Positions 1 to 64,000 of a stretch of DNA of 64,000 nucleotides are shown here, piece by piece. Position 1 is the first letter of the stretch; each line of letters starts with the position of its first letter. The stretch covers positions 62,001-126,000 of the forward strand of contig NZ_CP110005.1 in the NCBI RefSeq assembly GCF_025947225.1. The letters run 5' to 3'. The position numbers and the translations under genes are program-made. Below the pieces are notes generated by a model that ran no database searches, was not told the DNA's origin, and worked only from the letters and a program-made list of their open reading frames with translations. This DNA is from Flavobacterium sp. N2270. GTDB taxonomy: Bacteria > Bacteroidota > Bacteroidia > Flavobacteriales > Flavobacteriaceae.

Positions 1-679
1 TCCAAACTTAGTATCTTCATTCCACGTTATTGGTGAAATTTTCGACAATGTTCATGTAGAAGGAGGATCAATGATTAATAAAAACGTACAAACTACATTA
101 GTACCAGCTGGTGGTGCTGCAATTGTGGACTTTAAAGTAGATGTACCAGGAAATTTAGTTATTGTAGATCACTCTATTTTTAGAACATTTAATAAAGGAA
201 GTCTTGGTGTTTTATCAGTTACTGGAGATGAAAATAAAACGATCTATTCTGGTACACAATCAGATAATGTTTATTTACCTGAAGGAGGAACAATTCAAAC
301 TATGCCAAATAGTAAGTCAGCTGCTCCTACAAAAGCAGTAACTCTTGCCGAAAGAATTGCAGATGGAAAATCAATTTATTCAACAACATGTTTTGCTTGT
401 CATCAACCATCAGGTGAAGGTTTGCCAAATGCTTTCCCACCTTTAGCAAAATCTGACTATTTAAATGCTGATATAAATAGAGCGATTGATATTGTTATAC
501 ATGGTAAAACTGGCGAAATGACTGTTAATGGTAAAAAATACAACAGTGTTATGACTGCACAAACATTAACAGATGATGAAATTGCAAATGTTTTAACTTA
601 TGTATATAGCACTTGGGGTAACAGCAAAAAAGAGGTTACTAAAGAAATGGTTACTAAAGTGAGAAATGAAAAAAAATAA
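1..679 (+). CDS. nirK: Copper nitrite reductase NirK with C-terminal cytochrome c domain (5' partial)
   Basis: Reduces nitrite to nitric oxide in the periplasm. Only about the last 226 residues are present; the window opens inside the gene and the frame runs from base 2. The segment SFHVIGEIFD near the left edge is the second cupredoxin domain, with the His that serves as a type-2 copper ligand in this family. After the barrel ends there is a short Ala/Thr/Lys linker and a class I cytochrome c domain with heme motif CFACH (about base 391) and a likely distal Met in NSVMTAQ. This is the three-domain NirK type known from some Proteobacteria and Bacteroidota, in which the fused heme delivers electrons to type-1 copper. 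An ATG at base 71 is internal, not the start. It is followed by a strong terminator and then by NirV-like and SCO genes. Confidence 0.93.
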   Translation, partial: PNLVSSFHVIGEIFDNVHVEGGSMINKNVQTTLVPAGGAAIVDFKVDVPGNLVIVDHSIFRTFNKGSLGVLSVTGDENKTIYSGTQSDNVYLPEGGTIQTMPNSKSAAPTKAVTLAERIADGKSIYSTTCFACHQPSGEGLPNAFPPLAKSDYLNADINRAIDIVIHGKTGEMTVNGKKYNSVMTAQTLTDDEIANVLTYVYSTWGNSKKEVTKEMVTKVRNEKK

Positions 680-690
680 TTAATTAGTTT

Positions 691-737
691 AATAACCATG
701 GTAGTGTTTCATGAATTACTATCATGGTTATTTTTTT
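691..737 (+). terminator. Intrinsic terminator after nirK
   Basis: A 15-bp stem (AATAACCATGGTAGT pairing with ACTATCATGGTTATT, one G-U) with a 12-base loop runs into seven T residues. It would end or attenuate nirK transcripts ahead of the nirV-like gene, so nirK could be made in excess over the accessory genes. Confidence 0.8.
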
Positions 738-763
738 AAAAGTAGAAATTGAAAATCACAAAA

Positions 764-1606
764 ATGTATAGAATATATTTTTTATTGATCATTATACTTA
801 TTGTTTCTTGCAAAAACAATGAAGAGCAAGTAACTACTAAAATTAGCTCTATTTCAAATGTAACTGTAGAAAAAGAAGCAGATAGCCCTTTTAAAGTTAC
901 AACTGAAATGGTTTTAATTAAAGGTGGAAGTTATGTGCCTTTATATGGAAAAAAACAAGAAGAAGTAATTGTAGACGATTTATATATAGATGTTTATCCT
1001 GTTACAAATGCTGAATATTTAGATTTTATTAAAAAGAATAAAAAATGGCAAAAATCAAAAGTAAAAAAAATATTTGCCGATGATAATTACCTTAGAAAAT
1101 GGCAAAACGACACATTATTAAATGCTGATGCAAAACCAAATAGTCCAGTAACAAATGTATCATGGTTTGCTGCAAATGCATATTGTGATTGCCAAGGAAA
1201 AAGATTAGCAACTGTTGATGAATGGGAATATATAGGCATGGCAGATGAAAAAATTGCTGATGCTAGAAAATTAGAAACCTATAATCAAATGATTTTGGAT
1301 TGGTATGAAAAACCAAAAACATATCAAAATGAAATTGGACATACCTTTAAAAATTATTATGGTATTTATGATTTACATGGATTAGTTTGGGAATGGACTT
1401 CCGATTTTAATTCCATTTTAATAACTGGTGAATCTAGAACTGATTCGGCAGAAAACAAGAACCTTTTTTGCGGAAGTGGCTCTTTAAACGCGACCGATTT
1501 AATGAATTACGCTGCTTTCATTAGATACGCTTTTAGAGGAAGTATCAAAGCAAATTATTCAGTGCAAAATTTAGGATTTAGATGTGTAAAAGATATTGAA
1601 AAATGA
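764..1606 (+). CDS. nirV: NirV-like lipoprotein with formylglycine-generating-enzyme (SUMF1) fold
   Basis: About 280 residues. A short lipoprotein signal ends in LIVSC, followed by an FGE-sulfatase (SUMF1/EgtB-like) domain: the start MVLIKGGSY, the middle PVTNVSWFAANAYCDCQGKRLAT, the GLVWEWTSD segment and the closing LGFRCVKD are the family landmarks. Proteins of this fold sitting beside nirK are called NirV; their exact role is unsettled, probably maturation or protection of NirK. I chose the ATG at 764; an in-frame TTG at 749 would add five residues (MKITK) and gives a more basic signal peptide, so it cannot be excluded. The stop overlaps the next ATG by four bases (ATGA), implying coupled translation with the SCO gene. 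Confidence 0.8.
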   Translation: MYRIYFLLIIILIVSCKNNEEQVTTKISSISNVTVEKEADSPFKVTTEMVLIKGGSYVPLYGKKQEEVIVDDLYIDVYPVTNAEYLDFIKKNKKWQKSKVKKIFADDNYLRKWQNDTLLNADAKPNSPVTNVSWFAANAYCDCQGKRLATVDEWEYIGMADEKIADARKLETYNQMILDWYEKPKTYQNEIGHTFKNYYGIYDLHGLVWEWTSDFNSILITGESRTDSAENKNLFCGSGSLNATDLMNYAAFIRYAFRGSIKANYSVQNLGFRCVKDIEK

Positions 1607-2187
1607 AAACAAAAATAATAGTACTCGTAGTTACAGGTTTGCTTCTATTAGGTTGTAAACAAGAAGAAAGTGAAATTAAAAAAACACCTATTTCAGAAGA
1701 ATCAATCTTTAATTTAACCAGTAAATGGAAAACTCAAGATAATAAAACCATTGAAATAAAAGATTTCAGAGGAAAAGTTTCTGTAATGGTAATGATTTAT
1801 ACTACTTGTAAAGCAGCTTGCCCAAGATTAGTTGCAGATATGCGTGATATTGAATCTAAAATTCCAAAAGAAGATTTAAAAGATTTAAACTTCATTTTAG
1901 TAAGTATTGATCCAGAAACAGACACACCAGAAAGACTAAAAGTATTTGCGAAAGACAACTTTATGGACGATGAACATTGGACATTCTTACAAGGAACACC
2001 AACAACTGTACAGGAATTTGCTAATGTTTTAGCTGTAAAATATAAAAAAATTACGCCTATAGATTTTTCACATTCAAATATTATAAGTGTTTTTAATAGA
2101 GAAGGAGAATTAATACATCAACAAGAAGGATTAGGCGTAAATAATAAAGAAACCATTGATAAAATACTTGAAACAGTTAAAAAGTAA
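1603..2187 (+). CDS. SCO1/SenC-type copper chaperone lipoprotein
   Basis: 194 residues. The lipoprotein signal ends LLLLGC, followed by a thioredoxin-fold SCO domain with the copper-binding Cys-x3-Cys (TTCKAAC) and the distal His in DFSHSN. SCO proteins deliver Cu(I) or reduce cysteines at copper sites such as CuA. Placed directly after nirK and a NirV-like gene, it most likely loads copper into NirK, although service to the CuA site of NosZ is equally plausible. It is translationally coupled to the preceding gene by ATGA and lies 25 bases ahead of norQ. Confidence 0.87.
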   Translation: MKTKIIVLVVTGLLLLGCKQEESEIKKTPISEESIFNLTSKWKTQDNKTIEIKDFRGKVSVMVMIYTTCKAACPRLVADMRDIESKIPKEDLKDLNFILVSIDPETDTPERLKVFAKDNFMDDEHWTFLQGTPTTVQEFANVLAVKYKKITPIDFSHSNIISVFNREGELIHQQEGLGVNNKETIDKILETVKK

Positions 2188-2212
2188 ATTTTTATCAAAT
2201 AAAAAATAAATA

Positions 2213-2992
2213 ATGACTACAAAAGTTCCATTTTATAACCCAATAAACAAAGAAGTAGAAGTTTTTGAAAATGTGTACCAAAACAAAATTCCGTTTTTAT
2301 TAAAAGGCCCAACTGGGACTGGAAAATCGAGATTTGTAGAATATATGGCTCACAAATTAGATAAAAAATTAATTACAATTAGTTGTCATGAGGAAACCTC
2401 TTCTACCGATTTAATTGGACGATTTATTATCAAAGGATCAGAAACTGTTTGGATAGACGGACCATTAACAAAAGCTTTAAAAGAAGGTTCAATTTTATAT
2501 TTAGACGAAATTGCAGAAGCACGTCCAGACGTTATTGTAGCAATTCACTCCTTAACAGATCATAGAAGAGAGTTATACATTGACAAGCTAGGAGAAACTA
2601 TAAAAGCGCACGAAGACTTTATGCTTGTTGCTTCATTTAACCCAGGATATCAAAGAGGGTTTAAAGAATTAAAACCTTCTACAAAACAACGTTTTACGGC
2701 ATTGTCTTTTACGTATCCAGAAGCTTCTCAAGAAATTGAAATCCTTATTCAAGAAACAAATGTAGATGCAGATGTAGCTAAAAAATTAGTGAAAATTGGT
2801 AACAAAATTAGAAACCTTACAGAACTTGGTTTGGCCGAAACTGTTTCAACTCGTTTATTAGTAGATGCTGCAAAATTAATTCATACCAATTTACCAAAAA
2901 GATTAGCTGTAAAAGTTGCAATAGTTGAACCTTTAACAGACGATTTAGAAATAACTGAAGCCTTAACCGATTTATGTAATTTAATGATTTAA
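2213..2992 (+). CDS. norQ: NorQ/CbbQ-type MoxR AAA+ ATPase
   Basis: 259 residues, the usual length for NorQ. Walker A is GPTGTGKS near residue 32 and Walker B is ILYLDEI near residue 96, with the sensor segment ASFNPGY further on. NorQ works with NorD as a chaperone that inserts non-heme iron into the NO reductase catalytic subunit. Its stop overlaps the norD start (TAATG), so the two are coupled. The position between nirK accessory genes and norD-norE-norF-norC-norB supports assignment to NO reductase rather than Rubisco (CbbQ). Confidence 0.92.
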   Translation: MTTKVPFYNPINKEVEVFENVYQNKIPFLLKGPTGTGKSRFVEYMAHKLDKKLITISCHEETSSTDLIGRFIIKGSETVWIDGPLTKALKEGSILYLDEIAEARPDVIVAIHSLTDHRRELYIDKLGETIKAHEDFMLVASFNPGYQRGFKELKPSTKQRFTALSFTYPEASQEIEILIQETNVDADVAKKLVKIGNKIRNLTELGLAETVSTRLLVDAAKLIHTNLPKRLAVKVAIVEPLTDDLEITEALTDLCNLMI

Positions 2993-4743
2993 TGGAACTT
3001 GACGAAATAATATACAGCAAGGTTTTACAGTTTTTCAAAAAGAACAAAAAGGTTGATGTTGATTTGGTTAACCGTACCGTTCATTTAGAAGAGATAAAAT
3101 CTCGTTTAACTATTTTGGCAAGAGCTATTACAGGCGATGCTATTGAAATTTTCCCTGCTGAAAGAGAAGGCGGCTATAAAAACAACAACTTTTTTCTTCC
3201 ACTTTCATTTGGTCAATTTACTACTTCTAAAGCCAATCTTTCTTTTTATTTTTTCAGAATTTTATATCTAACAGAACAAAGAAAATTAGAATTTAATTGG
3301 AATGAAACTCTAGAAAATAGTTTAGAAACATCACAACTAAAAGCCTTTGAATCTGCTCCAGTAGTTTTAAAAAATTTAGTTGAAGAATTTCCGTTAATGG
3401 CAGATTTACATCATGAATTTTATACTTTTTTTGATACACAAGAATCAAAAGACTTTAGTTGGTTATACGGAAAATGGATGCAAAATAGTCCAGAAGTTGA
3501 AAGCGATAAAATATTAAATATTTTTTCAGACTTAGTCAAAAAAGCTGATGAGGAAGAACAAGAACAAACAATTTTAAAAGCAAATCCGGTTGAAGAAGTA
3601 AAAAGTCTTGCAATTGATAAAAAACAGCAAGAGGATTACGTTTTGCTGCATAGTTTTGAAAAGGTTGAAACAGCAGAAGAGTTTAATGGAAATTGGCGCG
3701 ATTTTGACGGTTCAGATGAACTAGAAAAACACCAAGAAGCATTAGAAGAATTGAATATGAAATTTACAGTTCGTGTAGATGATACTACGCATTCTGTGTA
3801 CCAAGCTGACTTTGTTGAAAACACAACTATTTCTGAAAGTGCAGAAAGAGACGAAAAAGGGTATCACATAAAATATAACGAATGGGATTATTCATCAAAA
3901 GCGTACAAAGATTCTTTTTGTAAGGTCTACCCTATTTCTCAAGTAAAAACGGACGTTGATTATTATAATAATACAATTTCTAAAAAAGCATCTGTTCTAA
4001 ATGGTTTGCGAAAAATGTTGACCAATGTTAATAATAAGATGCAACAACATCGAAGGCAATCACAAGGTGATGAATTTGATATTGATGCAACGACAGATAT
4101 GATTACCGATGTTTTATCTAAAAAAACACCATCGGAAAATATTTATTTATCTAACCGAAAAAAAGATAAAGACATTTCAATTTTATTGCTTTTGGATATT
4201 AGTTTATCAAGCGATTCTTATGCTGCTGGAAACAAAATTATTGATGTAGAAAAACAAGTTTCAATCTTATTTGGAGAAATTTTAAATGAATTTGATATTG
4301 ATTTTTCTATTAATTGCTTTTTCTCAAAAACAAGAAATTATTCAACCTATTTAACCTTAAAAGATTTCGACGAAGATTGGCAAAAAGCTAAATATAAAAT
4401 TGGTGCTGCTGAACCACAGGGTTATACACGAATTGGTGCAGCCTTACGTCATTCGGGAGCTTTGCTAGAAAAAAGAGAATCCAAAAACAAATGGGTTATT
4501 TTTCTTTCTGACGGAAAACCAAATGATTATGATAAATATGAAGGAAAATACGGAATTAATGATGTTAAAAAAGCACTTAAAGAACTAAAGCAGAACCAAA
4601 TTAACACATACGCTTTAGCAATTGAAGCGCAAGCAAAATATTATTTACCACTTATGTTTGGTCAAAATCACTACCAAATATTAACAAATCCAGAAGATTT
4701 ATTAAAGTCATTGGTTAAATTATATGAAAAAATTAAACATTAA
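2992..4743 (+). CDS. norD: NorD-type von Willebrand factor A protein
   Basis: 583 residues. The N-terminal 380 residues are poorly conserved and rich in Glu/Lys. The C-terminal VWA domain has a MIDAS motif D-I-S-L-S (LLLDISLSS, near residue 400), a conserved Thr in GYTRIGAAL, and FLSDGKPND. NorD forms a complex with NorQ on NO reductase and is needed to activate it. It starts on the last base of norQ and ends three bases before norE, so norQ-D-E-F form one tight operon. Confidence 0.91.
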   Translation: MELDEIIYSKVLQFFKKNKKVDVDLVNRTVHLEEIKSRLTILARAITGDAIEIFPAEREGGYKNNNFFLPLSFGQFTTSKANLSFYFFRILYLTEQRKLEFNWNETLENSLETSQLKAFESAPVVLKNLVEEFPLMADLHHEFYTFFDTQESKDFSWLYGKWMQNSPEVESDKILNIFSDLVKKADEEEQEQTILKANPVEEVKSLAIDKKQQEDYVLLHSFEKVETAEEFNGNWRDFDGSDELEKHQEALEELNMKFTVRVDDTTHSVYQADFVENTTISESAERDEKGYHIKYNEWDYSSKAYKDSFCKVYPISQVKTDVDYYNNTISKKASVLNGLRKMLTNVNNKMQQHRRQSQGDEFDIDATTDMITDVLSKKTPSENIYLSNRKKDKDISILLLLDISLSSDSYAAGNKIIDVEKQVSILFGEILNEFDIDFSINCFFSKTRNYSTYLTLKDFDEDWQKAKYKIGAAEPQGYTRIGAALRHSGALLEKRESKNKWVIFLSDGKPNDYDKYEGKYGINDVKKALKELKQNQINTYALAIEAQAKYYLPLMFGQNHYQILTNPEDLLKSLVKLYEKIKH

Positions 4744-4746
4744 AAA

Positions 4747-5322
4747 ATGAAAACAACAACTGTCGATTATAAAAATGTTTTTTACCCACCAGGAGGAATT
4801 TTAATGTGGATTGTCATCTTTTTAGAATTAATTACTTTTGGAATGGCTTTAGTAGCATTTGTTTATTATGGAGCTGAAGAACCAGAAGTTTTTCATCAAT
4901 CTAAACTTCAATTAAATCCAACTATAGGCGCAATAAATACAATATTTCTACTAACAAGTGGATTATTCGTTGCAAATGCAATTCATTTCTATAAAGAAGG
5001 AAACATAAAAAAAACAACCTTCTTTTTTAAGCTAGCTATGCTTGGAGGTTTACTGTTTCTGTTTTTAAAAAGTTTTGAATATTATACTAAAATAGAAAAC
5101 GGAATTACTTTAGATACAAATACATTTTTTTCTTTTTATTGGATGTTAACGGGTTTTCATATTATTCATGTTCTTATTGGGTTAGTTTTATTGTTTATAA
5201 CTGAAAAAAATATAAGTAAGAATAAAGCTGAGTTAGAAGATGTAGAAGCATCAGCTGCTTTTTGGCATATGTGCGATATTATTTGGTTACTACTTTTCCC
5301 TATTATTTATTTAATTTTTTAG
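4747..5322 (+). CDS. norE: NorE: cytochrome c oxidase subunit III-like membrane protein
   Basis: 191 residues with five hydrophobic helices, matching the short COX3 family (PF00510) members called NorE. Visible landmarks are the first helix after PPGGILMWIVIFLEL and the penultimate GFHIIHVLIGL helix. NorE is not catalytic; in other denitrifiers it improves NO reductase activity. It is followed two bases later by the small norF-like gene. Confidence 0.86.
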   Translation: MKTTTVDYKNVFYPPGGILMWIVIFLELITFGMALVAFVYYGAEEPEVFHQSKLQLNPTIGAINTIFLLTSGLFVANAIHFYKEGNIKKTTFFFKLAMLGGLLFLFLKSFEYYTKIENGITLDTNTFFSFYWMLTGFHIIHVLIGLVLLFITEKNISKNKAELEDVEASAAFWHMCDIIWLLLFPIIYLIF

Positions 5323-5324
5323 AA

Positions 5325-5564
5325 ATGAAAAAACATTTAACTCTTGTATATGGAATAGTTTTATTACTAACTATTGCTACAGCAATTCTATCTAAATTTA
5401 GTGTTCATAAAACTGCAACCATTTCCATATTAGCACTATCGGGTGTTAAGTTTTTATTAGTTGCTTTTCACTTTATGGAATTAAAAAAAGCAAATGTGTT
5501 TTGGAAAGTAACCTTAAGTCTTTTTTTAATGCTACTAATTGGAATTATATCATTAATAATTTAA
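5325..5564 (+). CDS. norF: NorF-like small membrane protein (COX4/prokaryotic cytochrome oxidase subunit IV family)
   Basis: 79 residues, about three helices. The segment KFLLVAFHFMELKKAN is typical of the COX4_pro/NorF family. I chose the ATG at 5325, two bases after the norE stop, rather than an upstream ATG at 5262 that would run inside norE and place non-homologous residues at the N terminus. As with NorE, it is an accessory to NO reductase with no known catalytic role. It closes the norQDEF unit; a new promoter follows immediately. Confidence 0.78.
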   Translation: MKKHLTLVYGIVLLLTIATAILSKFSVHKTATISILALSGVKFLLVAFHFMELKKANVFWKVTLSLFLMLLIGIISLII

Positions 5565-5571
5565 TTTTTTT

Positions 5572-5615
5572 GTGATTTAAATCATAAGTAAAAAAGATAC
5601 TTATCCTTTTTTTTG
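5572..5615 (+). promoter_or_regulatory. CRP/FNR-type site and -7 element for the osmC-norC-norB operon
   Basis: The palindrome TGATTTAAATCA lies at 5573-5584 (centre 5578.5). A degenerate Bacteroidota -7 element, TTTTTTTG, lies at 5608-5615, starting 29.5 bases downstream of the palindrome centre. The same spacing recurs at five other promoters in this window, which puts the activator site at about -41 from the transcript start. Confidence 0.65.
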
Positions 5616-5642
5616 TACAACAATTAATTTAATACAACAAAT

Positions 5643-6077
5643 ATGGAAAAGCATAGCTATAATGTAAATTTAAAATGGGAAAAAGATCGTTTAGGAACTT
5701 TATCTTCAAATGAATTACCTTCAAAAATAGAAGTAGCAACTCCTCCAGAATTTGACAAAGGAATTCCTAATATTTGGTCACCAGAACATCTATACACAGC
5801 TTCTATTTTAAGTTGTTTTATGACTACTTTTTTGGCTGTTGCCGAATTTTCAAAATTTGAATTTATTGATTTTCAATGCAGTTCTGACGGAATATTAGAA
5901 AAAGTAGAAGGGAAATATTTAATGACACAAGTTATTATAAAACCAGTTTTAACAATTATCGATCCAAATGATACAGAAAAAGCAAATAGAATTTTACAAA
6001 AATCAGAAAAAGCTTGCTTGATTTCAAACTCTATTAAAACAGAAGTTTTAGTTCAACCAACGTTTAATTTTCAATAA
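5643..6077 (+). CDS. OsmC-family protein
   Basis: 144 residues of the OsmC/Ohr fold. The segment WSPEHLYTASILSCFMTTFLAVAE carries the N-terminal cysteine, and the second cysteine is in EKACLISNS. In Ohr/OsmC such a pair reduces organic hydroperoxides with thiols. No signal peptide is seen, so it is cytoplasmic. It is the first gene after a CRP/FNR-type promoter and lies 21 bases before norC, so it is co-expressed with NO reductase. A role against NO-derived peroxides or nitrosothiols is inference only. Confidence 0.85.
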   Translation: MEKHSYNVNLKWEKDRLGTLSSNELPSKIEVATPPEFDKGIPNIWSPEHLYTASILSCFMTTFLAVAEFSKFEFIDFQCSSDGILEKVEGKYLMTQVIIKPVLTIIDPNDTEKANRILQKSEKACLISNSIKTEVLVQPTFNFQ

Positions 6078-6098
6078 TCTTTTTTTGTTTTTTAATAG

Positions 6099-6539
6099 AT
6101 GGAACAATCTAAAAAATACTTGTTAATATTACTCGTTCTAGTAACTGCTTTTACACTATATAACTTTAACATTTATACTTCCGAAACCAATTATACAACT
6201 ATTCGATTAAGTAAAAAAGCAATTGAAGGTGAGAATATTTGGCTACAAAACAACTGTAATTCTTGTCATCAAATTTATGGCTTAGGTGGATATTTAGGTC
6301 CTGATTTAACCAACGTATATTCTACAAAAGGTAAAGGTGAAAAACTCATTAAAACCATTGTAAATAGCGCAATAAAATCAATGCCAAAGTTCAATTTTAA
6401 CGAAGATGAGAAAGACTTATTAGTACAGTTTTTTAAAGAAATTGATCAAACAGGACATTACCCAGATATTAATGCAACAATTAGCAAGGATGGTTGGGTT
6501 ACTATAAAAAACAAGACATTAGAAAATGAAAAAAAATAA
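6099..6539 (+). CDS. norC: NorC: membrane-anchored cytochrome c subunit of NO reductase
   Basis: 146 residues. One N-terminal anchor helix (KKYLLILLVLVTAFTLYNF) precedes a periplasmic monoheme cytochrome c domain with CNSCH near residue 52, then the NorC-like IYGLGGYLGPDLTNV and the distal Met in SMPKFNF. It passes electrons from periplasmic donors to NorB. The end overlaps the norB start by 14 bases, so the subunits are translated together. Confidence 0.92.
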   Translation: MEQSKKYLLILLVLVTAFTLYNFNIYTSETNYTTIRLSKKAIEGENIWLQNNCNSCHQIYGLGGYLGPDLTNVYSTKGKGEKLIKTIVNSAIKSMPKFNFNEDEKDLLVQFFKEIDQTGHYPDINATISKDGWVTIKNKTLENEKK

Positions 6540-7851
6540 CTATCCTTTTTATTTTATAATCATTGCATTAATAGCTTTGTTTTTAGGAATGCTCTTTGGT
6601 TTATTAGGAGGCTTACAATATGTGTTTTCGGGTTTTATAAAAGAAAAACTTCCGTTCAATGCCATTAGACCACTTCATACTCTGTTTGTGGTATCGTGGA
6701 TTTTATTGGCGCCAATAGGCGGAATTTATTATTATTTAACATCAAATTCGTCAATACTATTTTTTAAAAAAAACCTTATAAAATGGCATTTTTGGTTATT
6801 CATTTTAACAGGAATAGGCATAGCAATTTCTTATTTAACTAAAAACTTTGCAGGTAAAGAATATTTAGAATTTCCGAGTTATTTCTATTTTCCAATTGTC
6901 CTAGGTTGGATTTTATTTGGCATCAATTATTTTAAAACAATGCTCCCATCGTTTAAAAATTGGCCAGTATATTATTATATGTGGGCGACAGGAATTGTGT
7001 TAATGATTTTCCATTTTACCGAAGCACACTTATGGTTATTGCCTTATTTTAGAGATAATTATATTCAAAATATAGCCATGCAGTGGAAAGCTGGGGGTTC
7101 CTATGTTGGTTCTTGGAACATGTTAGTTTACGGAACTGCACTTTTTGTAATGTCAAAAATAAGTGGTAATAATAGTTATGCAACTTCAAAAAAAGCGTTT
7201 TTCTTTTATTTTTTAGGTTTAACTAATTTAATGTTTGGTTGGGCTCATCATATTTATATGGTTCCCACTGCTTCATGGATTCGTTATTTTGCATACGGAA
7301 TAAGTATGACCGAATGGATTATTCTATTTTCAATTATATACGATTGGAAAAAAAATCTATCGCAAGAACAAAAAATCCAATTTTCAATTGCTTATAAATT
7401 TATGCGTTTGGCCGATTTATGGGTTTTTCTAAATATTGTAGTTGCCCTGTTAATTTCAATTCCATCTATTAATTTATTTACACATGGAACCCATATTACA
7501 GTTGCACATTCTATGGGAACAACCATTGGAATAAACACTTTAATTCTATTTTCATCAATAACTTATATTTTCAATACTGAATTTTCATTTACTTATAAAA
7601 CGGTTAAAAAATTAAAAAACGGAATACAACTTTTTCACATTTCATTTATTTTATTTTGGGTAACACTTTTAATAATGGGATTAAAAAAAAGTATTTGGCT
7701 TTTTGGTAATTCAACCGAAACTTTTGGCCAATTTCAAGATTCACAACATGTTTTACATCTTGCTTTTGTGCTGTTTGGAATTGGAATTATTACAGGAATT
7801 GGAACCATTATTTATAATTTAATTAAAACATACACTGAAAAAAATAATTAA
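6526..7851 (+). CDS. norB: NorB-like NO reductase catalytic subunit (heme-copper oxidase superfamily) with atypical ligands
   Basis: 441 residues with about 12 transmembrane helices. The context (norQDEF, norC overlap) and the segments RPLHT (His51, helix II), WAHHIYM (His241-His242) and THGTHITVAH (His328) identify the NorB family, which reduces 2 NO to N2O. Two canonical cNOR features are not seen. Where cNOR has His-Leu-Trp-Val-Glu-Gly-x-Trp-Glu on helix VI, this protein reads GGSYVGSWN (residues 190-198). Where cNOR has His-Gly-His on helix X, it reads His328-Ser-Met330. A nearby FHFTEAHLW (His163, Glu166, His168) might supply replacement ligands. It may therefore be one of the divergent NOR families found in Bacteroidota. 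The alignment is by eye. Confidence 0.85.
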   Translation: MKKNNYPFYFIIIALIALFLGMLFGLLGGLQYVFSGFIKEKLPFNAIRPLHTLFVVSWILLAPIGGIYYYLTSNSSILFFKKNLIKWHFWLFILTGIGIAISYLTKNFAGKEYLEFPSYFYFPIVLGWILFGINYFKTMLPSFKNWPVYYYMWATGIVLMIFHFTEAHLWLLPYFRDNYIQNIAMQWKAGGSYVGSWNMLVYGTALFVMSKISGNNSYATSKKAFFFYFLGLTNLMFGWAHHIYMVPTASWIRYFAYGISMTEWIILFSIIYDWKKNLSQEQKIQFSIAYKFMRLADLWVFLNIVVALLISIPSINLFTHGTHITVAHSMGTTIGINTLILFSSITYIFNTEFSFTYKTVKKLKNGIQLFHISFILFWVTLLIMGLKKSIWLFGNSTETFGQFQDSQHVLHLAFVLFGIGIITGIGTIIYNLIKTYTEKNN

Positions 7852-7862
7852 AAATATTTTAT

Positions 7863-9686
7863 ATGTCTAACAAAAAAAATAATCATACGTTTCACATTCC
7901 AGTAATGGGATTGGCGTATACAATAGACAGTCCAATAAGAATTGCCCAATATGGCATTTCTTCTGTGGTTTCAATAACTGACGATGACCTTATTGAAAAA
8001 ATGAGAGCTTTTTATAGTGAAAAATTTAGTATTCCTTATCAAGAGATTTCACAAAAATTTAATGATTATCGTGCTGAAAGAATTACTCATTATTTAAATT
8101 TAATGGATACAATTGTAAACGATAAATTTGAAAAATTTAAACATGAATTAACAGAAAGCAAGTCAGCTTTAGAAAACTATATCGCTTTACTTCCAAATAA
8201 ATCAGAACTTAAAAAAGGGCTTCAAGAGTTTATGGAAGAAGGGTTTTCAATTAAAGAAACATTAAAAAATTTTGTTGAAAAAAATGTTTCTGTAGGAGAA
8301 ATTGATGTTAATATCATGACGAAAGTAGATAAAGAAAACTACATTGGAAATGAAAAACTATCAACAGAATTTAATGATGCGCATGCTGCTTTGCGTGGTT
8401 TTGCAAACAGCAATTTAAGCTCATCTGTAGTACTTTCAGCTGGTTTAAATCCCAGGTTATACAGCTATTTTGAAAATTTTTATGATTTCTTTCCAAATGA
8501 AAATTCATTTTTAAAAAAGAAAATAATTTTAAAAGTAAGTGATTATCGTTCTGCATTAATTCAAGGAAGTTTTTTAGCTAAAAAAGGGCTTTGGGTTTCT
8601 GAATACCGAATTGAATCGGGTTTAAATTGTGGCGGTCACGCTTTTGCAACTGACGGGTTATTATTAGGTCCAATTTTAGAAGAATTTAAAGTTAAAAGAA
8701 CCGAATTAATAAATGCAACACATGAATTATTAGTAAAAGCATTAGAAATTAAAGAAATGCCAATTCCTAATGAACCTTTATCTTTAAAAATTACCGCACA
8801 AGGTGGAGTTGGAACAGCTGAAGAGCATGAATTTTTATTAGAAAATTATAATTTAGAAACTATAGGTTGGGGCTCTCCTTTTTTACTGGTTCCAGAAGCA
8901 ACTTCATTAGATAAAGAAACTAGAAACCTTTTAGCAAAAGCAAAAGAAGATGATTTTTATTTGAGTAATATTTCTCCGCTTGGAGTTCCTTTCAATTCAA
9001 TAAAAGGTGTTTCTAATGATTTTTGGAAGCAAAAAAGAATAGACGATAATAAAGCTGGAAGTTCTTGTCCTAAAAAATTCTTAGCATTAAATAAAGAATA
9101 TAATGAAGAAGGTCTTTGTACAGCTTCAAAAAAATATCAAGACAAAAAACTTGCCGAATTAGAAGAAAATAAAGGTCAATTTTCATTAAATGGATTCATA
9201 AAACAAAAAACATTAATTACTGATAAAGCTTGTCTTTGCGTAGGTTTAGCAAATGCATCTTACATGGAAAATGACATGACAATTAAAGGGCAACAACAAG
9301 GAGTTGTTATTTGTCCTGGACCTAATTTGGCATATTTTGACAAAGAGATTTCTTTAGTTGAGATGGTTCAACATATTTATGGAAATACAAACATTTTAAA
9401 AAATAAAAATAGACCAAACATGTTTATTAATGAACTTAAAATGTATGTAGATTATTTTATAAAAGAAATAAACACACTTACAGCAGATAGCACAAATGCT
9501 AAATTAAAAAAGGTAACTAGTTTTAAAAATAATATTATTGAAGGTATTGAATATTATTCAAATTTATTTTCGAACTCAAATTTTTTCAGTTTAGATAAAG
9601 TTACTCTTCTAAAAGAGCTTGAAGATTATAAAAAACAATTATTAATAAACGTAAAAAGTACTGATAAATATCATCTTATAGCTTAA
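7863..9686 (+). CDS. Unrecognised 607-residue TIM-barrel-like protein co-encoded with norCB
   Basis: I do not recognise a named family. The N terminus (FHIPVMGLAYTIDSPIRIAQYG) and the later segments SGLNCGGHAF (near residue 256) and ITAQGGVGTAEEH (about 310-322), followed by GWGSPFLLVPEA, look like an FMN-binding TIM barrel of the nitronate monooxygenase/glutamate synthase kind. A charged helical insertion lies at about 65-150. A C-terminal region carries five cysteines at 402, 419, 457, 459 and 484 (SCPKK, GLCTA, ACLCVG, VICPG), possibly an iron-sulfur site. There is no signal peptide or membrane helix, so it is cytoplasmic. It begins 12 bases after norB, which makes a role in NO or nitrogen-oxide metabolism likely but unproven. 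Confidence 0.7.
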   Translation: MSNKKNNHTFHIPVMGLAYTIDSPIRIAQYGISSVVSITDDDLIEKMRAFYSEKFSIPYQEISQKFNDYRAERITHYLNLMDTIVNDKFEKFKHELTESKSALENYIALLPNKSELKKGLQEFMEEGFSIKETLKNFVEKNVSVGEIDVNIMTKVDKENYIGNEKLSTEFNDAHAALRGFANSNLSSSVVLSAGLNPRLYSYFENFYDFFPNENSFLKKKIILKVSDYRSALIQGSFLAKKGLWVSEYRIESGLNCGGHAFATDGLLLGPILEEFKVKRTELINATHELLVKALEIKEMPIPNEPLSLKITAQGGVGTAEEHEFLLENYNLETIGWGSPFLLVPEATSLDKETRNLLAKAKEDDFYLSNISPLGVPFNSIKGVSNDFWKQKRIDDNKAGSSCPKKFLALNKEYNEEGLCTASKKYQDKKLAELEENKGQFSLNGFIKQKTLITDKACLCVGLANASYMENDMTIKGQQQGVVICPGPNLAYFDKEISLVEMVQHIYGNTNILKNKNRPNMFINELKMYVDYFIKEINTLTADSTNAKLKKVTSFKNNIIEGIEYYSNLFSNSNFFSLDKVTLLKELEDYKKQLLINVKSTDKYHLIA

Positions 9687-9704
9687 TTCTATGTGTTAAT
9701 TTTG
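9662..9704 (+). promoter_or_regulatory. CRP/FNR-type site and -7 element for the porin gene
   Basis: TGATAAATATCA at 9662-9673 lies within the last codons of the preceding gene. A perfect -7 element TAATTTTG lies at 9697-9704, again 29.5 bases from the palindrome centre. The start codon at 9736 is about 27 bases after the inferred transcript start. Confidence 0.7.
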
Positions 9705-9735
9705 TCTAAGAATTAAAACAATAAATACATTATTT

Positions 9736-11019
9736 ATGAAAACAAGTTATATAAAAAAAGTCTCATTATCCTTATTTGCAGTAATTGGCATGAATACATT
9801 TGCACAAGAAATCGATGCAAATTTACAAATGAGACCACGTTACGAATATAGAAATGGCTTTAAAGGTTTAATGTTAGACAGCGAACTTCCAACTTCTTTT
9901 GTAACGCAAAGAACTAGGCTAAATTTAAACTTTAAGCAAGAAAAAATAACTGCAAAGCTTACATTTCAAAATATAAGAACATGGGGAGATGTTAAAACTA
10001 CTACAAATGATGATAAAAATGGTGTGATGCTTTTTGAAGCTTGGGGACAATATAATTTTAATGAAAACTGGAGCACTCGAATTGGTAGGCAAGTTTTATC
10101 ATATGACAACCAAAGAATATTTGGAGAAATTGATTGGATTCAACAAGGACAAAGTCATGATGCTCTTTTAATATCGTATAAAAAAGCTAAAAGTCAACTA
10201 GATTTAGGAGCTGCATTAAATGCGGACTCTGAAGCTTTATATCGTGACTTATATGTTACCAATTATAAAAATATGCAATATGCGTGGTACCATACAAATT
10301 TTAGTAGTTTACAAATGAGTTTATTAGCATTAAACACAGGTTTTCAATATGAAGAGCCTATTACTGCTGATTTAAAAGTAGATTATATGCAAACTTTTGG
10401 AACGTTTTTAAAATATAAAAAAAATAAATTAGATGCCGATTTAAGTATATATGCGCAAACGGGTAAAGGGAAGTTAATAACTGAAAACTCAACAGTAAGT
10501 ACTTATAATATTGGCCTAAATCTAAACTACACTTTTACTGAAAAATTAAAAGCAGGGATTGGATATGAATTATTGTCTGGTAAAGACCAAACAGATACAA
10601 GCAATAAAATAAAATCCTTCAATCCTATTTTTGGAACAAACCATGCATTTAATGGATTAATGGATTACTTTTATGTAGGTAATTACAAAAACACAGTAGG
10701 TTTACAAGATATTTTCTTAAAACTGAATTATACTTCTAACAAATGGAAATTTAATGTATCACCTCATGTATTTATGACTGCAGCTGATGTAATAAATCCT
10801 ATTGTACCAACAAAAACAATGGATAGTTATTTAGGTACTGAATTAGATTTAGTTGCTTCTTATCAATTACATAAAAACATTTCTATTTCTGCAGGGTATT
10901 CTCAAATGTTTGGATCTGACACCATGGAAGTACTTAAAACTGGTAACAAAGGATTAGATAATAATTTGGGCTGGGTAATGGTTAATATTGACCCTAGAAT
11001 ATTTACTTTTTCAAAATAA
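9736..11019 (+). CDS. Outer-membrane beta-barrel porin (alginate-export-like family)
   Basis: 427 residues. The signal peptide is cleaved after NTFAQ. The mature protein is a repeated pattern of amphipathic strands and ends in a terminal Phe-containing strand (RIFTFSK). Landmarks such as MRPRYEYRNGF, FVTQRTRLNL, WSTRIGRQVLSYDNQRIFG and DYFYVGNY fit the PF13372 (AlgE-like 'alginate export') group. Nothing nearby concerns alginate. Its own promoter carries the same activator site as the NO reductase and nitrate transport promoters, so it probably admits nitrate, nitrite or another anaerobic-respiration solute through the outer membrane. That role is inference. Confidence 0.82.
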   Translation: MKTSYIKKVSLSLFAVIGMNTFAQEIDANLQMRPRYEYRNGFKGLMLDSELPTSFVTQRTRLNLNFKQEKITAKLTFQNIRTWGDVKTTTNDDKNGVMLFEAWGQYNFNENWSTRIGRQVLSYDNQRIFGEIDWIQQGQSHDALLISYKKAKSQLDLGAALNADSEALYRDLYVTNYKNMQYAWYHTNFSSLQMSLLALNTGFQYEEPITADLKVDYMQTFGTFLKYKKNKLDADLSIYAQTGKGKLITENSTVSTYNIGLNLNYTFTEKLKAGIGYELLSGKDQTDTSNKIKSFNPIFGTNHAFNGLMDYFYVGNYKNTVGLQDIFLKLNYTSNKWKFNVSPHVFMTAADVINPIVPTKTMDSYLGTELDLVASYQLHKNISISAGYSQMFGSDTMEVLKTGNKGLDNNLGWVMVNIDPRIFTFSK

Positions 11020-11037
11020 TTAATTAGTTAATAGGTG

Positions 11038-11076
11038 GAAAAAGACTGTGTCGGCTAACTTGACATGGTCTTTTTC
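11038..11076 (+). terminator. Terminator after the porin gene
   Basis: The outer stem GAAAAAGAC/GTCTTTTTC encloses a second small stem (TGTC/GACA). The T-rich right arm follows the porin stop by 19 bases. It separates the porin from the Moco operon. Confidence 0.65.
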
Positions 11077-11110
11077 AATATTTATTACCATCTTATTTAC
11101 CTTTTTATTT

Positions 11111-11118
11111 TAAATTTG
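11111..11118 (+). promoter_or_regulatory. -7 promoter element for moeA
   Basis: TAAATTTG matches the Bacteroidota TAnnTTTG consensus and sits 20 bases before the moeA ATG. No TGA-N6-TCA palindrome is present at the position used by the other denitrification promoters, so moeA may not need that activator. Confidence 0.45.
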
Positions 11119-11137
11119 AAAACTAAATACATTTCAC

Positions 11138-12304
11138 ATGATTTCTGTTCAACAAGCTATTAACCTATTAAACAATAATATTCCTAAGTCTAAAAAAAAT
11201 CAGCTTTCTCTATTAGATGCGCAAAATCATATTCTTGCAGATGATGTAGTTTCAACTATAAATATGCCTCCTTTTAGACAATCAGCAATGGATGGGTTTG
11301 CATTAAACATTCATGATTCTTTAGTTTACAATTTAATTGGAGAAATTAAAGCTGGAGATTCTCATAAAATGGAATTAAAACCCGGTGAAGCTATAAAAAT
11401 ATTTACTGGAGCTGCTGTGCCAGATTCAGCTAATGCAGTAATACAAGTAGAAAAAACTTCTCTAAATGGAAACAGATTAGAGTTAAACGAAACCATAAAT
11501 TTAAACACAAATATTAGACCCATTGGTGAACAAATAAAGACTAATGAAGTTGCACTTATAAAAGGAACGAAATTGAATGCTGCGTCTATTGGCTTTCTTG
11601 CAGGTCTAGGAATTACTACAGTGACAGTTTATAAAAAGCCTAGTATTGGTATTTTAGTAACAGGGAATGAACTTGTAAAACCAGGAAATAATTTAGAATA
11701 CGGAAAAATCTACGAAAGTAATTCTATAATGTTACAAGCTGCTTTAATAGATTCCGAAGTTAAAAAAAGCACTATTTACGAAGTAAATGACGATTTCTTA
11801 AATACTAAAAATAGTATTAAAAAAGCGCTTAATGAAAATGATATTCTATTAATTTCTGGAGGAATTTCTGTTGGAGATTATGATTTCGTAAAAGGGGCAT
11901 TGAATGAATTACAAGTCGAAACTCTTTTCTACAAAGTAAATCAAAAACCAGGAAAACCTTTATTAGCTGGAAAATTTGAAGATAAATTAGTTTTTGCACT
12001 TCCAGGAAACCCAGCTGCAAGTTTAACTTGTTATTATATTTATGTAAAGCCCATTTTAAAAAAAATAACTGGTGAATCAGAAAACTCTTCTACAATTAAA
12101 AAAGAAATAACGCACAATTTTATAGTAAATAATACACGAAGTCAATTTTTAAAAGCTAATTTTTCAGATAATAATGTTTCGGTTTTATCGCACCAACAAT
12201 CTTCTATGTTAAATACTTTTGCGCTTTCCAATTGCCTAATTCATCTTCCAGAAGGAAACTACGAATTAAAAAAAGGTTCAAAAGTTGACATTTATCATAT
12301 TTAA
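11138..12304 (+). CDS. moeA: MoeA: molybdenum insertase
   Basis: 388 residues, close to the usual length. MoeA inserts molybdate into adenylated molybdopterin in the cytoplasm. Landmarks: PPFRQSAMDGFA (about 49-60), IFTGAAVPDSANAVIQVE, the MoCF-fold motifs TGNELVKPG and ISGGISVGDYDFVK, and ALPGNPAASLTCYYIYVKP. It heads the Moco gene group but is separated from the next gene by a ModE-type operator-promoter, so it may be transcribed independently. The product is needed by the molybdoenzyme encoded at 22127-24343. Confidence 0.95.
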   Translation: MISVQQAINLLNNNIPKSKKNQLSLLDAQNHILADDVVSTINMPPFRQSAMDGFALNIHDSLVYNLIGEIKAGDSHKMELKPGEAIKIFTGAAVPDSANAVIQVEKTSLNGNRLELNETINLNTNIRPIGEQIKTNEVALIKGTKLNAASIGFLAGLGITTVTVYKKPSIGILVTGNELVKPGNNLEYGKIYESNSIMLQAALIDSEVKKSTIYEVNDDFLNTKNSIKKALNENDILLISGGISVGDYDFVKGALNELQVETLFYKVNQKPGKPLLAGKFEDKLVFALPGNPAASLTCYYIYVKPILKKITGESENSSTIKKEITHNFIVNNTRSQFLKANFSDNNVSVLSHQQSSMLNTFALSNCLIHLPEGNYELKKGSKVDIYHI

Positions 12305-12315
12305 TAACATTCTCA

Positions 12316-12345
12316 TTTCGTTATCTTTGTAAAAGCATAACGAAA
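12316..12345 (+). promoter_or_regulatory. ModE-type operator overlapping a -7 promoter element
   Basis: An inverted repeat TTTCGTTAT-N12-ATAACGAAA. The core CGTTAT-N12-ATAACG has the same half-sites and spacing as the Escherichia coli modA ModE operator as I recall it. The -7 element TATCTTTG (12322-12329) lies inside the operator, so a bound protein would block RNA polymerase. The next gene (12356) encodes a ModE-like DNA-binding domain, which suggests autorepression of the Moco operon. Confidence 0.72.
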
Positions 12346-12355
12346 GAAGTTTATT

Positions 12356-12688
12356 TTGAAAATCAAAAGTAAAATTTGGATAGAGTCTAATAACGGAATT
12401 CTTTTAAGTGAAGGCCGCGTGCAATTACTTAAAATGATTGACGAAACAGGTTCTCTTAATAAAGCGTCTAAAGCGTTAAAAATTTCGTACCAAAAAGCTT
12501 GGCGTTTAATTGATGAAGTAAGTAAAACTACAAAGCAACCTATTATAGAAACCAAAATTGGTGGCGCAAAAGGTGGCGGAACAATATTAACTCCTTATGG
12601 AAAATCGTTAATTTCTATTTACGAAACTATAAATAAAGATTGTTGGCAGTTTTTAGACGAACAATTAAAAAAGCATTCTTTATGTTAG
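12356..12688 (+). CDS. ModE N-terminal-domain winged-helix regulator
   Basis: 110 residues, start codon TTG; the first in-frame ATG is internal, in the helix-turn-helix, so TTG is required. The whole protein is the ModE N-terminal LysR-like winged helix: SEGRVQLLKMIDETGSLNKASKALKIS, the recognition helix YQKAWRLIDE, and the wing GGAKGGGTILTPYG. The molybdate-binding TOBE/MOP domains of full-length ModE are absent, so if it senses molybdate or Moco it must do so differently or with a partner. A ModE-type operator lies directly upstream. Its stop overlaps the next ATG by seven bases. Confidence 0.85.
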   Translation: MKIKSKIWIESNNGILLSEGRVQLLKMIDETGSLNKASKALKISYQKAWRLIDEVSKTTKQPIIETKIGGAKGGGTILTPYGKSLISIYETINKDCWQFLDEQLKKHSLC

Positions 12689-13428
12689 TATCTGAAATCT
12701 TAAATTCACCATTATTACTTTTACTATTACCAATAGTAGCCTTTTTATATGCAAGTGTTGGACACGGTGGAGCAAGTGGATATTTGGCGTTAATGAGTTT
12801 GTTTGCTCTACCAATTACATTCATGAAACCAACTGCTTTACTCTTAAATATTTTAGTTTCTGGAATTTCATTTTATTTTTATTACAGAGAGAAGAATTTT
12901 AAATGGAACTTATTTTATCCTTTTGCTATTACATCTATACCATTTTCTTTTTTAGGCGGATTTTTAACAGTGGATTCTAAAATTTATAAAATCATATTAG
13001 GAACATTATTATTATTTGCTGTTTTTCGATTATTAGGTTTCTTCGGAAAAGAAAAGGCTGAATTAAAAGAAATAAATATAAAATACGCATTACTAATTGG
13101 AGCAATAATTGGCTTTTTATCTGGCTTAATTGGTATTGGCGGAGGAATTGTATTGAGTCCGGTTTTACTATTACTAGGTTGGGCAAACATGAAACAAACT
13201 GCTGCAGTTTCTGCACTATTCATATTTGTAAATTCAATTTCTGGAATTTTCGGATTTTTATCAAAAGGAGGTGAAATACCAACTTCCTCTACTCTATTAA
13301 TTGGAATTGTGCTTATTGGTGGTTTTTTTGGAGCGTATTATGGAAGTAAAAAATTCAACAATATTGTATTGCGAAATGTTTTGGCTTTTGTTTTAGGAAT
13401 AGCAATTATTAAACTCTACACTATTTAA
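12682..13428 (+). CDS. TauE/SafE (TSUP) family membrane transporter
   Basis: 248 residues from the ATG at 12682, with about eight helices. The paired TSUP motifs are visible: VGHGGASGYLALMSLF in the first half and IGIGGGIVLSPVLLLLGWANMKQTAAVSA in the second. An upstream ATG at 12640 would add 14 basic residues inside the regulator gene and is less likely. TSUP proteins move sulfite, sulfoacetate, sulfolactate and related anions. No modABC genes are seen here, and this gene sits between a ModE-type regulator and mobA, so molybdate uptake is a reasonable but unproven guess. The stop overlaps the mobA start (TAATG). Confidence 0.84.
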   Translation: MLVSEILNSPLLLLLLPIVAFLYASVGHGGASGYLALMSLFALPITFMKPTALLLNILVSGISFYFYYREKNFKWNLFYPFAITSIPFSFLGGFLTVDSKIYKIILGTLLLFAVFRLLGFFGKEKAELKEINIKYALLIGAIIGFLSGLIGIGGGIVLSPVLLLLGWANMKQTAAVSALFIFVNSISGIFGFLSKGGEIPTSSTLLIGIVLIGGFFGAYYGSKKFNNIVLRNVLAFVLGIAIIKLYTI

Positions 13429-13994
13429 TGAAAAACATTTCAGCATACATAATTGCAGGTGGAAAAAGTTCCAGAATGGGTTCTGATAAAGGTATGTTAC
13501 TTTTAAACGAAACTGTTTTTATAGAACATATTGTAAAAGCATTACAAGAAGCAACTATTCAAAATATAACTATTGTTTCAGCCAATTCAGATTATGATTT
13601 TTTGAACTGTAATCGAATTGAAGATATATATCCTGATAAAGGTCCAGTTGGTGGAATTTTTACTGCTTTGTCACATTCAAAAACAGAACAAAACATTGTT
13701 TTAAGTGTAGATGTTCCGTTAATTTCAGCTGAAATTATTACTTGGTTGATTGCTAATATTGATGATGAAAAGCTAATTACACAAGTAAAAGTTGCAGATA
13801 AAACGAGTCCGCTAATTGCGGTTTATAATAGAAATGCAGTAAATACTTTTGAAGAACATCTAAAAAAAGAGCAATTAAGGTTAAAAATGGTTGTCGAAGC
13901 AATTCCGAATCAAACTATTGAAGTTCCTGAAAAATGGCATTCTTTATTGCAAAACATCAACACAAAAGAAGACTATCAAAACTTAATAAAATGA
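13428..13994 (+). CDS. mobA: MobA: molybdenum cofactor guanylyltransferase
   Basis: 188 residues. Nucleotidyltransferase fold with the signature AGGKSSRMGSDKG at the N terminus (GTP binding) and the acidic SVDVPL. MobA attaches GMP to Mo-molybdopterin, yielding the dinucleotide cofactor used by DMSO-reductase family enzymes, consistent with the Nas/Nap-type enzyme at 22127. It starts on the last base of the TSUP gene and its TGA overlaps the moaD ATG. Confidence 0.92.
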   Translation: MKNISAYIIAGGKSSRMGSDKGMLLLNETVFIEHIVKALQEATIQNITIVSANSDYDFLNCNRIEDIYPDKGPVGGIFTALSHSKTEQNIVLSVDVPLISAEIITWLIANIDDEKLITQVKVADKTSPLIAVYNRNAVNTFEEHLKKEQLRLKMVVEAIPNQTIEVPEKWHSLLQNINTKEDYQNLIK

Positions 13995-14233
13995 CGATAA
14001 CACTAAAATATTTTGGCTTATTAGCTGATATCACAAACACAAACGAAGAGTTGTTTCGTCTTGAAAAATCAGATTTTACAACAAACGATTTGATGCAACA
14101 ATTGAATGAAAAATACACTGGTTTACAAAATGTTTCTTTTGTAATTGCTGTGAATAAATCAATTACCTCAACAGAAATTAATTTAAACAATAACGATACA
14201 ATAGCATTATTACCTCCTTTTGCAGGCGGATAA
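13991..14233 (+). CDS. moaD: MoaD: molybdopterin synthase small (sulfur-carrier) subunit
   Basis: 80 residues, ubiquitin-like, ending in the required Gly-Gly (PPFAGG). The C-terminal glycine is adenylated by MoeB and then thiocarboxylated. The ATG at 13991 overlaps the mobA stop as ATGA and gives the normal MoaD N terminus (MTITLKYFGLLADITN); a longer upstream start would lie wholly inside mobA and is rejected. moeB follows nine bases later. Confidence 0.92.
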   Translation: MTITLKYFGLLADITNTNEELFRLEKSDFTTNDLMQQLNEKYTGLQNVSFVIAVNKSITSTEINLNNNDTIALLPPFAGG

Positions 14234-14242
14234 AAAACAAAA

Positions 14243-15307
14243 ATGGAACATTCAAAACAATATGCACGACAAATGGCTCTTCCTGAAATTGGAAGTCTTG
14301 GTCAGCAAAAAATACTAAACGCAAAAGTGTTGGTTATTGGTGCTGGTGGATTAGGCTGTCCTGTTTTACAAATACTGGCAGCTTCTGGTGTTGGAACACT
14401 TGGAATTGTGGATGGTGATGTTGTGGATGAAACGAATCTTCACCGTCAATTACTTTATACGACTGATGATTGCGGCACTAAAAAAGTGGTTGCTGCAGCC
14501 AATGCAATTCGTAAAATTAATTCAGATGTAAAGGTTAATGTATATCCTGAATTTATTTCTGAAAGTAATATTGCAACTATTGTAAAAGACTATGAAATAT
14601 TAGTAGATTGCACGGATACTATTGCTACACGTTACCTTATTAACGATATAAGTGTTCATTTGGGTAAACCAATGATTTATGCTTCTATTCATAAATTTGA
14701 AGGACAAATTAGTGTTTTTAATTACCAAAACGGACCAACATATCGTTGTTTGTTTCCTGAGAAAAATTCGCAAGAAATTCCAAATTGCGTAACTACAGGA
14801 GTTTTAGGTGTTTTACCTAATACTTTAGGAATGTTACAGGCAACAGAAGTCATGAAAATCATACTTGGAATTGGAGAAGTTCTTTCAGGAAAGTTACTTA
14901 TTTACAATGCTTTGAACATGTCTTTTAACGAATTAGAATTTAGTAAAAACGAAGAGCAAATTCGTATTGGAACTAAAAAAGGAACAGAATTAGAAAGCTC
15001 AGAAAAGCAAAATCATGAAGTCAATAAAGAGGCTTTTTTAGATTTTTGTTCGAATGAAAACTATACGATTATTGATTTACGTGAAGTACATGAAACACCA
15101 AAATTAAAGCATAAAAACATCATCAATATTTCGTTTTTAGAAATAGAAAAGCATATTAATCAATTTCAAAAAGACCAACCTATTATTCTTTTTTGTCAGA
15201 GTGGCATTCGCAGTAAAAAAGCGTTAAAATTTTTTTTAGAAAAAGGATTTACAAACATAGCACATTTACAAAAAGGCATTCAAAAGGTACAATTAGAAGT
15301 TATTTAA
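14243..15307 (+). CDS. moeB: MoeB-type adenylyltransferase with C-terminal rhodanese domain
   Basis: 354 residues in two domains. Residues 1-240 are a ThiF/MoeB/E1-like adenylation domain with GAGGLGCPVLQ (ATP binding), the NLHRQLLY segment and catalytic VDCTD. Residues about 260-354 form a rhodanese domain with active-site loop FCQSGIRS. The fusion suggests one protein both activates MoaD and supplies sulfur to it, as in the eukaryotic MOCS3 arrangement. A single Cys-x2-Cys pair typical of the MoeB zinc site is not obvious. Flanked by moaD and moaE. Confidence 0.92.
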   Translation: MEHSKQYARQMALPEIGSLGQQKILNAKVLVIGAGGLGCPVLQILAASGVGTLGIVDGDVVDETNLHRQLLYTTDDCGTKKVVAAANAIRKINSDVKVNVYPEFISESNIATIVKDYEILVDCTDTIATRYLINDISVHLGKPMIYASIHKFEGQISVFNYQNGPTYRCLFPEKNSQEIPNCVTTGVLGVLPNTLGMLQATEVMKIILGIGEVLSGKLLIYNALNMSFNELEFSKNEEQIRIGTKKGTELESSEKQNHEVNKEAFLDFCSNENYTIIDLREVHETPKLKHKNIINISFLEIEKHINQFQKDQPIILFCQSGIRSKKALKFFLEKGFTNIAHLQKGIQKVQLEVI

Positions 15308-15319
15308 AATATTAGAAAA

Positions 15320-15766
15320 ATGGAAACACCAAAACCTATAAAAAAATCATTTGTTCAAGGACCAATTTCAGCAGAATTCATTGGCAACTCTATTGCTAAA
15401 CACCAAACTAAAACATCTATTGGTGCACATAATATTTTTCTAGGTCAAGTTCGTGCCGATGAAATAGATGGAAAAACAGTTGCAGCAATTGACTATTCGG
15501 CTTATGAAGAAATGGCGGAACAAAATTTTCATGAAATACGTGAAGCTGCTTTTGAAAAGTACGATCTAACTTGTTTACATATTTATCATAGTTTAGGAAA
15601 TGTAAAAGCAGGTGAAATTTGTCTGTTTGTATTTGTATCTGCTCCAAGAAGAAAAGTCGTGTATGAAGCATTGAACTATTTGGTAGAAGAAATTAAAGAG
15701 AAAGTAGCCATTTTTGGTAAAGAAATATTGGAAGACGAAACCTATACTTGGAAAAAAAATAACTAA
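15320..15766 (+). CDS. moaE: MoaE: molybdopterin synthase catalytic subunit
   Basis: 148 residues. MoaE transfers sulfur from MoaD thiocarboxylate to cyclic pyranopterin monophosphate. Landmarks: GAHNIFLGQVRADE, the IDYSAYEEMAE segment, the LGNVKAGE loop, and FVSAPRRKVVYEALNYLVEEIKEKVAIFGKE with the catalytic Lys region. Three bases separate it from the moaC-mogA fusion. Confidence 0.94.
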   Translation: METPKPIKKSFVQGPISAEFIGNSIAKHQTKTSIGAHNIFLGQVRADEIDGKTVAAIDYSAYEEMAEQNFHEIREAAFEKYDLTCLHIYHSLGNVKAGEICLFVFVSAPRRKVVYEALNYLVEEIKEKVAIFGKEILEDETYTWKKNN

Positions 15767-15768
15767 TC

Positions 15769-16683
15769 ATGGTAGATATTACTCATAAAATCATCACGCA
15801 AAGAACAGCAACAGCTCAAGCAATTGTAAAAGTTGGAAGTTCTGAAACTATAAAAGCAATCAAAGACAAAACTGTTCCAAAAGGAGATGTTTTAGAAGTG
15901 GCAAGAACTGCTGGTTTATTTGCGGTGAAAAATACTTCAAACGCTATTCCAGATTGTCATCCATTACCTATTGAATACACAGCAATTGCTTATGATATTC
16001 AAGAAATGGAAATTCATATTGAAATCACTGTAAAAACCATTTACAAAACCGGAGTTGAAGTGGAAGCTATGCACGGAGCAAGTATTGTTGCTTTAACTAT
16101 GTACGACATGCTGAAACCTATTGATAAAAATGTAGAAATTTCAACGGTTAAATTATTACATAAAAAAGGTGGAAAATCTGATTTTAACGATGCTAAAAGT
16201 TTAAATCTAAATGTAGCAGTAATTGTCTGTTCCGATAGTGTTTCAAAAGGAAGTAAACAAGATAGTGCAGGAAAAGCAATCACTTCTAAATTGAATACTT
16301 TAGGTTTAGATGTTACCAATTATATTATCATTCCAGATGAAATTACAGATATTCAAAAAACAGTAAACACATTAAAAGAAAACAAAACAGACTTAGTTAT
16401 TTTAACTGGTGGAACAGGTTTGTCGAATAGAGATGTTACACCTGAAGCCTTAATTCCTCTATTAGACAGAAGAATCCCAGGTATTGAAGAAGCAATTCGT
16501 TCGTACGGACAAGACAGAACTCCTTATGCCATGTTATCTCGAAGTGTGGTTGGATTTATTGGATCTACTTTAGTAATTGCTTTACCAGGCTCTACAAATG
16601 GAGCAAGCGAATCGATGGACGCTATTTTTCCATCTGTATTGCATTTATTCAAAATAATTAATGGTTTTAACCACGGAAAATAA
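15769..16683 (+). CDS. moaCB: MoaC-MogA/MoaB bifunctional fusion
   Basis: 304 residues. Residues 1-150 are MoaC (cyclic pyranopterin monophosphate synthase), with NAIPDCHPLP and GVEVEAMHGASIVALTMYDMLKP. Residues about 155-304 are a MogA/MoaB molybdopterin adenylyltransferase domain with SVSKGSKQDSAGK, ILTGGTGLSNRDVTPEA and ALPGSTNGA. It therefore covers an early and a late step of Moco synthesis in one chain, a fusion known in Bacteroidota. moaA begins one base after its stop. Confidence 0.93.
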   Translation: MVDITHKIITQRTATAQAIVKVGSSETIKAIKDKTVPKGDVLEVARTAGLFAVKNTSNAIPDCHPLPIEYTAIAYDIQEMEIHIEITVKTIYKTGVEVEAMHGASIVALTMYDMLKPIDKNVEISTVKLLHKKGGKSDFNDAKSLNLNVAVIVCSDSVSKGSKQDSAGKAITSKLNTLGLDVTNYIIIPDEITDIQKTVNTLKENKTDLVILTGGTGLSNRDVTPEALIPLLDRRIPGIEEAIRSYGQDRTPYAMLSRSVVGFIGSTLVIALPGSTNGASESMDAIFPSVLHLFKIINGFNHGK

Positions 16684-16684
16684 T

Positions 16685-17680
16685 ATGTTGAAAATAGAAG
16701 ATTTACACGGTCGAGTGCACGATTATTTACGAATTTCAATTACTGAAAATTGTAACCTTCGTTGCACCTATTGTATGCCTGCCGAAGGAATAAATTTGAC
16801 TCCAAAAGCACATATAATGACGGCTGATGAAATTGAAACTATTGCCAAGACATTTGTATCACTTGGAGTAAAAAAAATTCGATTAACAGGTGGAGAACCA
16901 TTAGTTAGAAAAGATGCTCGCGATATTATTGAACGTCTTGGAAAATTAAACATCGATTTAAATATTACCACAAACGGACTTTTAGTTCATGAATATATTA
17001 ATACTTTTAAGGCAGCCGGAATTTCGTCTTTAAATATAAGTTTGGATACTTTACAAAAGGAAAAATTCAAACAAATTACCAGACGTGATCATTATGATAC
17101 ACTTTGGAAAAACATCGAATTACTTTTAGAAAATAATTTTATTGTAAAACTAAATGTTGTATTAATAAAAGGTTTTAATGATTCCGAAATTATTGATTTT
17201 ATTAATCTTACCAAAACCTTAAATATTAAAATTCGATTTATAGAATTTATGCCTTTTAACGGAAACCAATGGGACAAATCGAAATTGGTAACTTATGCAG
17301 AAATTCTAGAAAAAGTAGATAATCATTTTAAAGAAAACACTATTCTTCGAATGGAAGATAAACTAAACGATACTGCAAGAAATCATAAAATAGAATCCTT
17401 TAAGGGAAGTTTTTCGGTAATTAGTTCTGTTACCAATCCTTTTTGTGGTACTTGTAATAGAATTCGTTTAACTGCCGATGGAAAACTAAAAAACTGTTTG
17501 TTTTCCAATACTGAAAATTCCTTATTAGAAACTTTACGAGATGGAAAAAGTATACTTCCTATAATTGAAAAAAATATTAAATCTAAATTTCCTGTTAGAG
17601 GCGGAATGGAAAATGATGCAGAATTTCAAAACCCAAAGCTTTTCTCTAAAAATAGAAGCATGATAAAAATAGGAGGTTAA
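16685..17680 (+). CDS. moaA: MoaA: GTP 3',8-cyclase, radical SAM
   Basis: 331 residues from the ATG at 16685 (an earlier ATG at 16661 lies in moaCB). First step of Moco synthesis. The radical-SAM cluster motif is ENCNLRCTYC near residue 20. The second, substrate-binding cluster is in NPFCGTCNRIRLTADGKLKNC. The chain ends in the conserved Gly-Gly (KIGG) that activates the enzyme. Last gene of the Moco operon; the next promoter carries an activator palindrome 19 bases downstream. Confidence 0.95.
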   Translation: MLKIEDLHGRVHDYLRISITENCNLRCTYCMPAEGINLTPKAHIMTADEIETIAKTFVSLGVKKIRLTGGEPLVRKDARDIIERLGKLNIDLNITTNGLLVHEYINTFKAAGISSLNISLDTLQKEKFKQITRRDHYDTLWKNIELLLENNFIVKLNVVLIKGFNDSEIIDFINLTKTLNIKIRFIEFMPFNGNQWDKSKLVTYAEILEKVDNHFKENTILRMEDKLNDTARNHKIESFKGSFSVISSVTNPFCGTCNRIRLTADGKLKNCLFSNTENSLLETLRDGKSILPIIEKNIKSKFPVRGGMENDAEFQNPKLFSKNRSMIKIGG

Positions 17681-17698
17681 GAAAAAATTAACATTTAC

Positions 17699-17741
17699 TG
17701 ATAATTGTCATAAAATTTCCAATCTAGGAGAACTAATTTTA
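17699..17741 (+). promoter_or_regulatory. CRP/FNR-type site and -7 element for the narK operon
   Basis: TGATAATTGTCA at 17699-17710 and a near-consensus -7 element TAATTTTA at 17734-17741, with the same 29.5-base centre-to-element spacing as the other sites. The narK ATG is 24 bases beyond the element. Confidence 0.66.
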
Positions 17742-17764
17742 CACAAAATTAATTATTTAAGGGT

Positions 17765-19237
17765 ATGAGTAATTTATCACAATCACACAAAATATTATTT
17801 ATAAATACTTTAGCGTTTACAATATGCTTTGCTTGTTGGACACTAAATGGTGTTTTAGTAACCTATTTAATAGACAAGGGAATTTTTAATTGGACTGTTA
17901 TTGAAGCAGGATGGTTAATGGGTATTCCTATTTTATCTGGAGCTTTAACAAGATTGCCAATAGGAATTTTAACCGATAAATACGGTGGTAAAAAAGTATT
18001 TACATGGTTATTGTTTTTATGTGCCATTCCTTTATTTTTAATTCCGTTAGCTGATTCATTTTGGGGATTCGCTATTTTAAGTTTATTATTTGGTGTGGTT
18101 GGAGCGAGTTTCGCTGTAGGTATTGGATATACTTCTGTTTGGTATCCAAAAGAATGGCAAGGTAGAGCTTTAGGTATTTTTGGAATGGGAAATGCGGGTG
18201 CCGCATTAACTACTTTTTTAGCTCCTTCTTTATTAAACTACTTTTCAGAAAGTGATCCTATAAATGGTTGGAAACTTTTACCAATTACTTACGGAATTGT
18301 ACTTGTAGTTATCGGATTCTTATTTGTTTTATTGACAAAAGAGAAAATTGTTCAAGGAGAAACAAAAAACATCAAAACACTTTTACAACCTCTAAAGTCT
18401 ATGAGAGTTTGGAGATTTGGAATTTATTATTTCTTAGTTTTTGGATGTTTCGTAGCCTACTCTCAATGGTTATTACCAAATTTCATGAATGTATACCATA
18501 CAACTTTAGTAATGGGAGGTATGTTTGCAACATTGTTCAGTTTACCTTCAGGAATTATTAGAGCGTTTGGAGGTTATTTATCGGATAAATTTGGAGCAAG
18601 AAAAGTAATGTATTGGGTTTTAGGAACTTCAATGGTTATTAGTTTTTTATTAATGTTTCCTAAAATGGAAGTTTTTACTGCTGGTCCTGGAGTTTTGGCA
18701 GGAAATAATGGTATTGTTACCAATGTTACTTCTGAAAAAATAATGGTTAATGATAAAGAATATGTTATTGCGCCAAAAACAGAAAAACAATTAACTAACA
18801 AACCAATTTTTCCAGTAAAATCATCTTGGCAAGAAGTAATTGTTGCAGAAAACCAATCAGTAAAAAAGAAAGAATTATTAGCAAAAGGTGTTACACATAT
18901 TCAGTTTGAAGCAAACATGTGGGTTTATTTAGTTTTAGTTGTTCTAATTGGTGCTTGCTGGGGAATTGGTAAAGCAGCAGTTTACAAACATATTCCAGAG
19001 TATTTTCCGAATGAAATTGGTGTTGTAGGTGGAATGGTAGGACTTATTGGTGGGCTTGGAGGTTTTTTCGGGCCAATTGTTTTTGGTTACTTATTAACTT
19101 CTACAGGGTTTTGGACAAGTTCGTGGTTCTTCATTTTTGCAGTATCAACAATCTGTTTAATATGGATGCACAAAACAATTATTAAAGCAATTCGTAAAAA
19201 CAATCCTGAATTTACAACACAAATCGAACAAAAATAA
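17765..19237 (+). CDS. narK: NarK-type nitrate/nitrite transporter with an extra soluble insertion
   Basis: 490 residues, major facilitator superfamily, about 12 helices. The NarK/NNP signatures are seen in GVVGASFAVGIGYTSVWYPKEWQGRALGIFGMGNAGAA and GGMVGLIGGLGGFFGP. Between helices about 8 and 9 lies an extra hydrophilic stretch of roughly 80 residues (about 300-382) rich in beta-type sequence; within it, NQSVKKKELLAKG resembles the loop region of biotinyl/lipoyl-type barrel-sandwich domains. NarK proteins import nitrate or exchange nitrate for nitrite. It is co-transcribed with a second NarK and sits ahead of the nitrate reductase genes. Confidence 0.92.
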   Translation: MSNLSQSHKILFINTLAFTICFACWTLNGVLVTYLIDKGIFNWTVIEAGWLMGIPILSGALTRLPIGILTDKYGGKKVFTWLLFLCAIPLFLIPLADSFWGFAILSLLFGVVGASFAVGIGYTSVWYPKEWQGRALGIFGMGNAGAALTTFLAPSLLNYFSESDPINGWKLLPITYGIVLVVIGFLFVLLTKEKIVQGETKNIKTLLQPLKSMRVWRFGIYYFLVFGCFVAYSQWLLPNFMNVYHTTLVMGGMFATLFSLPSGIIRAFGGYLSDKFGARKVMYWVLGTSMVISFLLMFPKMEVFTAGPGVLAGNNGIVTNVTSEKIMVNDKEYVIAPKTEKQLTNKPIFPVKSSWQEVIVAENQSVKKKELLAKGVTHIQFEANMWVYLVLVVLIGACWGIGKAAVYKHIPEYFPNEIGVVGGMVGLIGGLGGFFGPIVFGYLLTSTGFWTSSWFFIFAVSTICLIWMHKTIIKAIRKNNPEFTTQIEQK

Positions 19238-19285
19238 TAGTACAATTAATTTTACCTAATTAGTTAAAAATTTAATAATAAAAAT

Positions 19286-20914
19286 ATGGCAGTAAATATT
19301 AAAGATTGGAACGTAGACGATGAAGGTTTCTGGAAGTCTACAGGAAAAAAGATAGCAGATCGAAATCTATGGACTTCAATTCCTGCGTTATTACTAGCTT
19401 TCTCTGTATGGATTATGTGGGGAGTACTAATTAAGTACATGAAAGAATTTGGTTTCAATTTCGGGATGACCGATGGATTAGTTACTGGAACTACAGAATA
19501 TATAAATGCTTTGAAAGAAGTAAATAATCTATACTATACTTTACCAGCAATTGCAGGTTTAGCAGGTGCAACTTTACGATTACCTAACTCTTTTTTAATT
19601 TCATTAGGAGGAGGTAGAAATGTAGTTTTTATAACAACTGCGTTATTACTTATTCCGGCAATTGGTACAGGCATAGCGTTGTCAGATGTAAACTCATCTT
19701 ATCTCTTTTTTGCAGCAATGGCTCTATTTTCAGGACTTGGGGGAGGTAATTTCTCTTCATCAATGAGTAATATATCATTCTTTTTTCCAAAAAAAGCGCA
19801 AGGATATGCTCTTGGAATGAATGCAGGGCTTGGTAATTTAGGTGTTGCTATTATGCAAAAAACAATTCCGTTTATTGTTACATTCTCATTATTTGGTGGT
19901 ACAGCTGGTGCAATTGCAACTGCAAAAGGAGCTCCTTTTGAAGGGATGCAAAATGCTGCATGGATTTGGGTTCCACTTATTGTATTAGCTTCTTTAGCTG
20001 CATTTTTTGGAATGAATAATGTAGATTCAGGAACTCCAAGTATGCCAGATACAGCAAAAGGGGTTTCAAAAACACTCTACATGATTGTACTAGGTTTAAT
20101 AGCTGCTGGTATTGGTGCTTTTATGTTAGTTGGAATTCCGTGGGATTCATTTGGAATGAAAGATTCTGCAATGTGGATTGTACTTCCTTTAGTAATAGTA
20201 CTAACTGTTTTATTAATGAAATATGGTACACCTGCTGATATAAAAGAAAATCTTAATAAACAATTTTCAATACTTGGAGATAAACATAATTGGATTATGA
20301 CAATAATCTATACTATGACTTTTGGTTCATTCATTGGTTTTTCTATGGTGTTCCCAAAATTAGCGCAAGATATATTTGTATACACAAATCCATTAGATCC
20401 TGAATGGGCAAACCCTAACGCTCCTAACATTATGCTTTGGGCCTTCTTGGGGCCAATGTTTGGTGCTTTAGTTAGACCAATTGGAGGAATTCTTTCTGAT
20501 AAAGTAAATAGTGGTGCTAAAATTACAATGTGGAGTACTATTTTTCAAATTATAGCTGCTTTAACTGTTGCCTATTATGTTGTGCAAGCAAGAAGTTCTG
20601 AAACTCCAGAATCATATTGGTGGCCTTTTTTCGGAGCATTCATGGTTTTATTCTTAACAACTGGTATTGGAAACGGTTCAACTTTTAGAAGTATCCCGTA
20701 TATTTTTAGCAAAGAAAAAGCAGGACCTGTTTTAGGATGGACAGCTGCAATTGCTGCTTATGGAGCATTTATTATCCCTAATGTATTTGGGCAGCAAGTT
20801 ACTGCAGGAACACCTGAATATGCGCTATACGGTTTTGCAGTTTATTATTTAATTTGTTTAGTTCTTAACTGGTGGTATTACCAAGGGCCTAAAAGAGAAG
20901 TGGATAATCCATAA
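19286..20914 (+). CDS. narK2: NarK2-type nitrate/nitrite transporter
   Basis: 542 residues, MFS. The nitrate signature is very clear: FSGLGGGNFSSSMSNISFFFPKK then GYALGMNAGLGNLGVA in the first half, and IGNGSTFRSIPYIF in the second. Loops are longer than in the first NarK. Two adjacent but separate NarK types (symporter-like and exchanger-like) often occur together in denitrifiers, fused or side by side. Forty-eight bases separate it from narK, with no terminator seen, so both probably share the promoter at 17699. Confidence 0.93.
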   Translation: MAVNIKDWNVDDEGFWKSTGKKIADRNLWTSIPALLLAFSVWIMWGVLIKYMKEFGFNFGMTDGLVTGTTEYINALKEVNNLYYTLPAIAGLAGATLRLPNSFLISLGGGRNVVFITTALLLIPAIGTGIALSDVNSSYLFFAAMALFSGLGGGNFSSSMSNISFFFPKKAQGYALGMNAGLGNLGVAIMQKTIPFIVTFSLFGGTAGAIATAKGAPFEGMQNAAWIWVPLIVLASLAAFFGMNNVDSGTPSMPDTAKGVSKTLYMIVLGLIAAGIGAFMLVGIPWDSFGMKDSAMWIVLPLVIVLTVLLMKYGTPADIKENLNKQFSILGDKHNWIMTIIYTMTFGSFIGFSMVFPKLAQDIFVYTNPLDPEWANPNAPNIMLWAFLGPMFGALVRPIGGILSDKVNSGAKITMWSTIFQIIAALTVAYYVVQARSSETPESYWWPFFGAFMVLFLTTGIGNGSTFRSIPYIFSKEKAGPVLGWTAAIAAYGAFIIPNVFGQQVTAGTPEYALYGFAVYYLICLVLNWWYYQGPKREVDNP

Positions 20915-20966
20915 TTTTTTTTACAACTTCAAAAAATGTAAAAAAACAAATTAAAATAATATTTAC

Positions 20967-21026
20967 TATATTTAAGTCATGATATAACTTGTCTTCTTAA
21001 AAACACTCTCAAAAGACAAGTTATAT
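20967..21026 (+). promoter_or_regulatory. Possible promoter and 5' stem-loop ahead of the nitrate reductase operon
   Basis: A -7-like element TATATTTA at 20967-20974 would start transcripts near 20979. Directly after it is a perfect 14-bp inverted repeat, ATATAACTTGTCTT (20982-20995) and its complement (21013-21026), with a 17-base loop and no T run. If the promoter is right, the mRNA would begin with this hairpin. Otherwise the repeat may be an operator or a weak terminator for narK2. No TGA-N6-TCA site is found at the expected place. Confidence 0.5.
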
Positions 21027-21051
21027 TAACTAATAAACACAAAGTATACAG

Positions 21052-22101
21052 ATGAAAAATAAAACATTTAATACAAAGGCATTACTTATAGCTACTGGCT
21101 TATCTATAGTTATGGTTTCTTTGGTGTTTTTTGGATCTAGAAATCTACAAAATTTTGATGCAGCATTAATTACCTATTTATTTGGGACAATATTTGCCTT
21201 TTTCGGAATCGTATATAGATATTCCGTTTGGTTGCAACGTCCTCCAACATGGATTTATTTTAAAAGAGGAATTACTTATTTGGTAACTGGAAAAGTGTTT
21301 TCACATCTTTGGTTTGTATCCAAAGAATCTATCGAGAATATAGCTTTTCAGAAATTTATTTACCCAAGAGGAAAGTACCGTTGGATTGCCCATTTTATGA
21401 TAGCAATTGGTTGTACTTCAGCCTTTTTAATTACTATACCACTTACCTTTGGGTGGATACACTTTAGCTTGGCTCCAGGTGGAATTGACATTTATGAAGC
21501 ACACTTCTTTGGTTTTCATATGATGTCATTTAAATTAGGTTCTATTATGGCTTTTATGACTTTTCATGCCTTAAACTGGTCATCATGGTTAGTTATTTTA
21601 GGCTCATTATATTATTTAAGAAGACGATTAACAAATCCAGGTTTAATTGCAACACAAACATTCGAAGGTGATTTACTTCCATTGTTATTATTAATTGCAA
21701 TTTCAGTTACTGGTTTAGGACTTACTTTTTCCTACCAATTCATGAAAGGTTTTGCATTTGATTTCTTAGCTGTAATTCATGCTGTAACCGTAATTATGTT
21801 TTTAATATGGATTCCGTTTGGAAAATTCTTTCATATCATTCAAAGACCAGCTCAAATTGGAGCACATATCTATAAACAAGAAGGAATAAAACAAGGAATG
21901 GCAGTTTGTGAGCATACTGGTAAAGAATATGCAACTAACTTACATGTGAATGATCTAAAAATAGTTACAAAAGAGTTAGGTTTCAACTTTGACAGAGAAG
22001 ATGGATCGTCACATTTAGATTTAAGTCCAGAAGGAAAAAGATCTCGTTTAGCGCAAGCGCATTTAAAAGCAAGATTAGAAGGTGGAAAATTATTCGGTTA
22101 A
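21052..22101 (+). CDS. Membrane cytochrome b subunit of the nitrate reductase set
   Basis: 349 residues with about six helices in the first 280, then a hydrophilic tail. Helical histidines that could bind two hemes b are in RWIAHFMIA, MTFHALNW, AVIHAVTV and GKFFHIIQ, a NarI/cytochrome-b-like pattern. The tail contains MAVCEHTGKEYAT. Its position ahead of the molybdoenzyme, ferredoxin and Rieske genes suggests it takes electrons from menaquinol and passes them to the iron-sulfur partners. I cannot place it firmly in a named family. Confidence 0.7.
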   Translation: MKNKTFNTKALLIATGLSIVMVSLVFFGSRNLQNFDAALITYLFGTIFAFFGIVYRYSVWLQRPPTWIYFKRGITYLVTGKVFSHLWFVSKESIENIAFQKFIYPRGKYRWIAHFMIAIGCTSAFLITIPLTFGWIHFSLAPGGIDIYEAHFFGFHMMSFKLGSIMAFMTFHALNWSSWLVILGSLYYLRRRLTNPGLIATQTFEGDLLPLLLLIAISVTGLGLTFSYQFMKGFAFDFLAVIHAVTVIMFLIWIPFGKFFHIIQRPAQIGAHIYKQEGIKQGMAVCEHTGKEYATNLHVNDLKIVTKELGFNFDREDGSSHLDLSPEGKRSRLAQAHLKARLEGGKLFG

Positions 22102-22126
22102 TAAATAAAGATTAAAAAAAAATAGC

Positions 22127-24343
22127 ATGGCAAAGTTACCTGTTCCAGCAGAAAAAATAATAGAACAATTTGGTCCTAGTTTGAATTATTCACCAAAAGA
22201 TGGATATGAAGGTAGAGATGAGCCAGATAAAGTGGTTGAAACGCATTGTTGCTTTTGTGGTATGCAATGTGGAATAAAGTTATTAGTAAAAACAAACAAA
22301 GTGGTTGGTTTTGAACCATGGATGGAATTCCCATTTAACGAAGGTCGTCTTTGTCCTAAAGGAGTTCAACGCTACTTACAAAATAATCATCCAGATAGAT
22401 TATTAGGTCCAATAAAACGTGTCGAAGGAAAAGGTTTTGAACCTACTTCTTGGGATGAAGCTATGGATAAAACGGTTTCAGAGATAAAACGAATTCAGGA
22501 AAAATATGGAAATGATGCATTTTCTATGCTTTCTGGAGTTTCTTTAACGAATGAGAAAAGTTACCTGGTTGGTAAATTTGCCCGTATCGCTTTAAAGACA
22601 AAAAACCTTGACTACAATGGCCGTTTGTGTATGGTAAGTGCTGGTGCTGGAAACAAAAAAGCCTTTGGTCTAGATAGAGCTTCTAATACTTATGCCGATT
22701 TAGAATATGCCGAAGTAATTATCGTTGCTGGAGCAAACATTAGTGAGACCTTCCCTACTCTAACTCATTGGATTTGGAAAGCAAGAGATAGAGGTGCAAA
22801 AATTATTGTTATTGATCCCCGTGTGATTCCTTTAGCAAGAACTGCTGATGTGCATTTAGATGTAAAACCTGGTACAGATTCGGCTTTATATGGTGCAATG
22901 TTAAAGTATTTGGTTGACAACGACATGCTAGACCATGATTTTATAGATAATTATACTTCTGGTTTTGATATTACTATTGATGCTGTTAAAGATTATACTT
23001 TAGAATGGGCAGAAGGAATAACAGGAATAAAGAAGGAAAAAATTAAAGAAGCAGCTGAACTTTGGGGTAAAGCTAAAACTAGTTTCTTTTTACATGCAAG
23101 AGGAATTGAACACCATTCTAAAGGTGTAGATAATGTTTTAGGTTGCATCAATTTAGTATTAGCAACAGGAAGAATAGGAAGACCGTATTGCGGTTACGGA
23201 ACTATTACTGGTCAAGGAAATGGTCAAGGAGGTAGAGAACACGGACATAAATGTGACCAGTTACCTGGAAATAGAGATATTGAAAACCCAGAACATAGAA
23301 AATATATTTCAGAAGTTTGGGGAATAGATGAAAAAGATATGCCTGGTAAAGGATTGTCTGCATATGAAATTATTGAAGCGATTCATAGAGGTGAAATTAA
23401 AGGTTTAATTTCAATTTGTTTTAATCCTTTAGTATCCTTACCAAATAGCAACTATGTTAGAGAAGCCCTTGAAAAATTAGAATATTATGTGTGTATTGAC
23501 TTTTTCTTAAATGAAACTGCTCGTCATGCTGATATTGTTTTAGCAGGTTCTTTACAAGAAGAAGAAGAAGGAACTACAACTTCTGCAGAAGGTAGAGTAA
23601 TTAGAATACGTCAAGCAGTAACTCCTCCTGGAGATGCTAGAACGGATACTTCTATTATATTAGAATTAGCGGAAAGATTAGGCGTAAAAGATAAATTTAC
23701 ATTCGAAAATAGTGAAGCTATTTTTAATGAATTAAGAGTGGCATCAAAAGGTGGTACTGCAGATTATAACGGAATTACTTATAAAAGAATTGAAGATAAT
23801 ATGGGAATGTTCTGGCCATGTCCTACGGAAGACCATCCAGGAACGCCAAGACTTTGGGAAGATAAAAAATTTAAAACACCAGATGGTAAAGCACACTTTA
23901 ACCCAGCTCCCTATAAATTACCAGGTGAAGTTACAGATGAAAATTATCCTGTAACATTAACGACAGGACGTGTAGTTTCGCAATATTTAAGTGGAACACA
24001 AACACGTAGAATTGGAAAATTAGTAGATCAATACCCTGAGCCTTTATTAGAATTACACCCAGAATTGGCAGCGAAATATGGCATTCAACAAAACGAACTT
24101 ATTAAAGTAAGTACTCGTAGGGGTGAAGGTATATTCCCAGCAAATATTGTAGAAACAATTCGTAAAGACACTGTTTTTATTCCTTACCATTGGTCAGGTT
24201 TAAAATCAGCAAATTTATTGACTCCCGGGACATTAGATCCAATTTCAAAAATTCCAGAATTTAAAGTTTCTGCTTGTAAATTAGAACCCTTAAAAGAACA
24301 AGCAAAACCATCAAGTGAAACCAAAGCATACGCAAGTATCTAA
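22127..24343 (+). CDS. Nas/Nap-type molybdopterin nitrate reductase catalytic subunit
   Basis: 738 residues, DMSO-reductase superfamily. An N-terminal [4Fe-4S] site, CCFCGMQC (about 41-48) and RLCPKG (about 75), precedes the Mo-bisMGD domains. The likely Mo-ligand cysteine is in [12 protein letters not shown] (about residue 168), as in NasA/NapA, not the Asp of NarG. Other landmarks are [31 protein letters not shown] and [17 protein letters not shown]. No Tat or Sec signal is present, so it is predicted cytoplasmic. With the NarK transporters and denitrification genes around it, it is the best candidate for nitrate-to-nitrite reduction here; no narGHI or napAB is seen. A different anion substrate cannot be excluded. 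Confidence 0.85.
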
Positions 24344-24360
24344 TCTATAAAAATTAAAAT

Positions 24361-24930
24361 ATGAATTATACCGATTTTAATAAAAATGAAGAGTTTTTTG
24401 TAGATATGCAACGTTGCATTGGTTGTAAGGCATGTGAAATGGCTTGTGCTGAGTGTGAAACTAACGGGCAAGATTCAATGATTCATGTAAATTATGTAGA
24501 ACGAGCAGAAACAATTCAAACAACAGTACAAGTTTGTATGCATTGTGACGACCCTGTTTGTGCAAGTGTTTGTCCAGCCGATGCAATTTCTAAAGACGAA
24601 TTTGGAATTGTACATACAGCAAATACTGAAAGATGTATAGGTTGTTCTAACTGTGTAATTGCATGTCCTTTTGGGGTTCCAAAGAAAGTAGAAGAATACG
24701 ATTTAATGATGAAGTGTACTATGTGCTACGATCGTACAAGTGTTGGAAAAAAACCAATGTGCGCAACCGTTTGTCCTAGTGGTGCATTATTTTATGGTAC
24801 AAAAGAAGAAATTCAAGAAATGCGTCCAAACAGTTCACCTGTAAACACATTTGTTTTTGGAAAAGAAATTGTCAATACAAAAGTAAATATCATGATGCCG
24901 AAAGGTAGTAATGAGCTAATAATATATTAA
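24361..24930 (+). CDS. Four-cluster [4Fe-4S] ferredoxin-type electron-transfer subunit
   Basis: 189 residues of the NarH/DmsB type. Four Cys groups are visible: [39 protein letters not shown] and CTMCYDRTS...CATVCP, enough for four [4Fe-4S] clusters. No signal peptide is seen. It lies 17 bases after the molybdoenzyme and 10 bases before the Rieske gene, so it is very likely the electron-transfer partner linking the membrane cytochrome b to the catalytic subunit. Confidence 0.9.
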
Positions 24931-24940
24931 ACAGAAGTTT

Positions 24941-25447
24941 ATGCCTGATAAAAACAATAAAGAAAACTGGAAAAAAGATTTTCCTATTCATAAACAAGAT
25001 GCAACACAAGTAAGCCGCCGTGATTTTGCTAAATTTTTAACATTAGTATCTGGAGGTTTAATGGTTGGAAGTGGTTTAGTTGCTGCTAAAGCATATTTAG
25101 ACCCTAAAGAAAAAGTGCAAGGAGAACATTTTATCTGTGATAAAAATGATGTACCTGTTGGCGGAACTAGAGGTTTTGTTATAGAAGGCAGCACTATTCC
25201 GTATATCTTAATTCATTTAGAAAATGGTGAATTTAGAGCATACGAACAAAAATGTACACATTTATCATGTTCTGTTTTTTATGCACCAGGTTCTGGAAAA
25301 ATTGAATGTCCATGTCATAAAGGTTTTTTTGATGCCATGACAGGTGAAGTTTTAGAAGGTCCGCCACCAAGAGCATTGCCAAAACTAGAAGTGTTCTTTA
25401 AAGAAAATAATGTTTTTGTAAAATCATTTCAGGAAGCAATTAGCTAA
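24941..25447 (+). CDS. Rieske [2Fe-2S] protein with twin-arginine signal
   Basis: 168 residues. A twin-arginine motif SRRDFAKFL (about 25-33) is followed by a hydrophobic stretch that may stay as a membrane anchor. The Rieske cluster ligands are CTHLSC and CPCHKGFFDA in the C-terminal half. Rieske proteins accept electrons from quinol at a cytochrome b. The nearest parallel I know is the haloarchaeal nitrate reductase operon with Rieske and cytochrome b genes. It is odd that the Rieske domain would be exported while the catalytic subunit appears cytoplasmic. Confidence 0.88.
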   Translation: MPDKNNKENWKKDFPIHKQDATQVSRRDFAKFLTLVSGGLMVGSGLVAAKAYLDPKEKVQGEHFICDKNDVPVGGTRGFVIEGSTIPYILIHLENGEFRAYEQKCTHLSCSVFYAPGSGKIECPCHKGFFDAMTGEVLEGPPPRALPKLEVFFKENNVFVKSFQEAIS

Positions 25448-25471
25448 TAAGCATAATTAAAAAACAAGATT

Positions 25472-25717
25472 ATGAGTAATTTTAGAACAAGTCAAAACAA
25501 AGCAAATCCTAACAAACTAAATAATATATTATCAACTTTAATATTTGTTTTAATATTAAATGTTAGCTTACAAATTTGGTTGCTCTATACTGCATTAAAT
25601 AATGCACTAGACAATCATAAAGAGATTTTAATTCCAGCATTTATAGCTTCCTTAGTGATATTTTTAATTGGATTTAGCTGGCTTTTTTATTTACCAAAAG
25701 GTAATAGAAGTGCATAA
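25472..25717 (+). CDS. Small two-helix membrane protein at the end of the nitrate reductase operon
   Basis: 81 residues. A polar N terminus is followed by two hydrophobic helices (ILSTLIFVLILNVSLQIWLLY and ILIPAFIASLVIFLIGFSWLFYL) and a short basic tail. I do not recognise a family. It lies 25 bases after the Rieske gene and immediately before a strong terminator, so it is the last gene of the operon. It may stabilise the cytochrome b/Rieske membrane module. Confidence 0.7.
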   Translation: MSNFRTSQNKANPNKLNNILSTLIFVLILNVSLQIWLLYTALNNALDNHKEILIPAFIASLVIFLIGFSWLFYLPKGNRSA

Positions 25718-25750
25718 AAAAATACCGAAATATTGTTTCGGTATTTTTTT
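25716..25750. terminator. Bidirectional terminator between the nitrate reductase operon and nrdG
   Basis: A perfect 15-bp stem (AAAAAAATACCGAAA with its complement) around a 5-base loop. Poly-A and poly-T arms make it an intrinsic terminator for both converging transcripts. Confidence 0.9.
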
Positions 25751-26426
25751 ATCTAATTATGACTTGAGGTTGTTTTAACGTATTTAATTCTTCAATTTTT
25801 AAACTCATGGAATTAGGTAAAGGAGATAAGGTTTCACTTCCGTTAATATAATTTTGCACATAGAAATTACCTAAATATCCATTCTTTTCAAGATAATTTT
25901 GCATTTCAATTAAATCATCATTAGTACAAAGTTCAGAATGGTAAGTTGTTCGTATTTCGTAGGCTATTTTAGAAGACTTCAAAAGTTCAAAAGAGGCTTC
26001 AAAATCAGAAAACAAGTTAGATTTTGTAATTGTTTCAAATTTATCAGGAAGCGCTTTAAAATCTAATGCAACATAATCAATTAAATTAGCGTCTAATAGT
26101 TTTTTTAAAACCTTTGGACTGCTTCCATTTGTGTCAATTTTAACTAAAAAGCCCATTTCTTTTACTATTTCAATGTGTTCTAAAATAGTTTTATGAATAA
26201 GACATTCCCCGCCACTAAAAACAACTGCATCTAATAACCCAATTCTTGTTTTTAAAAAAGCAATAACATTGGTAAACGCAATAGTTCCTTTGCCCAAAAC
26301 AATTTCGGGATTGTAACAATACAAACATCTCATATTACAGCCTGCATACCATAAAATACAAGCGGATTTATGTGGATAGTCTAAAAGAGTAAAAGGTGAT
26401 ATATTTGAAATAGTTTTTGCTAACAC
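25749..26426 (-). CDS. nrdG: NrdG: anaerobic ribonucleotide reductase activase, radical SAM
   Basis: 225 residues, GTG start. The radical-SAM motif is CNMRCLYC near residue 30, preceded by TLLDYPHKSACILWYAGC, and followed by the GGECLIH motif and KIDTNGSSP. It makes the glycyl radical on NrdD under anoxia. The GTG overlaps the end of the small glycyl-radical gene by seven bases, so nrdD, the radical-domain gene and nrdG are one translationally coupled unit. Sequence is of the compact NrdG2 kind (TIGR02495-like). Confidence 0.9.
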   Translation of the reverse strand: MLAKTISNISPFTLLDYPHKSACILWYAGCNMRCLYCYNPEIVLGKGTIAFTNVIAFLKTRIGLLDAVVFSGGECLIHKTILEHIEIVKEMGFLVKIDTNGSSPKVLKKLLDANLIDYVALDFKALPDKFETITKSNLFSDFEASFELLKSSKIAYEIRTTYHSELCTNDDLIEMQNYLEKNGYLGNFYVQNYINGSETLSPLPNSMSLKIEELNTLKQPQVIIR

Positions 26427-26584
26427 ACATTTTCTTTAAAATGAACACGCTGTTTGTGTTCTCCTTTCTTTCCAATATTGAAACTCTCTACAGGTCTGTG
26501 ATAACCCATTACTCTCGTGTAAACCAAACATTTTGTTCTTAAATGCTGATTTTGTTCTAGTACTTCGTTAGTTTTTGTGTTCAT
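26420..26584 (-). CDS. Separate glycyl-radical domain of NrdD (54 residues)
   Basis: 54 residues from the ATG at 26584. It matches the extreme C terminus of class III NrdD: CLVYTRVMGYHRPVESFN followed by GKKGEHKQRVHF. The glycine at residue 27 (RVMGYH) is the expected radical glycine. The main NrdD gene stops before this region, in a frame offset by one base, and the two reading frames overlap by 17 bases. The small gene has its own ATG and no stop, so a stable split protein is more likely than a broken gene; a sequencing frameshift is the alternative. An in-frame TTG at 26608 is a weaker start. Confidence 0.8.
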   Translation of the reverse strand: MNTKTNEVLEQNQHLRTKCLVYTRVMGYHRPVESFNIGKKGEHKQRVHFKENVC

Positions 26585-28682
26585 AAGCTGTGTTATTAAG
26601 GTTTTCAATTAAAGTTTCATCGCATTTTGGACAATATTCGTGTTCGCCATTTAAATAACCATGACTTGGACAAACACTAAATACTGGTGTGACTGTTATA
26701 TAAGGTAATTTGAAATTTGTTATTACTGTTTTTACAAAGTTTTTACATGCTTCAGAAGAACTAATTCGTTCATTCATGTATAAATGCAATACGGTTCCTC
26801 CAGTGTACTTACATTGCAATTCGTCTTGCATTAATAAAGCTTCAAATGGGTCTTGTGTATAATCAACAGGTATTTGTGAACTATTCGTATAATAAATATT
26901 TTCTTCCATTCCTGCTTGTAAAATTTCAGGAAAACGTTTTTTATCTTCTTTGGCAAAACGATAGGTAGTTCCTTCGGCTGGAGTTGCTTCCAAATTATAC
27001 AAATTACCCGTTTCTTCTTGGTATTCTTTCATTCTATTTCGGATATAATCCAATACTTCCAAACAAAAATCATTACCATATCCAGAAGTTAAATCGAACA
27101 TTCCTTCGGTATAATTAAGCACCATTTCATTCATTCCATTTACGCCAATAGTAGAAAAATGGTTTCTAAAATGAGGTAAATAACGTTTTGTATATGGAAA
27201 TAAACCTCTCTCGTACATGTCTTGTATAAAGACTCGTTTTTTCTCTAAAGTAGATTTAGCTATTTCTAAAAGTTTATCTAATTGTTCATACAAACCTTTT
27301 TCATTATTTTTATATGAATAACCAAGTCTCGCCATATTTACAGTAACAACACCAATACTTCCAGTCATTTCAGCACTTCCAAAAAGTCCATTTCCACGTT
27401 TTAATAATTCGCGTAAATCGAGTTGCAAACGACAACACATACTTCGTACCGCATTTGGTTTATAAGCACTTTCGTTTTCAATTTTTACTCCGTTTTCATC
27501 TAAAGTATATTGACTTCCAATGAAATTTTGAAAATAAGAAGAACCGATTTTTGCTGTATTTTCGAAAAGAATTTCGGTGTTTTCCCCATCCCAATCAAAA
27601 TCTTCTGTAATGTTTACTGTTGGAATTGGAAAAGTAAACGGTTGCCCATTTGCATCACCTTCGGTCATAACCGTATAATAGGCTTTATTGATGAGGTCCA
27701 TTTCTTTTTGAAAATGTTCGTACCGCATTTCTTCTAAGTTTGAAACACCTCTTTCTTTTACTTTTTCTAATAAAATTTGTTTATCAATTCCTCTAAATAA
27801 ATGAATGTCATTTTTTGTTGGAACTTGTTCTTTTAAGTCAGACGGAACTACCCAATCCAAAGTAATATTCGTAAAAGGCGATTGTCCCCAACGCGCTGGA
27901 ACATTTAAGTTATAAACGAAACTTCTAACTGCTTTTAAAACTTCATCAAAAGATAAATCGTCTTTGAAAACATAAGGAGCTAAATACGTGTCAAACGAAC
28001 TAAAAGCTTGCGCACCTGCCCATTCACTTTGTAATATTCCTAAAAAGTTAGCCATTTGTCCAAGCGCTTCTCTAAAATGAGAAGGCGCTTTACTTTCTAC
28101 ACGGCCTCTAACGCCATTAAAACCTTCGTTTAATAAAACACGCAAACTCCAACCGGCACAATAGCCTGTTAAGCAATCTAAATCGTGAATATGAATATCA
28201 CCATTTCTATGCGCGTAACCTTCTTCTTTAGTATAGACATTGTCTAACCAATAATTCGCAATTATTTTACCTGCAGTATTATTTACCAATCCTGCATTTG
28301 AATACGAAGTGTTTGCATTTGCGTTTATTCGCCAATCGGTTTGAGAAATATATTCTTCAATGGTTTGTGTGCTGTCTACATAGGTGGTATCATCATTTAA
28401 ACCATCCACATGTTCTCTTTGTAACTTTCGTGTATGACGAAATAACATAAAAGAACGCATTACATTAAAATACCCTTTTTCAAAAAGAGCTTTTTCAATA
28501 CAATCTTGAATATCTTCAACCGCCCAAACTTCTTTTTGTTCTATTTGGTGTATTACCGTTTTATAAATACTTTCATCATACGGAACAGTTACGCTATTAA
28601 AGCTCTTCTCGATTGCATCTTTTATTTTATAACTTTCATAAAGTTTATAATCGCCGTTTCTTTTAATAACATATATTTCCAT
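26568..28682 (-). CDS. nrdD: NrdD: anaerobic (class III) ribonucleotide reductase, lacking its glycyl-radical tail
   Basis: 704 residues. An N-terminal ATP-cone (MEIYVIKRNGDYKLYESYKI) precedes the ten-stranded barrel with RSMCCRLQLDLREL, NGLFGSAEMTGSIG and HIHDLDCLTGYCAGW. The C terminus has the metal-binding knuckle SVCPSHGYLNGEHEYCPKC, then stops. The usual R-V-x-G-Y radical loop is encoded by the next, overlapping gene. The enzyme makes dNTPs without oxygen and so supports anaerobic growth by denitrification. It lies 51 bases downstream of ric and is probably co-transcribed with it. Confidence 0.92.
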   Translation of the reverse strand: MEIYVIKRNGDYKLYESYKIKDAIEKSFNSVTVPYDESIYKTVIHQIEQKEVWAVEDIQDCIEKALFEKGYFNVMRSFMLFRHTRKLQREHVDGLNDDTTYVDSTQTIEEYISQTDWRINANANTSYSNAGLVNNTAGKIIANYWLDNVYTKEEGYAHRNGDIHIHDLDCLTGYCAGWSLRVLLNEGFNGVRGRVESKAPSHFREALGQMANFLGILQSEWAGAQAFSSFDTYLAPYVFKDDLSFDEVLKAVRSFVYNLNVPARWGQSPFTNITLDWVVPSDLKEQVPTKNDIHLFRGIDKQILLEKVKERGVSNLEEMRYEHFQKEMDLINKAYYTVMTEGDANGQPFTFPIPTVNITEDFDWDGENTEILFENTAKIGSSYFQNFIGSQYTLDENGVKIENESAYKPNAVRSMCCRLQLDLRELLKRGNGLFGSAEMTGSIGVVTVNMARLGYSYKNNEKGLYEQLDKLLEIAKSTLEKKRVFIQDMYERGLFPYTKRYLPHFRNHFSTIGVNGMNEMVLNYTEGMFDLTSGYGNDFCLEVLDYIRNRMKEYQEETGNLYNLEATPAEGTTYRFAKEDKKRFPEILQAGMEENIYYTNSSQIPVDYTQDPFEALLMQDELQCKYTGGTVLHLYMNERISSSEACKNFVKTVITNFKLPYITVTPVFSVCPSHGYLNGEHEYCPKCDETLIENLNNTAYEHKN

Positions 28683-28733
28683 AGATAATTAAGTTTAGAG
28701 TAATTAGTACATTTTTAATTTTAATTTAGAATT

Positions 28734-29462
28734 CTAAGAAATTGAAAATTTTTCTTCCATTTCAATAGCTTTAACAAATAGAATATTGTTTTCTAAATGA
28801 ATGTGTTTGTGTAAATCTTGTTCAAATTCATGTAACATTGAAAAGGTAACTTTATACGTATTACAAGCATCTGCGGGAGGTGTGTAATTATTTGTTAATT
28901 CAGCAATTTTAACAAAACGATCTCCTTCATTTTCGTGTTCATGTTTCATCATGGCAATAGGATTACCAACAGTTCCGAAGTTAGGTTGTACTATATCTTG
29001 ATCTGTACGTGAAGCATTTGCCATTTGTTTAATAAATGGAAATAAAATCAATTCTTCTTTTTTCATATGTTGGGCTAATTCTCCTGCACAACCTATAAAT
29101 AATTCATTTATTAAAAATAATTCGGGATGTGCACCTCCATGTACTTTACACAATTTATCTAAGAACGCTAATAAAACTGGCGTTTTTTCCTCTACATAGC
29201 GATGGTGTGTTTTTTCGATATAATCAACTAATAAATCAATTGGCCATGATTGAAAATCAATTGCTCCATCTGATTTCATTTCTAATAATTGATTAACTTC
29301 TTTTTCAATTAATTCAAAATCCATTCCTTTTTTACTGCAAGCTTCTTCAATTGTTCTATTACCTTTGCAACAAAAATCTATTCCATATTTTGAAAAAACA
29401 GAAGCCGTTCTAAAATCTTTCGCTACATATTCTCCAATGGTTTGTTTTTCTAATATATTCAT
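28734..29462 (-). CDS. ric: Ric/ScdA/YtfE: di-iron repair protein for iron-sulfur clusters
   Basis: 242 residues. The N-terminal ScdA_N domain (TIGEYVAKDFRTASVFSKYGIDFCCKGNRT) precedes a hemerythrin-like four-helix bundle with iron-ligand histidines in KTHHRYVEE, VHGGAHPE, QHMKKEELILFPF, MKHEHENEG and HEFEQDLHKHIHLENNILF. The family repairs iron-sulfur clusters damaged by NO and oxidants. It reads away from the DUF438 gene across a shared region with a CRP/FNR-type palindrome, consistent with induction during denitrification. Confidence 0.93.
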   Translation of the reverse strand: MNILEKQTIGEYVAKDFRTASVFSKYGIDFCCKGNRTIEEACSKKGMDFELIEKEVNQLLEMKSDGAIDFQSWPIDLLVDYIEKTHHRYVEEKTPVLLAFLDKLCKVHGGAHPELFLINELFIGCAGELAQHMKKEELILFPFIKQMANASRTDQDIVQPNFGTVGNPIAMMKHEHENEGDRFVKIAELTNNYTPPADACNTYKVTFSMLHEFEQDLHKHIHLENNILFVKAIEMEEKFSIS

Positions 29463-29514
29463 AATATTTACATTTTATCATTTAAGTAATCTGATTTTCA
29501 AATTACAATTAGAA

Positions 29515-29589
29515 CAATATTACAACATAAAACATATTAGGTTTTATGATTAAAGTCATACCCTAAACAAAATATTCGCTTTTATTTTG
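29515..29589. promoter_or_regulatory. Divergent promoter region with CRP/FNR-type site (ric / DUF438 gene)
   Basis: TGATTAAAGTCA at 29547-29558. On the plus strand the -7-like TTATTTTG (29582-29589) has the standard 29.5-base spacing. On the minus strand a -7-like TAATATTG (29522-29515) lies one base further away (30.5). One bound activator could therefore serve both genes. Confidence 0.6.
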
Positions 29590-29624
29590 CAGATGAAAGA
29601 TTAGGCAATTAAAACGCTATTAAA

Positions 29625-30587
29625 ATGGATGAAAGAACTCCTACAACTTTAGAAAAGGGACACCCTGTTAGCATTTATTTTCAAGAAATTGAATTAATTA
29701 ATGAATTAATTAATGAATTGGTAGAATCAGACCCAGAGGTTGATTTTCAAAAATTCTATAATGTATTTAACCAATTAGCAACAATTGAAAAGCGCTTTGT
29801 TCGAAAAGAAAACCAACTTTTTCCTTTTCTAGAAAAATACAATTGGAATGGTCCATCTAAAGGAATGTGGTCTTTTCATGACACAATAAGAGAGCAGTTT
29901 CGATTGTTAAGAGGTTATGTAGAAACAAAAAACTTTGAAAAATTAAAAATTAATTTAGAATATCTTTTAAATGGTATTTATCGATTAATGGAAATAGAAG
30001 AAACCATGTTATTTCCGAATGCATTAAACCTTTTAAATGAAGAAGATTGGGTAAAAATGCGAAAAGGAGAAGAAGAGATTGGTTGGATGCTTAAAGAAAC
30101 TCCCCCAAATTACCCAGAAAATCAATATATACATCCTTCAGATGATTTTACAGAAAGAAATTTAGATTTTACTTCAAAAGATGCTTCTCATTTTGATGAA
30201 GGATACATGACGATTGAACAAGTTAATTTGCTTTTTAGAACTATACCATTAGATATTACTTATGTAGATGAAAATGATAAGGTGATTTTTTATAATCGTG
30301 GAGAAGAAAGAGTATTTCCAAGAAGCGCAGGAATTATTGGTAGAGAAGTAAAGTTTTGCCATCCCCCAAAAAGCGTTGATACCGTTTTAAAAATTTTAGA
30401 AGAGTTTAAAAAAGGGAATAAAAACGAAGCTTCGTTTTGGATAAATTATAAAGAACGATTGATTTACATACGTTATTTTGCGGTTAGAGATAATGATAAA
30501 AAATACAGAGGTGTAATTGAAATGTCGCAAGATATTACCGACATTAAAAAAATAGAAGGAGAACAACGATTATTAGATTGGAACTAA
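29625..30587 (+). CDS. DUF438 hemerythrin-like protein with PAS domain
   Basis: 320 residues. Residues about 1-165 are a DUF438/hemerythrin-like helical bundle with HPVSIYFQE, RKENQLFPFLEKYNWNGPSKGMWSFHD and the EETMLFPN segment, whose His/Glu pattern suggests a di-iron site. Residues about 190-310 form a PAS domain (MTIEQVNLLFRTIPLDITYVDENDKVIFYNRG). Such proteins are thought to sense or bind small ligands such as O2 or NO; no output domain is present. It shares a regulatory region with ric and is followed 21 bases later by nadA. Confidence 0.85.
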   Translation: MDERTPTTLEKGHPVSIYFQEIELINELINELVESDPEVDFQKFYNVFNQLATIEKRFVRKENQLFPFLEKYNWNGPSKGMWSFHDTIREQFRLLRGYVETKNFEKLKINLEYLLNGIYRLMEIEETMLFPNALNLLNEEDWVKMRKGEEEIGWMLKETPPNYPENQYIHPSDDFTERNLDFTSKDASHFDEGYMTIEQVNLLFRTIPLDITYVDENDKVIFYNRGEERVFPRSAGIIGREVKFCHPPKSVDTVLKILEEFKKGNKNEASFWINYKERLIYIRYFAVRDNDKKYRGVIEMSQDITDIKKIEGEQRLLDWN

Positions 30588-30608
30588 ATTTTTAATACAA
30601 GAAGAAAA

Positions 30609-31541
30609 ATGAACACAGATATATTAATAGAAAAGATTCTTCAATTAAAAAAGGAGAAAAATGCGGTTATATTAGCCCATTATTACCAGGAAGAAGCCAT
30701 ACAAGAAATTGCAGATTATGTCGGCGATAGCTTAGGCTTGTCTCAAGAAGCTGTAAATGTTGATGCCGATATTATTTTGTTTGCAGGAGTTCATTTTATG
30801 GCTGAGACTGCTAAAATTTTGAACCCAAATAAAAAGGTAATTCTTCCCGATTTAAAAGCAGGTTGCTCGTTAGCCGATTCTTGTCCGCCAGAATTGTTTA
30901 AGACGTTTAAAGAACAACATCCTAATCATATTGTGATTACTTATGTAAATTGTTCGGCAGAAATTAAAGCTTTATCTGATATTGTTTGTACTTCATCAAA
31001 CGCATTAAAAATTGTAAATTCTATACCAAAAGAAACACCAATTATATTTGCTCCCGACAAAAATTTAGGAAAATATATTATAGAACAAACAGGCAGAGAT
31101 ATGCTGCTTTGGGATGGCTCTTGTATTGTTCACGAAGCCTTTTCAATTGATAAATTATTAGAATTATATAAACAACATCCAGATGCTGAAATCATTGCAC
31201 ATCCAGAATCAGAAACACATATTTTAAAAACGGCAAAATACATTGGTTCAACCGCAGGAATGATTAATTATGTAAAAGAATCGCCTTCTGATAAGTTTAT
31301 TGTTGCAACAGAAGCTGGTATTTTGTACAAAATGCAACAACAAGTACCACTTAAAACACTTATTCCTGCACCATCACATGAAGATAACACTTGCGCCTGC
31401 AGTGAATGTGCTTTTATGAAAATGAACACCTTACAAAAGGTTTATGATTGTTTATTAAATGAATCTCCCGAAATTATAGTTCCTGCACATATTCAGGAAA
31501 AAGCATTGATTCCGATTAACAGAATGCTTCAATTATCCTAA
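30609..31541 (+). CDS. nadA: NadA: quinolinate synthase
   Basis: 310 residues. Condenses iminoaspartate with dihydroxyacetone phosphate in NAD synthesis; uses an oxygen-sensitive [4Fe-4S] cluster. Landmarks: [52 protein letters not shown], and the C-terminal [13 protein letters not shown]. It is adjacent to nadB with a three-base gap. Location after the DUF438 gene may put it under partly anaerobic control. Confidence 0.95.
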
Positions 31542-31544
31542 AAA

Positions 31545-33065
31545 ATGAAACAAACAGATTATTTAATTTTTGGCTCTGGTGTTGCCGGATTAACTTTTGC
31601 TATAAAAATCGCAACTCATTTTCCAAACAAAAATGTTACCATAATAACCAAATCTAACGAAGAAGAATCCAATACAAAATATGCACAAGGCGGAATTGCT
31701 GTGGTGTTAAATCAAATTGAAGATAACTTTCAAAAACACATAAACGACACTTTAATTTGTGGTGATGGATTATGTAAAAAAGAAGTTGTAGAAATGGTCG
31801 TTAAAGAAGGTCCAAAATGTGTACAAGAATTAATAGGTTGGGGAGCACAGTTTGACAAAAACGAAACAGGAAGTTTTGATTTAGGCAAAGAAGGTGGCCA
31901 TTCAAACCATAGAGTTATTCATCATAAAGACCAAACAGGTTTTGAAATTGAAAGAGCCATTTTAAAACAAGCTCATTTACAAAAAAACATTACTATTCTC
32001 GATTTTCATTTTGGTTTAGAGCTAATTCTCGAAAACAACAAGTGCATTGGAGCAACAGTTTTAAATGAAAAAAACAATGAAATTAGTACTGTTTTTGCCA
32101 ACCAAACCTTATTAGCAACAGGTGGAATTGGTCAAATTTATGGCCATACTACAAACCCTGAAGTAGCTACTGGTGATGGAATTGCAATGGCTATTAGAGC
32201 CAAAGCAAATGTAAAAGACATGGAGTTTATACAATTTCATCCAACAGCTTTATATAATCCAGAACTAAAATCTACTTTTTTAATTTCAGAAGCTGTTAGA
32301 GGTTTTGGTGCAATTTTGAGAGACAAAAACGGAAAACGCTTTATGCTTGATTATGATGAAAGAGGCGAATTAGCATCGAGAGATATTGTGTCGCAAAGCA
32401 TTGAAAAAGAACTTAAAAATTCAGGAGAAGACTGTATTTATTTGGATTGTACTCATTTAGAAATTAATGCATTTAAAAAACATTTTCCAATGATTTATGA
32501 AAGGTGCAAAGATTTTAATATTTTTATTGAGAAGGATTGGATCCCTGTAATTCCGGCACAACATTATTTGTGTGGTGGCATTGAAGTTGATACATACGGA
32601 AAAACTTCAATTGAAAACTTATTTGCCTGTGGTGAATGTTCTTATACAGGTTTGCATGGTGCAAATCGTTTGGCTTCAAATTCATTATTGGAAGCTTTGG
32701 TTTATTCGGATAGGATTTTTGAATATTTAAAAATAAATTCGAAATTTTCATTTGAAAACAAACTTCATTATAATGATATTAATCAGGAAAAAAATCAGTT
32801 TGATGTAGTAGATGACTATTCAGAAATAAGAACAAAACTTCAAAGTTTAATGCAACAAAACGTTGGTATTGTTAGAAACAATAATGATTTGAACGAAACT
32901 TTAAAAAAATTACTCATTTTACAAAATGATATGAAAATACTAGAAAGCAAAAATCATATTTCTAAAGAACTTTACGAACTTAAAAACATGATTGATGTTT
33001 CAATACTAATTGTAAATCAGTCCATATTGCGAACTGAAAATTTTGGTAATTTTTATAAGGTTTAG
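31545..33065 (+). CDS. nadB: NadB: L-aspartate oxidase
   Basis: 506 residues. FAD-dependent, converts aspartate to iminoaspartate for NadA; can use fumarate instead of oxygen. Landmarks: FGSGVAGLTFAIKIA (FAD Rossmann), SNTKYAQGGIAVV, GGHSNHRVIHHKDQTG, FIQFHPTALY, and CSYTGLHGANRLASNSLLEALVY. Its last four bases overlap the end of the convergent haemoglobin gene, with no terminator between them. Confidence 0.95.
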   Translation: MKQTDYLIFGSGVAGLTFAIKIATHFPNKNVTIITKSNEEESNTKYAQGGIAVVLNQIEDNFQKHINDTLICGDGLCKKEVVEMVVKEGPKCVQELIGWGAQFDKNETGSFDLGKEGGHSNHRVIHHKDQTGFEIERAILKQAHLQKNITILDFHFGLELILENNKCIGATVLNEKNNEISTVFANQTLLATGGIGQIYGHTTNPEVATGDGIAMAIRAKANVKDMEFIQFHPTALYNPELKSTFLISEAVRGFGAILRDKNGKRFMLDYDERGELASRDIVSQSIEKELKNSGEDCIYLDCTHLEINAFKKHFPMIYERCKDFNIFIEKDWIPVIPAQHYLCGGIEVDTYGKTSIENLFACGECSYTGLHGANRLASNSLLEALVYSDRIFEYLKINSKFSFENKLHYNDINQEKNQFDVVDDYSEIRTKLQSLMQQNVGIVRNNNDLNETLKKLLILQNDMKILESKNHISKELYELKNMIDVSILIVNQSILRTENFGNFYKV

Positions 33066-33433
33066 TTTATCGCTTTATCCATCATTGCTTTTGAAATATT
33101 CATAGCACGATTTTTAATTTCTTCTGCTTTTTCTCCTTTGAATAAAGAATCTACGGTTTCATTAAACATCATATTCCAACGGTTAAAATGTGTAAAATCC
33201 ATAGGTGCTTTTTGATTTAATGATTTGTGAGTCATCATTGGGTTTCCATCAAAATTTCCAGTGCAAAAAAGGATATTTTCCCAAAAATCATACATTCTTG
33301 GTAAATGAGAATCCCAGTTAACATGAGCTACTTCAGTAAAAATGTATCCTATGGTATCATCACCTTTTACTTTTTCATAAAAAGCATCCACTAATTTAAT
33401 AATATCTTCTCTATTCTGAATATCTTTCTTCAT
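33062..33433 (-). CDS. Truncated haemoglobin, group III-like
   Basis: 123 residues. Globin fold of the short 2-on-2 kind. Landmarks: DIIKLVDAFYEKVKGDDTIGYIF, HLPRMYDFWENILF, the proximal-His segment MMTHKSLNQK and the following FNRWNMMFNETVDSLF. Group III proteins are linked to NO and peroxynitrite chemistry. It lies 17 bases after nosY, so it is probably the last gene of the nos operon, an unusual but sensible position for NO defence. Confidence 0.86.
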   Translation of the reverse strand: MKKDIQNREDIIKLVDAFYEKVKGDDTIGYIFTEVAHVNWDSHLPRMYDFWENILFCTGNFDGNPMMTHKSLNQKAPMDFTHFNRWNMMFNETVDSLFKGEKAEEIKNRAMNISKAMMDKAIN

Positions 33434-33450
33434 AACTCAATAATTTAAGA

Positions 33451-34218
33451 TTATAAATCTTTGCTTTTAAACTTTTTTAAGGAAATGAAAAACGGAATAA
33501 TTGCCCATAAACACAACAGTAAAAAGGAAATGATTAATCCTGATGTTGTGCCAAAAAAATCTTTAAAAATAGCTCCTGTATATCCCATCATAGCAGAAAC
33601 ATCAAGGTGCAATAAAATTTGAATTCGGGCTAAATCAATTGGACTAAGTGCAGTAACCGCAACCATTGCTTTTTCTATAGGATATTCTGATAATTGAAAC
33701 AACAAGAATAAAACCATTCCGTCAAAAAGTAAAGCAAAATACAACCAAGTCATGATAGCTATTCCGATTCCTTTTGCTTTATCTCTAGTTAAGATAGAAC
33801 TTAAAAAAGCCAACGCCACAAAAACTACTGAAATAATACATCCTATTAATATCATCATCATTCCAATGGAATTGGGTGAATAAATCAATAATGGAATTCC
33901 TGCTCCAACGAAAAAGGCAACTACCATTGATGAAGATAATCCGAAGAATAAACTCATCCAGATTTTTACCCTTTTAATGGGTTGGCTTAATAAAAGTTCA
34001 ATAAATTCGGAACTATTATATAAATATATGGTTGCAAAAAGAATAGAAACTAACGGAACTGTAAATAATATTACATTCAATATAGTTAATAACCCTTTTG
34101 ACGAATTGTCTTCCATTGTAAACGAACTCCAAGATAAAATGGCTAAAATTAAAGTGTAAGCCAAAATAATTTTGTTCTTTAAAATATCGGATAATATGAT
34201 TTTTATGATTCTGTTCAT
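33451..34218 (-). CDS. nosY: NosY: ABC-2 type permease for NosZ maturation
   Basis: 255 residues, about six helices, with the NosY-type start LSDILKNKIILAYTLILAILSW and the SSEFIELLLSQPIKRVKIW segment. It forms the membrane part of NosFY, which with NosD powers copper/sulfide delivery to the CuZ site of NosZ. It starts one base after the nosF stop on the minus strand. Confidence 0.9.
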   Translation of the reverse strand: MNRIIKIILSDILKNKIILAYTLILAILSWSSFTMEDNSSKGLLTILNVILFTVPLVSILFATIYLYNSSEFIELLLSQPIKRVKIWMSLFFGLSSSMVVAFFVGAGIPLLIYSPNSIGMMMILIGCIISVVFVALAFLSSILTRDKAKGIGIAIMTWLYFALLFDGMVLFLLFQLSEYPIEKAMVAVTALSPIDLARIQILLHLDVSAMMGYTGAIFKDFFGTTSGLIISFLLLCLWAIIPFFISLKKFKSKDL

Positions 34219-34219
34219 T

Positions 34220-34927
34220 TTATTTTTTGTTTTTTAAAACACTAGCAATCGCTTTTGAAATTTTAGTTTCATTTGTTTCTTCTAAAAGAGTCGCTACTTT
34301 TTTATGAAAATGAACTTCTCCATCTTGCATAAAAACAATTTCAGTAATTAAATCATCCAATTCACTCAATAAATGTGAAGTGATTAAAATCAATTTTCCT
34401 TTTTCCTTTTCCTTGATGATTTTTTCTTTTAATAGTTCAGATGCCAATGGATCTAATCCAGCTGTTGGTTCATCTAATATCAAAACATCAGGATTGAATA
34501 AGAAAGCTATGGTAGCACTCACTTTTTGAGTTGTTCCACCAGAAAGTGTTCGCATTTGTTTGTCGAACATTTTTTCCAATTCAAATGCTTTTATCAAATC
34601 TTCATCTAAAGCCTCGTTAGAATTTCGAATTGTTTTTATCATTTCGATAATTTGTCCGATGGTCATTGTATCAGGATAACGACCAATTTGTGGCATATAT
34701 CCAATGTCATTTCGGTACAAATATTCTTTAGCAATTGATTTTCCATTAAAATGAATAGTTCCATTATCTGGCAAAACCATGCCTAAAACGGCTTTAATTA
34801 AGGTTGTTTTTCCGCAACCATTTGGTCCAATTAAGGCTATACATTCTCCTTTATTACAAGTAAGGTCAACGTTTTTTAGCACTTCTAATTTCCCAAACTT
34901 TTTATTAATATTTTTTATTTCTATCAT
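34220..34927 (-). CDS. nosF: NosF: ABC transporter ATPase
   Basis: 235 residues. Walker A GPNGCGKTT, signature LSGGTTQKV, Walker B VLILDEPTAG and the His switch ITSHLLSEL. It energises NosY in assembly of the tetranuclear copper site of NosZ. The ATG overlaps the nosD stop by four bases. Confidence 0.93.
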   Translation of the reverse strand: MIEIKNINKKFGKLEVLKNVDLTCNKGECIALIGPNGCGKTTLIKAVLGMVLPDNGTIHFNGKSIAKEYLYRNDIGYMPQIGRYPDTMTIGQIIEMIKTIRNSNEALDEDLIKAFELEKMFDKQMRTLSGGTTQKVSATIAFLFNPDVLILDEPTAGLDPLASELLKEKIIKEKEKGKLILITSHLLSELDDLITEIVFMQDGEVHFHKKVATLLEETNETKISKAIASVLKNKK

Positions 34928-36159
34928 ATTGGCAAAGACTTCATTAAAGGCTTGTTATCTATAAAATTATCAGGTGTAATACTTGGCAATACTTTTTCCG
35001 ATTTATCTAAAAGTGAAATCATAAAACTTCTGTACAACAACATCGTTGAAGGATTACTTTCGGCTAAAACGGCAAATAAACTCAGTGGATGATAAGGAAC
35101 ATCTCCAAAACCATTTTTGTCTAAATCATAGCCTTCATACTTATCCCAATAATTAGAATCAAAATTATTCAACACTAAACTTCCGTTGGTTCCCATATCG
35201 AATGTGTTACCTAAAAAGTTATTGTTAAAAATCACATTATCATCACAACTAGCTTGAACGACCATTGCCCAACCATTTTCTTGAAACAAATTATTTTCAA
35301 ATTTCATTCGATTAGACCCTTCCATATAGACAGCTGCTGTGTTTTTAATGAATTTATTACCTAAAATATATCCATCATTAAGTTCTTTCAATAAAAGTCC
35401 GTAAGCAGATTGTCCCCAATTTTCATCAAATTTATTGTTAATCATTTTCACATCTTTACTATACATTACGGCAACTCCAGCTCCGTTGTTTCTAAAAGTA
35501 TTGGTTATATAAGAATCGTTGTGTGAAAACATAAAATGCAATCCATATCTAATGTTATTTTGACTGATGTTTCTCCAAATTATGGAATCGTACACAAACT
35601 CAAAATAAATACCATCACGATGACCTTGAATTTTATTAGCGATTATTTGAATATCATTACTTTTCCAACAATGAATTCCATTTCCAAGTTTTTGTTCTTC
35701 TTTTCCGTAAGCCTTTAAGATATTGTTTTTAATAATACAGTTTTTTCCGTTTTGAATATAAATTCCGAAAAAATTGTCATCTAGAATATTATTTTCTATA
35801 CGAATGTAATTATGACTATATACTTTAATTGCCGCTGGATCTTCCATAGAAGCAAAAGAAGAACGAATAAATTTTAATCCTTTTACTACAACGCTATCTG
35901 CTTTTATCGAAAGAATTTCAAATTTTTTTTGTCCGTCTAAAACGGGATAATCCTTTCCTAAAAGAACAATTTTTTTATCAATTGTAATATTTCCTTCTCG
36001 GTAAGTTCCTTTATGAACCACAATGGTATCTCCAGCTTTTGCTAAAGCTATTGCTTCTTTTATAGATTTGATGTTTTTTGTAGCACCAACTTCTATTCTC
36101 TGTCCATTTATTGTAAAGGATAAAAAGCATAAGAAAAGTATATAGCTAATTTTTTTCAT
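34924..36159 (-). CDS. nosD: NosD: periplasmic beta-helix copper-site assembly protein
   Basis: 411 residues. Signal peptide ending FTINGQ, then a right-handed beta-helix of CASH/NosD repeats (repeated N-N-x-F/I and G-I-Y patterns, for example ENNILDDNFFGIYIQNG and MINNKFDENWGQSAYGLLLK) up to about residue 340. The C-terminal part includes SNYWDKYEGYDLDKNGFGDVPY, typical of NosD. It works with NosFY in maturation of NosZ. Downstream of nosL by two bases. Confidence 0.93.
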   Translation of the reverse strand: MKKISYILFLCFLSFTINGQRIEVGATKNIKSIKEAIALAKAGDTIVVHKGTYREGNITIDKKIVLLGKDYPVLDGQKKFEILSIKADSVVVKGLKFIRSSFASMEDPAAIKVYSHNYIRIENNILDDNFFGIYIQNGKNCIIKNNILKAYGKEEQKLGNGIHCWKSNDIQIIANKIQGHRDGIYFEFVYDSIIWRNISQNNIRYGLHFMFSHNDSYITNTFRNNGAGVAVMYSKDVKMINNKFDENWGQSAYGLLLKELNDGYILGNKFIKNTAAVYMEGSNRMKFENNLFQENGWAMVVQASCDDNVIFNNNFLGNTFDMGTNGSLVLNNFDSNYWDKYEGYDLDKNGFGDVPYHPLSLFAVLAESNPSTMLLYRSFMISLLDKSEKVLPSITPDNFIDNKPLMKSLPI

Positions 36160-36161
36160 TA

Positions 36162-37175
36162 CTATTGTTTGATGATATTATCCCAAGTAATTTCTGTTGC
36201 TTCTAATTTATCTTTAACTGAATTGGCTTCTTCTTGACTTGAAAAAGCAGCCATGTTTCCTCTCATTGGACTTGAAATTGAACCCCCTTTTAAATAGTAA
36301 GCTGTTTCAGCAGGAATTAATACATTATCTGATGTATATTGATTTACAAAATACGACTTTACTTCTGTTTTATTTTCATTTACATAACTTGATAAACAAC
36401 TTAAGTCGTCAAACTTATAAATTCTTCCTTTAGTGGTGATAAGTTCTGAACCAAATTTTCCATCAGCGATACTCATTTTACAAAAAGCGCATTGATCAAC
36501 ATTTAATTTTATTGGTTCAACTTCTTTGCCTTGACAAGAAACAAATATTCCACTCGCTAGAAATAGAAGAGCAACTACACTACCTTTTTTTTTGAACTTA
36601 GCCATTAATTCATATTCTTTAAATACAATAGCAAACATCAATAATCCAGCACCAACTAACATCCAACCTCCAATATCTGGAATTGAAAAAGCACCAAAAT
36701 TAAGTAATTGTTTGTAACCTATTAAGGGTGGTTGATAAGCCATTCCGGGAACAATAATAGCCGCATTTGGATCTAAATTATGTCCGTATTCGTAGTTCCA
36801 TCTATAGAAATCTATAGCAGCTAAAATTACAAATAAAACAAATGTTCCAAATAAGACTAAAGTTCCTTTTCTGCTTTTTAGAAAAATTAATAGTAAGGCA
36901 AATAATCCGAAGAATCCCATGATATAAGGTAAAACTTTGAACTCAATAAAGTTTTCGGTGTGCAAAGTTGCCATTCCGATATAGTGATTTAATCCGTTGA
37001 TGATTTCAACATCACCACCAATTTTATGTGCATGTAATTTCAAGACTAAACCTTCAGGATATTGTGGTGCTTCTAATTCTATTTGCCACATTGGAAAAAA
37101 AAGAGAAGCAAAAAACAATCCACTCACAATCAAAAGTAACCCTTTTGAAAGTAATGATATTTTTGAGGTACTCAT
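36162..37175 (-). CDS. nosL: NosL copper chaperone fused to an N-terminal membrane domain
   Basis: 337 residues, far longer than stand-alone NosL. Residues about 1-195 hold four or so helices with periplasmic loops rich in His and Trp. At about residue 213 there is an internal lipobox-like stretch (LASGIFVSC), as though a lipoprotein NosL had been joined to a membrane protein. The NosL domain follows, with the Cu(I) motif CAFCKM and DDLSCLSSY. NosL supplies Cu(I) to the NosDFY machinery. The N-terminal domain function is unknown. A terminator separates it from nosZ. Confidence 0.88.
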   Translation of the reverse strand: MSTSKISLLSKGLLLIVSGLFFASLFFPMWQIELEAPQYPEGLVLKLHAHKIGGDVEIINGLNHYIGMATLHTENFIEFKVLPYIMGFFGLFALLLIFLKSRKGTLVLFGTFVLFVILAAIDFYRWNYEYGHNLDPNAAIIVPGMAYQPPLIGYKQLLNFGAFSIPDIGGWMLVGAGLLMFAIVFKEYELMAKFKKKGSVVALLFLASGIFVSCQGKEVEPIKLNVDQCAFCKMSIADGKFGSELITTKGRIYKFDDLSCLSSYVNENKTEVKSYFVNQYTSDNVLIPAETAYYLKGGSISSPMRGNMAAFSSQEEANSVKDKLEATEITWDNIIKQ

Positions 37176-37185
37176 AACTTTAAGT

Positions 37186-37228
37186 TTAAAAAAGGGAACA
37201 GTTAACCCACTGTTTTACTGTTCCCTTA
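37186..37228 (-). terminator. Intrinsic terminator between nosZ and nosL
   Basis: On the minus strand an 11-bp perfect stem (AAGGGAACAGT with ACTGTTCCCTT) and a 14-base loop are followed by a run of six T. It lies 13 bases after the nosZ stop. It would let nosZ be transcribed in excess over nosLDFY. Confidence 0.85.
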
Positions 37229-37240
37229 AAGAATTTTTGT

Positions 37241-39217
37241 TTATTTAACTGCTGGCATGTTAGTTCCAACACTATAAGTAAGTGGTGTAGTACTTCCTTT
37301 TGGAGACACCCTAATATAACCTTGCATTTCTTGGTGAAGTGCACTACAGAAATCTGTACAATAGAATACCGATGTTCCAACTCTTTCTGGAATCCATTTT
37401 AAGGTAGAAGTTTCTCCTGGCATGATTAACAATTCGGCTGTTTTAGCGCCTTTTACAGAGAACCCATGAGGTACATCCCAATCTTGTTCTAAGTTAGTTA
37501 TGTGGAAATAAACCTCATCACCTACTCTTATTCCTTCAATATTATCTGGAGCAAAGTGTGAACGAGTTGAAGTCATGTAAATATGAACCACATTTCCGTT
37601 ACGAACCACTTTAGATTCTTTTTCACCTTTGGTTACATAAGGATGTTGATTTTCTTCAATTTTATAGAATTTATACTGTCCGTTATTTCGAATTAAATCA
37701 GCAGGTGCAGCTTGTGCATAGTGAGGTTCACCAATAGTTGGAAAATCTAATAGCAACTGCATTTTATCACCAGTAATATCATATAATTGAGCCGATTGTG
37801 TTAACTCTGGTCCTGTTGGCAAATATCTATCTTTAGTAATTTTGTTATAAGCAACCATATATTTTCCGAATGGTTTTTTACTATCACCACCTGGAATCAT
37901 TAAGTGACCCACAGAGTAATAAGTAGGAACTCTATCTAATACTTTTAAGGTTTTAATATCCCATTTTACAATTTCTGAAGAAACAAACATTGTAGAATAA
38001 GCATTTCCTTTCCCATCAAATTCTGTATGTAATGGCCCTAAACCTGGTTTTTGAACTTCACCATGTAAAACGGCATCATACTTAAGAACTGGAATTCCAT
38101 TATAATCACCTTCGTATGTTTTTTTGCTTATTGCATCTAACATTTTTGTGTAACTAAATACAGGAATTAAAGCCGCTAATTTACCTGAACCTACAATATA
38201 TTCACCTGAAGGATCCACATCACAACCGTGAGGTGACTTTGGACAAGGAATCATGTAACAAATATCTTTTAATGCCATTGCATCCAAAACTAAAACATCT
38301 TCTTTCATTTCTGAAACGGCAGAATGTGTTTTTTCATCCCAATAGTTATGAGCATATCTAGCTTTTTCTCTTTTACCTTTTCCGGCTTTGATATATTCTT
38401 CTGCTTTTTTCCAGTTCACAGCCATGATAAAATCTTTATCTTTTTGAGAAGCATTAACTTCTAAAAGTGTATTAGCTTGTTCTGAATTATAACATGAAAA
38501 GAAGAACCAACCGTGAGATTTTCCTTTACCTGCGTGAGATAAATCGAAATTTACAGCCGGCAAACGTAATTGGAATGCAATATCCATTTCACCTTCTTTT
38601 CCAACTTTTACAAAACTAATGTGTGCTTTGTAATTTTCTTTATACGTATTAATTGGTACATCACCTTCTTCGTAATCACCTGGTACTCCAAAACGAGTTC
38701 CTGCAACTACATATTCTGTATTTTCTGTAATAAATGGTGATGAGTGATTTCCTGCACTGTTTGGTAACTCAATAATTTCGGCAGTTTTAAAACGTTTTAA
38801 ATCTACACGAGCAATACGTGGTGTATTGTTTCCGTTGATAAAAACCCAACGACCATCTACTTCTCCATTTGTTTGAGACATTTCTGGGTGATGGGCATCA
38901 TCCCAAGGAACAAAACCGTGTGAAGTGTTTAACATAGGTTTTGTTTCTTCACTAAAACCCCATCCACTTTCTGGATCAACAGAAAATACTGGGATTACTT
39001 TTAACATTCTACCACTTGGCAAACCGTAAACACTCATTTGTCCACTAAATCCACCTGAAACGAAATTGTAAAATTCGTCATACTTTCCTGGTGCAACATA
39101 TACTTTTGAAGCTGCGTCACCACTAACTGCATTGCTTGAGTTTTTAGGTTTACATGAGGCAAAAAAGGCTGCGACTAATACTGTAGCAAAAGTTGCTTTT
39201 AAAAATCTATTTTTCAT
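37241..39217 (-). CDS. nosZ: NosZ: nitrous oxide reductase, clade II, predicted lipoprotein
   Basis: 658 residues. Reduces N2O to N2. The N terminus is a Sec lipoprotein signal with lipobox AFFASC (Cys22), not the Tat signal of clade I. The seven-bladed propeller includes DDAHHPEMSQ, CPKSPHGCDVDPSG and GPLHTEFDG, which carry CuZ histidines. The C-terminal cupredoxin domain has the CuA motif CTDFCSALHQEM near residue 630. A lipoprotein cytochrome c is encoded just upstream and is the probable electron donor. Confidence 0.96.
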   Translation of the reverse strand: MKNRFLKATFATVLVAAFFASCKPKNSSNAVSGDAASKVYVAPGKYDEFYNFVSGGFSGQMSVYGLPSGRMLKVIPVFSVDPESGWGFSEETKPMLNTSHGFVPWDDAHHPEMSQTNGEVDGRWVFINGNNTPRIARVDLKRFKTAEIIELPNSAGNHSSPFITENTEYVVAGTRFGVPGDYEEGDVPINTYKENYKAHISFVKVGKEGEMDIAFQLRLPAVNFDLSHAGKGKSHGWFFFSCYNSEQANTLLEVNASQKDKDFIMAVNWKKAEEYIKAGKGKREKARYAHNYWDEKTHSAVSEMKEDVLVLDAMALKDICYMIPCPKSPHGCDVDPSGEYIVGSGKLAALIPVFSYTKMLDAISKKTYEGDYNGIPVLKYDAVLHGEVQKPGLGPLHTEFDGKGNAYSTMFVSSEIVKWDIKTLKVLDRVPTYYSVGHLMIPGGDSKKPFGKYMVAYNKITKDRYLPTGPELTQSAQLYDITGDKMQLLLDFPTIGEPHYAQAAPADLIRNNGQYKFYKIEENQHPYVTKGEKESKVVRNGNVVHIYMTSTRSHFAPDNIEGIRVGDEVYFHITNLEQDWDVPHGFSVKGAKTAELLIMPGETSTLKWIPERVGTSVFYCTDFCSALHQEMQGYIRVSPKGSTTPLTYSVGTNMPAVK

Positions 39218-39238
39218 ATACTTTCGATTTTAAATTAC

Positions 39239-39718
39239 TTATTTTACACCGTCATTTTTACGCATAAATTCTAAAATTTCACGTGCTTCAGTGTCGTTTA
39301 ATGATTGGTTAGGCATTCTCACTAAACACAATTCCAATTGCGCTTGTAGTTCTGGATCTTTGTCAATCATTGGGTCTGGATTGGTTATGAAGTTCATAAT
39401 CCATTCTGGTTTTCTGCGCTCAGTTACACCTTTCCAGCCTGGACCTACTAAACGTTCGTCAGTCATTTTGTGACAAGAAGTACATTTAACACTAGAAACT
39501 TTTTCACCACTTGTAGCCATTGCTTGGTCTAATGCTGCTCCTAATTCTACATTGGTATGTTTTCCTTCTCCTCTATTTGGATCATAAGAAGAAGCGTCAG
39601 TTGCAGTAGATTCTTCAGCTACAGTTGGCTTTGAAAAATCTTCTCCTGAGTCTGATTTACTTTTTCCACATGAAAAGAACAAAACAGACATTACTAATAA
39701 TAAAGATAACTTGTTCAT
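39239..39718 (-). CDS. Monoheme cytochrome c lipoprotein of the nos operon
   Basis: 159 residues. Lipoprotein signal MNKLSLLLVMSVLFFSC (Cys17), an acidic Ser/Thr-rich linker to about residue 70, and a class I cytochrome c domain with CTSCH and the distal-Met segment VRMPNQSL. First gene of the nos operon, 21 bases before nosZ, hence the likely electron donor to NosZ. Such cytochromes accompany clade II nosZ in other bacteria. Confidence 0.9.
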   Translation of the reverse strand: MNKLSLLLVMSVLFFSCGKSKSDSGEDFSKPTVAEESTATDASSYDPNRGEGKHTNVELGAALDQAMATSGEKVSSVKCTSCHKMTDERLVGPGWKGVTERRKPEWIMNFITNPDPMIDKDPELQAQLELCLVRMPNQSLNDTEAREILEFMRKNDGVK

Positions 39719-39742
39719 AAATTTTATTTTTAATTTATACTA

Positions 39743-39785
39743 CAAATTTCGGATTAATACAACTCTTTCTTTATGATTGAAATCA
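39743..39785 (-). promoter_or_regulatory. CRP/FNR-type site and -7 element for the nos operon
   Basis: TGATTGAAATCA at 39774-39785, with GAAATTTG (minus strand, 39750-39743) as the -7 element; its TTTG is in the expected register, 29.5 bases from the palindrome centre. The cytochrome c start codon follows about 25 bases later. Confidence 0.66.
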
Positions 39786-39907
39786 TAAACTAAAAGATAT
39801 TTTTACATATTTAATTTGAGGATAATACTTGAAATATATTTATGTATTTTTGCGTTTGAAAAGATTTTTAAAGAAGTAAAAAAATAATATAGTTTTTTAT
39901 TATTATA

Positions 39908-39950
39908 TGATTTAAATCATATTTATCTTGTAAGCCAAATATTAATTTTG
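39908..39950 (+). promoter_or_regulatory. CRP/FNR-type site and -7 element for the copper-acquisition genes
   Basis: A perfect palindrome TGATTTAAATCA (39908-39919, extended to ATGATTTAAATCAT) and a perfect -7 element TAATTTTG (39943-39950), again 29.5 bases from centre. This is the best example of the motif in the window. It is separated from the divergent nos site by 134 bases (centre to centre). Confidence 0.75.
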
Positions 39951-39978
39951 TCTAATAAATTATTTCATACTGTAAAAG

Positions 39979-40347
39979 TTGAAGAAAATAATATTCATAA
40001 TAATTCTTTTTATGTTAATCAAACCGGTTTTGCCAGTTGTTGATTACATAATTAATTATGATTATATATCAACTCATTTATGTGAAAACATTGAAAAGCC
40101 AGAATTAAAATGTAATGGTAAATGTCATTTGAAAAAAGAATTAGCTAACGAAGCAAAAAAAAGCAGCCCTAAATCAAATGAACAAAAAAGTAACTCTATA
40201 GCATTTGAAATTTTATTTTGTGAAAACATAACTTCTTATGTTTTTAATTTTAATATGTATTTTGATAAAAGGGTTAAATCTTTATATAACTGCATATACT
40301 TTCGATTAAATAGTACTTCTATTTTTCACCCTCCTATTTTAGCATAA
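39979..40347 (+). CDS. Small CNGKC-motif membrane-anchored protein
   Basis: 122 residues, TTG start. The next in-frame ATG would remove most of the hydrophobic N terminus, and the TTG lies 29 bases after the -7 element. A single N-terminal helix or signal (KKIIFIIILFMLIKPVLPV) is followed by YISTHLCENIEKPELKCNGKCHLKKEL, whose three cysteines could bind a metal ion, then a polar linker and a hydrophobic tail. I do not know a functional name. It precedes a copper-type lipoprotein and an OprC-like receptor under a denitrification-type promoter, so a role in copper handling is inferred. Confidence 0.7.
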   Translation: MKKIIFIIILFMLIKPVLPVVDYIINYDYISTHLCENIEKPELKCNGKCHLKKELANEAKKSSPKSNEQKSNSIAFEILFCENITSYVFNFNMYFDKRVKSLYNCIYFRLNSTSIFHPPILA

Positions 40348-40355
40348 TTATATTA

Positions 40356-40377
40356 TTTATTGAGTTTTTTCAATAAA
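40356..40377 (+). other. Short inverted repeat after the CNGKC gene
   Basis: TTTATTGA and TCAATAAA around a GTTTTT loop. It could be a weak terminator or an operator; it also fits TGA-N6-TCA, but no -7 element lies at the usual distance. Confidence 0.4.
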
Positions 40378-40439
40378 AAATTATTGGCTATTTCTTAGTC
40401 AATACACTTTACTTATGTCTAAAATTAAACAAAATTAAA

Positions 40440-41273
40440 ATGAAAACTTTAAAATATACTTTCCTATTTTTAGTAGGCGCATTAGCATCATGTTCTTCAG
40501 ACGATTCATCAACTGTATCTGAACTTGACGGATTAAATAAAATTCAAGAAATTGAAAACACAACACATATTATAGAATTATATAATGCTAATGGAGCTTT
40601 AGAACAAGGTTATAATGGTATTTCCCTTCGTATTAAAAACAAAACTACAAACGAATATGAAGACAACGCAACAATTACTTGGATGCCAAAAATGCATATG
40701 ACTTCTATGACGCATTCATGCCCTATGTCTTCAATTTCTAGAACTCCTTTAAAAGAAACATTATATAATGGATATATTGTTTTTCAAATGGCTCAAAACA
40801 CAACTGAATATTGGGATTTACAAGTTGATTATACAATAGATGAAGTTGCTTATTCAGCTACAGCCGTTATTGATGTTCCTGCTTCTACAAAACAAAGAGT
40901 TACAACTTTTACGGGTTCAGATAATGTAAAATACATATTAGCATTAATTGATCCAGCTGACCCAAAAGTGGCTATTAATGATGCTACTTTTGGTTTATTT
41001 AAAATGCAAAGCATGATGTCGTTTCCAATAGTTGATGATTATACTATTAAAATTGACCCAAGAATGCCAAGTATGGGAAACCATGGATCACCAAATAATG
41101 TTAATTTAACTCAATCTGACGATGATTTATATCATGGAAAATTATCATTAACAATGACAGGTTATTGGAAAATTAACTTACAATTATTAAACGCATCTGA
41201 TGAAGTTTTAAAAGGTGAGGAAATTACAGAATCTGTTACTGCAAGTAGTATTTATTTTGAATTAGAATTTTAA
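40440..41273 (+). CDS. Surface-type lipoprotein with two YtkA/FixH-like Met/His-rich domains
   Basis: 277 residues. Lipoprotein signal LVGALASC followed by SSDDSS, an acidic stretch like the F. johnsoniae lipoprotein export signal, so the protein may face outward. Two beta-domains of the YtkA/FixH-like kind follow. The first contains WMPKMHMTSMTHSCPMS; the second contains FKMQSMMSFP and RMPSMGNHGS, clusters of Met, His and Cys well suited to Cu(I). The next gene is an OprC/NosA-like receptor, so it may capture copper for it, as SusD does for SusC. The domain call is by pattern. Confidence 0.72.
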   Translation: MKTLKYTFLFLVGALASCSSDDSSTVSELDGLNKIQEIENTTHIIELYNANGALEQGYNGISLRIKNKTTNEYEDNATITWMPKMHMTSMTHSCPMSSISRTPLKETLYNGYIVFQMAQNTTEYWDLQVDYTIDEVAYSATAVIDVPASTKQRVTTFTGSDNVKYILALIDPADPKVAINDATFGLFKMQSMMSFPIVDDYTIKIDPRMPSMGNHGSPNNVNLTQSDDDLYHGKLSLTMTGYWKINLQLLNASDEVLKGEEITESVTASSIYFELEF

Positions 41274-41276
41274 TTT

Positions 41277-41313
41277 AAAAAAGGGTTGAAATTGAAATTT
41301 ACAACCCTTTTTT
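41277..41313 (+). terminator. Terminator between the lipoprotein and receptor genes
   Basis: A 12-bp stem AAAAAAGGGTTG with CAACCCTTTTTT immediately after the stop codon. It may reduce read-through into the receptor gene. Confidence 0.75.
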
Positions 41314-41376
41314 ACTTTCTTCTAATGTATCATTTCATTTAAAAAAATTAAATAAAGTGTATAAAAAAATATATAA

Positions 41377-43365
41377 ATGAGAAACTTAACGCTAGTATTA
41401 ACCTTGCTTTTTAACATCACTTTTTTAATTGCACAAGAAAACGATTCAATAAAAAGTATAAATTTAAATGAGGTTATTGTAATTAAAAAAGTAAGTTCAT
41501 TAGATCAAAAACAATTTAAACCTTTATCAACTATAGACGAATATCTACAACAAGCAGGAACAGTAGAAATGATAAAAAGAGGAGGATATGCTTGGGAACC
41601 TAACATCAATAACATGAGTACAGAAAGAACGGTTGTTACCATTGATGGTATGCGAATTTTTGGTGCCTGTACCGATAAAATGGATCCAATTACATCATAT
41701 GTTGAAGTTTCAAATCTTTCTGAAGCTGAGATTTCTTCTGGTCAAAATGGAAGTTGTCATGGACCAACAATTGGGGGTTCAATAGATTTAAAAAGAAGTA
41801 AAAGTACATTTGCTAAAAAAGGAATAAATGGTTATATCAACTCAGGTTATGAATTCAATAACCAACAAAAAATAATAGGAGCTGCTATAAATTATGTTGA
41901 CAGTTTGTTTTTCACAGACAACAATATCATGTTTAGAGATGCTGAAAACTATAAGGCAGGAAACAATAATGAAGTGTATTTTTCACAATTTAGAAAACTA
42001 AACTTGTCAAGTACTACAGGTTATCTGGTTAATAAAAATAAATATTTTGAAGCAGCCGTTATTTACGACAAAGCAACTAATGTAGGTTATCCAGCATTGC
42101 CAATGGATGTTTCTTTAGCAGAAGCTTTAATCTCTTCTCTAAAATTTGAATACGTTTCTTTAAATGGTATCATAAATAAACTAGAAACAAAGATATACTA
42201 CAATACCATTACACATACAATGGACGACACAAAGCGTCCAAGTGTACCTATTCATATGGACATGCCTGGCTGGAGCGACACGTACGGAATGTATTTAAAC
42301 TTAAATGGAAAAGTAAAAAACAACACTTTTTTAGCTACTTTCAATTCGTTTTACAATCGTTCAAAAGCAGAAATGACTATGTATCCAAGTGACCCAAACG
42401 AAAACATAATGTTTATGCTTACTTGGCCAGATGTTGTTACGTTTTACAATGGAATCTATTTAGACGACACTTATGAATTTAATAGTAATTCAAGTGTAAA
42501 AGTTTCTGCAAGTTTAGGAAATCATTATAATGAAATTAAAAGCACATTTGGCTTGGAAAGTTTACAAATATTTTATCCAAATATGGAAGCCAGTCAAAAT
42601 AGAATTCTAAAAAGTTTAGCTTCAAATTACAACTGGAAAAAAAACAGCTTTGGGTTTAATTTTGGACTAGCTTATGGAGAAAGAGCTCCATCTATTTCAG
42701 AAGGATATGGATTTTATTTATTCAATAGTTTTGATCGATATGATTATGTAGGAAATCCTGATTTAAAAAACGAACAATCAGTTGAAGGTTCTTTGGGAAT
42801 TAGTTATAAGCCGTCGAAGTTTAAAACATCCTTAACTACATCATATTTTCATATTTCAAATTATATTATTGGAACTCCAGATGCATCAATTTTACCAATG
42901 ACTATTGGAGCAAGTGGCGTAAAAATATACAACGCATTAGATTATGCTACCATAATAAAATCGGTTTTTAATTTTGAAACATACCTAACAAGTAATTTAA
43001 AATGGACAAATCAATTTACTTATAGCTATGGAAAAGGAAGTGATGAAGAAAACTTGCCTTTTATTAGTCCGTTAGCTTATAACTCAAAATTACAATTTAA
43101 CAAAAGAAAATTTTCTTCTGAAATTGCTTTACAAGGTAATTTGATTCATTCTAATTACGCTCCAAAATATGGTGAAATTAAAAAACCAGATTATGCAATT
43201 GTAAATTTCGCTTCAAATTATATGTTTGATATTGATAAAAACAAACTAAACATTAGATTAGGAATAGAAAATATATTAGATAGCGAATATTCTACTTTTG
43301 CAGACTGGAACAATATACCAAGAATGGGGAGAAATGTATTTGTGAATGTAAATTTTGGATTTTAA
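41377..43365 (+). CDS. TonB-dependent copper receptor, OprC/NosA family
   Basis: 662 residues. Signal peptide ending FLIAQ, plug domain, then a 22-strand barrel ending in a Phe (NVNFGF). The plug segment MRIFGACTDKMDP contains Cys-x3-Met, and the barrel segment PIHMDMPGW contains His-x-Met. Both match the copper ligands described for Pseudomonas OprC, the homologue of NosA, the outer-membrane channel first found through its need in N2O reductase copper supply. Divergent from nos and downstream of the activator site, it probably brings copper to NirK and NosZ. Confidence 0.88.
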   Translation: MRNLTLVLTLLFNITFLIAQENDSIKSINLNEVIVIKKVSSLDQKQFKPLSTIDEYLQQAGTVEMIKRGGYAWEPNINNMSTERTVVTIDGMRIFGACTDKMDPITSYVEVSNLSEAEISSGQNGSCHGPTIGGSIDLKRSKSTFAKKGINGYINSGYEFNNQQKIIGAAINYVDSLFFTDNNIMFRDAENYKAGNNNEVYFSQFRKLNLSSTTGYLVNKNKYFEAAVIYDKATNVGYPALPMDVSLAEALISSLKFEYVSLNGIINKLETKIYYNTITHTMDDTKRPSVPIHMDMPGWSDTYGMYLNLNGKVKNNTFLATFNSFYNRSKAEMTMYPSDPNENIMFMLTWPDVVTFYNGIYLDDTYEFNSNSSVKVSASLGNHYNEIKSTFGLESLQIFYPNMEASQNRILKSLASNYNWKKNSFGFNFGLAYGERAPSISEGYGFYLFNSFDRYDYVGNPDLKNEQSVEGSLGISYKPSKFKTSLTTSYFHISNYIIGTPDASILPMTIGASGVKIYNALDYATIIKSVFNFETYLTSNLKWTNQFTYSYGKGSDEENLPFISPLAYNSKLQFNKRKFSSEIALQGNLIHSNYAPKYGEIKKPDYAIVNFASNYMFDIDKNKLNIRLGIENILDSEYSTFADWNNIPRMGRNVFVNVNFGF

Positions 43366-43494
43366 TTTGTTTATATAAAAACTAGTGAATTTTCATTTGG
43401 CGCTAACGCAATACTACCAATAAACCAAAATTTAACGGGTGGAAATGTTGAAGCAAATTACCGCTGGAGTTTAAATTTAAATTACAGCCTATAA
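43366..43494 (+). pseudogene. C-terminal remnant of an outer-membrane protein gene
   Basis: In the same frame as the receptor and directly after its stop codon, 42 codons remain open and encode SEFSFGANAILPINQN, then TGGNVEANYRWSLNLNYSL before TAA. The alternating polar/aromatic ending looks like the final strands of another beta-barrel. No start codon or upstream part exists, so it is probably the stump of a deleted gene. The rest of the 362-base gap before the peroxiredoxin gene holds a terminator and AT-rich sequence with nothing else recognisable. Confidence 0.55.
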
Positions 43495-43522
43495 ATAGCA
43501 TTTGAATTAGTTATTACTATTG

Positions 43523-43553
43523 AAAAAGCCAACAATTATTGTTGGCTTTTTTT
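43523..43553 (+). terminator. Terminator at the end of the copper-acquisition region
   Basis: A 13-bp stem AAAAAGCCAACAA with its complement, a 4-base loop (TTAT) and a T run. It marks the right edge of the denitrification island. Confidence 0.85.
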
Positions 43554-43727
43554 ATTCAAAACCAATTACTAAATAAAAAAATATTATCCAACTATAATAA
43601 AATACTATTACAAATAATTATACGATAAATTAAATTAATACACAAATACTTCTATTACTTTATATAACTTTTTATTATAAGAAATTTGTACCAACAAAAT
43701 AATTAAAAACTTATAAAAAATTATACA

Positions 43728-44432
43728 ATGGAAAATCAAGTAACATTTATGCCGAGAATTGGCGACCAAGCACCAGAATTTACTGCAGTATCAACTCAAG
43801 GAACAATCAATTTCCCAAAAGATTATGAAGGAAAGTGGGTTATTTTCTTTAGTCATCCTGCAGATTTCACACCTGTTTGTACTTCAGAATTTATGACGTT
43901 TGCAAACATGGAAAAACAATTTAATGATGCTAATTGTGATTTATTAGGTTTATCAATTGACGGTTTATATAGTCATATAGCATGGTTAAGAACCATAAAA
44001 GAAAAAATTGAATATAAAGGAATGAAAGACATTGAAGTAACATTTCCTTTAATTGAAGATATTTCTATGAATGTATCAAACAAGTACGGAATGATTCAAC
44101 CGGGAGAAAGCAGTACGCAAGCTGTTAGAGCTGTATTCTTTATTGATCCGAAAGGAACGATTAGAACAATTCTGTATTACCCTTTAAGTATTGGACGAAA
44201 CTTTCAAGAAATCTACAGAACATTAATTGCATTACAAACTGCAGATGAATTTCAAGTAGCTTGTCCAGCTGATTGGTATCCTGGAGATGATGTAATTGTA
44301 CCAACTGCGGGTTCTTGCGGAGTGGCTAAAGATAGAATGGAAAGTAAAGAAGAATTAGACTGTAAAGATTGGTTCTTTTGTACAAAAAAACTTGACAAAG
44401 ATTTAGTCATGAATACTATTTTAAAAAAATAA
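43728..44432 (+). CDS. Peroxiredoxin, Prx6/archaeal-type
   Basis: 234 residues. The peroxidatic cysteine is in FSHPADFTPVCTSEF (about residue 50), with the long C-terminal domain of the Prx6 family. Additional cysteines in VACPADWYPGDD, GSCGVAKDR and LDCKDWFFC resemble the resolving cysteines of archaeal-type members. It reduces hydrogen peroxide and organic peroxides in the cytoplasm. Single gene with no activator palindrome upstream; it need not belong to the denitrification regulon. Confidence 0.92.
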   Translation: MENQVTFMPRIGDQAPEFTAVSTQGTINFPKDYEGKWVIFFSHPADFTPVCTSEFMTFANMEKQFNDANCDLLGLSIDGLYSHIAWLRTIKEKIEYKGMKDIEVTFPLIEDISMNVSNKYGMIQPGESSTQAVRAVFFIDPKGTIRTILYYPLSIGRNFQEIYRTLIALQTADEFQVACPADWYPGDDVIVPTAGSCGVAKDRMESKEELDCKDWFFCTKKLDKDLVMNTILKK

Positions 44433-44486
44433 AACCTAAGAAAATAGAATTTTAAAAGGCATGTTAACAGCAGGCCTTTTTGTATT

Positions 44487-46001
44487 TTAAAACTGAAAAT
44501 AAATAAAAGGTTGTGGTCCAGAGGAAGCTGTGGCATAAACAATCCAAAAAACAAATCCCAAAAGAAGGGCTTTAATGTAAATAGGAATTGCGTTAAAGCC
44601 CTTTTCTAATTTATTAATTCCGTTCTCTGGAATAAAATGCCAAACAAAACCAAAAACCATTAAGAAAATCACATTCTTATAACCTAACAAAATAGTTTGC
44701 CATTGACTTAGATTAAAAGTTAATGAAGAAATATTATCTACAATTTGAAAAGCAGTTTGAAAATCCTTGGCTCTAAAAAACAACCAACAAAAAATCACAA
44801 AGTGTAAGGTTAAAAGAATTTGAATTGTTTTTACAAAATAGTTTTTTGGTAATTTAATAAATTGTCCAAAGAAACGCTCAACTCCAAGGGCCAAACCGTG
44901 TAAAACTCCCCAAAAAACAAATTTCCAATTGGCTCCATGCCATAAACCACCAAGAAGCATGGTCATGAAAAGATTAAAATAAGTACGAAAATTACCTTTC
45001 CTGTTTCCACCTAATGAAATGTATAAATAATCTCTTAACCAAGACGATAATGAAATATGCCATCTTCTCCAAAATTCAGTGACAGAAGAAGATTTATAAG
45101 GCGTTCTAAAGTTAGGCGGTAAAGTGAAACCCATTAATAAAGCTAAACCTATTGCAATATCAGAATAACCTGAAAAATCGCAATAAATTTGAAGTGTATA
45201 TCCATAAGAAGCTAATAAGTTTTCAAAAGCAGAATAACTATTTGGTGCATCAAAAACTCGGTCAACAAAATTAGAAGAAATATAATCAGAAATTACCGCT
45301 TTTTTAAGCAAACCTCCAATAATTAAGAACAAAGCCTTATTAAAATCTTCTTTAGTAATTTTTAATTTCTCATAAATTTGAGGAATAAAATCACTCGCTC
45401 TAACAATTGGCCCTGCCACTAACTGCGGGAAAAACGAAACAAAGAATAAAAAATCGACAAAGCTTTTTGTAGGCTCTAAATCTTTTCGGTACACATCAAT
45501 GGTGTAACTTAAGGTTTGAAATGTATAAAATGAAATTCCTACCGGAAGAATTATATCTTCAAAAGCTACATTTCCGCTGAAAAGTGTATTATAATTATCA
45601 ATAAAAAAATTGGTATATTTAAAATAAACCAATAGTCCTAAATTGACTAGCAAACTCAATATCAAATAAAATTTCCTATAGCCTTGTTTAGTTTCTTCAA
45701 AAATAAGTTTAGATAAAGTATAATCTAAAACAGATGAAAAAATAAGCAACCAAAAATAAATTCCGCTGCATTTATAATAGAAAAACAAAGAAAAAAGAAC
45801 CACATAAGTAATCCTGAAATAATGTGTTTTTTTAGATAAAATATAGATAAAATAGAAAATGAGGAAAAATCCTAAAAACAACGCACTGTTAAACAATAAA
45901 GGCTGTTTAGGATTATATATAAACCAATTTTTAACGATTTCTATCGATACATCTCCAAAAACATTTTGGAAAACATCTTGTATATGGAATAAGGCTAACA
46001 A
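44487..46001 (-). CDS. MBOAT-family O-acyltransferase (AlgI/DltB-like)
   Basis: 504 residues, about 11 helices. Landmarks: VGISFYTFQTLSYTIDVYR, DFSGYSDIAIGLALLMGF, TEFWRRWHISLSSWLRDYLY and the active-site His in LLGGLWHGANWKF. These proteins pass acyl groups across the inner membrane to extracytoplasmic acyltransferases. The two upstream SGNH proteins are the probable partners, indicating O-acetylation of a cell-surface polysaccharide or glycan. Starts one base after the preceding gene. Confidence 0.93.
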   Translation of the reverse strand: MLALFHIQDVFQNVFGDVSIEIVKNWFIYNPKQPLLFNSALFLGFFLIFYFIYILSKKTHYFRITYVVLFSLFFYYKCSGIYFWLLIFSSVLDYTLSKLIFEETKQGYRKFYLILSLLVNLGLLVYFKYTNFFIDNYNTLFSGNVAFEDIILPVGISFYTFQTLSYTIDVYRKDLEPTKSFVDFLFFVSFFPQLVAGPIVRASDFIPQIYEKLKITKEDFNKALFLIIGGLLKKAVISDYISSNFVDRVFDAPNSYSAFENLLASYGYTLQIYCDFSGYSDIAIGLALLMGFTLPPNFRTPYKSSSVTEFWRRWHISLSSWLRDYLYISLGGNRKGNFRTYFNLFMTMLLGGLWHGANWKFVFWGVLHGLALGVERFFGQFIKLPKNYFVKTIQILLTLHFVIFCWLFFRAKDFQTAFQIVDNISSLTFNLSQWQTILLGYKNVIFLMVFGFVWHFIPENGINKLEKGFNAIPIYIKALLLGFVFWIVYATASSGPQPFIYFQF

Positions 46002-46002
46002 A

Positions 46003-47415
46003 CTATTCTACCGATTTAAAATTAGTATACGTTTCCATCAATGCTTTAAAAAATAATTCTCCTTGTAATTCATATCCTTGTTTTGAATAATGTACTTTAT
46101 CTCTAGACATTAAGCCTTTTTTAGCATTCGAATTCACACTGTAAAGCCCACCCATATTTCTATACATGTCCCAAACTGCATAATTATTCTTCTCTGCAAA
46201 TTCAATAATCGCTTTGGTATAACTTGCTACAAAAGTATTGGGATATTTCCTTTGAAAAAGTGACGGAGGCGGAGTCGTAAGTAAAATTTCAACTTCAGGA
46301 TTTTGCTTTTTTATAGAAAGAAGCATTTCTTCTAATTCTGTATAAAAAACTGCCGTTTCTCTTTTATCAAAACTTTCATTGGTACCTAAAGAAATAACAA
46401 CTAAATCCGCTTCAATAGCCTGTAATTGTTCAAAAAACAACGGGTATTTTAAATAATCAGAAGCTTTTGCTCCATTCACACCAATGGCACTGTAAACGAT
46501 TCCCGAATTATTGTTTTCTAAAATGATTCCATTCAAAGAAAAGTCAGTCGTTTTATCATTTGAAGTAATGTAAATTTTATCTAAACTTTCTTCTGATGCA
46601 TAATTGTATGAATAGTTATCTTCGAAAATAGTGACCGGAATAAATTCTGACTTAGTTATTTTTACGGGTTCTTTTTCATCTGTGGGAATTCGTAAAGTTT
46701 TACCAGCCTGAATGGTATTGGAACGTAAATTATTAGCTTTTTTAATTTCTAAAACCGTACAATTGTATTTATTTGCAATAATTGAAAGTGCTTCTCCGCT
46801 TTTAATTTTATGGTAAATTACTTTTGGTTTAGAAGATTCAATTACAATATTTTTAGTTGTTTTTGCTAAATTAAAATTGTCTTTTATAGGTGCTACTATT
46901 TTAATTGAATTAAAAGCATATGATTTATCTCTTACGTTCAATTCAATGGCAAAATCATTTTTATCGGTATATAAAGCAATTCCGCTCAACCCAACAGGTT
47001 TACCTTCATCAGGCTTAACATTTCTATAATTGGAAAAAGAAATAGAACTGGAATATTTTATATAATGACTTCCATTTGTACTTGCTAAATTATAAGGGAA
47101 AGTGAATCCTAAACCTGCATTTCCAAATTGTTCTTGCAAAAGCGAACGCATTTTTCCTGAAAACAAATCGGCTTGAATATGTGAATCTCCAATATGAACA
47201 ATTCTTACTTTATTTTGTTTTATACTTTCAACAGAATCCAACTTTTGTAAAAACCGAGTAATAGCTTTTGCATTGTATATTTCGTTTTTAAACTCAACTA
47301 CCGAAACTGTATCAATACTTACTGAGTCAATCATAACTTCAGTTGTATCAGTAAAGGTTTGAGCCAACAAAAATTGACCAAAAAATAAACCAAAAAATAA
47401 AATACTATTCTTCAT
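46003..47415 (-). CDS. SGNH/GDSL hydrolase-like protein with internal LysM domain
   Basis: 470 residues. Signal peptide ending QFLLAQ. The SGNH blocks are HIGDSHIQADLFSG (nucleophile Ser), VVISLGTNESFD (Gly/Asn) and DKVHYSKQGYELQG (Asp-x2-His, using D-K-V-H). A LysM motif is inserted at about residues 200-245 (YHKIKSGEALSIIANKYN). Likely an O-acetyltransferase or esterase acting on peptidoglycan or a surface glycan with the MBOAT partner. Overlaps the upstream SGNH gene by 11 bases. Confidence 0.88.
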   Translation of the reverse strand: MKNSILFFGLFFGQFLLAQTFTDTTEVMIDSVSIDTVSVVEFKNEIYNAKAITRFLQKLDSVESIKQNKVRIVHIGDSHIQADLFSGKMRSLLQEQFGNAGLGFTFPYNLASTNGSHYIKYSSSISFSNYRNVKPDEGKPVGLSGIALYTDKNDFAIELNVRDKSYAFNSIKIVAPIKDNFNLAKTTKNIVIESSKPKVIYHKIKSGEALSIIANKYNCTVLEIKKANNLRSNTIQAGKTLRIPTDEKEPVKITKSEFIPVTIFEDNYSYNYASEESLDKIYITSNDKTTDFSLNGIILENNNSGIVYSAIGVNGAKASDYLKYPLFFEQLQAIEADLVVISLGTNESFDKRETAVFYTELEEMLLSIKKQNPEVEILLTTPPPSLFQRKYPNTFVASYTKAIIEFAEKNNYAVWDMYRNMGGLYSVNSNAKKGLMSRDKVHYSKQGYELQGELFFKALMETYTNFKSVE

Positions 47416-48862
47416 AAACTATACTGTCCTTAACTATTTTAGCACTATCTTTTTTAATTGGTTTACTTACGGGTTTCTTTACAGGTCTAATTTTTTTATA
47501 TTTTTCATATCCTTCATCAATCTGATTGAAAATCATTTTAGCAACATCTCTTGCTCCTCTAAAATTAAAATGCGTATAATCTTTATTGGCTCTTGCAGGC
47601 TCTTCATCAACCCATTGAACCATTGAACCATCTCCACCCATTAAAGTATATAAATTCACAAATGCCGATTCTGATTTTATAGCGTATTTCTTTTGAGCCA
47701 ACATTAAAGGAACAACAGCTGAATCTGTTTTCATTTCCATGTCGTATTTAGTTGATTTATCAGCTGTAGAGACAATTAAAATAGCAACACCCGGAAAACA
47801 TTCTTTTAAATGCGCTACCGTTTTACTCATTCTTTTTTCATACCAAGAATAATTATAAGAACCATAATTAAGCACATTTGTTCCGTAATGTAGTACAATT
47901 AAATCGTAATGCAACTGCTCTTGAAATTGTTTCATTAAACCAATATCAAACATAGATAAAGGCAAACCCGAATTTCCTCTGCTCGAAAAATTATCTACAT
48001 GAACCCCTTTTCCATTATCAAAATTAAAGCCATAAACAGGAATACTATCTGCTTGTGTAAAATGAATCTTCATTGCTTTTTGTCCGTTTGACGAAAGAGA
48101 TAAAGTGTTTAACTTATTTGTAGGTTTTAATTTTTTATAAATGGTATCTGTACCAACAATTTGATAAATTTTACCCTGTGTGTTTTTAGATTTCCCATAA
48201 AATAAAGTTGGATTACCTAATTCGGTAGCGAAACGTGTTTTTGTAGCTCTAAATTTAACCCAAGCATCATGCAACGTATCATTTGCAAAAAACAAATGTC
48301 CGTTTACACCAAATGGACTAACCGGATGTTTGGTTTTTAAATAAGAATACGTTTTCCAATTTCGCGAAAATTCATGAGAAATTGAATTTCGAGAAGAAGC
48401 CGATTCTGAAGTAATGTTTACAAAACCAACACCTTCACCACCAAATTTTTCTTGAAAATAAGTTCTAAAGTCTTTTACAATCATATCTCCATCAGTCATT
48501 GAATCTCCAAAATAGGCTATTCGTACTTTCTTTGTTGGATTTTTTTCCAATTGAAAAAGTTTTTCAAAAAAAGAAACCAAAAACTGGTCACCTTTATACA
48601 CTTTAAAAGTTTCTGACGGAAATCTTACGCCTTCAACAGGCGCAAAATCTATTTTTTTATTTCCTAAAGTATCTGTAATATCTTCTTTTTCAGCATCGGC
48701 AACAGCTTCTAAAAGAAAACTATCAATTACTACATTTTCGGTTAAAGTTGAGCCTTCATCAAAAATTCTTTTAGGCAAAAATGTTTTGAATACCAAAAAG
48801 GATGCCGTTGCTAAAAGCAAGGCAAGAAAAGTTTTAAAAAAATAAGATTTAGATTGTTCCAC
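47405..48862 (-). CDS. SGNH hydrolase-like protein, N-terminal membrane anchor
   Basis: 485 residues. One N-terminal helix (TFLALLLATASFLVFKTFL). SGNH blocks: AYFGDSMTDGDMIV, LIVLHYGTNVLNYG and DYTHFNFRGARDV. The C-terminal tail is Lys/Pro-rich (KKPVSKPIKKDSAK). It heads the three-gene unit with the LysM-SGNH and MBOAT genes and is likely one of the extracytoplasmic acyltransferases. It lies 16 bases after argS, so it may be co-transcribed. Confidence 0.87.
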   Translation of the reverse strand: MEQSKSYFFKTFLALLLATASFLVFKTFLPKRIFDEGSTLTENVVIDSFLLEAVADAEKEDITDTLGNKKIDFAPVEGVRFPSETFKVYKGDQFLVSFFEKLFQLEKNPTKKVRIAYFGDSMTDGDMIVKDFRTYFQEKFGGEGVGFVNITSESASSRNSISHEFSRNWKTYSYLKTKHPVSPFGVNGHLFFANDTLHDAWVKFRATKTRFATELGNPTLFYGKSKNTQGKIYQIVGTDTIYKKLKPTNKLNTLSLSSNGQKAMKIHFTQADSIPVYGFNFDNGKGVHVDNFSSRGNSGLPLSMFDIGLMKQFQEQLHYDLIVLHYGTNVLNYGSYNYSWYEKRMSKTVAHLKECFPGVAILIVSTADKSTKYDMEMKTDSAVVPLMLAQKKYAIKSESAFVNLYTLMGGDGSMVQWVDEEPARANKDYTHFNFRGARDVAKMIFNQIDEGYEKYKKIRPVKKPVSKPIKKDSAKIVKDSIVYEE

Positions 48863-48878
48863 TTTAATTTAGCAAAAA

Positions 48879-50666
48879 TTACATTCTTTCAGGAACTTCA
48901 ATTCCTAACAATTGAAAAGAAGATTGAATAACCTCAGCTACTTTATTTGCCAATTGTACTCTAAATACTTTTAAAGCTTCGTCACTTTCACCTAAAATAG
49001 ATACATTCTGGTAAAATGAATTGAATTCTTTAACCAAATCATAGGTGTAATTTGCAATTAACGCTGGACTATAATGATGTGCTGCATTCTGAATCGTTTC
49101 AGGAAAAAGCTGAATTTGTTTGATTAATTCTTTCTCTTTTTCATGTAATGACACTTGGACTGCGCTCAGTGTGACATTTTTATATTCGAATTCTGCTTTT
49201 CTTAAAATAGACTGAATTCGAGCATAAGTATATTGAATAAACGGACCTGTATTTCCAGCAAAATCGACTGATTCTTCCGGATTAAACATCATTTGCTTTT
49301 TAGGATCAACCTTTAACATATAATATTTTAAAGCGCCTAAACCAATTGTTTTATACAATGTCGCTTTTTCTTCTTCTGAATAGCCTTCTAATTTTCCTAA
49401 TTCTTCCGAAATAGATTGCGCTGTAGCTGTCATTTCAGCCATTAAATCATCTGCATCTACAACGGTTCCTTCACGCGATTTCATTTTTCCAGAAGGCAAT
49501 TCTACCATTCCATAACTTAAATGATACAAACTATCTGCCCATTCGAAACCTAATTTCTTTAAAATTAAGAACAATACTTTAAAATGATAATCTTGTTCGT
49601 TACCCACAGTGTAAACCATACCTCCAATATCGGGATTGTCTTTTACACGTTGAATAGCAGTTCCAATATCTTGCGTCATGTAAACCGCAGTTCCATCTGA
49701 ACGAAGTACAATTTTACGATCTAAACCATCTTCTGTTAAATCAATCCAAACAGAACCGTCTGGATCTTTTTCGAAAATGCCTTTTTCTAATCCAAACTGC
49801 ACTACTTCTTTTCCAAGCAAATAGGTATTGCTTTCGTAATAATAGGAATCAAAATTTACACCAACTGATTTATAGGTTGCTTCAAAACCATCATAAACCC
49901 ATTGATTCATTGTTTTCCAAAGCGCAACAACTTCTTCATCGCCAGCTTCCCATTTCAATAACATTTGTTGTGCTTCAAGAATAGACGGCGCCAATTTCTT
50001 AGCTTCTTCTTCCGTTTTACCTTCCGCTATTAATTCAGCAATTTCTTTTTTGTAGTGTTTATCAAATTCTACATAGAAATTTCCTACTAACTTATCTCCT
50101 TTCAACCCAGTTGATTGAGGAGTTTGTCCGTTTCCAAATTTTTGCCAAGCCAACATCGACTTACAAATGTGAATTCCACGGTCGTTGATTATTTGTGTTT
50201 TGTATGCTTTTTTACCCGAAGCTTTAATAATTTCGGCCACAGAATAGCCTAATAAAATATTACGAACGTGACCTAAATGCAATGGCTTATTGGTATTAGG
50301 TGAAGAATATTCAACCATAATGGCTTTTTCACCTTCTTTTGGTGCTACAAAACCATATTTTTCTGTTTTTTGAATAGAATTGAAAAAATCTACATAAAAA
50401 GCATCGGTTATCACAATATTTAAAAATCCGCCAACTACATTAAAACGTGCAACTTCAGCAACATTCTCTACTAAATACGTTCCAATTTTAGTTCCTATTT
50501 CAACTGGATTGCCTTTTAATTGTTTTACTAATGGAAAAACAACCATAGTAACATCACCTTCAAAATCTTTCCTAGTTGCTTGAAATTCTACTTTATCTAA
50601 TGATAAATCGAATAAACTTTGAACGGCTTTTTGAATGTGAATGGTTAATGTTTCTTGTAAAGTCAT
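48879..50666 (-). CDS. argS: ArgS: arginyl-tRNA synthetase
   Basis: 595 residues, class I synthetase. The HIGH-type motif is SSPNTNKPLHLGHVRN and the KMSKS-type motif is GKMKSREGTV. The C-terminal anticodon-binding domain ends with LLGIEVPERM. Essential translation gene. Its promoter region (50689-50716) contains a -7 element TAAATTTG on the minus strand (50696-50689) and two copies of TAGTAATTAGTT. Confidence 0.97.
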   Translation of the reverse strand: MTLQETLTIHIQKAVQSLFDLSLDKVEFQATRKDFEGDVTMVVFPLVKQLKGNPVEIGTKIGTYLVENVAEVARFNVVGGFLNIVITDAFYVDFFNSIQKTEKYGFVAPKEGEKAIMVEYSSPNTNKPLHLGHVRNILLGYSVAEIIKASGKKAYKTQIINDRGIHICKSMLAWQKFGNGQTPQSTGLKGDKLVGNFYVEFDKHYKKEIAELIAEGKTEEEAKKLAPSILEAQQMLLKWEAGDEEVVALWKTMNQWVYDGFEATYKSVGVNFDSYYYESNTYLLGKEVVQFGLEKGIFEKDPDGSVWIDLTEDGLDRKIVLRSDGTAVYMTQDIGTAIQRVKDNPDIGGMVYTVGNEQDYHFKVLFLILKKLGFEWADSLYHLSYGMVELPSGKMKSREGTVVDADDLMAEMTATAQSISEELGKLEGYSEEEKATLYKTIGLGALKYYMLKVDPKKQMMFNPEESVDFAGNTGPFIQYTYARIQSILRKAEFEYKNVTLSAVQVSLHEKEKELIKQIQLFPETIQNAAHHYSPALIANYTYDLVKEFNSFYQNVSILGESDEALKVFRVQLANKVAEVIQSSFQLLGIEVPERM

Positions 50667-50688
50667 TTTTCTATTGTTTTTAAAGGTG

Positions 50689-50696
50689 CAAATTTA
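50689..50696 (-). promoter_or_regulatory. -7 promoter element for argS
   Basis: TAAATTTG on the minus strand, 23 bases before the argS ATG, matching the Bacteroidota consensus exactly. Confidence 0.5.
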
Positions 50697-50756
50697 ATCT
50701 TTTTTAGTAATTAGTTAAAAGTGATTAGTAATTAGTTTTTTATTATTTTAAAAACA

Positions 50757-50784
50757 AAAAAGTGATTCAATTGAACCACTTTCT
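50757..50784 (-). terminator. Terminator after fabH
   Basis: On the minus strand AAAGTGGTTCAATTGAATCACTTTTTT forms a stem with one mismatch ending in a T run, 45 bases after the fabH stop. Confidence 0.65.
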
Positions 50785-50828
50785 TTATATAATCTTTCAA
50801 TTTAGTCTTTTCTCTTTCTTCTAAAAAT

Positions 50829-51836
50829 TTACCAGCGAATAATAACACTCCCCCAAGTGAAACCAGAACCAAAAGCAGCTAAAACCACTAAATCACCTTC
50901 TTTAATTTTTCCTTGTTCCCAAGCTTCAGTTAAAGCAATAGGAATAGATGCTGCAGTTGTGTTTCCGTATTTTTGAATATTATTAAACACTTGATCATCA
51001 GATAGTTTAAATTTTGATTGAATAAATTGAGAAATTCTCAAATTAGCTTGGTGAGGAACCAACATATCAATATCTGAAACTTCTAAATTATTGGCTTGTA
51101 AACCTTCGTTAATAACTTCACTAAAACGAACTACTGCATTTTTAAACACAAATTGTCCGTTCATATAAGGATAATAACTTTCATCATTTGGATCATTATC
51201 CGCAATAATATCAGTTACCCAACGTTTTCCCATTCCTGGTGCAACTAAAGATAACTCTTCAGCATGTTGTCCTTCAGAATGTAAATGTGTAGATAAAATT
51301 CCTTTTGATAAATCTTCTTCTCTAGATAAAACGGCTGCTCCTGCTCCATCTCCAAAAATTACCGAAACTCCACGACCTCTATCGGTCATATCTAAACCTG
51401 TTGAATGCAATTCTGAACCAATTACCAATACATTTTTATACATTCCCGTTTTAATATACTGATCTGCAACTGAAATAGCATACACAAAACCCGAACATTG
51501 ATTACGAACATCTAAAGCTCCAACTGTTTTTAAACCTAAATCTCTTTGAACCAAAACTCCTGGACCAGGGAAATAATAATCGGGACTTAAAGTAGCAAAA
51601 ACGATAAAATCGATATCTTCTTTAGCAACGCCTGAACGTTGAATGGCAATTTCTGCGGCTTTAACACCCATTGAAGTTGTTGTATCTTCTCCTCTAATAA
51701 TGTGTCTTCTTTCTTGAATTCCTGTGCGTTCTTGAATCCATGCGTCATTGGTATCCATTAACTTCGACAAATCGTCATTAGTCACTACATTTTCTGGCAC
51801 ATAAAACCCTAATCCTGATATTTTTGAATGATACAT
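50829..51836 (-). CDS. fabH: FabH: beta-ketoacyl-ACP synthase III
   Basis: 335 residues. Starts fatty-acid synthesis from acetyl-CoA (or branched acyl-CoA, usual in flavobacteria) and malonyl-ACP. Catalytic triad: Cys in VRNQCSGFVYA, His in VPHQANLRI and Asn in YGNTTAASIP. Preceded by a minus-strand -7 element TAAATTTG (51873-51866). Single gene. Confidence 0.95.
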   Translation of the reverse strand: MYHSKISGLGFYVPENVVTNDDLSKLMDTNDAWIQERTGIQERRHIIRGEDTTTSMGVKAAEIAIQRSGVAKEDIDFIVFATLSPDYYFPGPGVLVQRDLGLKTVGALDVRNQCSGFVYAISVADQYIKTGMYKNVLVIGSELHSTGLDMTDRGRGVSVIFGDGAGAAVLSREEDLSKGILSTHLHSEGQHAEELSLVAPGMGKRWVTDIIADNDPNDESYYPYMNGQFVFKNAVVRFSEVINEGLQANNLEVSDIDMLVPHQANLRISQFIQSKFKLSDDQVFNNIQKYGNTTAASIPIALTEAWEQGKIKEGDLVVLAAFGSGFTWGSVIIRW

Positions 51837-51865
51837 ATATTGTATTTTATTTAAAATCTAAACCG

Positions 51866-51873
51866 CAAATTTA
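51866..51873 (-). promoter_or_regulatory. -7 promoter element for fabH
   Basis: TAAATTTG on the minus strand, 30 bases before the fabH ATG. Confidence 0.45.
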
Positions 51874-51903
51874 AGAAATAAATAATATTAACTGTCATAT
51901 TTA

Positions 51904-52854
51904 TTAATTTGATAATTTTAAAAGAGTTAAATATAAAGTAACTCCTGGCTTTAAAGATACTAGTGATTCAAAATACAAAACACCTTCTTTATATTTTGCT
52001 TCTACCAAATATTTTTGTCCTTTATAATACGATTTGATTACATTAACTTCTAATTTTGATTTTTCTACAACTACAAGTTCAAAAGGATAAACTAAAATAT
52101 CTTCAAAAGAATCAAGTTCAAAATATTTTTTAGAAATCTGATTTACATCGCCAAAAAGTTTAGCTATTTCTAAATTATTTTTTTTACTAAATAATTCTTT
52201 TGGTTTCTCTGAAGCGATAATCTCTCCATTTTTCAAAACTATTATTTCATCTGAAAAAGATAATGCATCATCCATATCGTGAGTAGCCACTATGCAGGTA
52301 ATTCCTTTTTCTTTAGCATAATTAAAAACACTTCTCCTTAGATTATTTTTTCTAGAATTATCAATATGACTAAAAGGTTCATCAAATAATAGTATTTCTG
52401 GCTCTAAAGCCAAAACGCGTGCAATTGCAACTCGCTGCATTTGTCCACCACTAAGATTTTTCACTTTAACATTAGAAAACTCTGTCATTTCGACTAAATC
52501 TAGCAACTCTTCAACTTTTTTTTGTTTCTCTTCAAGATAAAAATTAGACAAAAATTTACCAATATTCTCTGCAGCAGTCGTAAAAGGCATTAAATCGAAA
52601 TCTTGAGCCAAATATTTCATAAAAGACATTCCGGGAACTAAATTATACTTAGGACCTAAAACTTCCGCATCATTCCAAAATATTTTTCCCTCATCTAAAT
52701 CTTCAAGTCCATAAATCACTTTTAACAAAGTACTTTTCCCACTCCCACTTTCGCCAATAAGTGAAATATGTTTCCCTTTCTCAACTGAAAAAGATATATT
52801 ATTGAGAATTTTAGATTTATCGTATGAAAAAACAACATTAGTTAATGAGAGCAT
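51904..52854 (-). CDS. ABC transporter ATP-binding protein with TOBE-like C-terminal domain
   Basis: 316 residues. Walker A GESGSGKST, signature LSGGQMQR, Walker B ILLFDEPFSH, His switch VATHDMDDALSF. About 100 further residues (from DVNQISKKY) look like a small beta-rich TOBE domain (YKGQKYLVEAKYKEGV), as in PotA/FbpC-type importers. No permease or binding-protein gene is adjacent, so the substrate is unknown. A -7 element TACTTTTG (minus strand, 52879-52872) lies upstream. Confidence 0.9.
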   Translation of the reverse strand: MLSLTNVVFSYDKSKILNNISFSVEKGKHISLIGESGSGKSTLLKVIYGLEDLDEGKIFWNDAEVLGPKYNLVPGMSFMKYLAQDFDLMPFTTAAENIGKFLSNFYLEEKQKKVEELLDLVEMTEFSNVKVKNLSGGQMQRVAIARVLALEPEILLFDEPFSHIDNSRKNNLRRSVFNYAKEKGITCIVATHDMDDALSFSDEIIVLKNGEIIASEKPKELFSKKNNLEIAKLFGDVNQISKKYFELDSFEDILVYPFELVVVEKSKLEVNVIKSYYKGQKYLVEAKYKEGVLYFESLVSLKPGVTLYLTLLKLSN

Positions 52855-52987
52855 CTTTTTAAAATTTTAAGCAAAAGTATAAAGAAAATACAGGAATTCT
52901 GGTTCAAAAAAATCGATTAAAAAATAATTTTCATATTCTATTTATTAATTATATATTGCACAACCCTAAATTATTAACCAATTTACG

Positions 52988-53593
52988 ATGAAAAAAAACT
53001 TATTTGCTTTAGCAATTATATTAGGCGCATTATTATCACCTAATCTTTCAAATGCACAATTTGGAGTTGAATTAAATTATGGAATGAACGGTTCTTATGA
53101 ACCAAGCTATAGTGGTTTCACACACTTTGGAGGTGGTGTAAGCTATAATTTTAATGAAACTTTTGGAGCAAAAATAGATTTTGCTTCTGATAAGTTTTCT
53201 ATTAAGAATGATTTTGGAACTGAAACTGGAACTTCTAACACAAGAATATCTTTACAAGGTGTAGTTAATGTTTCTAATTTAATTGATGATCGTTCATTTT
53301 ACAACAACTTTCAACTGTTAGCACATGCTGGTGCGGGTTTGTCAATTTTAAAATCTGACATAAATACAACAGGAACTGACCATATTTTAAATGTTATTAT
53401 TGGTGTAAATCCTCAATATAAAGTAGCAGAAGGGTTATATCTAGGAATTGACGCATCATTTATTGCAAATATTTCTCAACATTATAATTTTGACGGTACA
53501 TCAACTTATGTAGGAGATGATGTAAATTCAATTACAGGTTTAATGTACAATATATCTGCAACTGTATCCTATAAATTTGGAGACAATTATTAA
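52988..53593 (+). CDS. Small outer-membrane beta-barrel protein
   Basis: 201 residues. Signal peptide cleaved near NLSNAQ, then eight or so amphipathic strands (FGVELNYGMNGSYEP, FGGGVSYNFNETFGAKIDFA, GLMYNISATVSYKFG) typical of OmpA/porin-like 8-strand barrels (PF13568-like). Function unknown; common in Flavobacteriaceae. Confidence 0.85.
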   Translation: MKKNLFALAIILGALLSPNLSNAQFGVELNYGMNGSYEPSYSGFTHFGGGVSYNFNETFGAKIDFASDKFSIKNDFGTETGTSNTRISLQGVVNVSNLIDDRSFYNNFQLLAHAGAGLSILKSDINTTGTDHILNVIIGVNPQYKVAEGLYLGIDASFIANISQHYNFDGTSTYVGDDVNSITGLMYNISATVSYKFGDNY

Positions 53594-53616
53594 GCTCTAA
53601 AGCATAAAAATATTTT

Positions 53617-53646
53617 AAAGCCCAATTCGTTGAATTGGGCTTTTTC
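53617..53646 (+). terminator. Terminator after the small barrel gene
   Basis: A 12-bp perfect stem AAAGCCCAATTC with its complement around a 3-base loop, then T residues. Confidence 0.87.
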
Positions 53647-53731
53647 TTTACGTCAATTTGTCAGTTATACTTCTTTGGTATCTCTTTTGAAATAAAACAA
53701 ATAATAAAATGTTTAACTAAAAAATAAAAAT

Positions 53732-55633
53732 ATGTCTTCAGGAAAAATTAATGTTTCGGTTGAAAACATCTTTCCCTTAATAAAGAAATTCTTGTACAAT
53801 GACCACGAAATATTTCTTCGTGAATTGATTTCAAATGCAACTGATGCTACCCTAAAATTAAAGCACTTAACAAGCATTGGTGAAGCAAGTGTAGAATATG
53901 GAAACCCTAAAATTGAAGTGAAAATCGATAAAGAAGGAAAAAAAATCCATATTATTGATCAAGGATTAGGAATGTCTGCCGAAGAAGTTGAAAAATACAT
54001 CAATCAAATTGCTTTTTCTGGTGCTGAAGAGTTTTTAGAAAAATACAAAGACTCTGCCAAAGATTCAGGTGTAATTGGTCATTTTGGTTTAGGTTTTTAT
54101 TCTGCGTTCATGGTAGCTTCAAAAGTGGAATTAATTACAAAAACTTACAAAGATGAACCTGCAGCGCATTGGACATGCGATGGAAGTCCAGAATTTAATT
54201 TAGTTCCTCATGATAAAACAGAAAGAGGAACAGAAATAATTCTACATATTGCTGAAGATTCATTAGAATTTTTAGAAGAAAGTAAAATTCGCGAATTACT
54301 TACTAAGTACAATAAATTCATGCCAATTCCTATTAAGTTTGGAACTCGTAAAGAGAAAATTGAGCAGAAAAAAGGAGAATTCGTTGATAGTGAAAACAAA
54401 GACGAAATTTTCACAGAGGTTGAAGTAGATAACATCATCAATAATCCAAATCCGGCATGGACAAAACAACCTGCTGATTTAACCGAGGAAGATTATAAAA
54501 ATTTCTACCGTGAATTATATCCAATGCAATTTGATGAACCTTTGTTCAATATTCATTTAAATGTAGACTATCCATTTAATTTAACTGGAATTTTATATTT
54601 CCCTAAGTTATCTGCTGACATTCAAATGCAAAAAGATAAAATTCAGATGTACCAAAACCAAGTTTTCGTTACGGATAACGTGGAAGGAATTGTACCTGAA
54701 TTTTTAACAATGCTTAAAGGTGTTATTGATTCGCCAGATATTCCATTAAATGTATCGCGTTCTGGCTTACAAGCAGACAGTAATGTAAAGAAAATCTCTA
54801 ACTACATTACGCGTAAAGTTGCCGATAAATTGAAGGCTTTGTTTACAGAAAACCGTGAAGATTTTGAAAAAAAATGGAACGATATTAAAATTGTATTGGA
54901 ATACGGAATGCTTTCGGAACCAAAATTCTATGAAAAAGCAGGTGCCTTTACATTGTATCCAACTACTGATGATAAGTATTTTACTTTAGAAGAATTAAAA
55001 GAAGCTACTAAAGATACTCAGACAGATAAAGACGGAAAATTAGTCGTGTTATATGCATCTAATAAAGAAGCGCAACATAGTTATATTGAAATTGCTAAAG
55101 AAAAAGGATACAAAGTTATCTTATTAGATTCGCCAATTGTTTCGCATTTAATTCAAAAATTAGAAGCGGATAATGAGAATCTAACTTTTGCTCGTGTAGA
55201 TGCCGATCATATTGACAAGCTAATTCAGAAAGAAGAAAATCAAATTTCTAAATTATCAGAAGAAGAAACAACATCTTTAAAAAATATTTTAGAAACTCTT
55301 GTGCCAAAAGAAAAATATGCTGTACAAATGGAAGCGATGGACAGCAACGCGGCTCCGTTTATGATTACACAACCAGAATTCATGAGAAGAATGAAAGAAA
55401 TGAGTCAGTCTGGCGGTGGCGGAATGTTTGGAATGGGAAATATGCCAGAAATGTATAATTTGGTAGTCAATACCAATTCTGAACTAGCTTCTTCTATTTT
55501 AAGTTCTAATAATGATGAATCTAAAGCAACATTAGTAAAACAAGCGTTGGATTTAGCTAAACTTTCTCAAGGCTTATTAAAAGGTGAAGAATTGACTTCT
55601 TTTGTAAAACGTAGTTTTGAAACGTTAAAATAA
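53732..55633 (+). CDS. htpG: HtpG: Hsp90-family chaperone
   Basis: 633 residues, full length. N-terminal GHKL ATPase motifs: FLRELISNATDATLK, DQGLGMSAEEVEKYI and GVIGHFGLGFYSAFMVA. Middle-domain landmarks are NVDYPFNLTGILYFP and LPLNVSRS-type PLNVSRSGLQAD. The C terminus has a Gly/Met-rich stretch (GGGGMFGMGNMPEMYNL). Cytoplasmic ATP-dependent chaperone. Confidence 0.97.
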   Translation: MSSGKINVSVENIFPLIKKFLYNDHEIFLRELISNATDATLKLKHLTSIGEASVEYGNPKIEVKIDKEGKKIHIIDQGLGMSAEEVEKYINQIAFSGAEEFLEKYKDSAKDSGVIGHFGLGFYSAFMVASKVELITKTYKDEPAAHWTCDGSPEFNLVPHDKTERGTEIILHIAEDSLEFLEESKIRELLTKYNKFMPIPIKFGTRKEKIEQKKGEFVDSENKDEIFTEVEVDNIINNPNPAWTKQPADLTEEDYKNFYRELYPMQFDEPLFNIHLNVDYPFNLTGILYFPKLSADIQMQKDKIQMYQNQVFVTDNVEGIVPEFLTMLKGVIDSPDIPLNVSRSGLQADSNVKKISNYITRKVADKLKALFTENREDFEKKWNDIKIVLEYGMLSEPKFYEKAGAFTLYPTTDDKYFTLEELKEATKDTQTDKDGKLVVLYASNKEAQHSYIEIAKEKGYKVILLDSPIVSHLIQKLEADNENLTFARVDADHIDKLIQKEENQISKLSEEETTSLKNILETLVPKEKYAVQMEAMDSNAAPFMITQPEFMRRMKEMSQSGGGGMFGMGNMPEMYNLVVNTNSELASSILSSNNDESKATLVKQALDLAKLSQGLLKGEELTSFVKRSFETLK

Positions 55634-55661
55634 GAGAAAAGAAAAAAATAAATTTTATACT

Positions 55662-55696
55662 AAACCTGCAAGGATTTATACTCTTTGCAGGTTTTT
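55662..55696. terminator. Bidirectional terminator between htpG and the haemolysin III gene
   Basis: AAACCTGCAA pairs with TTGCAGGTTT around a 13-base loop. A T run follows on the plus side, and A-rich sequence serves the minus side less well. Confidence 0.75.
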
Positions 55697-55701
55697 CTAT
55701 T

Positions 55702-56328
55702 TTACACAATATTATAAATCATAAAGTAGTGCGAAATACTTCCGCCTAAAACGAATAGATGCCAAATGAAATGTCCATACGGAATTTTTTCAAATGCATA
55801 AAAAATAGTCCCCAAAGTATATAAAACTCCGCCAAGAGCTAAGTAAAACAAAGCTTCAACAGATAATAAATTTATTAATTGCTCATATTCAACTACAGCC
55901 AACCAGCCCATAATTAAATAAATAAGCAACGATAATTTATCAAGTTTTCCGGTTAAAAACAACTTCATTACTAATCCTAAAGCGGCAATGCTCCAAATTA
56001 CTAAAAAGAGTGTCCAACCAGTAGTTTTCTCTAAAGTAACCAAACAAATTGGTGTATACGTTCCTGCTATTAATAAGAAAATACCAATATGATCAAAAAT
56101 TTGTGCTTTTTGCTTTTTCTTCTCGTGAGAAATAGCATGATAAACAGTTGAAGCTGTGTAAAGAGCAATTAAACAAAAACCATAAATAACGATACTTAAA
56201 GTGCTAAAACTGGTTAATTCTCTGTTTTTTAATAACAAAAAAACAAGCCCAAAAACACCTAATATAATTCCAGCAGCATGTGAAATTACATTTAAAAATT
56301 CTTCTCTATTTTTAATACTTAATGACAT
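55702..56328 (-). CDS. Haemolysin III/PAQR-family membrane protein
   Basis: 208 residues, seven helices. Family landmarks: NVISHAAGIILGVFG with an early His, SSTVYH-type ASTVYHAISHEKKKQKAQIFDHIGIFLLIAGTYTP, and HFIWHLFVLGGSISHYFMIY with closing histidines. These residues are thought to bind zinc. Likely related to lipid or membrane homeostasis rather than true haemolysis. Confidence 0.93.
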   Translation of the reverse strand: MSLSIKNREEFLNVISHAAGIILGVFGLVFLLLKNRELTSFSTLSIVIYGFCLIALYTASTVYHAISHEKKKQKAQIFDHIGIFLLIAGTYTPICLVTLEKTTGWTLFLVIWSIAALGLVMKLFLTGKLDKLSLLIYLIMGWLAVVEYEQLINLLSVEALFYLALGGVLYTLGTIFYAFEKIPYGHFIWHLFVLGGSISHYFMIYNIV

Positions 56329-56410
56329 TTTAAACTAAATTGCTCTATAAAGGTATAAAAAAACAGAAAAATGTATTGTTAAAATACTTGTAAAAAAAGA
56401 GCTTAATTTC

Positions 56411-58528
56411 TTAATTCCCAATTAAACCGCCTTCTTCTTTTTTATCATTATTCAATAAATTAGAATCAACTTTTGCCAATTTGTTTTTTGTTGGAATTTT
56501 ATAATTCAGCGTAAATCCAATTCGTCTTGTGTCATATTTACTCTGTAATAAAACAGCTGTTCCTGCAGAACCAAAACCTTGTCTATTGGTATTTAAAATA
56601 TCATCAAAATTAAGAGCAACAGATAAATTATCGTTTAAGAATTTTTTCGAAAAAGTAAAATCTAAACTGTGACTAAATGATTCTTTTGCAACAAAGTAAT
56701 AGTAATTTCCATTTGGTGTACTATAGTTATAATTGGCAATAAATTTAATGTCTTTTGGTAACAGAATTTGCGACATAAAATTAAAAATCCAAAAACCTTT
56801 AGTCTCCAAATCAGGAATTTCATGCAGTTGATAACCAGCATAAGCGTATAAAAAATTAATTTTATCAGGGTTAAAATCAAACTTTAAGGTTTCGTTTAGT
56901 CCTTTTGTAAATAACATATAAGGAATAGGTAAACCAAGATTAAAATTGTGAATTTTTAATTCAGGTACATTAATACTTGTATTTGAAATTGCATTACTAT
57001 TTTCAGAAACCCTATTTACCACTTGATTTTTTGCAGAACTTACCGAATAACCAATAAAAGCATAATCAAAAGCACTAATTTTCATTTCGAAATTATCAAA
57101 AATAGTAGGTTGTAATTGCGGATTTCCAGAATAGTCTACATTAGGGTTTTGATAGTTGGTATTATTAGGATTTAATGACGAAGTACTTGGCAAACTAATC
57201 TTCTTATTATAATTAAAACTCATAAATATTTGAGGGTGAAAATTATATTGAACACTTGCGTTAGGGAAAAATTTAAATTTCTTAAACGGAATCAATTCAT
57301 CGGTATCGGTATTTCCTTTAATTAAATAATCTTCTGCCCTACTTCCTAAAATGAATTTAAACTTTTTATAATCGGACTGAAGTTCTGCGTAAGCAGCCAC
57401 TGTTCTTCTTGTATAATTTAAATTTTCAATACCATCGCTCTCTGCTTCAAAAGAAAGTTCGTCTATTAAAGTTCCAACACTAAATTTACTTTGGTCTAAA
57501 AGTTTAATTTCTTGAGAATAATCAATTTTAAAATTTAAATAATCTTGAAAACTAGAATTATTTAAAATGGAAGCATTTGTAATTCTTGAATCCAAATTAA
57601 AATCGGTTCTATTTCTATTAAAATTAAATTTAAACTCTAACTTTTTAGTTACATCTTCAAAATATTTTTGATAGGTAATTAAAGCATCTTGCCTATTACT
57701 TTTGGTCTTACTAAAATCATCCGAAGTAAAACCAAAACCATTGGCTAACGTATAAGCATCGTTATTATTAAAATTCATGTCATAATTCAACAACAATCGA
57801 TCTCTTTTTAAATTGAACTTTAATGCCGATTTTACATATGTACTTCTCCCTATTCTATCTGCATCAGTATCTGACAAAACAACACTTGGACTTGCTGTTG
57901 GTTGATTTGTTACTATAGACCATTGCGCACTTTCTCTATAGTTTTGACCAATGTTAATTTGCCATCCAAAATAGTTATTTCTAGCATTTAAAAGCAAGCT
58001 GTTATTAAAACGAACTCTTGTTTTATCATAATCGGTAAAATTTGCACCTGATGAATACGTGGCACTTAAATATTTTTTTGCAGTTCTACTCGTTATAATA
58101 TTAATAATTGCACCACCAGAAGTAGCAGGAAATTCAGCTCCTGGTTGCGTAATAACCTCAACTTTCTCTATGCTGTTTGCAGGCATTCCTTCTAAAAAAG
58201 AATTCAATTCATTAGAATAAATATTCAAAGGTCGTCCATCCAAATAAACTTCTAATTGCTTTCCTTGATACATCATGCCGGCAACATCAGAAATAATTAA
58301 ACCCGGAAGTTTTTTTAATCCTTCTAAAACCGAACCTGAATTTAATTGTGGTTGTTCAGAGAAATCAAAAACAGTTCTATCAGCCTTTTGTTCAATTGCC
58401 TTCTTTTTCTTAACAACTACAACTTCATTGAGTTCAACTTCTTTCTCAGTTTTATTTTCCTCTACTTGAGCATTACTAGTAAAAACAGTAACAACAAAAA
58501 CAATTACTAAACTTAAATACTTATTCAT
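56411..58528 (-). CDS. TonB-dependent receptor, outer-membrane beta-barrel family
   Basis: 705 residues. Signal peptide ending FTSNAQ. A plug domain (LKKLPGLIISDVAGMMYQG, LDGRPLNIYS, VEVITQPGAEFPATSGGAIINIIT) leads into a barrel of the PF14905 type. No N-terminal carboxypeptidase-like domain is present. The C terminus carries an odd hydrophilic tail (NNDKKEEGGLIGN) instead of a terminal aromatic. Substrate unknown. Confidence 0.88.
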   Translation of the reverse strand: MNKYLSLVIVFVVTVFTSNAQVEENKTEKEVELNEVVVVKKKKAIEQKADRTVFDFSEQPQLNSGSVLEGLKKLPGLIISDVAGMMYQGKQLEVYLDGRPLNIYSNELNSFLEGMPANSIEKVEVITQPGAEFPATSGGAIINIITSRTAKKYLSATYSSGANFTDYDKTRVRFNNSLLLNARNNYFGWQINIGQNYRESAQWSIVTNQPTASPSVVLSDTDADRIGRSTYVKSALKFNLKRDRLLLNYDMNFNNNDAYTLANGFGFTSDDFSKTKSNRQDALITYQKYFEDVTKKLEFKFNFNRNRTDFNLDSRITNASILNNSSFQDYLNFKIDYSQEIKLLDQSKFSVGTLIDELSFEAESDGIENLNYTRRTVAAYAELQSDYKKFKFILGSRAEDYLIKGNTDTDELIPFKKFKFFPNASVQYNFHPQIFMSFNYNKKISLPSTSSLNPNNTNYQNPNVDYSGNPQLQPTIFDNFEMKISAFDYAFIGYSVSSAKNQVVNRVSENSNAISNTSINVPELKIHNFNLGLPIPYMLFTKGLNETLKFDFNPDKINFLYAYAGYQLHEIPDLETKGFWIFNFMSQILLPKDIKFIANYNYSTPNGNYYYFVAKESFSHSLDFTFSKKFLNDNLSVALNFDDILNTNRQGFGSAGTAVLLQSKYDTRRIGFTLNYKIPTKNKLAKVDSNLLNNDKKEEGGLIGN

Positions 58529-58561
58529 TAAAACTTTGATTTCATATTAGACTAATTCTCC

Positions 58562-58569
58562 TAAATTTG
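58562..58569 (+). promoter_or_regulatory. -7 promoter element for the GNAT gene
   Basis: TAAATTTG, which places transcript start near 58574. This rules against a TTG start at 58567 and supports the ATG at 58597. Confidence 0.5.
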
Positions 58570-58596
58570 TTACAACATATCATCAATAAAACAGAA

Positions 58597-59097
58597 ATGA
58601 ATTTACAACCCACTTTAGCTAACGAAATAATCACCATTAAGCCTATTCAAAAAGAAGATTTTGAAGCTTTATTTGCTATAGCCTCAGATGAACTTCTTTG
58701 GGAACAACACCCTAATAAGGACAGATATAAAAAAGAAGTATTCCAATTGTTTTTTGAAAATGCAATACAATCTAAAGGGGCATTTATCGTTATTAATAAT
58801 AAGACAAATGAAATAATTGGTTCTTCACGTTATTATGAATTTAACGAAGTTGAAAAAAGTATTGTAATAGGTTATACTTTTATTTCAAGAGCATTTTGGG
58901 GCAAAAACTACAACAGCAGTTTAAAAGAATTAATGATAAACTATGCTTTTCAGTTTGTAAACAAAGTATATTTTCATGTTGGCGAAACAAATTATCGCTC
59001 GCAAAAAGCAGTTGAAAAATTAGGCGCAATAAAAATTGGAGAAATAAAAAGCGAAAACTTATCTAAAATAAACTGGGTTTATCAACTTAAAAAATAA
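58597..59097 (+). CDS. GNAT-family N-acetyltransferase
   Basis: 166 residues. RimJ/RimL-like acetyltransferase fold: ITIKPIQKEDFEALFAIASDELLWEQHP, the acetyl-CoA region YTFISRAFWGKNYNSSLKELMINYAF, and YFHVGETNYRSQKAVEKLGA. Acceptor unknown (amino group of a protein or small molecule). The start was chosen from promoter position and homology-like N terminus. Confidence 0.88.
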   Translation: MNLQPTLANEIITIKPIQKEDFEALFAIASDELLWEQHPNKDRYKKEVFQLFFENAIQSKGAFIVINNKTNEIIGSSRYYEFNEVEKSIVIGYTFISRAFWGKNYNSSLKELMINYAFQFVNKVYFHVGETNYRSQKAVEKLGAIKIGEIKSENLSKINWVYQLKK

Positions 59098-59200
59098 AAC
59101 TATCTTTATTGTACTAAACACTAAAATGTTGATTTTTTTTAACATTTTTTTAAACCTTTTTGTTTTTTAGGCATCTAATGAATATATAACACTAAAAAAA

Positions 59201-60040
59201 ATGATTATGAAAAATTTAAAAACGTATGTGTTTGGAAGCTTTTTAGCTTTAAGTACAATGCTAGTTTCTTGCAATAAAGATGAAGATATTGCTGTGGATA
59301 CGGAACTTCTTGCTGCAAATGCACAAATTGATTTTGGAAATGAAGTAGATTTTAATGCTGGTGTAGATGTGGCAAATGAAAATTCTAGTTATTCAGATAG
59401 AAATGGCACAGATTTTCAATCTATATATGCTACATGTGCGGATGTTTCTGTAGACAATCCTAATATAGGTGAATTTCCTAAAACATTCACTGTAGATTTT
59501 GGAACTGGATGTTTACATAATGGTATTCTTCGCTCAGGAATAATTACAATTACTTTTTCAAATTATTTTATTGAATATGGAAGTACAATGACCATTACTC
59601 GTTCAAATAATTATTATGTAAACAACAGAAAGTTAGAAGGAACTGTTGTGTATGAAAACACTACCACAAACACTGCAATTCCTAGATGGAACAGAACGGT
59701 TACTAACGGAAAACTAACAACTTTAACTGGAGTAGAATATACTTTCTACGGTAGTAGAACTGTACAACAAACGGAAGGTGTAGGAACATTAACTCTAGGA
59801 GACAATACTTATGAAGTTTTGTCTGGTAATCATACAGTAACAAAACCAAACGGAAGCACACTTACGGTAACAGTTGTTGAAACATTAATTAAAAAATATT
59901 CTTGTAATTATATTTCACAAGGTCAATTAAACCTTCAAGGTTCTTATTTAGATGGTATTCTAGATTATGGAGACAATACTTGTGACAATCAAGCCACTTA
60001 CACACATTCTGATGGAAATGTTTATAATGTAAGTTTGTAA
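59201..60040 (+). CDS. Hypothetical lipoprotein, possibly surface-exposed
   Basis: 279 residues. Lipoprotein signal STMLVSC followed by NKDEDIAVD; the K-D-E run after the lipid Cys resembles the K-(D/E)2 export signal of Capnocytophaga. The remaining sequence is beta-rich with GTVVYENTTTN and a pair of Cys-containing stretches (GTGCLHNG, KYSCNYISQG, DNTCDNQ). I recognise no domain. Either ATG 59201 or 59207 could be used. Followed by a strong terminator. Confidence 0.72.
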   Translation: MIMKNLKTYVFGSFLALSTMLVSCNKDEDIAVDTELLAANAQIDFGNEVDFNAGVDVANENSSYSDRNGTDFQSIYATCADVSVDNPNIGEFPKTFTVDFGTGCLHNGILRSGIITITFSNYFIEYGSTMTITRSNNYYVNNRKLEGTVVYENTTTNTAIPRWNRTVTNGKLTTLTGVEYTFYGSRTVQQTEGVGTLTLGDNTYEVLSGNHTVTKPNGSTLTVTVVETLIKKYSCNYISQGQLNLQGSYLDGILDYGDNTCDNQATYTHSDGNVYNVSL

Positions 60041-60058
60041 ATAAAACAATTAGTAATC

Positions 60059-60100
60059 AAAAGTCCTTAAGTACATATAAAACTTAAGGACTTTTTTTTT
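60059..60100 (+). terminator. Terminator after the hypothetical lipoprotein gene
   Basis: A 14-bp stem AAAAGTCCTTAAGT with its complement, a 9-base loop and a nine-T run. Confidence 0.9.
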
Positions 60101-60133
60101 TATAATTAAGCCTAATAACTTATTATATTCATT

Positions 60134-60141
60134 TATATTTG
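60134..60141 (+). promoter_or_regulatory. -7 promoter element for the EamA gene
   Basis: TATATTTG, 22 bases before the ATG, matching the Bacteroidota consensus. Confidence 0.5.
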
Positions 60142-60162
60142 CGCCCCTTAAAAAAATGAGAC

Positions 60163-61062
60163 ATGTCGAAAAATGAAATAGTAAAAGGAGTATTTTTAGT
60201 TGCTTTAGGCGCAACCAGCTATGGAATGTTAGCTACATTTGTAAAATTAGCCTATTTAGATGCTGAGAAATTTACAACCGCAGAAGTAACTACTTCTCAA
60301 TTTGTATATGGAATTATTGGAATTCTTTTAATTAATGTATTCCAAAAATTTAAAAATAAAAAAGAGGTAGTAAAAGCAACACCAAAAAACATATTCAACT
60401 TAATGTTAGCAGGAACTTCATTAGGAACGACTAGTGTTTTTTACTATTTATGTGTAAAATACATTGACGTTTCTATTGCAATTGTATTGCTAATGCAAAC
60501 GGTTTGGATGGGCGTTTTACTAGAATGGATATTAGACAAAAAAGCACCTTCAAAACAAAAAACAATTGCCGTTTTTGTAGTTTTAATAGGAACTCTTTTA
60601 GCAACAAATATTTTGTTTAATGAAGTTGAATTAAACGCAGTAGGTATTTTTTGGGGAATGTTAGCAGCAGCTTCATTTACAACAACAATGTTTACAGCAA
60701 ATAAAGTTGCACTTGGTATTTCTTCTGCTCAACGAAGCTTATTTATGCTTTTAGGTGGAGCTGTAATTGTTTTAATCTTTAGTCTTTATACACAAAACAG
60801 ACCTTTTAACTTTGCTATTTTTGGTAACTATGGAATATTCTTGGCGCTGTTTGGAACTATTATTCCACCAATGCTTTTAAATGCAGGTTTTCCAAAAACT
60901 GGAATTGGACTTGGAAGTATTGTTTCTTCGTTAGAACTACCTGTATCTGTTTTAATGGCATACTTTTTATTAAATGAAACAGTTGTCTTTTCACAATGGA
61001 TTGGAATTGTATTAATCATTACTGCAATTGTAATAATGAACATTAATTTCAATAAAAAATAG
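60163..61062 (+). CDS. EamA-family (DMT) transporter
   Basis: 299 residues with ten helices arranged as two EamA repeats: GVFLVALGATSYGMLATFVK at the start of the first and AVGIFWGMLAAASFTTTMFTANK at the start of the second, with SSLELPVSVLMAYFLLNE near the end. Exports or imports small metabolites such as amino acids; substrate unknown. Confidence 0.9.
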   Translation: MSKNEIVKGVFLVALGATSYGMLATFVKLAYLDAEKFTTAEVTTSQFVYGIIGILLINVFQKFKNKKEVVKATPKNIFNLMLAGTSLGTTSVFYYLCVKYIDVSIAIVLLMQTVWMGVLLEWILDKKAPSKQKTIAVFVVLIGTLLATNILFNEVELNAVGIFWGMLAAASFTTTMFTANKVALGISSAQRSLFMLLGGAVIVLIFSLYTQNRPFNFAIFGNYGIFLALFGTIIPPMLLNAGFPKTGIGLGSIVSSLELPVSVLMAYFLLNETVVFSQWIGIVLIITAIVIMNINFNKK

Positions 61063-61107
61063 TTCCTTATTTATATTTTAGATAAATTCGTTACAAATTA
61101 ATTTTGT

Positions 61108-61464
61108 ATGACTTTACCTTGGCATCAATATGTAATGGGGATAATTTATGTTTTGGCTGGTCTAAATCATTTTAGACAACCTCGCTTATACCTTAAAATT
61201 ATCCCACACTATTTACCTAACCCTAATTTATTAAATAAACTAAGTGGTATTGCAGAAATACTACTAGGCATTTTGGTCTGCTTTTCACTTACTTCTAATT
61301 ATGCAGCTTGGGGTATAATAGCTTTATTAATTGCCGTTTTTCCGGCTAATATTTATATGTATCAAAATGATAAAGCTAAATTAGGACTACCAAAATGGAT
61401 ATTATTACTAAGATTACCTCTACAATTAATTCTAATGTATTGGGCCTTTTTATACACTTTATAA
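61108..61464 (+). CDS. DoxX-like small membrane protein
   Basis: 118 residues, four helices, with the DoxX/MauE-like start MGIIYVLAGLNHFRQP and LSGIAEILLGILV. A TAATTTTG box at 61099-61106 lies only two bases before this ATG; if it is the true promoter, translation may begin at the ATG at 61132 instead. Ends one base before the AlkB gene starts. Confidence 0.8.
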   Translation: MTLPWHQYVMGIIYVLAGLNHFRQPRLYLKIIPHYLPNPNLLNKLSGIAEILLGILVCFSLTSNYAAWGIIALLIAVFPANIYMYQNDKAKLGLPKWILLLRLPLQLILMYWAFLYTL

Positions 61465-61465
61465 A

Positions 61466-62068
61466 ATGTTAGATTTATTTCCAAACGAAAAAATAACTTT
61501 AAACCTTCCAGATGCTGTTTTTGAATATTATCCTAATTTCTTCTCGAAAGAAACAGCAGATGAACTTTTTAAAAAACTTTTAAATGAAACTCCTTGGCAG
61601 CAAGATGAAATTACAGTTTTTGGAAAAACACATTTACAACCACGATTAACTGCATTATATGGAAACGAAGGAAAACCCTACTCTTATTCTAATATCATAA
61701 TGCACCCACATTATTGGAATCCTTTACTCACTTATATAAAAGAAAAAGTAGAAGAAACTTGTAATCATTCTTTTACAACGGTTTTACTCAATAATTATAG
61801 AAATGAAAAAGACTCTAACGGGTGGCATGCCGATAATGAAAAGGAATTAGGGAGAGACCCAATCATTGCCTCGGTTAGTTTAGGAGAAGAAAGGGTTTTT
61901 CAATTAAAACACAATACTAATAAAGAAGCCAAACAATCATTAATTTTAAAACACGGTAGTTTATTAATAATGAAAAAAGGAAGTCAAATTTATTACAAAC
62001 ATCAAATCCCAAAAGCTACAAAACAAAAAAAAGAAAGAATAAACTTAACCTTTAGAACTATTTTGTAA
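61466..62068 (+). CDS. AlkB-family 2-oxoglutarate/Fe(II) dioxygenase
   Basis: 200 residues. Iron ligands His-x-Asp in NGWHADNEKELG and the distal His in YYKHQIPKA, with the 2-oxoglutarate Arg in INLTFRTI. The substrate-side segment is LLNNYRNEKD. Repairs alkylated nucleic-acid bases by oxidative demethylation. Immediately after the DoxX-like gene. Confidence 0.92.
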   Translation: MLDLFPNEKITLNLPDAVFEYYPNFFSKETADELFKKLLNETPWQQDEITVFGKTHLQPRLTALYGNEGKPYSYSNIIMHPHYWNPLLTYIKEKVEETCNHSFTTVLLNNYRNEKDSNGWHADNEKELGRDPIIASVSLGEERVFQLKHNTNKEAKQSLILKHGSLLIMKKGSQIYYKHQIPKATKQKKERINLTFRTIL

Positions 62069-62152
62069 AAAAAATTATCGTAGATTTTTATTATTTTATT
62101 TTTTTTTATAATATTGAACTATCAACTTAAAAATAAATAATTTTTTCATCTG

Positions 62153-62434
62153 ATGGAAAAGAAAGGAAAAACAGAATTAGATAACAAATCATTAGAAAGA
62201 ATTGTTACTTTGGCGCAAGAGGAAAAAAAGCCTTTTGATATAATTAAAAAAGAATTTGGTGTTTCTGAAAAAGAAGTAACCGAATTAATGCGAATGCGTT
62301 TAAACAAAGACAACTTTGAACTTTGGAAAAAAAAGGTAGCGGCAAATAAACCAAAACCAAAACCTCAAAAATTCAATCCTATTGAAGATGATGATTTAGA
62401 TAGTAAATATTACTTTAAAAATAAATTTGATTAA
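62153..62434 (+). CDS. TIGR03643 family (DUF2805) small protein
   Basis: 93 residues. N-terminal helix-turn-helix-like segment LERIVTLAQEEKKPFDIIKKEFGVSEKEVTELMRMRL and a Lys/Pro-rich linker (NKPKPKPQKF). The family is common and conserved but uncharacterised. No membrane part. A strong terminator follows. Confidence 0.82.
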   Translation: MEKKGKTELDNKSLERIVTLAQEEKKPFDIIKKEFGVSEKEVTELMRMRLNKDNFELWKKKVAANKPKPKPQKFNPIEDDDLDSKYYFKNKFD

Positions 62435-62437
62435 AGC

Positions 62438-62470
62438 AAAATGCTCTTGAAATTCAAGAGCATTTTTTTT
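62438..62470 (+). terminator. Terminator after the TIGR03643 gene
   Basis: AAAATGCTCTTG pairs with CAAGAGCATTTT around a 5-base loop, followed by further T residues. Confidence 0.88.
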
Positions 62471-62573
62471 ATATATGATGTAACAAATTTCAATAAACCC
62501 ATACTTATATACAATCAATAGTAAAAAAATGAAATCAAAGATTCACGAAATCCTATCTACAAAAAATGTAATC

Positions 62574-64000
62574 ATGAGTAAAAAAATAATTTTAAGCCTT
62601 GCTGTAGCAACCTTTTTTTGGAGTTGTAAAACAGCTCAAACTACTCCAAAAATAGATGTAGTAGACGTATCAATCGATTTAGTAAATGTAAAAGACGATA
62701 AAGTAATGGTGTCTATTATTGCACCTAGTTTTACTTCTGAAACAGCAACTTTTCATATCCCAAAAACAGTTCCTGGAACTTATTCTGAAGATGATTACGG
62801 TCGTTTCATCGAAAACTTCAAAGCATTTGATACAAAAGGTAATGGTTTGCGCGTTACTAAAATTGATGAAAATTCTTATTCAATTTCAGACGCAACTAAA
62901 CTATCAAAAGTCACTTATTTAGTAAACGATACTTACGATACTGAAGGCGGCGGTGGTTTTGGAAAAAGTGAAGATGTTTTTTCTCCTGCTGGTACAAATA
63001 TCAAAGCAGGCGAAAACTTCATGTTAAATACGCACGGTTTTGTAGGTTATTTTGCCGGAAAAACGGAAACTCCATATAAAATGACAGTGACTCATCCTGC
63101 AAACTTATTAGGTGTATCTGCAATGGTAGATTTAGATAATTCAGACACAAAAGATGTATTCAACAGTTCAAAATATGCAACTTTAGTTGAAATGCCATTA
63201 ATGTATTCTAAGCCAGACTTTACTTCATTTATGGTAGACGACATGGAAATCATCATAAGTGTTTATTCTCCAACAGGAAAATATACTGCTAAAGACATTA
63301 CTCCTAATATGGAAACAATGATGAGAGCGCAAAAGAATTTCTTAGGCGCATTCAATTCAACTAAAAAATATGCCATCTTGTTATATCTTTCTGATATGCA
63401 AGCAAAAGATGCTAAAGGATTTGGAGCTTTAGAACACCCAACTTCAACAACAGTTGTAATGCCTGAAATGATGGGATTAGAAATGTTACAAGAACAATTA
63501 AAAGATGTAGTTTCTCATGAATTTTTTCACATTGTAACTCCATTAACAGTCCATTCAAACGAAATTCAATATTTTGACTTTAACAACCCTCAAATGTCTG
63601 AACATTTATGGATGTATGAAGGTGTGACTGAATATTTTGCAAACTTATTCCAAGTAAATCAAGGTTTAATTGACGAAACTGAATTTTTTGAAAGAATGGC
63701 TCAAAAAATTGCTCAAGCAAGTGAAATGAATGACAAAATGAGTTTTACTAAAATGAGTAAAAACGTTTTAAATGCTCCATATAAAGATCAATATGTTAAC
63801 GTATATCAAAAAGGGGCATTAATTGCAATGTGTTTAGACATCATTATTAGAGAAGAAAGCAACGGTCAAAAAGGAATTTTGACTTTAATGCAAGATTTAT
63901 CTAATGAATACGGAAGTAAAAAAGCATTTAAAGATGATGAGTTATTTGCTAAAATAACCGAATTAACGTACCCATCAGTTGGTGAGTTCTTAAAAACTTA
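62574..64000 (+). CDS. M61-family peptidase lipoprotein (3' partial)
   Basis: 475 residues before the window ends. The ATG at 62574 gives a lipoprotein signal (SLAVATFFWSC); an in-frame ATG at 62529 would add 15 residues. The zinc motif is His-Glu-Phe-Phe-His in VSHEFFHIVTP, followed by WMYEGVTEYFANLF with the third ligand Glu. The N-terminal beta-domain includes PGTYSEDDYGRFIENFKAF. Glycyl aminopeptidase-like; a C-terminal PDZ domain is expected beyond the edge. A shorter open frame at 62719-62922 inside it is not a gene. Confidence 0.9.
   Translation, partial: MSKKIILSLAVATFFWSCKTAQTTPKIDVVDVSIDLVNVKDDKVMVSIIAPSFTSETATFHIPKTVPGTYSEDDYGRFIENFKAFDTKGNGLRVTKIDENSYSISDATKLSKVTYLVNDTYDTEGGGGFGKSEDVFSPAGTNIKAGENFMLNTHGFVGYFAGKTETPYKMTVTHPANLLGVSAMVDLDNSDTKDVFNSSKYATLVEMPLMYSKPDFTSFMVDDMEIIISVYSPTGKYTAKDITPNMETMMRAQKNFLGAFNSTKKYAILLYLSDMQAKDAKGFGALEHPTSTTVVMPEMMGLEMLQEQLKDVVSHEFFHIVTPLTVHSNEIQYFDFNNPQMSEHLWMYEGVTEYFANLFQVNQGLIDETEFFERMAQKIAQASEMNDKMSFTKMSKNVLNAPYKDQYVNVYQKGALIAMCLDIIIREESNGQKGILTLMQDLSNEYGSKKAFKDDELFAKITELTYPSVGEFLKT

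Follow-up and report, generated by a model that had tools for sequence, protein, structure and literature searches.

A cassette of five forward-strand genes, found at positions 21052–25717 of the window (the whole 64,000-nucleotide stretch of Flavobacterium sp. N2270 DNA analysed here), probably encodes a respiratory menaquinol:nitrate oxidoreductase that is bound to the membrane and has its active site facing the cytoplasm, combining a NarGHI-like logic with Nas-type catalysis. We place the probability of this reading at about 0.7. It is based on the composition and conserved order of the cassette, its cluster and heme-ligand motifs, a twin-arginine motif, phylogeny and gene context. In this Flavobacterium, which carries genes leading from nitrate to nitrogen gas, the five-part membrane enzyme seems to be the sole nitrate reductase.

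Organization of the cassette

The first gene (21052–22101) encodes a NarI/QmoC-related membrane cytochrome b of 349 aa, with six predicted transmembrane helices and a C-terminal domain of about 80 aa. It is followed by genes for a Mo-bisPGD catalytic subunit belonging to a NasC-type clade (22127–24343, 738 aa), an electron-transfer subunit of the DmsB/FDH-beta type with four [4Fe-4S] clusters and neither a signal nor a transmembrane helix (24361–24930, 189 aa), a membrane-anchored Rieske [2Fe-2S] protein with a twin-arginine signal-anchor and a conserved N-tail (24941–25447, 168 aa) and a two-helix membrane protein of the DUF6755 family (25472–25717, 81 aa, PF20540). In the ORF list, the genes are separated by 25, 17, 10 and 24 bases. 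The sequence-only reading had described the same set (a Cys-type molybdoenzyme, a four-cluster ferredoxin, a cytochrome b, a Tat Rieske protein and a two-helix protein), and the ORFs, motifs and conserved order confirm it.

Two genes for NarK-family nitrate/nitrite transporters, both scoring under the NCBIfam cut-off, lie upstream on the same strand (17765–19237 and 19286–20914). They are preceded, also on the forward strand, by a group of molybdenum-cofactor genes and their neighbours (11138–17680), of which only moaA (16661–17680) was confirmed by NCBIfam, while the names of the others (moeA, modE-like, mobA, moaD, moeB, moaE, moaCB and tauE-like) come from a reading of the translations.

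The cassette is conserved in Flavobacterium and beyond

All five genes were found in one order and on one strand in 79 of 87 related loci. A further four loci were complete after a re-scan for the ferredoxin ORF and the remaining four were interrupted by a contig end, so the five genes form a real unit rather than a chance arrangement. The 87 loci include 84 distinct cytochrome b genes, with three pairs each representing one genome present in two collections. In 82 of the 87 loci, the cassette has a NarK-like gene directly beside it. One survey of loci was made up of the best 80 of 212 related loci, nearly all named Flavobacterium (F. johnsoniae CI04 among them), and hence under-samples the breadth of the family.

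Matches to the cytochrome b were found in 11 of 395 sampled Bacteroidota genomes and eight were retained; the other three (G228, G370 and G047) matched at 25–34% identity over short stretches, at loci holding no other cassette gene, and were left out of the counts. The DUF6755 gene was present in exactly the eight of 395 genomes that hold a full-length cytochrome b. The cassette was also found on four Deinococcus plasmids. The sequence-only reading named haloarchaeal nar operons as the only place with a similar set; the cassette is widespread and occurs both in Deinococcus and in other Bacteroidota.

The catalytic subunit belongs to the NasC-type group

The catalytic subunit has no N-terminal signal. 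Cys 41, 44, 48 and 76, assigned to the FS0 cluster, and the Mo ligand C168, which is followed by M169, are conserved in no fewer than 98% of the molybdoenzyme sequences (79 distinct); the His in the FS0 motif that is described as a NarG-type feature (PMC8301774) is not found here. In a midpoint-rooted tree of 18 chosen sequences, the catalytic subunits of the cassettes formed one clade (support 100/100) inside the NasC-type group. Cassette and NasC-type enzymes together formed a 100/100 clade of 13 of the 18 sequences, with unresolved internal order, and the nearest non-cassette sequences include nirB-linked enzymes. This phylogeny, which had been proposed as a check on the molybdoenzyme, leaves both NapA and the formate dehydrogenases (FDH) outside. 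In two of the reference sequences, from Curtobacterium and the Haloterrigena FDH, the motif that follows the Mo ligand could not be read.

The best NCBIfam match was to assimilatory NasC, with a score of 835.9 bits that does not reach the equivalog cut-off of 1100; this cut-off does not separate the group cleanly, as a nirB-linked Paenibacillus enzyme passes it (1165) and the nirBD-linked enzyme of D. aquaticus scores only 663. A Deinococcus cassette enzyme scored 787 bits on the same model. Nap is an exported NapA with cytochrome c partners; here the catalytic subunit lacks a signal peptide, the cassette does not encode a cytochrome c, and scores on the two NapA models (267.5 and 279.5 bits) are below the cut-offs of 930.55 and 904.

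Membrane and electron-transfer subunits

The membrane subunit is a NarI/QmoC-related cytochrome b, as expected for a NarI-type subunit of NarGHI, and is not of the bc1 type. A Pfam scan of the window protein returned no family matches, bc1-type families included, while its relatives match Nitrate_red_gam; a bc1-type cytochrome b, and with it an analogy to haloarchaeal NarBC, was rejected on these grounds. The membrane link proposed for the molybdoenzyme is supported; the claim that the set has no resemblance to NarGHI is not, given this subunit. Candidate heme ligands are H114, H172, H243 and H261. The last of these was invariant in 136/136 sequences, consisting of the window protein and 135 representatives (<84% mutual identity, 320–400 aa) of 328 proteins. 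These came from three partly overlapping searches, each limited to its best 120 matches. The charged loops place the C-terminal domain in the cytoplasm in the predicted topology, with H261 near that side. A structure model built from the 136 sequences had a mean pLDDT of 91.8 and an earlier model from a 10-sequence alignment (mean pLDDT 61.5) was dropped. QmoC appeared in neither list of structural relatives, which has no bearing on kinship with QmoC either way.

Across 69 distinct ferredoxin sequences, 17 Cys are conserved, and all but one of these belong to the four cluster motifs (16 Cys). The ferredoxin scored 102.5 bits with the DmsB model versus 37.3 with narH (cut-off 524), which separates it from NarH. 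The Rieske protein, with the cluster loops CTHLSC and CPCHKGFF, is best read as periplasmic and of the low-potential type; a twin-arginine motif was found in 83/83 Rieske sequences. The DUF6755 protein, with two predicted hydrophobic helices, matched PF20540 at 42.0 bits, above the gathering score of 27.

Genomic context

The catalytic gene is the only match to PF00384 in the genome, which supports the earlier suggestion that a Nas/Nap-like enzyme stands in for Nar or Nap. No siroheme nitrite/sulfite reductase (NIR_SIR, PF01077) was matched in the genome, and four related genomes carry, in addition to the cassette, a molybdoenzyme that is separate from it and has a gene the size of nirB nearby. 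An assimilatory role was rejected on this genome content, which supports the respiratory context previously suggested. The window also holds nirK, nor-like and nosZ genes, and potential periplasmic c-type partners are present as a cytochrome c fused to the C-terminus of NirK and a CBB3-type cytochrome c. The cassette includes no narJ. No link to N2O reduction was seen, as two of eight cassette genomes were over the NosZ cut-off versus 127 of the 395 sampled Bacteroidota overall.

Proposed electron path and alternatives

We infer that the five products form a complex that takes electrons from menaquinol. Oxidation of menaquinol would take place at the periplasmic face and involve both the NarI-like cytochrome b and the Rieske protein, the latter most likely taking the first quinol electron beside the cytochrome. 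Electrons would then cross the membrane via the b heme(s), reach the four-cluster subunit and pass through FS0 to the Mo centre, where the NasC-type subunit would reduce nitrate to nitrite in the cytoplasm. The NarK proteins would bring nitrate in and carry nitrite out to periplasmic NirK. Energy would be conserved as in NarGHI, since protons would be released outside and consumed inside.

The electrons may instead be divided in the manner of a Q-loop, with one reaching cytoplasmic nitrate through the b heme(s) and the other passing through the Rieske protein to a cytochrome c in the periplasm, the donor to NirK, Nor or Nos. The co-occurrence of the Rieske gene with cytochrome b in 83/83 uncut loci, its status as the sole Rieske match in the genome and the c-type partners in the window are consistent with this. 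Nonetheless, we consider it unlikely because an operon elsewhere in the genome, read as an alternative complex III, could feed the periplasmic reductases, the cassette has no cytochrome c gene of its own and six of eight cassette genomes have no NosZ over the cut-off. Slightly less likely again, the cassette may represent a class of its own, an energy-conserving nitrate reductase that arose from the assimilatory NasC type. In this class the NarI-like cytochrome b and its Rieske partner, with no bc1 core, would split menaquinol electrons between cytoplasmic nitrate and periplasmic denitrification.

In arsenite oxidase, the Tat signal of the Rieske subunit carries its partner across the membrane. 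The cassette Rieske, which alone of the five proteins has a Tat motif and has AioB Rieske proteins among its weaker PDB relatives, could similarly carry the catalytic and ferredoxin subunits out so that nitrate is reduced outside, but this is improbable given the adjoining NarK-like genes, the cytoplasmic placement of the cytochrome b C-terminal domain and the invariant H261 near that side. An assimilatory enzyme with an unusual membrane donor would fit the NasC match and the nirB-linked neighbours in the tree, and NasC/NasA are said to serve assimilation exclusively (PMC10100899), but the lack of a NIR_SIR match, the separate nas-nirB-like pair in four relatives and the denitrification genes in the window make it no less improbable. 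Least likely of all, and very unlikely, is that the enzyme is a formate dehydrogenase or reduces some oxyanion other than nitrate, despite a score of 614 bits with the Fdh-alpha HMM and top-scoring PDB chains that are formate dehydrogenases and relatives. The Mo ligand is part of a C-M motif rather than the C/U-H or C-Q reported for FDH (PMC8808070), two FDH sequences fall outside the cassette and NasC clade, and the linkage is to NarK; FDH identity was rejected on these three points.

Implications

If the menaquinol:nitrate oxidoreductase reading is correct, Flavobacterium and Deinococcus without Nar and Nap would have a respiratory nitrate reductase, recruited from the NasC lineage that has been called exclusively assimilatory (PMC10100899). 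The pairing of a Rieske protein with a cytochrome b of the NarI type, not the bc1 type, would make a Rieske role outside bc complexes directly testable. The suggestion of an undescribed respiratory complex stands insofar as a search of open-access literature found no published description of the five-part complex, but its single genes are already annotated piecemeal in public genomes. Nitrogen-gene surveys probably miscount this enzyme, as the catalytic gene finds its best curated match in assimilatory NasC and many public records label the cytochrome b 'MFS transporter'. Assimilatory nitrate reduction genes are reported to co-occur with nosZ in wastewater genomes (PMC11409646) and, speculatively, the cassette enzyme may account for part of this.

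Comparison with known systems

The cassette shares with NarGHI a NarI-related membrane cytochrome b, NarK partners and, by our reading, cytoplasmic nitrate reduction. It differs in its NasC-type catalytic subunit with a four-Cys FS0 and C-M motif, a DmsB/FDH-beta-like ferredoxin in place of NarH, the added Rieske and DUF6755 proteins, an extra transmembrane helix and C-terminal domain in the cytochrome b and the lack of narJ. Cytochromes b of the QmoC/EtfD group have other redox enzymes as partners and are not known to serve nitrate reductases. The NasC-type assimilatory reductases of Bacillota, Actinomycetota and Deinococcota share the 100/100 clade and the C-M motif, but are nirB(D)-linked in two annotated loci, where no cytochrome b, Rieske or DUF6755 protein is listed.

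In the Paracoccus denitrificans NasB-NasG-NasC system, a Rieske-type protein, NasG, likewise serves a NasC, though as described (PMC3475470) the system is NADH-driven, NirB-linked and without a membrane cytochrome b. The haloarchaeal nar operon (NarB Rieske, NarC cytochrome b, NarGH) also groups a Rieske protein and cytochrome b with a nitrate reductase (PMC2483277, PMC8301774). The comparison made in the sequence-only reading fails at NarC, a protein of 486 aa for which homology to bc1-complex cytochrome b is reported (PMC8301774), and the haloarchaeal catalytic subunit is NarG. The Caldithrix abyssi nap cluster places a Rieske protein and a cytochrome b beside a Nap-type enzyme, but this is a periplasmic NapA with NapM and NapGH, and the cytochrome b is described as bc1-similar (PMC5317091). 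In Methanoperedens, a Rieske/cytochrome b complex has been proposed to feed nitrate reductase; unlike the cassette, it is described as bc1/b6f-homologous with cytochromes c, and the Nar-like enzyme faces outward (PMC4683180). The nitrate reductase Nar1 of Streptomyces coelicolor is reported (PMC7931247) to depend on the bcc-aa3 supercomplex and to co-purify with some of its components, but Nar1 is of the NarGHI type and the supercomplex is a separate complex.

Organisation and distribution of the cassette

The genome carrying the window is a single contig of 2.79 Mb. The cassette comprises five forward-strand ORFs (21052–25717) separated by 25, 17, 10 and 24 bases, encoding in order a membrane cytochrome b (349 aa), a molybdoenzyme (738 aa; PF04879, PF00384 and PF01568), a four-cluster ferredoxin (189 aa), a Rieske protein (168 aa) and a DUF6755 protein (81 aa). 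Two NarK-family transporter genes lie ahead of them. The five genes form a real unit. Cassette counts used 87 loci (seven fetched first and the best 80 of 212 related loci), with 84 distinct cytochrome b genes. All five genes were found in the same order and strand in 79 of the 87; in four others the ferredoxin ORF, masked by ORF picking in the first scan, was also present, and in the remaining four the cassette was cut by a contig end. A NarK-like gene adjoined the cytochrome b gene in 82/87 loci. Among the best 80 of the 212 related loci, the closest named ones were from Flavobacterium, with up to 94% cytochrome b identity, on which basis the window is assigned to this genus. Five Flavobacterium genomes (sp. 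1355, DG2-3, F. ustbae, ACN2 and LHD-85) carry two separate copies on different contigs (locus pairs L030/L073, L055/L057, L059/L089, L069/L076 and L072/L081).

In a sample of 395 Bacteroidota genomes, the cytochrome b was matched in 11 (full length in eight, weak and partial in three), and DUF6755 was found in the same eight that have the full-length protein. Outside Bacteroidota, the complete cassette was present on four Deinococcus plasmids, with the gene order unchanged and a NarK-like gene behind it. Identities between Deinococcus sp. NW-56 and the window were 38% (cytochrome b), 61% (catalytic subunit), 60% (ferredoxin), 37% (Rieske) and, over 50 residues, 34% (DUF6755, E 2e-4). On the other three plasmids, the fifth gene had no direct match to the window DUF6755 protein but was 77–94% identical to its NW-56 counterpart. 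Among the matches listed, further relatives named Armatimonadota and an Egicoccus bin are known from the cytochrome b alone.

Sequence features of the subunits

The best NCBIfam matches of the catalytic subunit, both below cut-off, were NasC (836 bits, cut-off 1100) and Fdh-alpha (614 bits, cut-off 666). In a midpoint-rooted tree of 18 proteins with several long branches, the nine cassette enzymes formed a single clade (support 100/100) within a NasC-type clade (100/100) that also contained Paenibacillus (nirB-linked), D. aquaticus (nirBD-linked) and two actinomycete enzymes, in a branching order this tree does not settle. Outside it fell NapA, two formate dehydrogenases, a Curtobacterium enzyme and a nirBD-linked Nas from an alphaproteobacterium. 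Met follows the Mo-ligand Cys in all nine cassette enzymes, in NapA and in those Nas rows whose motif could be read; one formate dehydrogenase has His there, and the motif was unreadable in two reference rows. Formate dehydrogenase motifs are C-H and C-Q according to PMC8808070.

Of 136 relatives, 76 have a pair of CxxC motifs (zinc-ribbon or rubredoxin-like) at residues 286–328, within the C-terminal domain of the cytochrome b; the window protein is among the 60 that keep C286 alone.

The Rieske protein is the only Rieske match in the whole genome. A twin-arginine motif is present in 83/83 Bacteroidota and 4/4 Deinococcus sequences, and the conserved W-K-x-D-F N-tail ahead of it suggests that the anchor stays uncleaved and its tail lies in the cytoplasm. 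In bc1 Rieske proteins a Ser and a Tyr raise the potential. The cassette proteins retain the disulfide Cys and have Gly and Phe at the Ser and Tyr positions (83/83), as expected of a predicted low-potential, menaquinone-type protein.

Respiratory or assimilatory role

The cassette enzyme is the sole PF00384 match in G000, the window genome, and in two more of the eight cassette genomes (G285 and G273). No siroheme nitrite/sulfite reductase (NIR_SIR) match was found in a whole-genome search of G000, and siroheme-dependent sulfate assimilation thus looks absent. Among the eight cassette genomes searched, NIR_SIR was also missing from G279, where two weak extra PF00384 matches lie in one 582-aa ORF. 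In G285 and G273 the only NIR_SIR ORFs, 717 and 705 aa long, probably encode sulfite reductase. G021, G170, G202 and G316 each have an additional molybdoenzyme ORF (1177–1201 aa) located 7–15 kb from an 837–844-aa NIR_SIR ORF, interpreted as an assimilatory nas-nirB cluster distinct from the cassette, and another weak PF00384 match on a 1020–1041-aa ORF; G316 has one further weak match (821-aa ORF). Genome content predicts that the cassette enzyme is respiratory, not assimilatory.

Elsewhere in the window lie moaA and genes for a Sec-type NosZ and an anaerobic ribonucleotide reductase; two others, one of the COX1 family and one for a cytochrome c, are read as norB and norC. At 71–679 (+) is the C-terminal part of a copper nitrite reductase (nirK) with a fused cytochrome c domain; the reductase match (53 bits) is confined to the last 61 residues. 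A sulfatase-modifying-factor/EgtB-like gene (749–1606, +) separates nirK from an SCO1-like gene, and homologues of each of the three were found in 15/87 loci (duplicates counted). Directly after the norB-like gene, a 607-aa protein (7863–9686, +) had no family match in Pfam (E≤1e-6) or NCBIfam (E≤1e-10); a homologue (72% identity) lies near the cassette in one related locus, L046. NosZ exceeded the cut-off in only 2/8 cassette genomes versus 127/395 in the whole sample, which counts against a neat denitrifier account.

Proposed mechanism and comparison with known systems

The cassette most likely couples menaquinol oxidation to reduction of cytoplasmic nitrate. The cytochrome b and Rieske protein would oxidise menaquinol at the periplasmic face, and electrons would pass via the b heme(s), the four [4Fe-4S] clusters and FS0 of the catalytic subunit to Mo and nitrate. 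Nitrate and nitrite would be exchanged through NarK, and NirK would reduce nitrite outside. Alternatively, one menaquinol electron might go to nitrate and the other through the Rieske protein to a periplasmic cytochrome c. The genome has one NrfD match, outside the window region, and genes there are read as alternative complex III and cytochrome oxidase, the adjoining ORFs being named by reading. This split role is weakened because the alternative complex III-like genes could feed the periplasmic reductases.

The individual parts are of known kinds. Public annotation is piecemeal: the catalytic subunit is a 'molybdopterin oxidoreductase family protein', and the NarI-related cytochrome b is a 'hypothetical protein', a 'nitrate reductase gamma subunit' or, in many genomes, an 'MFS transporter' (e.g. 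12774–13886 in locus L112). We found no description of the five-part combination, and no mention of DUF6755, in the open-access library searched. The combination of a NasC-type alpha, DmsB/FDH-beta-type beta and NarI-related gamma subunit with Rieske and DUF6755 proteins falls outside every family tested. Reliance of a nitrate reductase on a complex with a Rieske protein has a partial precedent in Nar1 of S. coelicolor, which, according to PMC7931247, depends on bcc-aa3 components and co-purifies with them.
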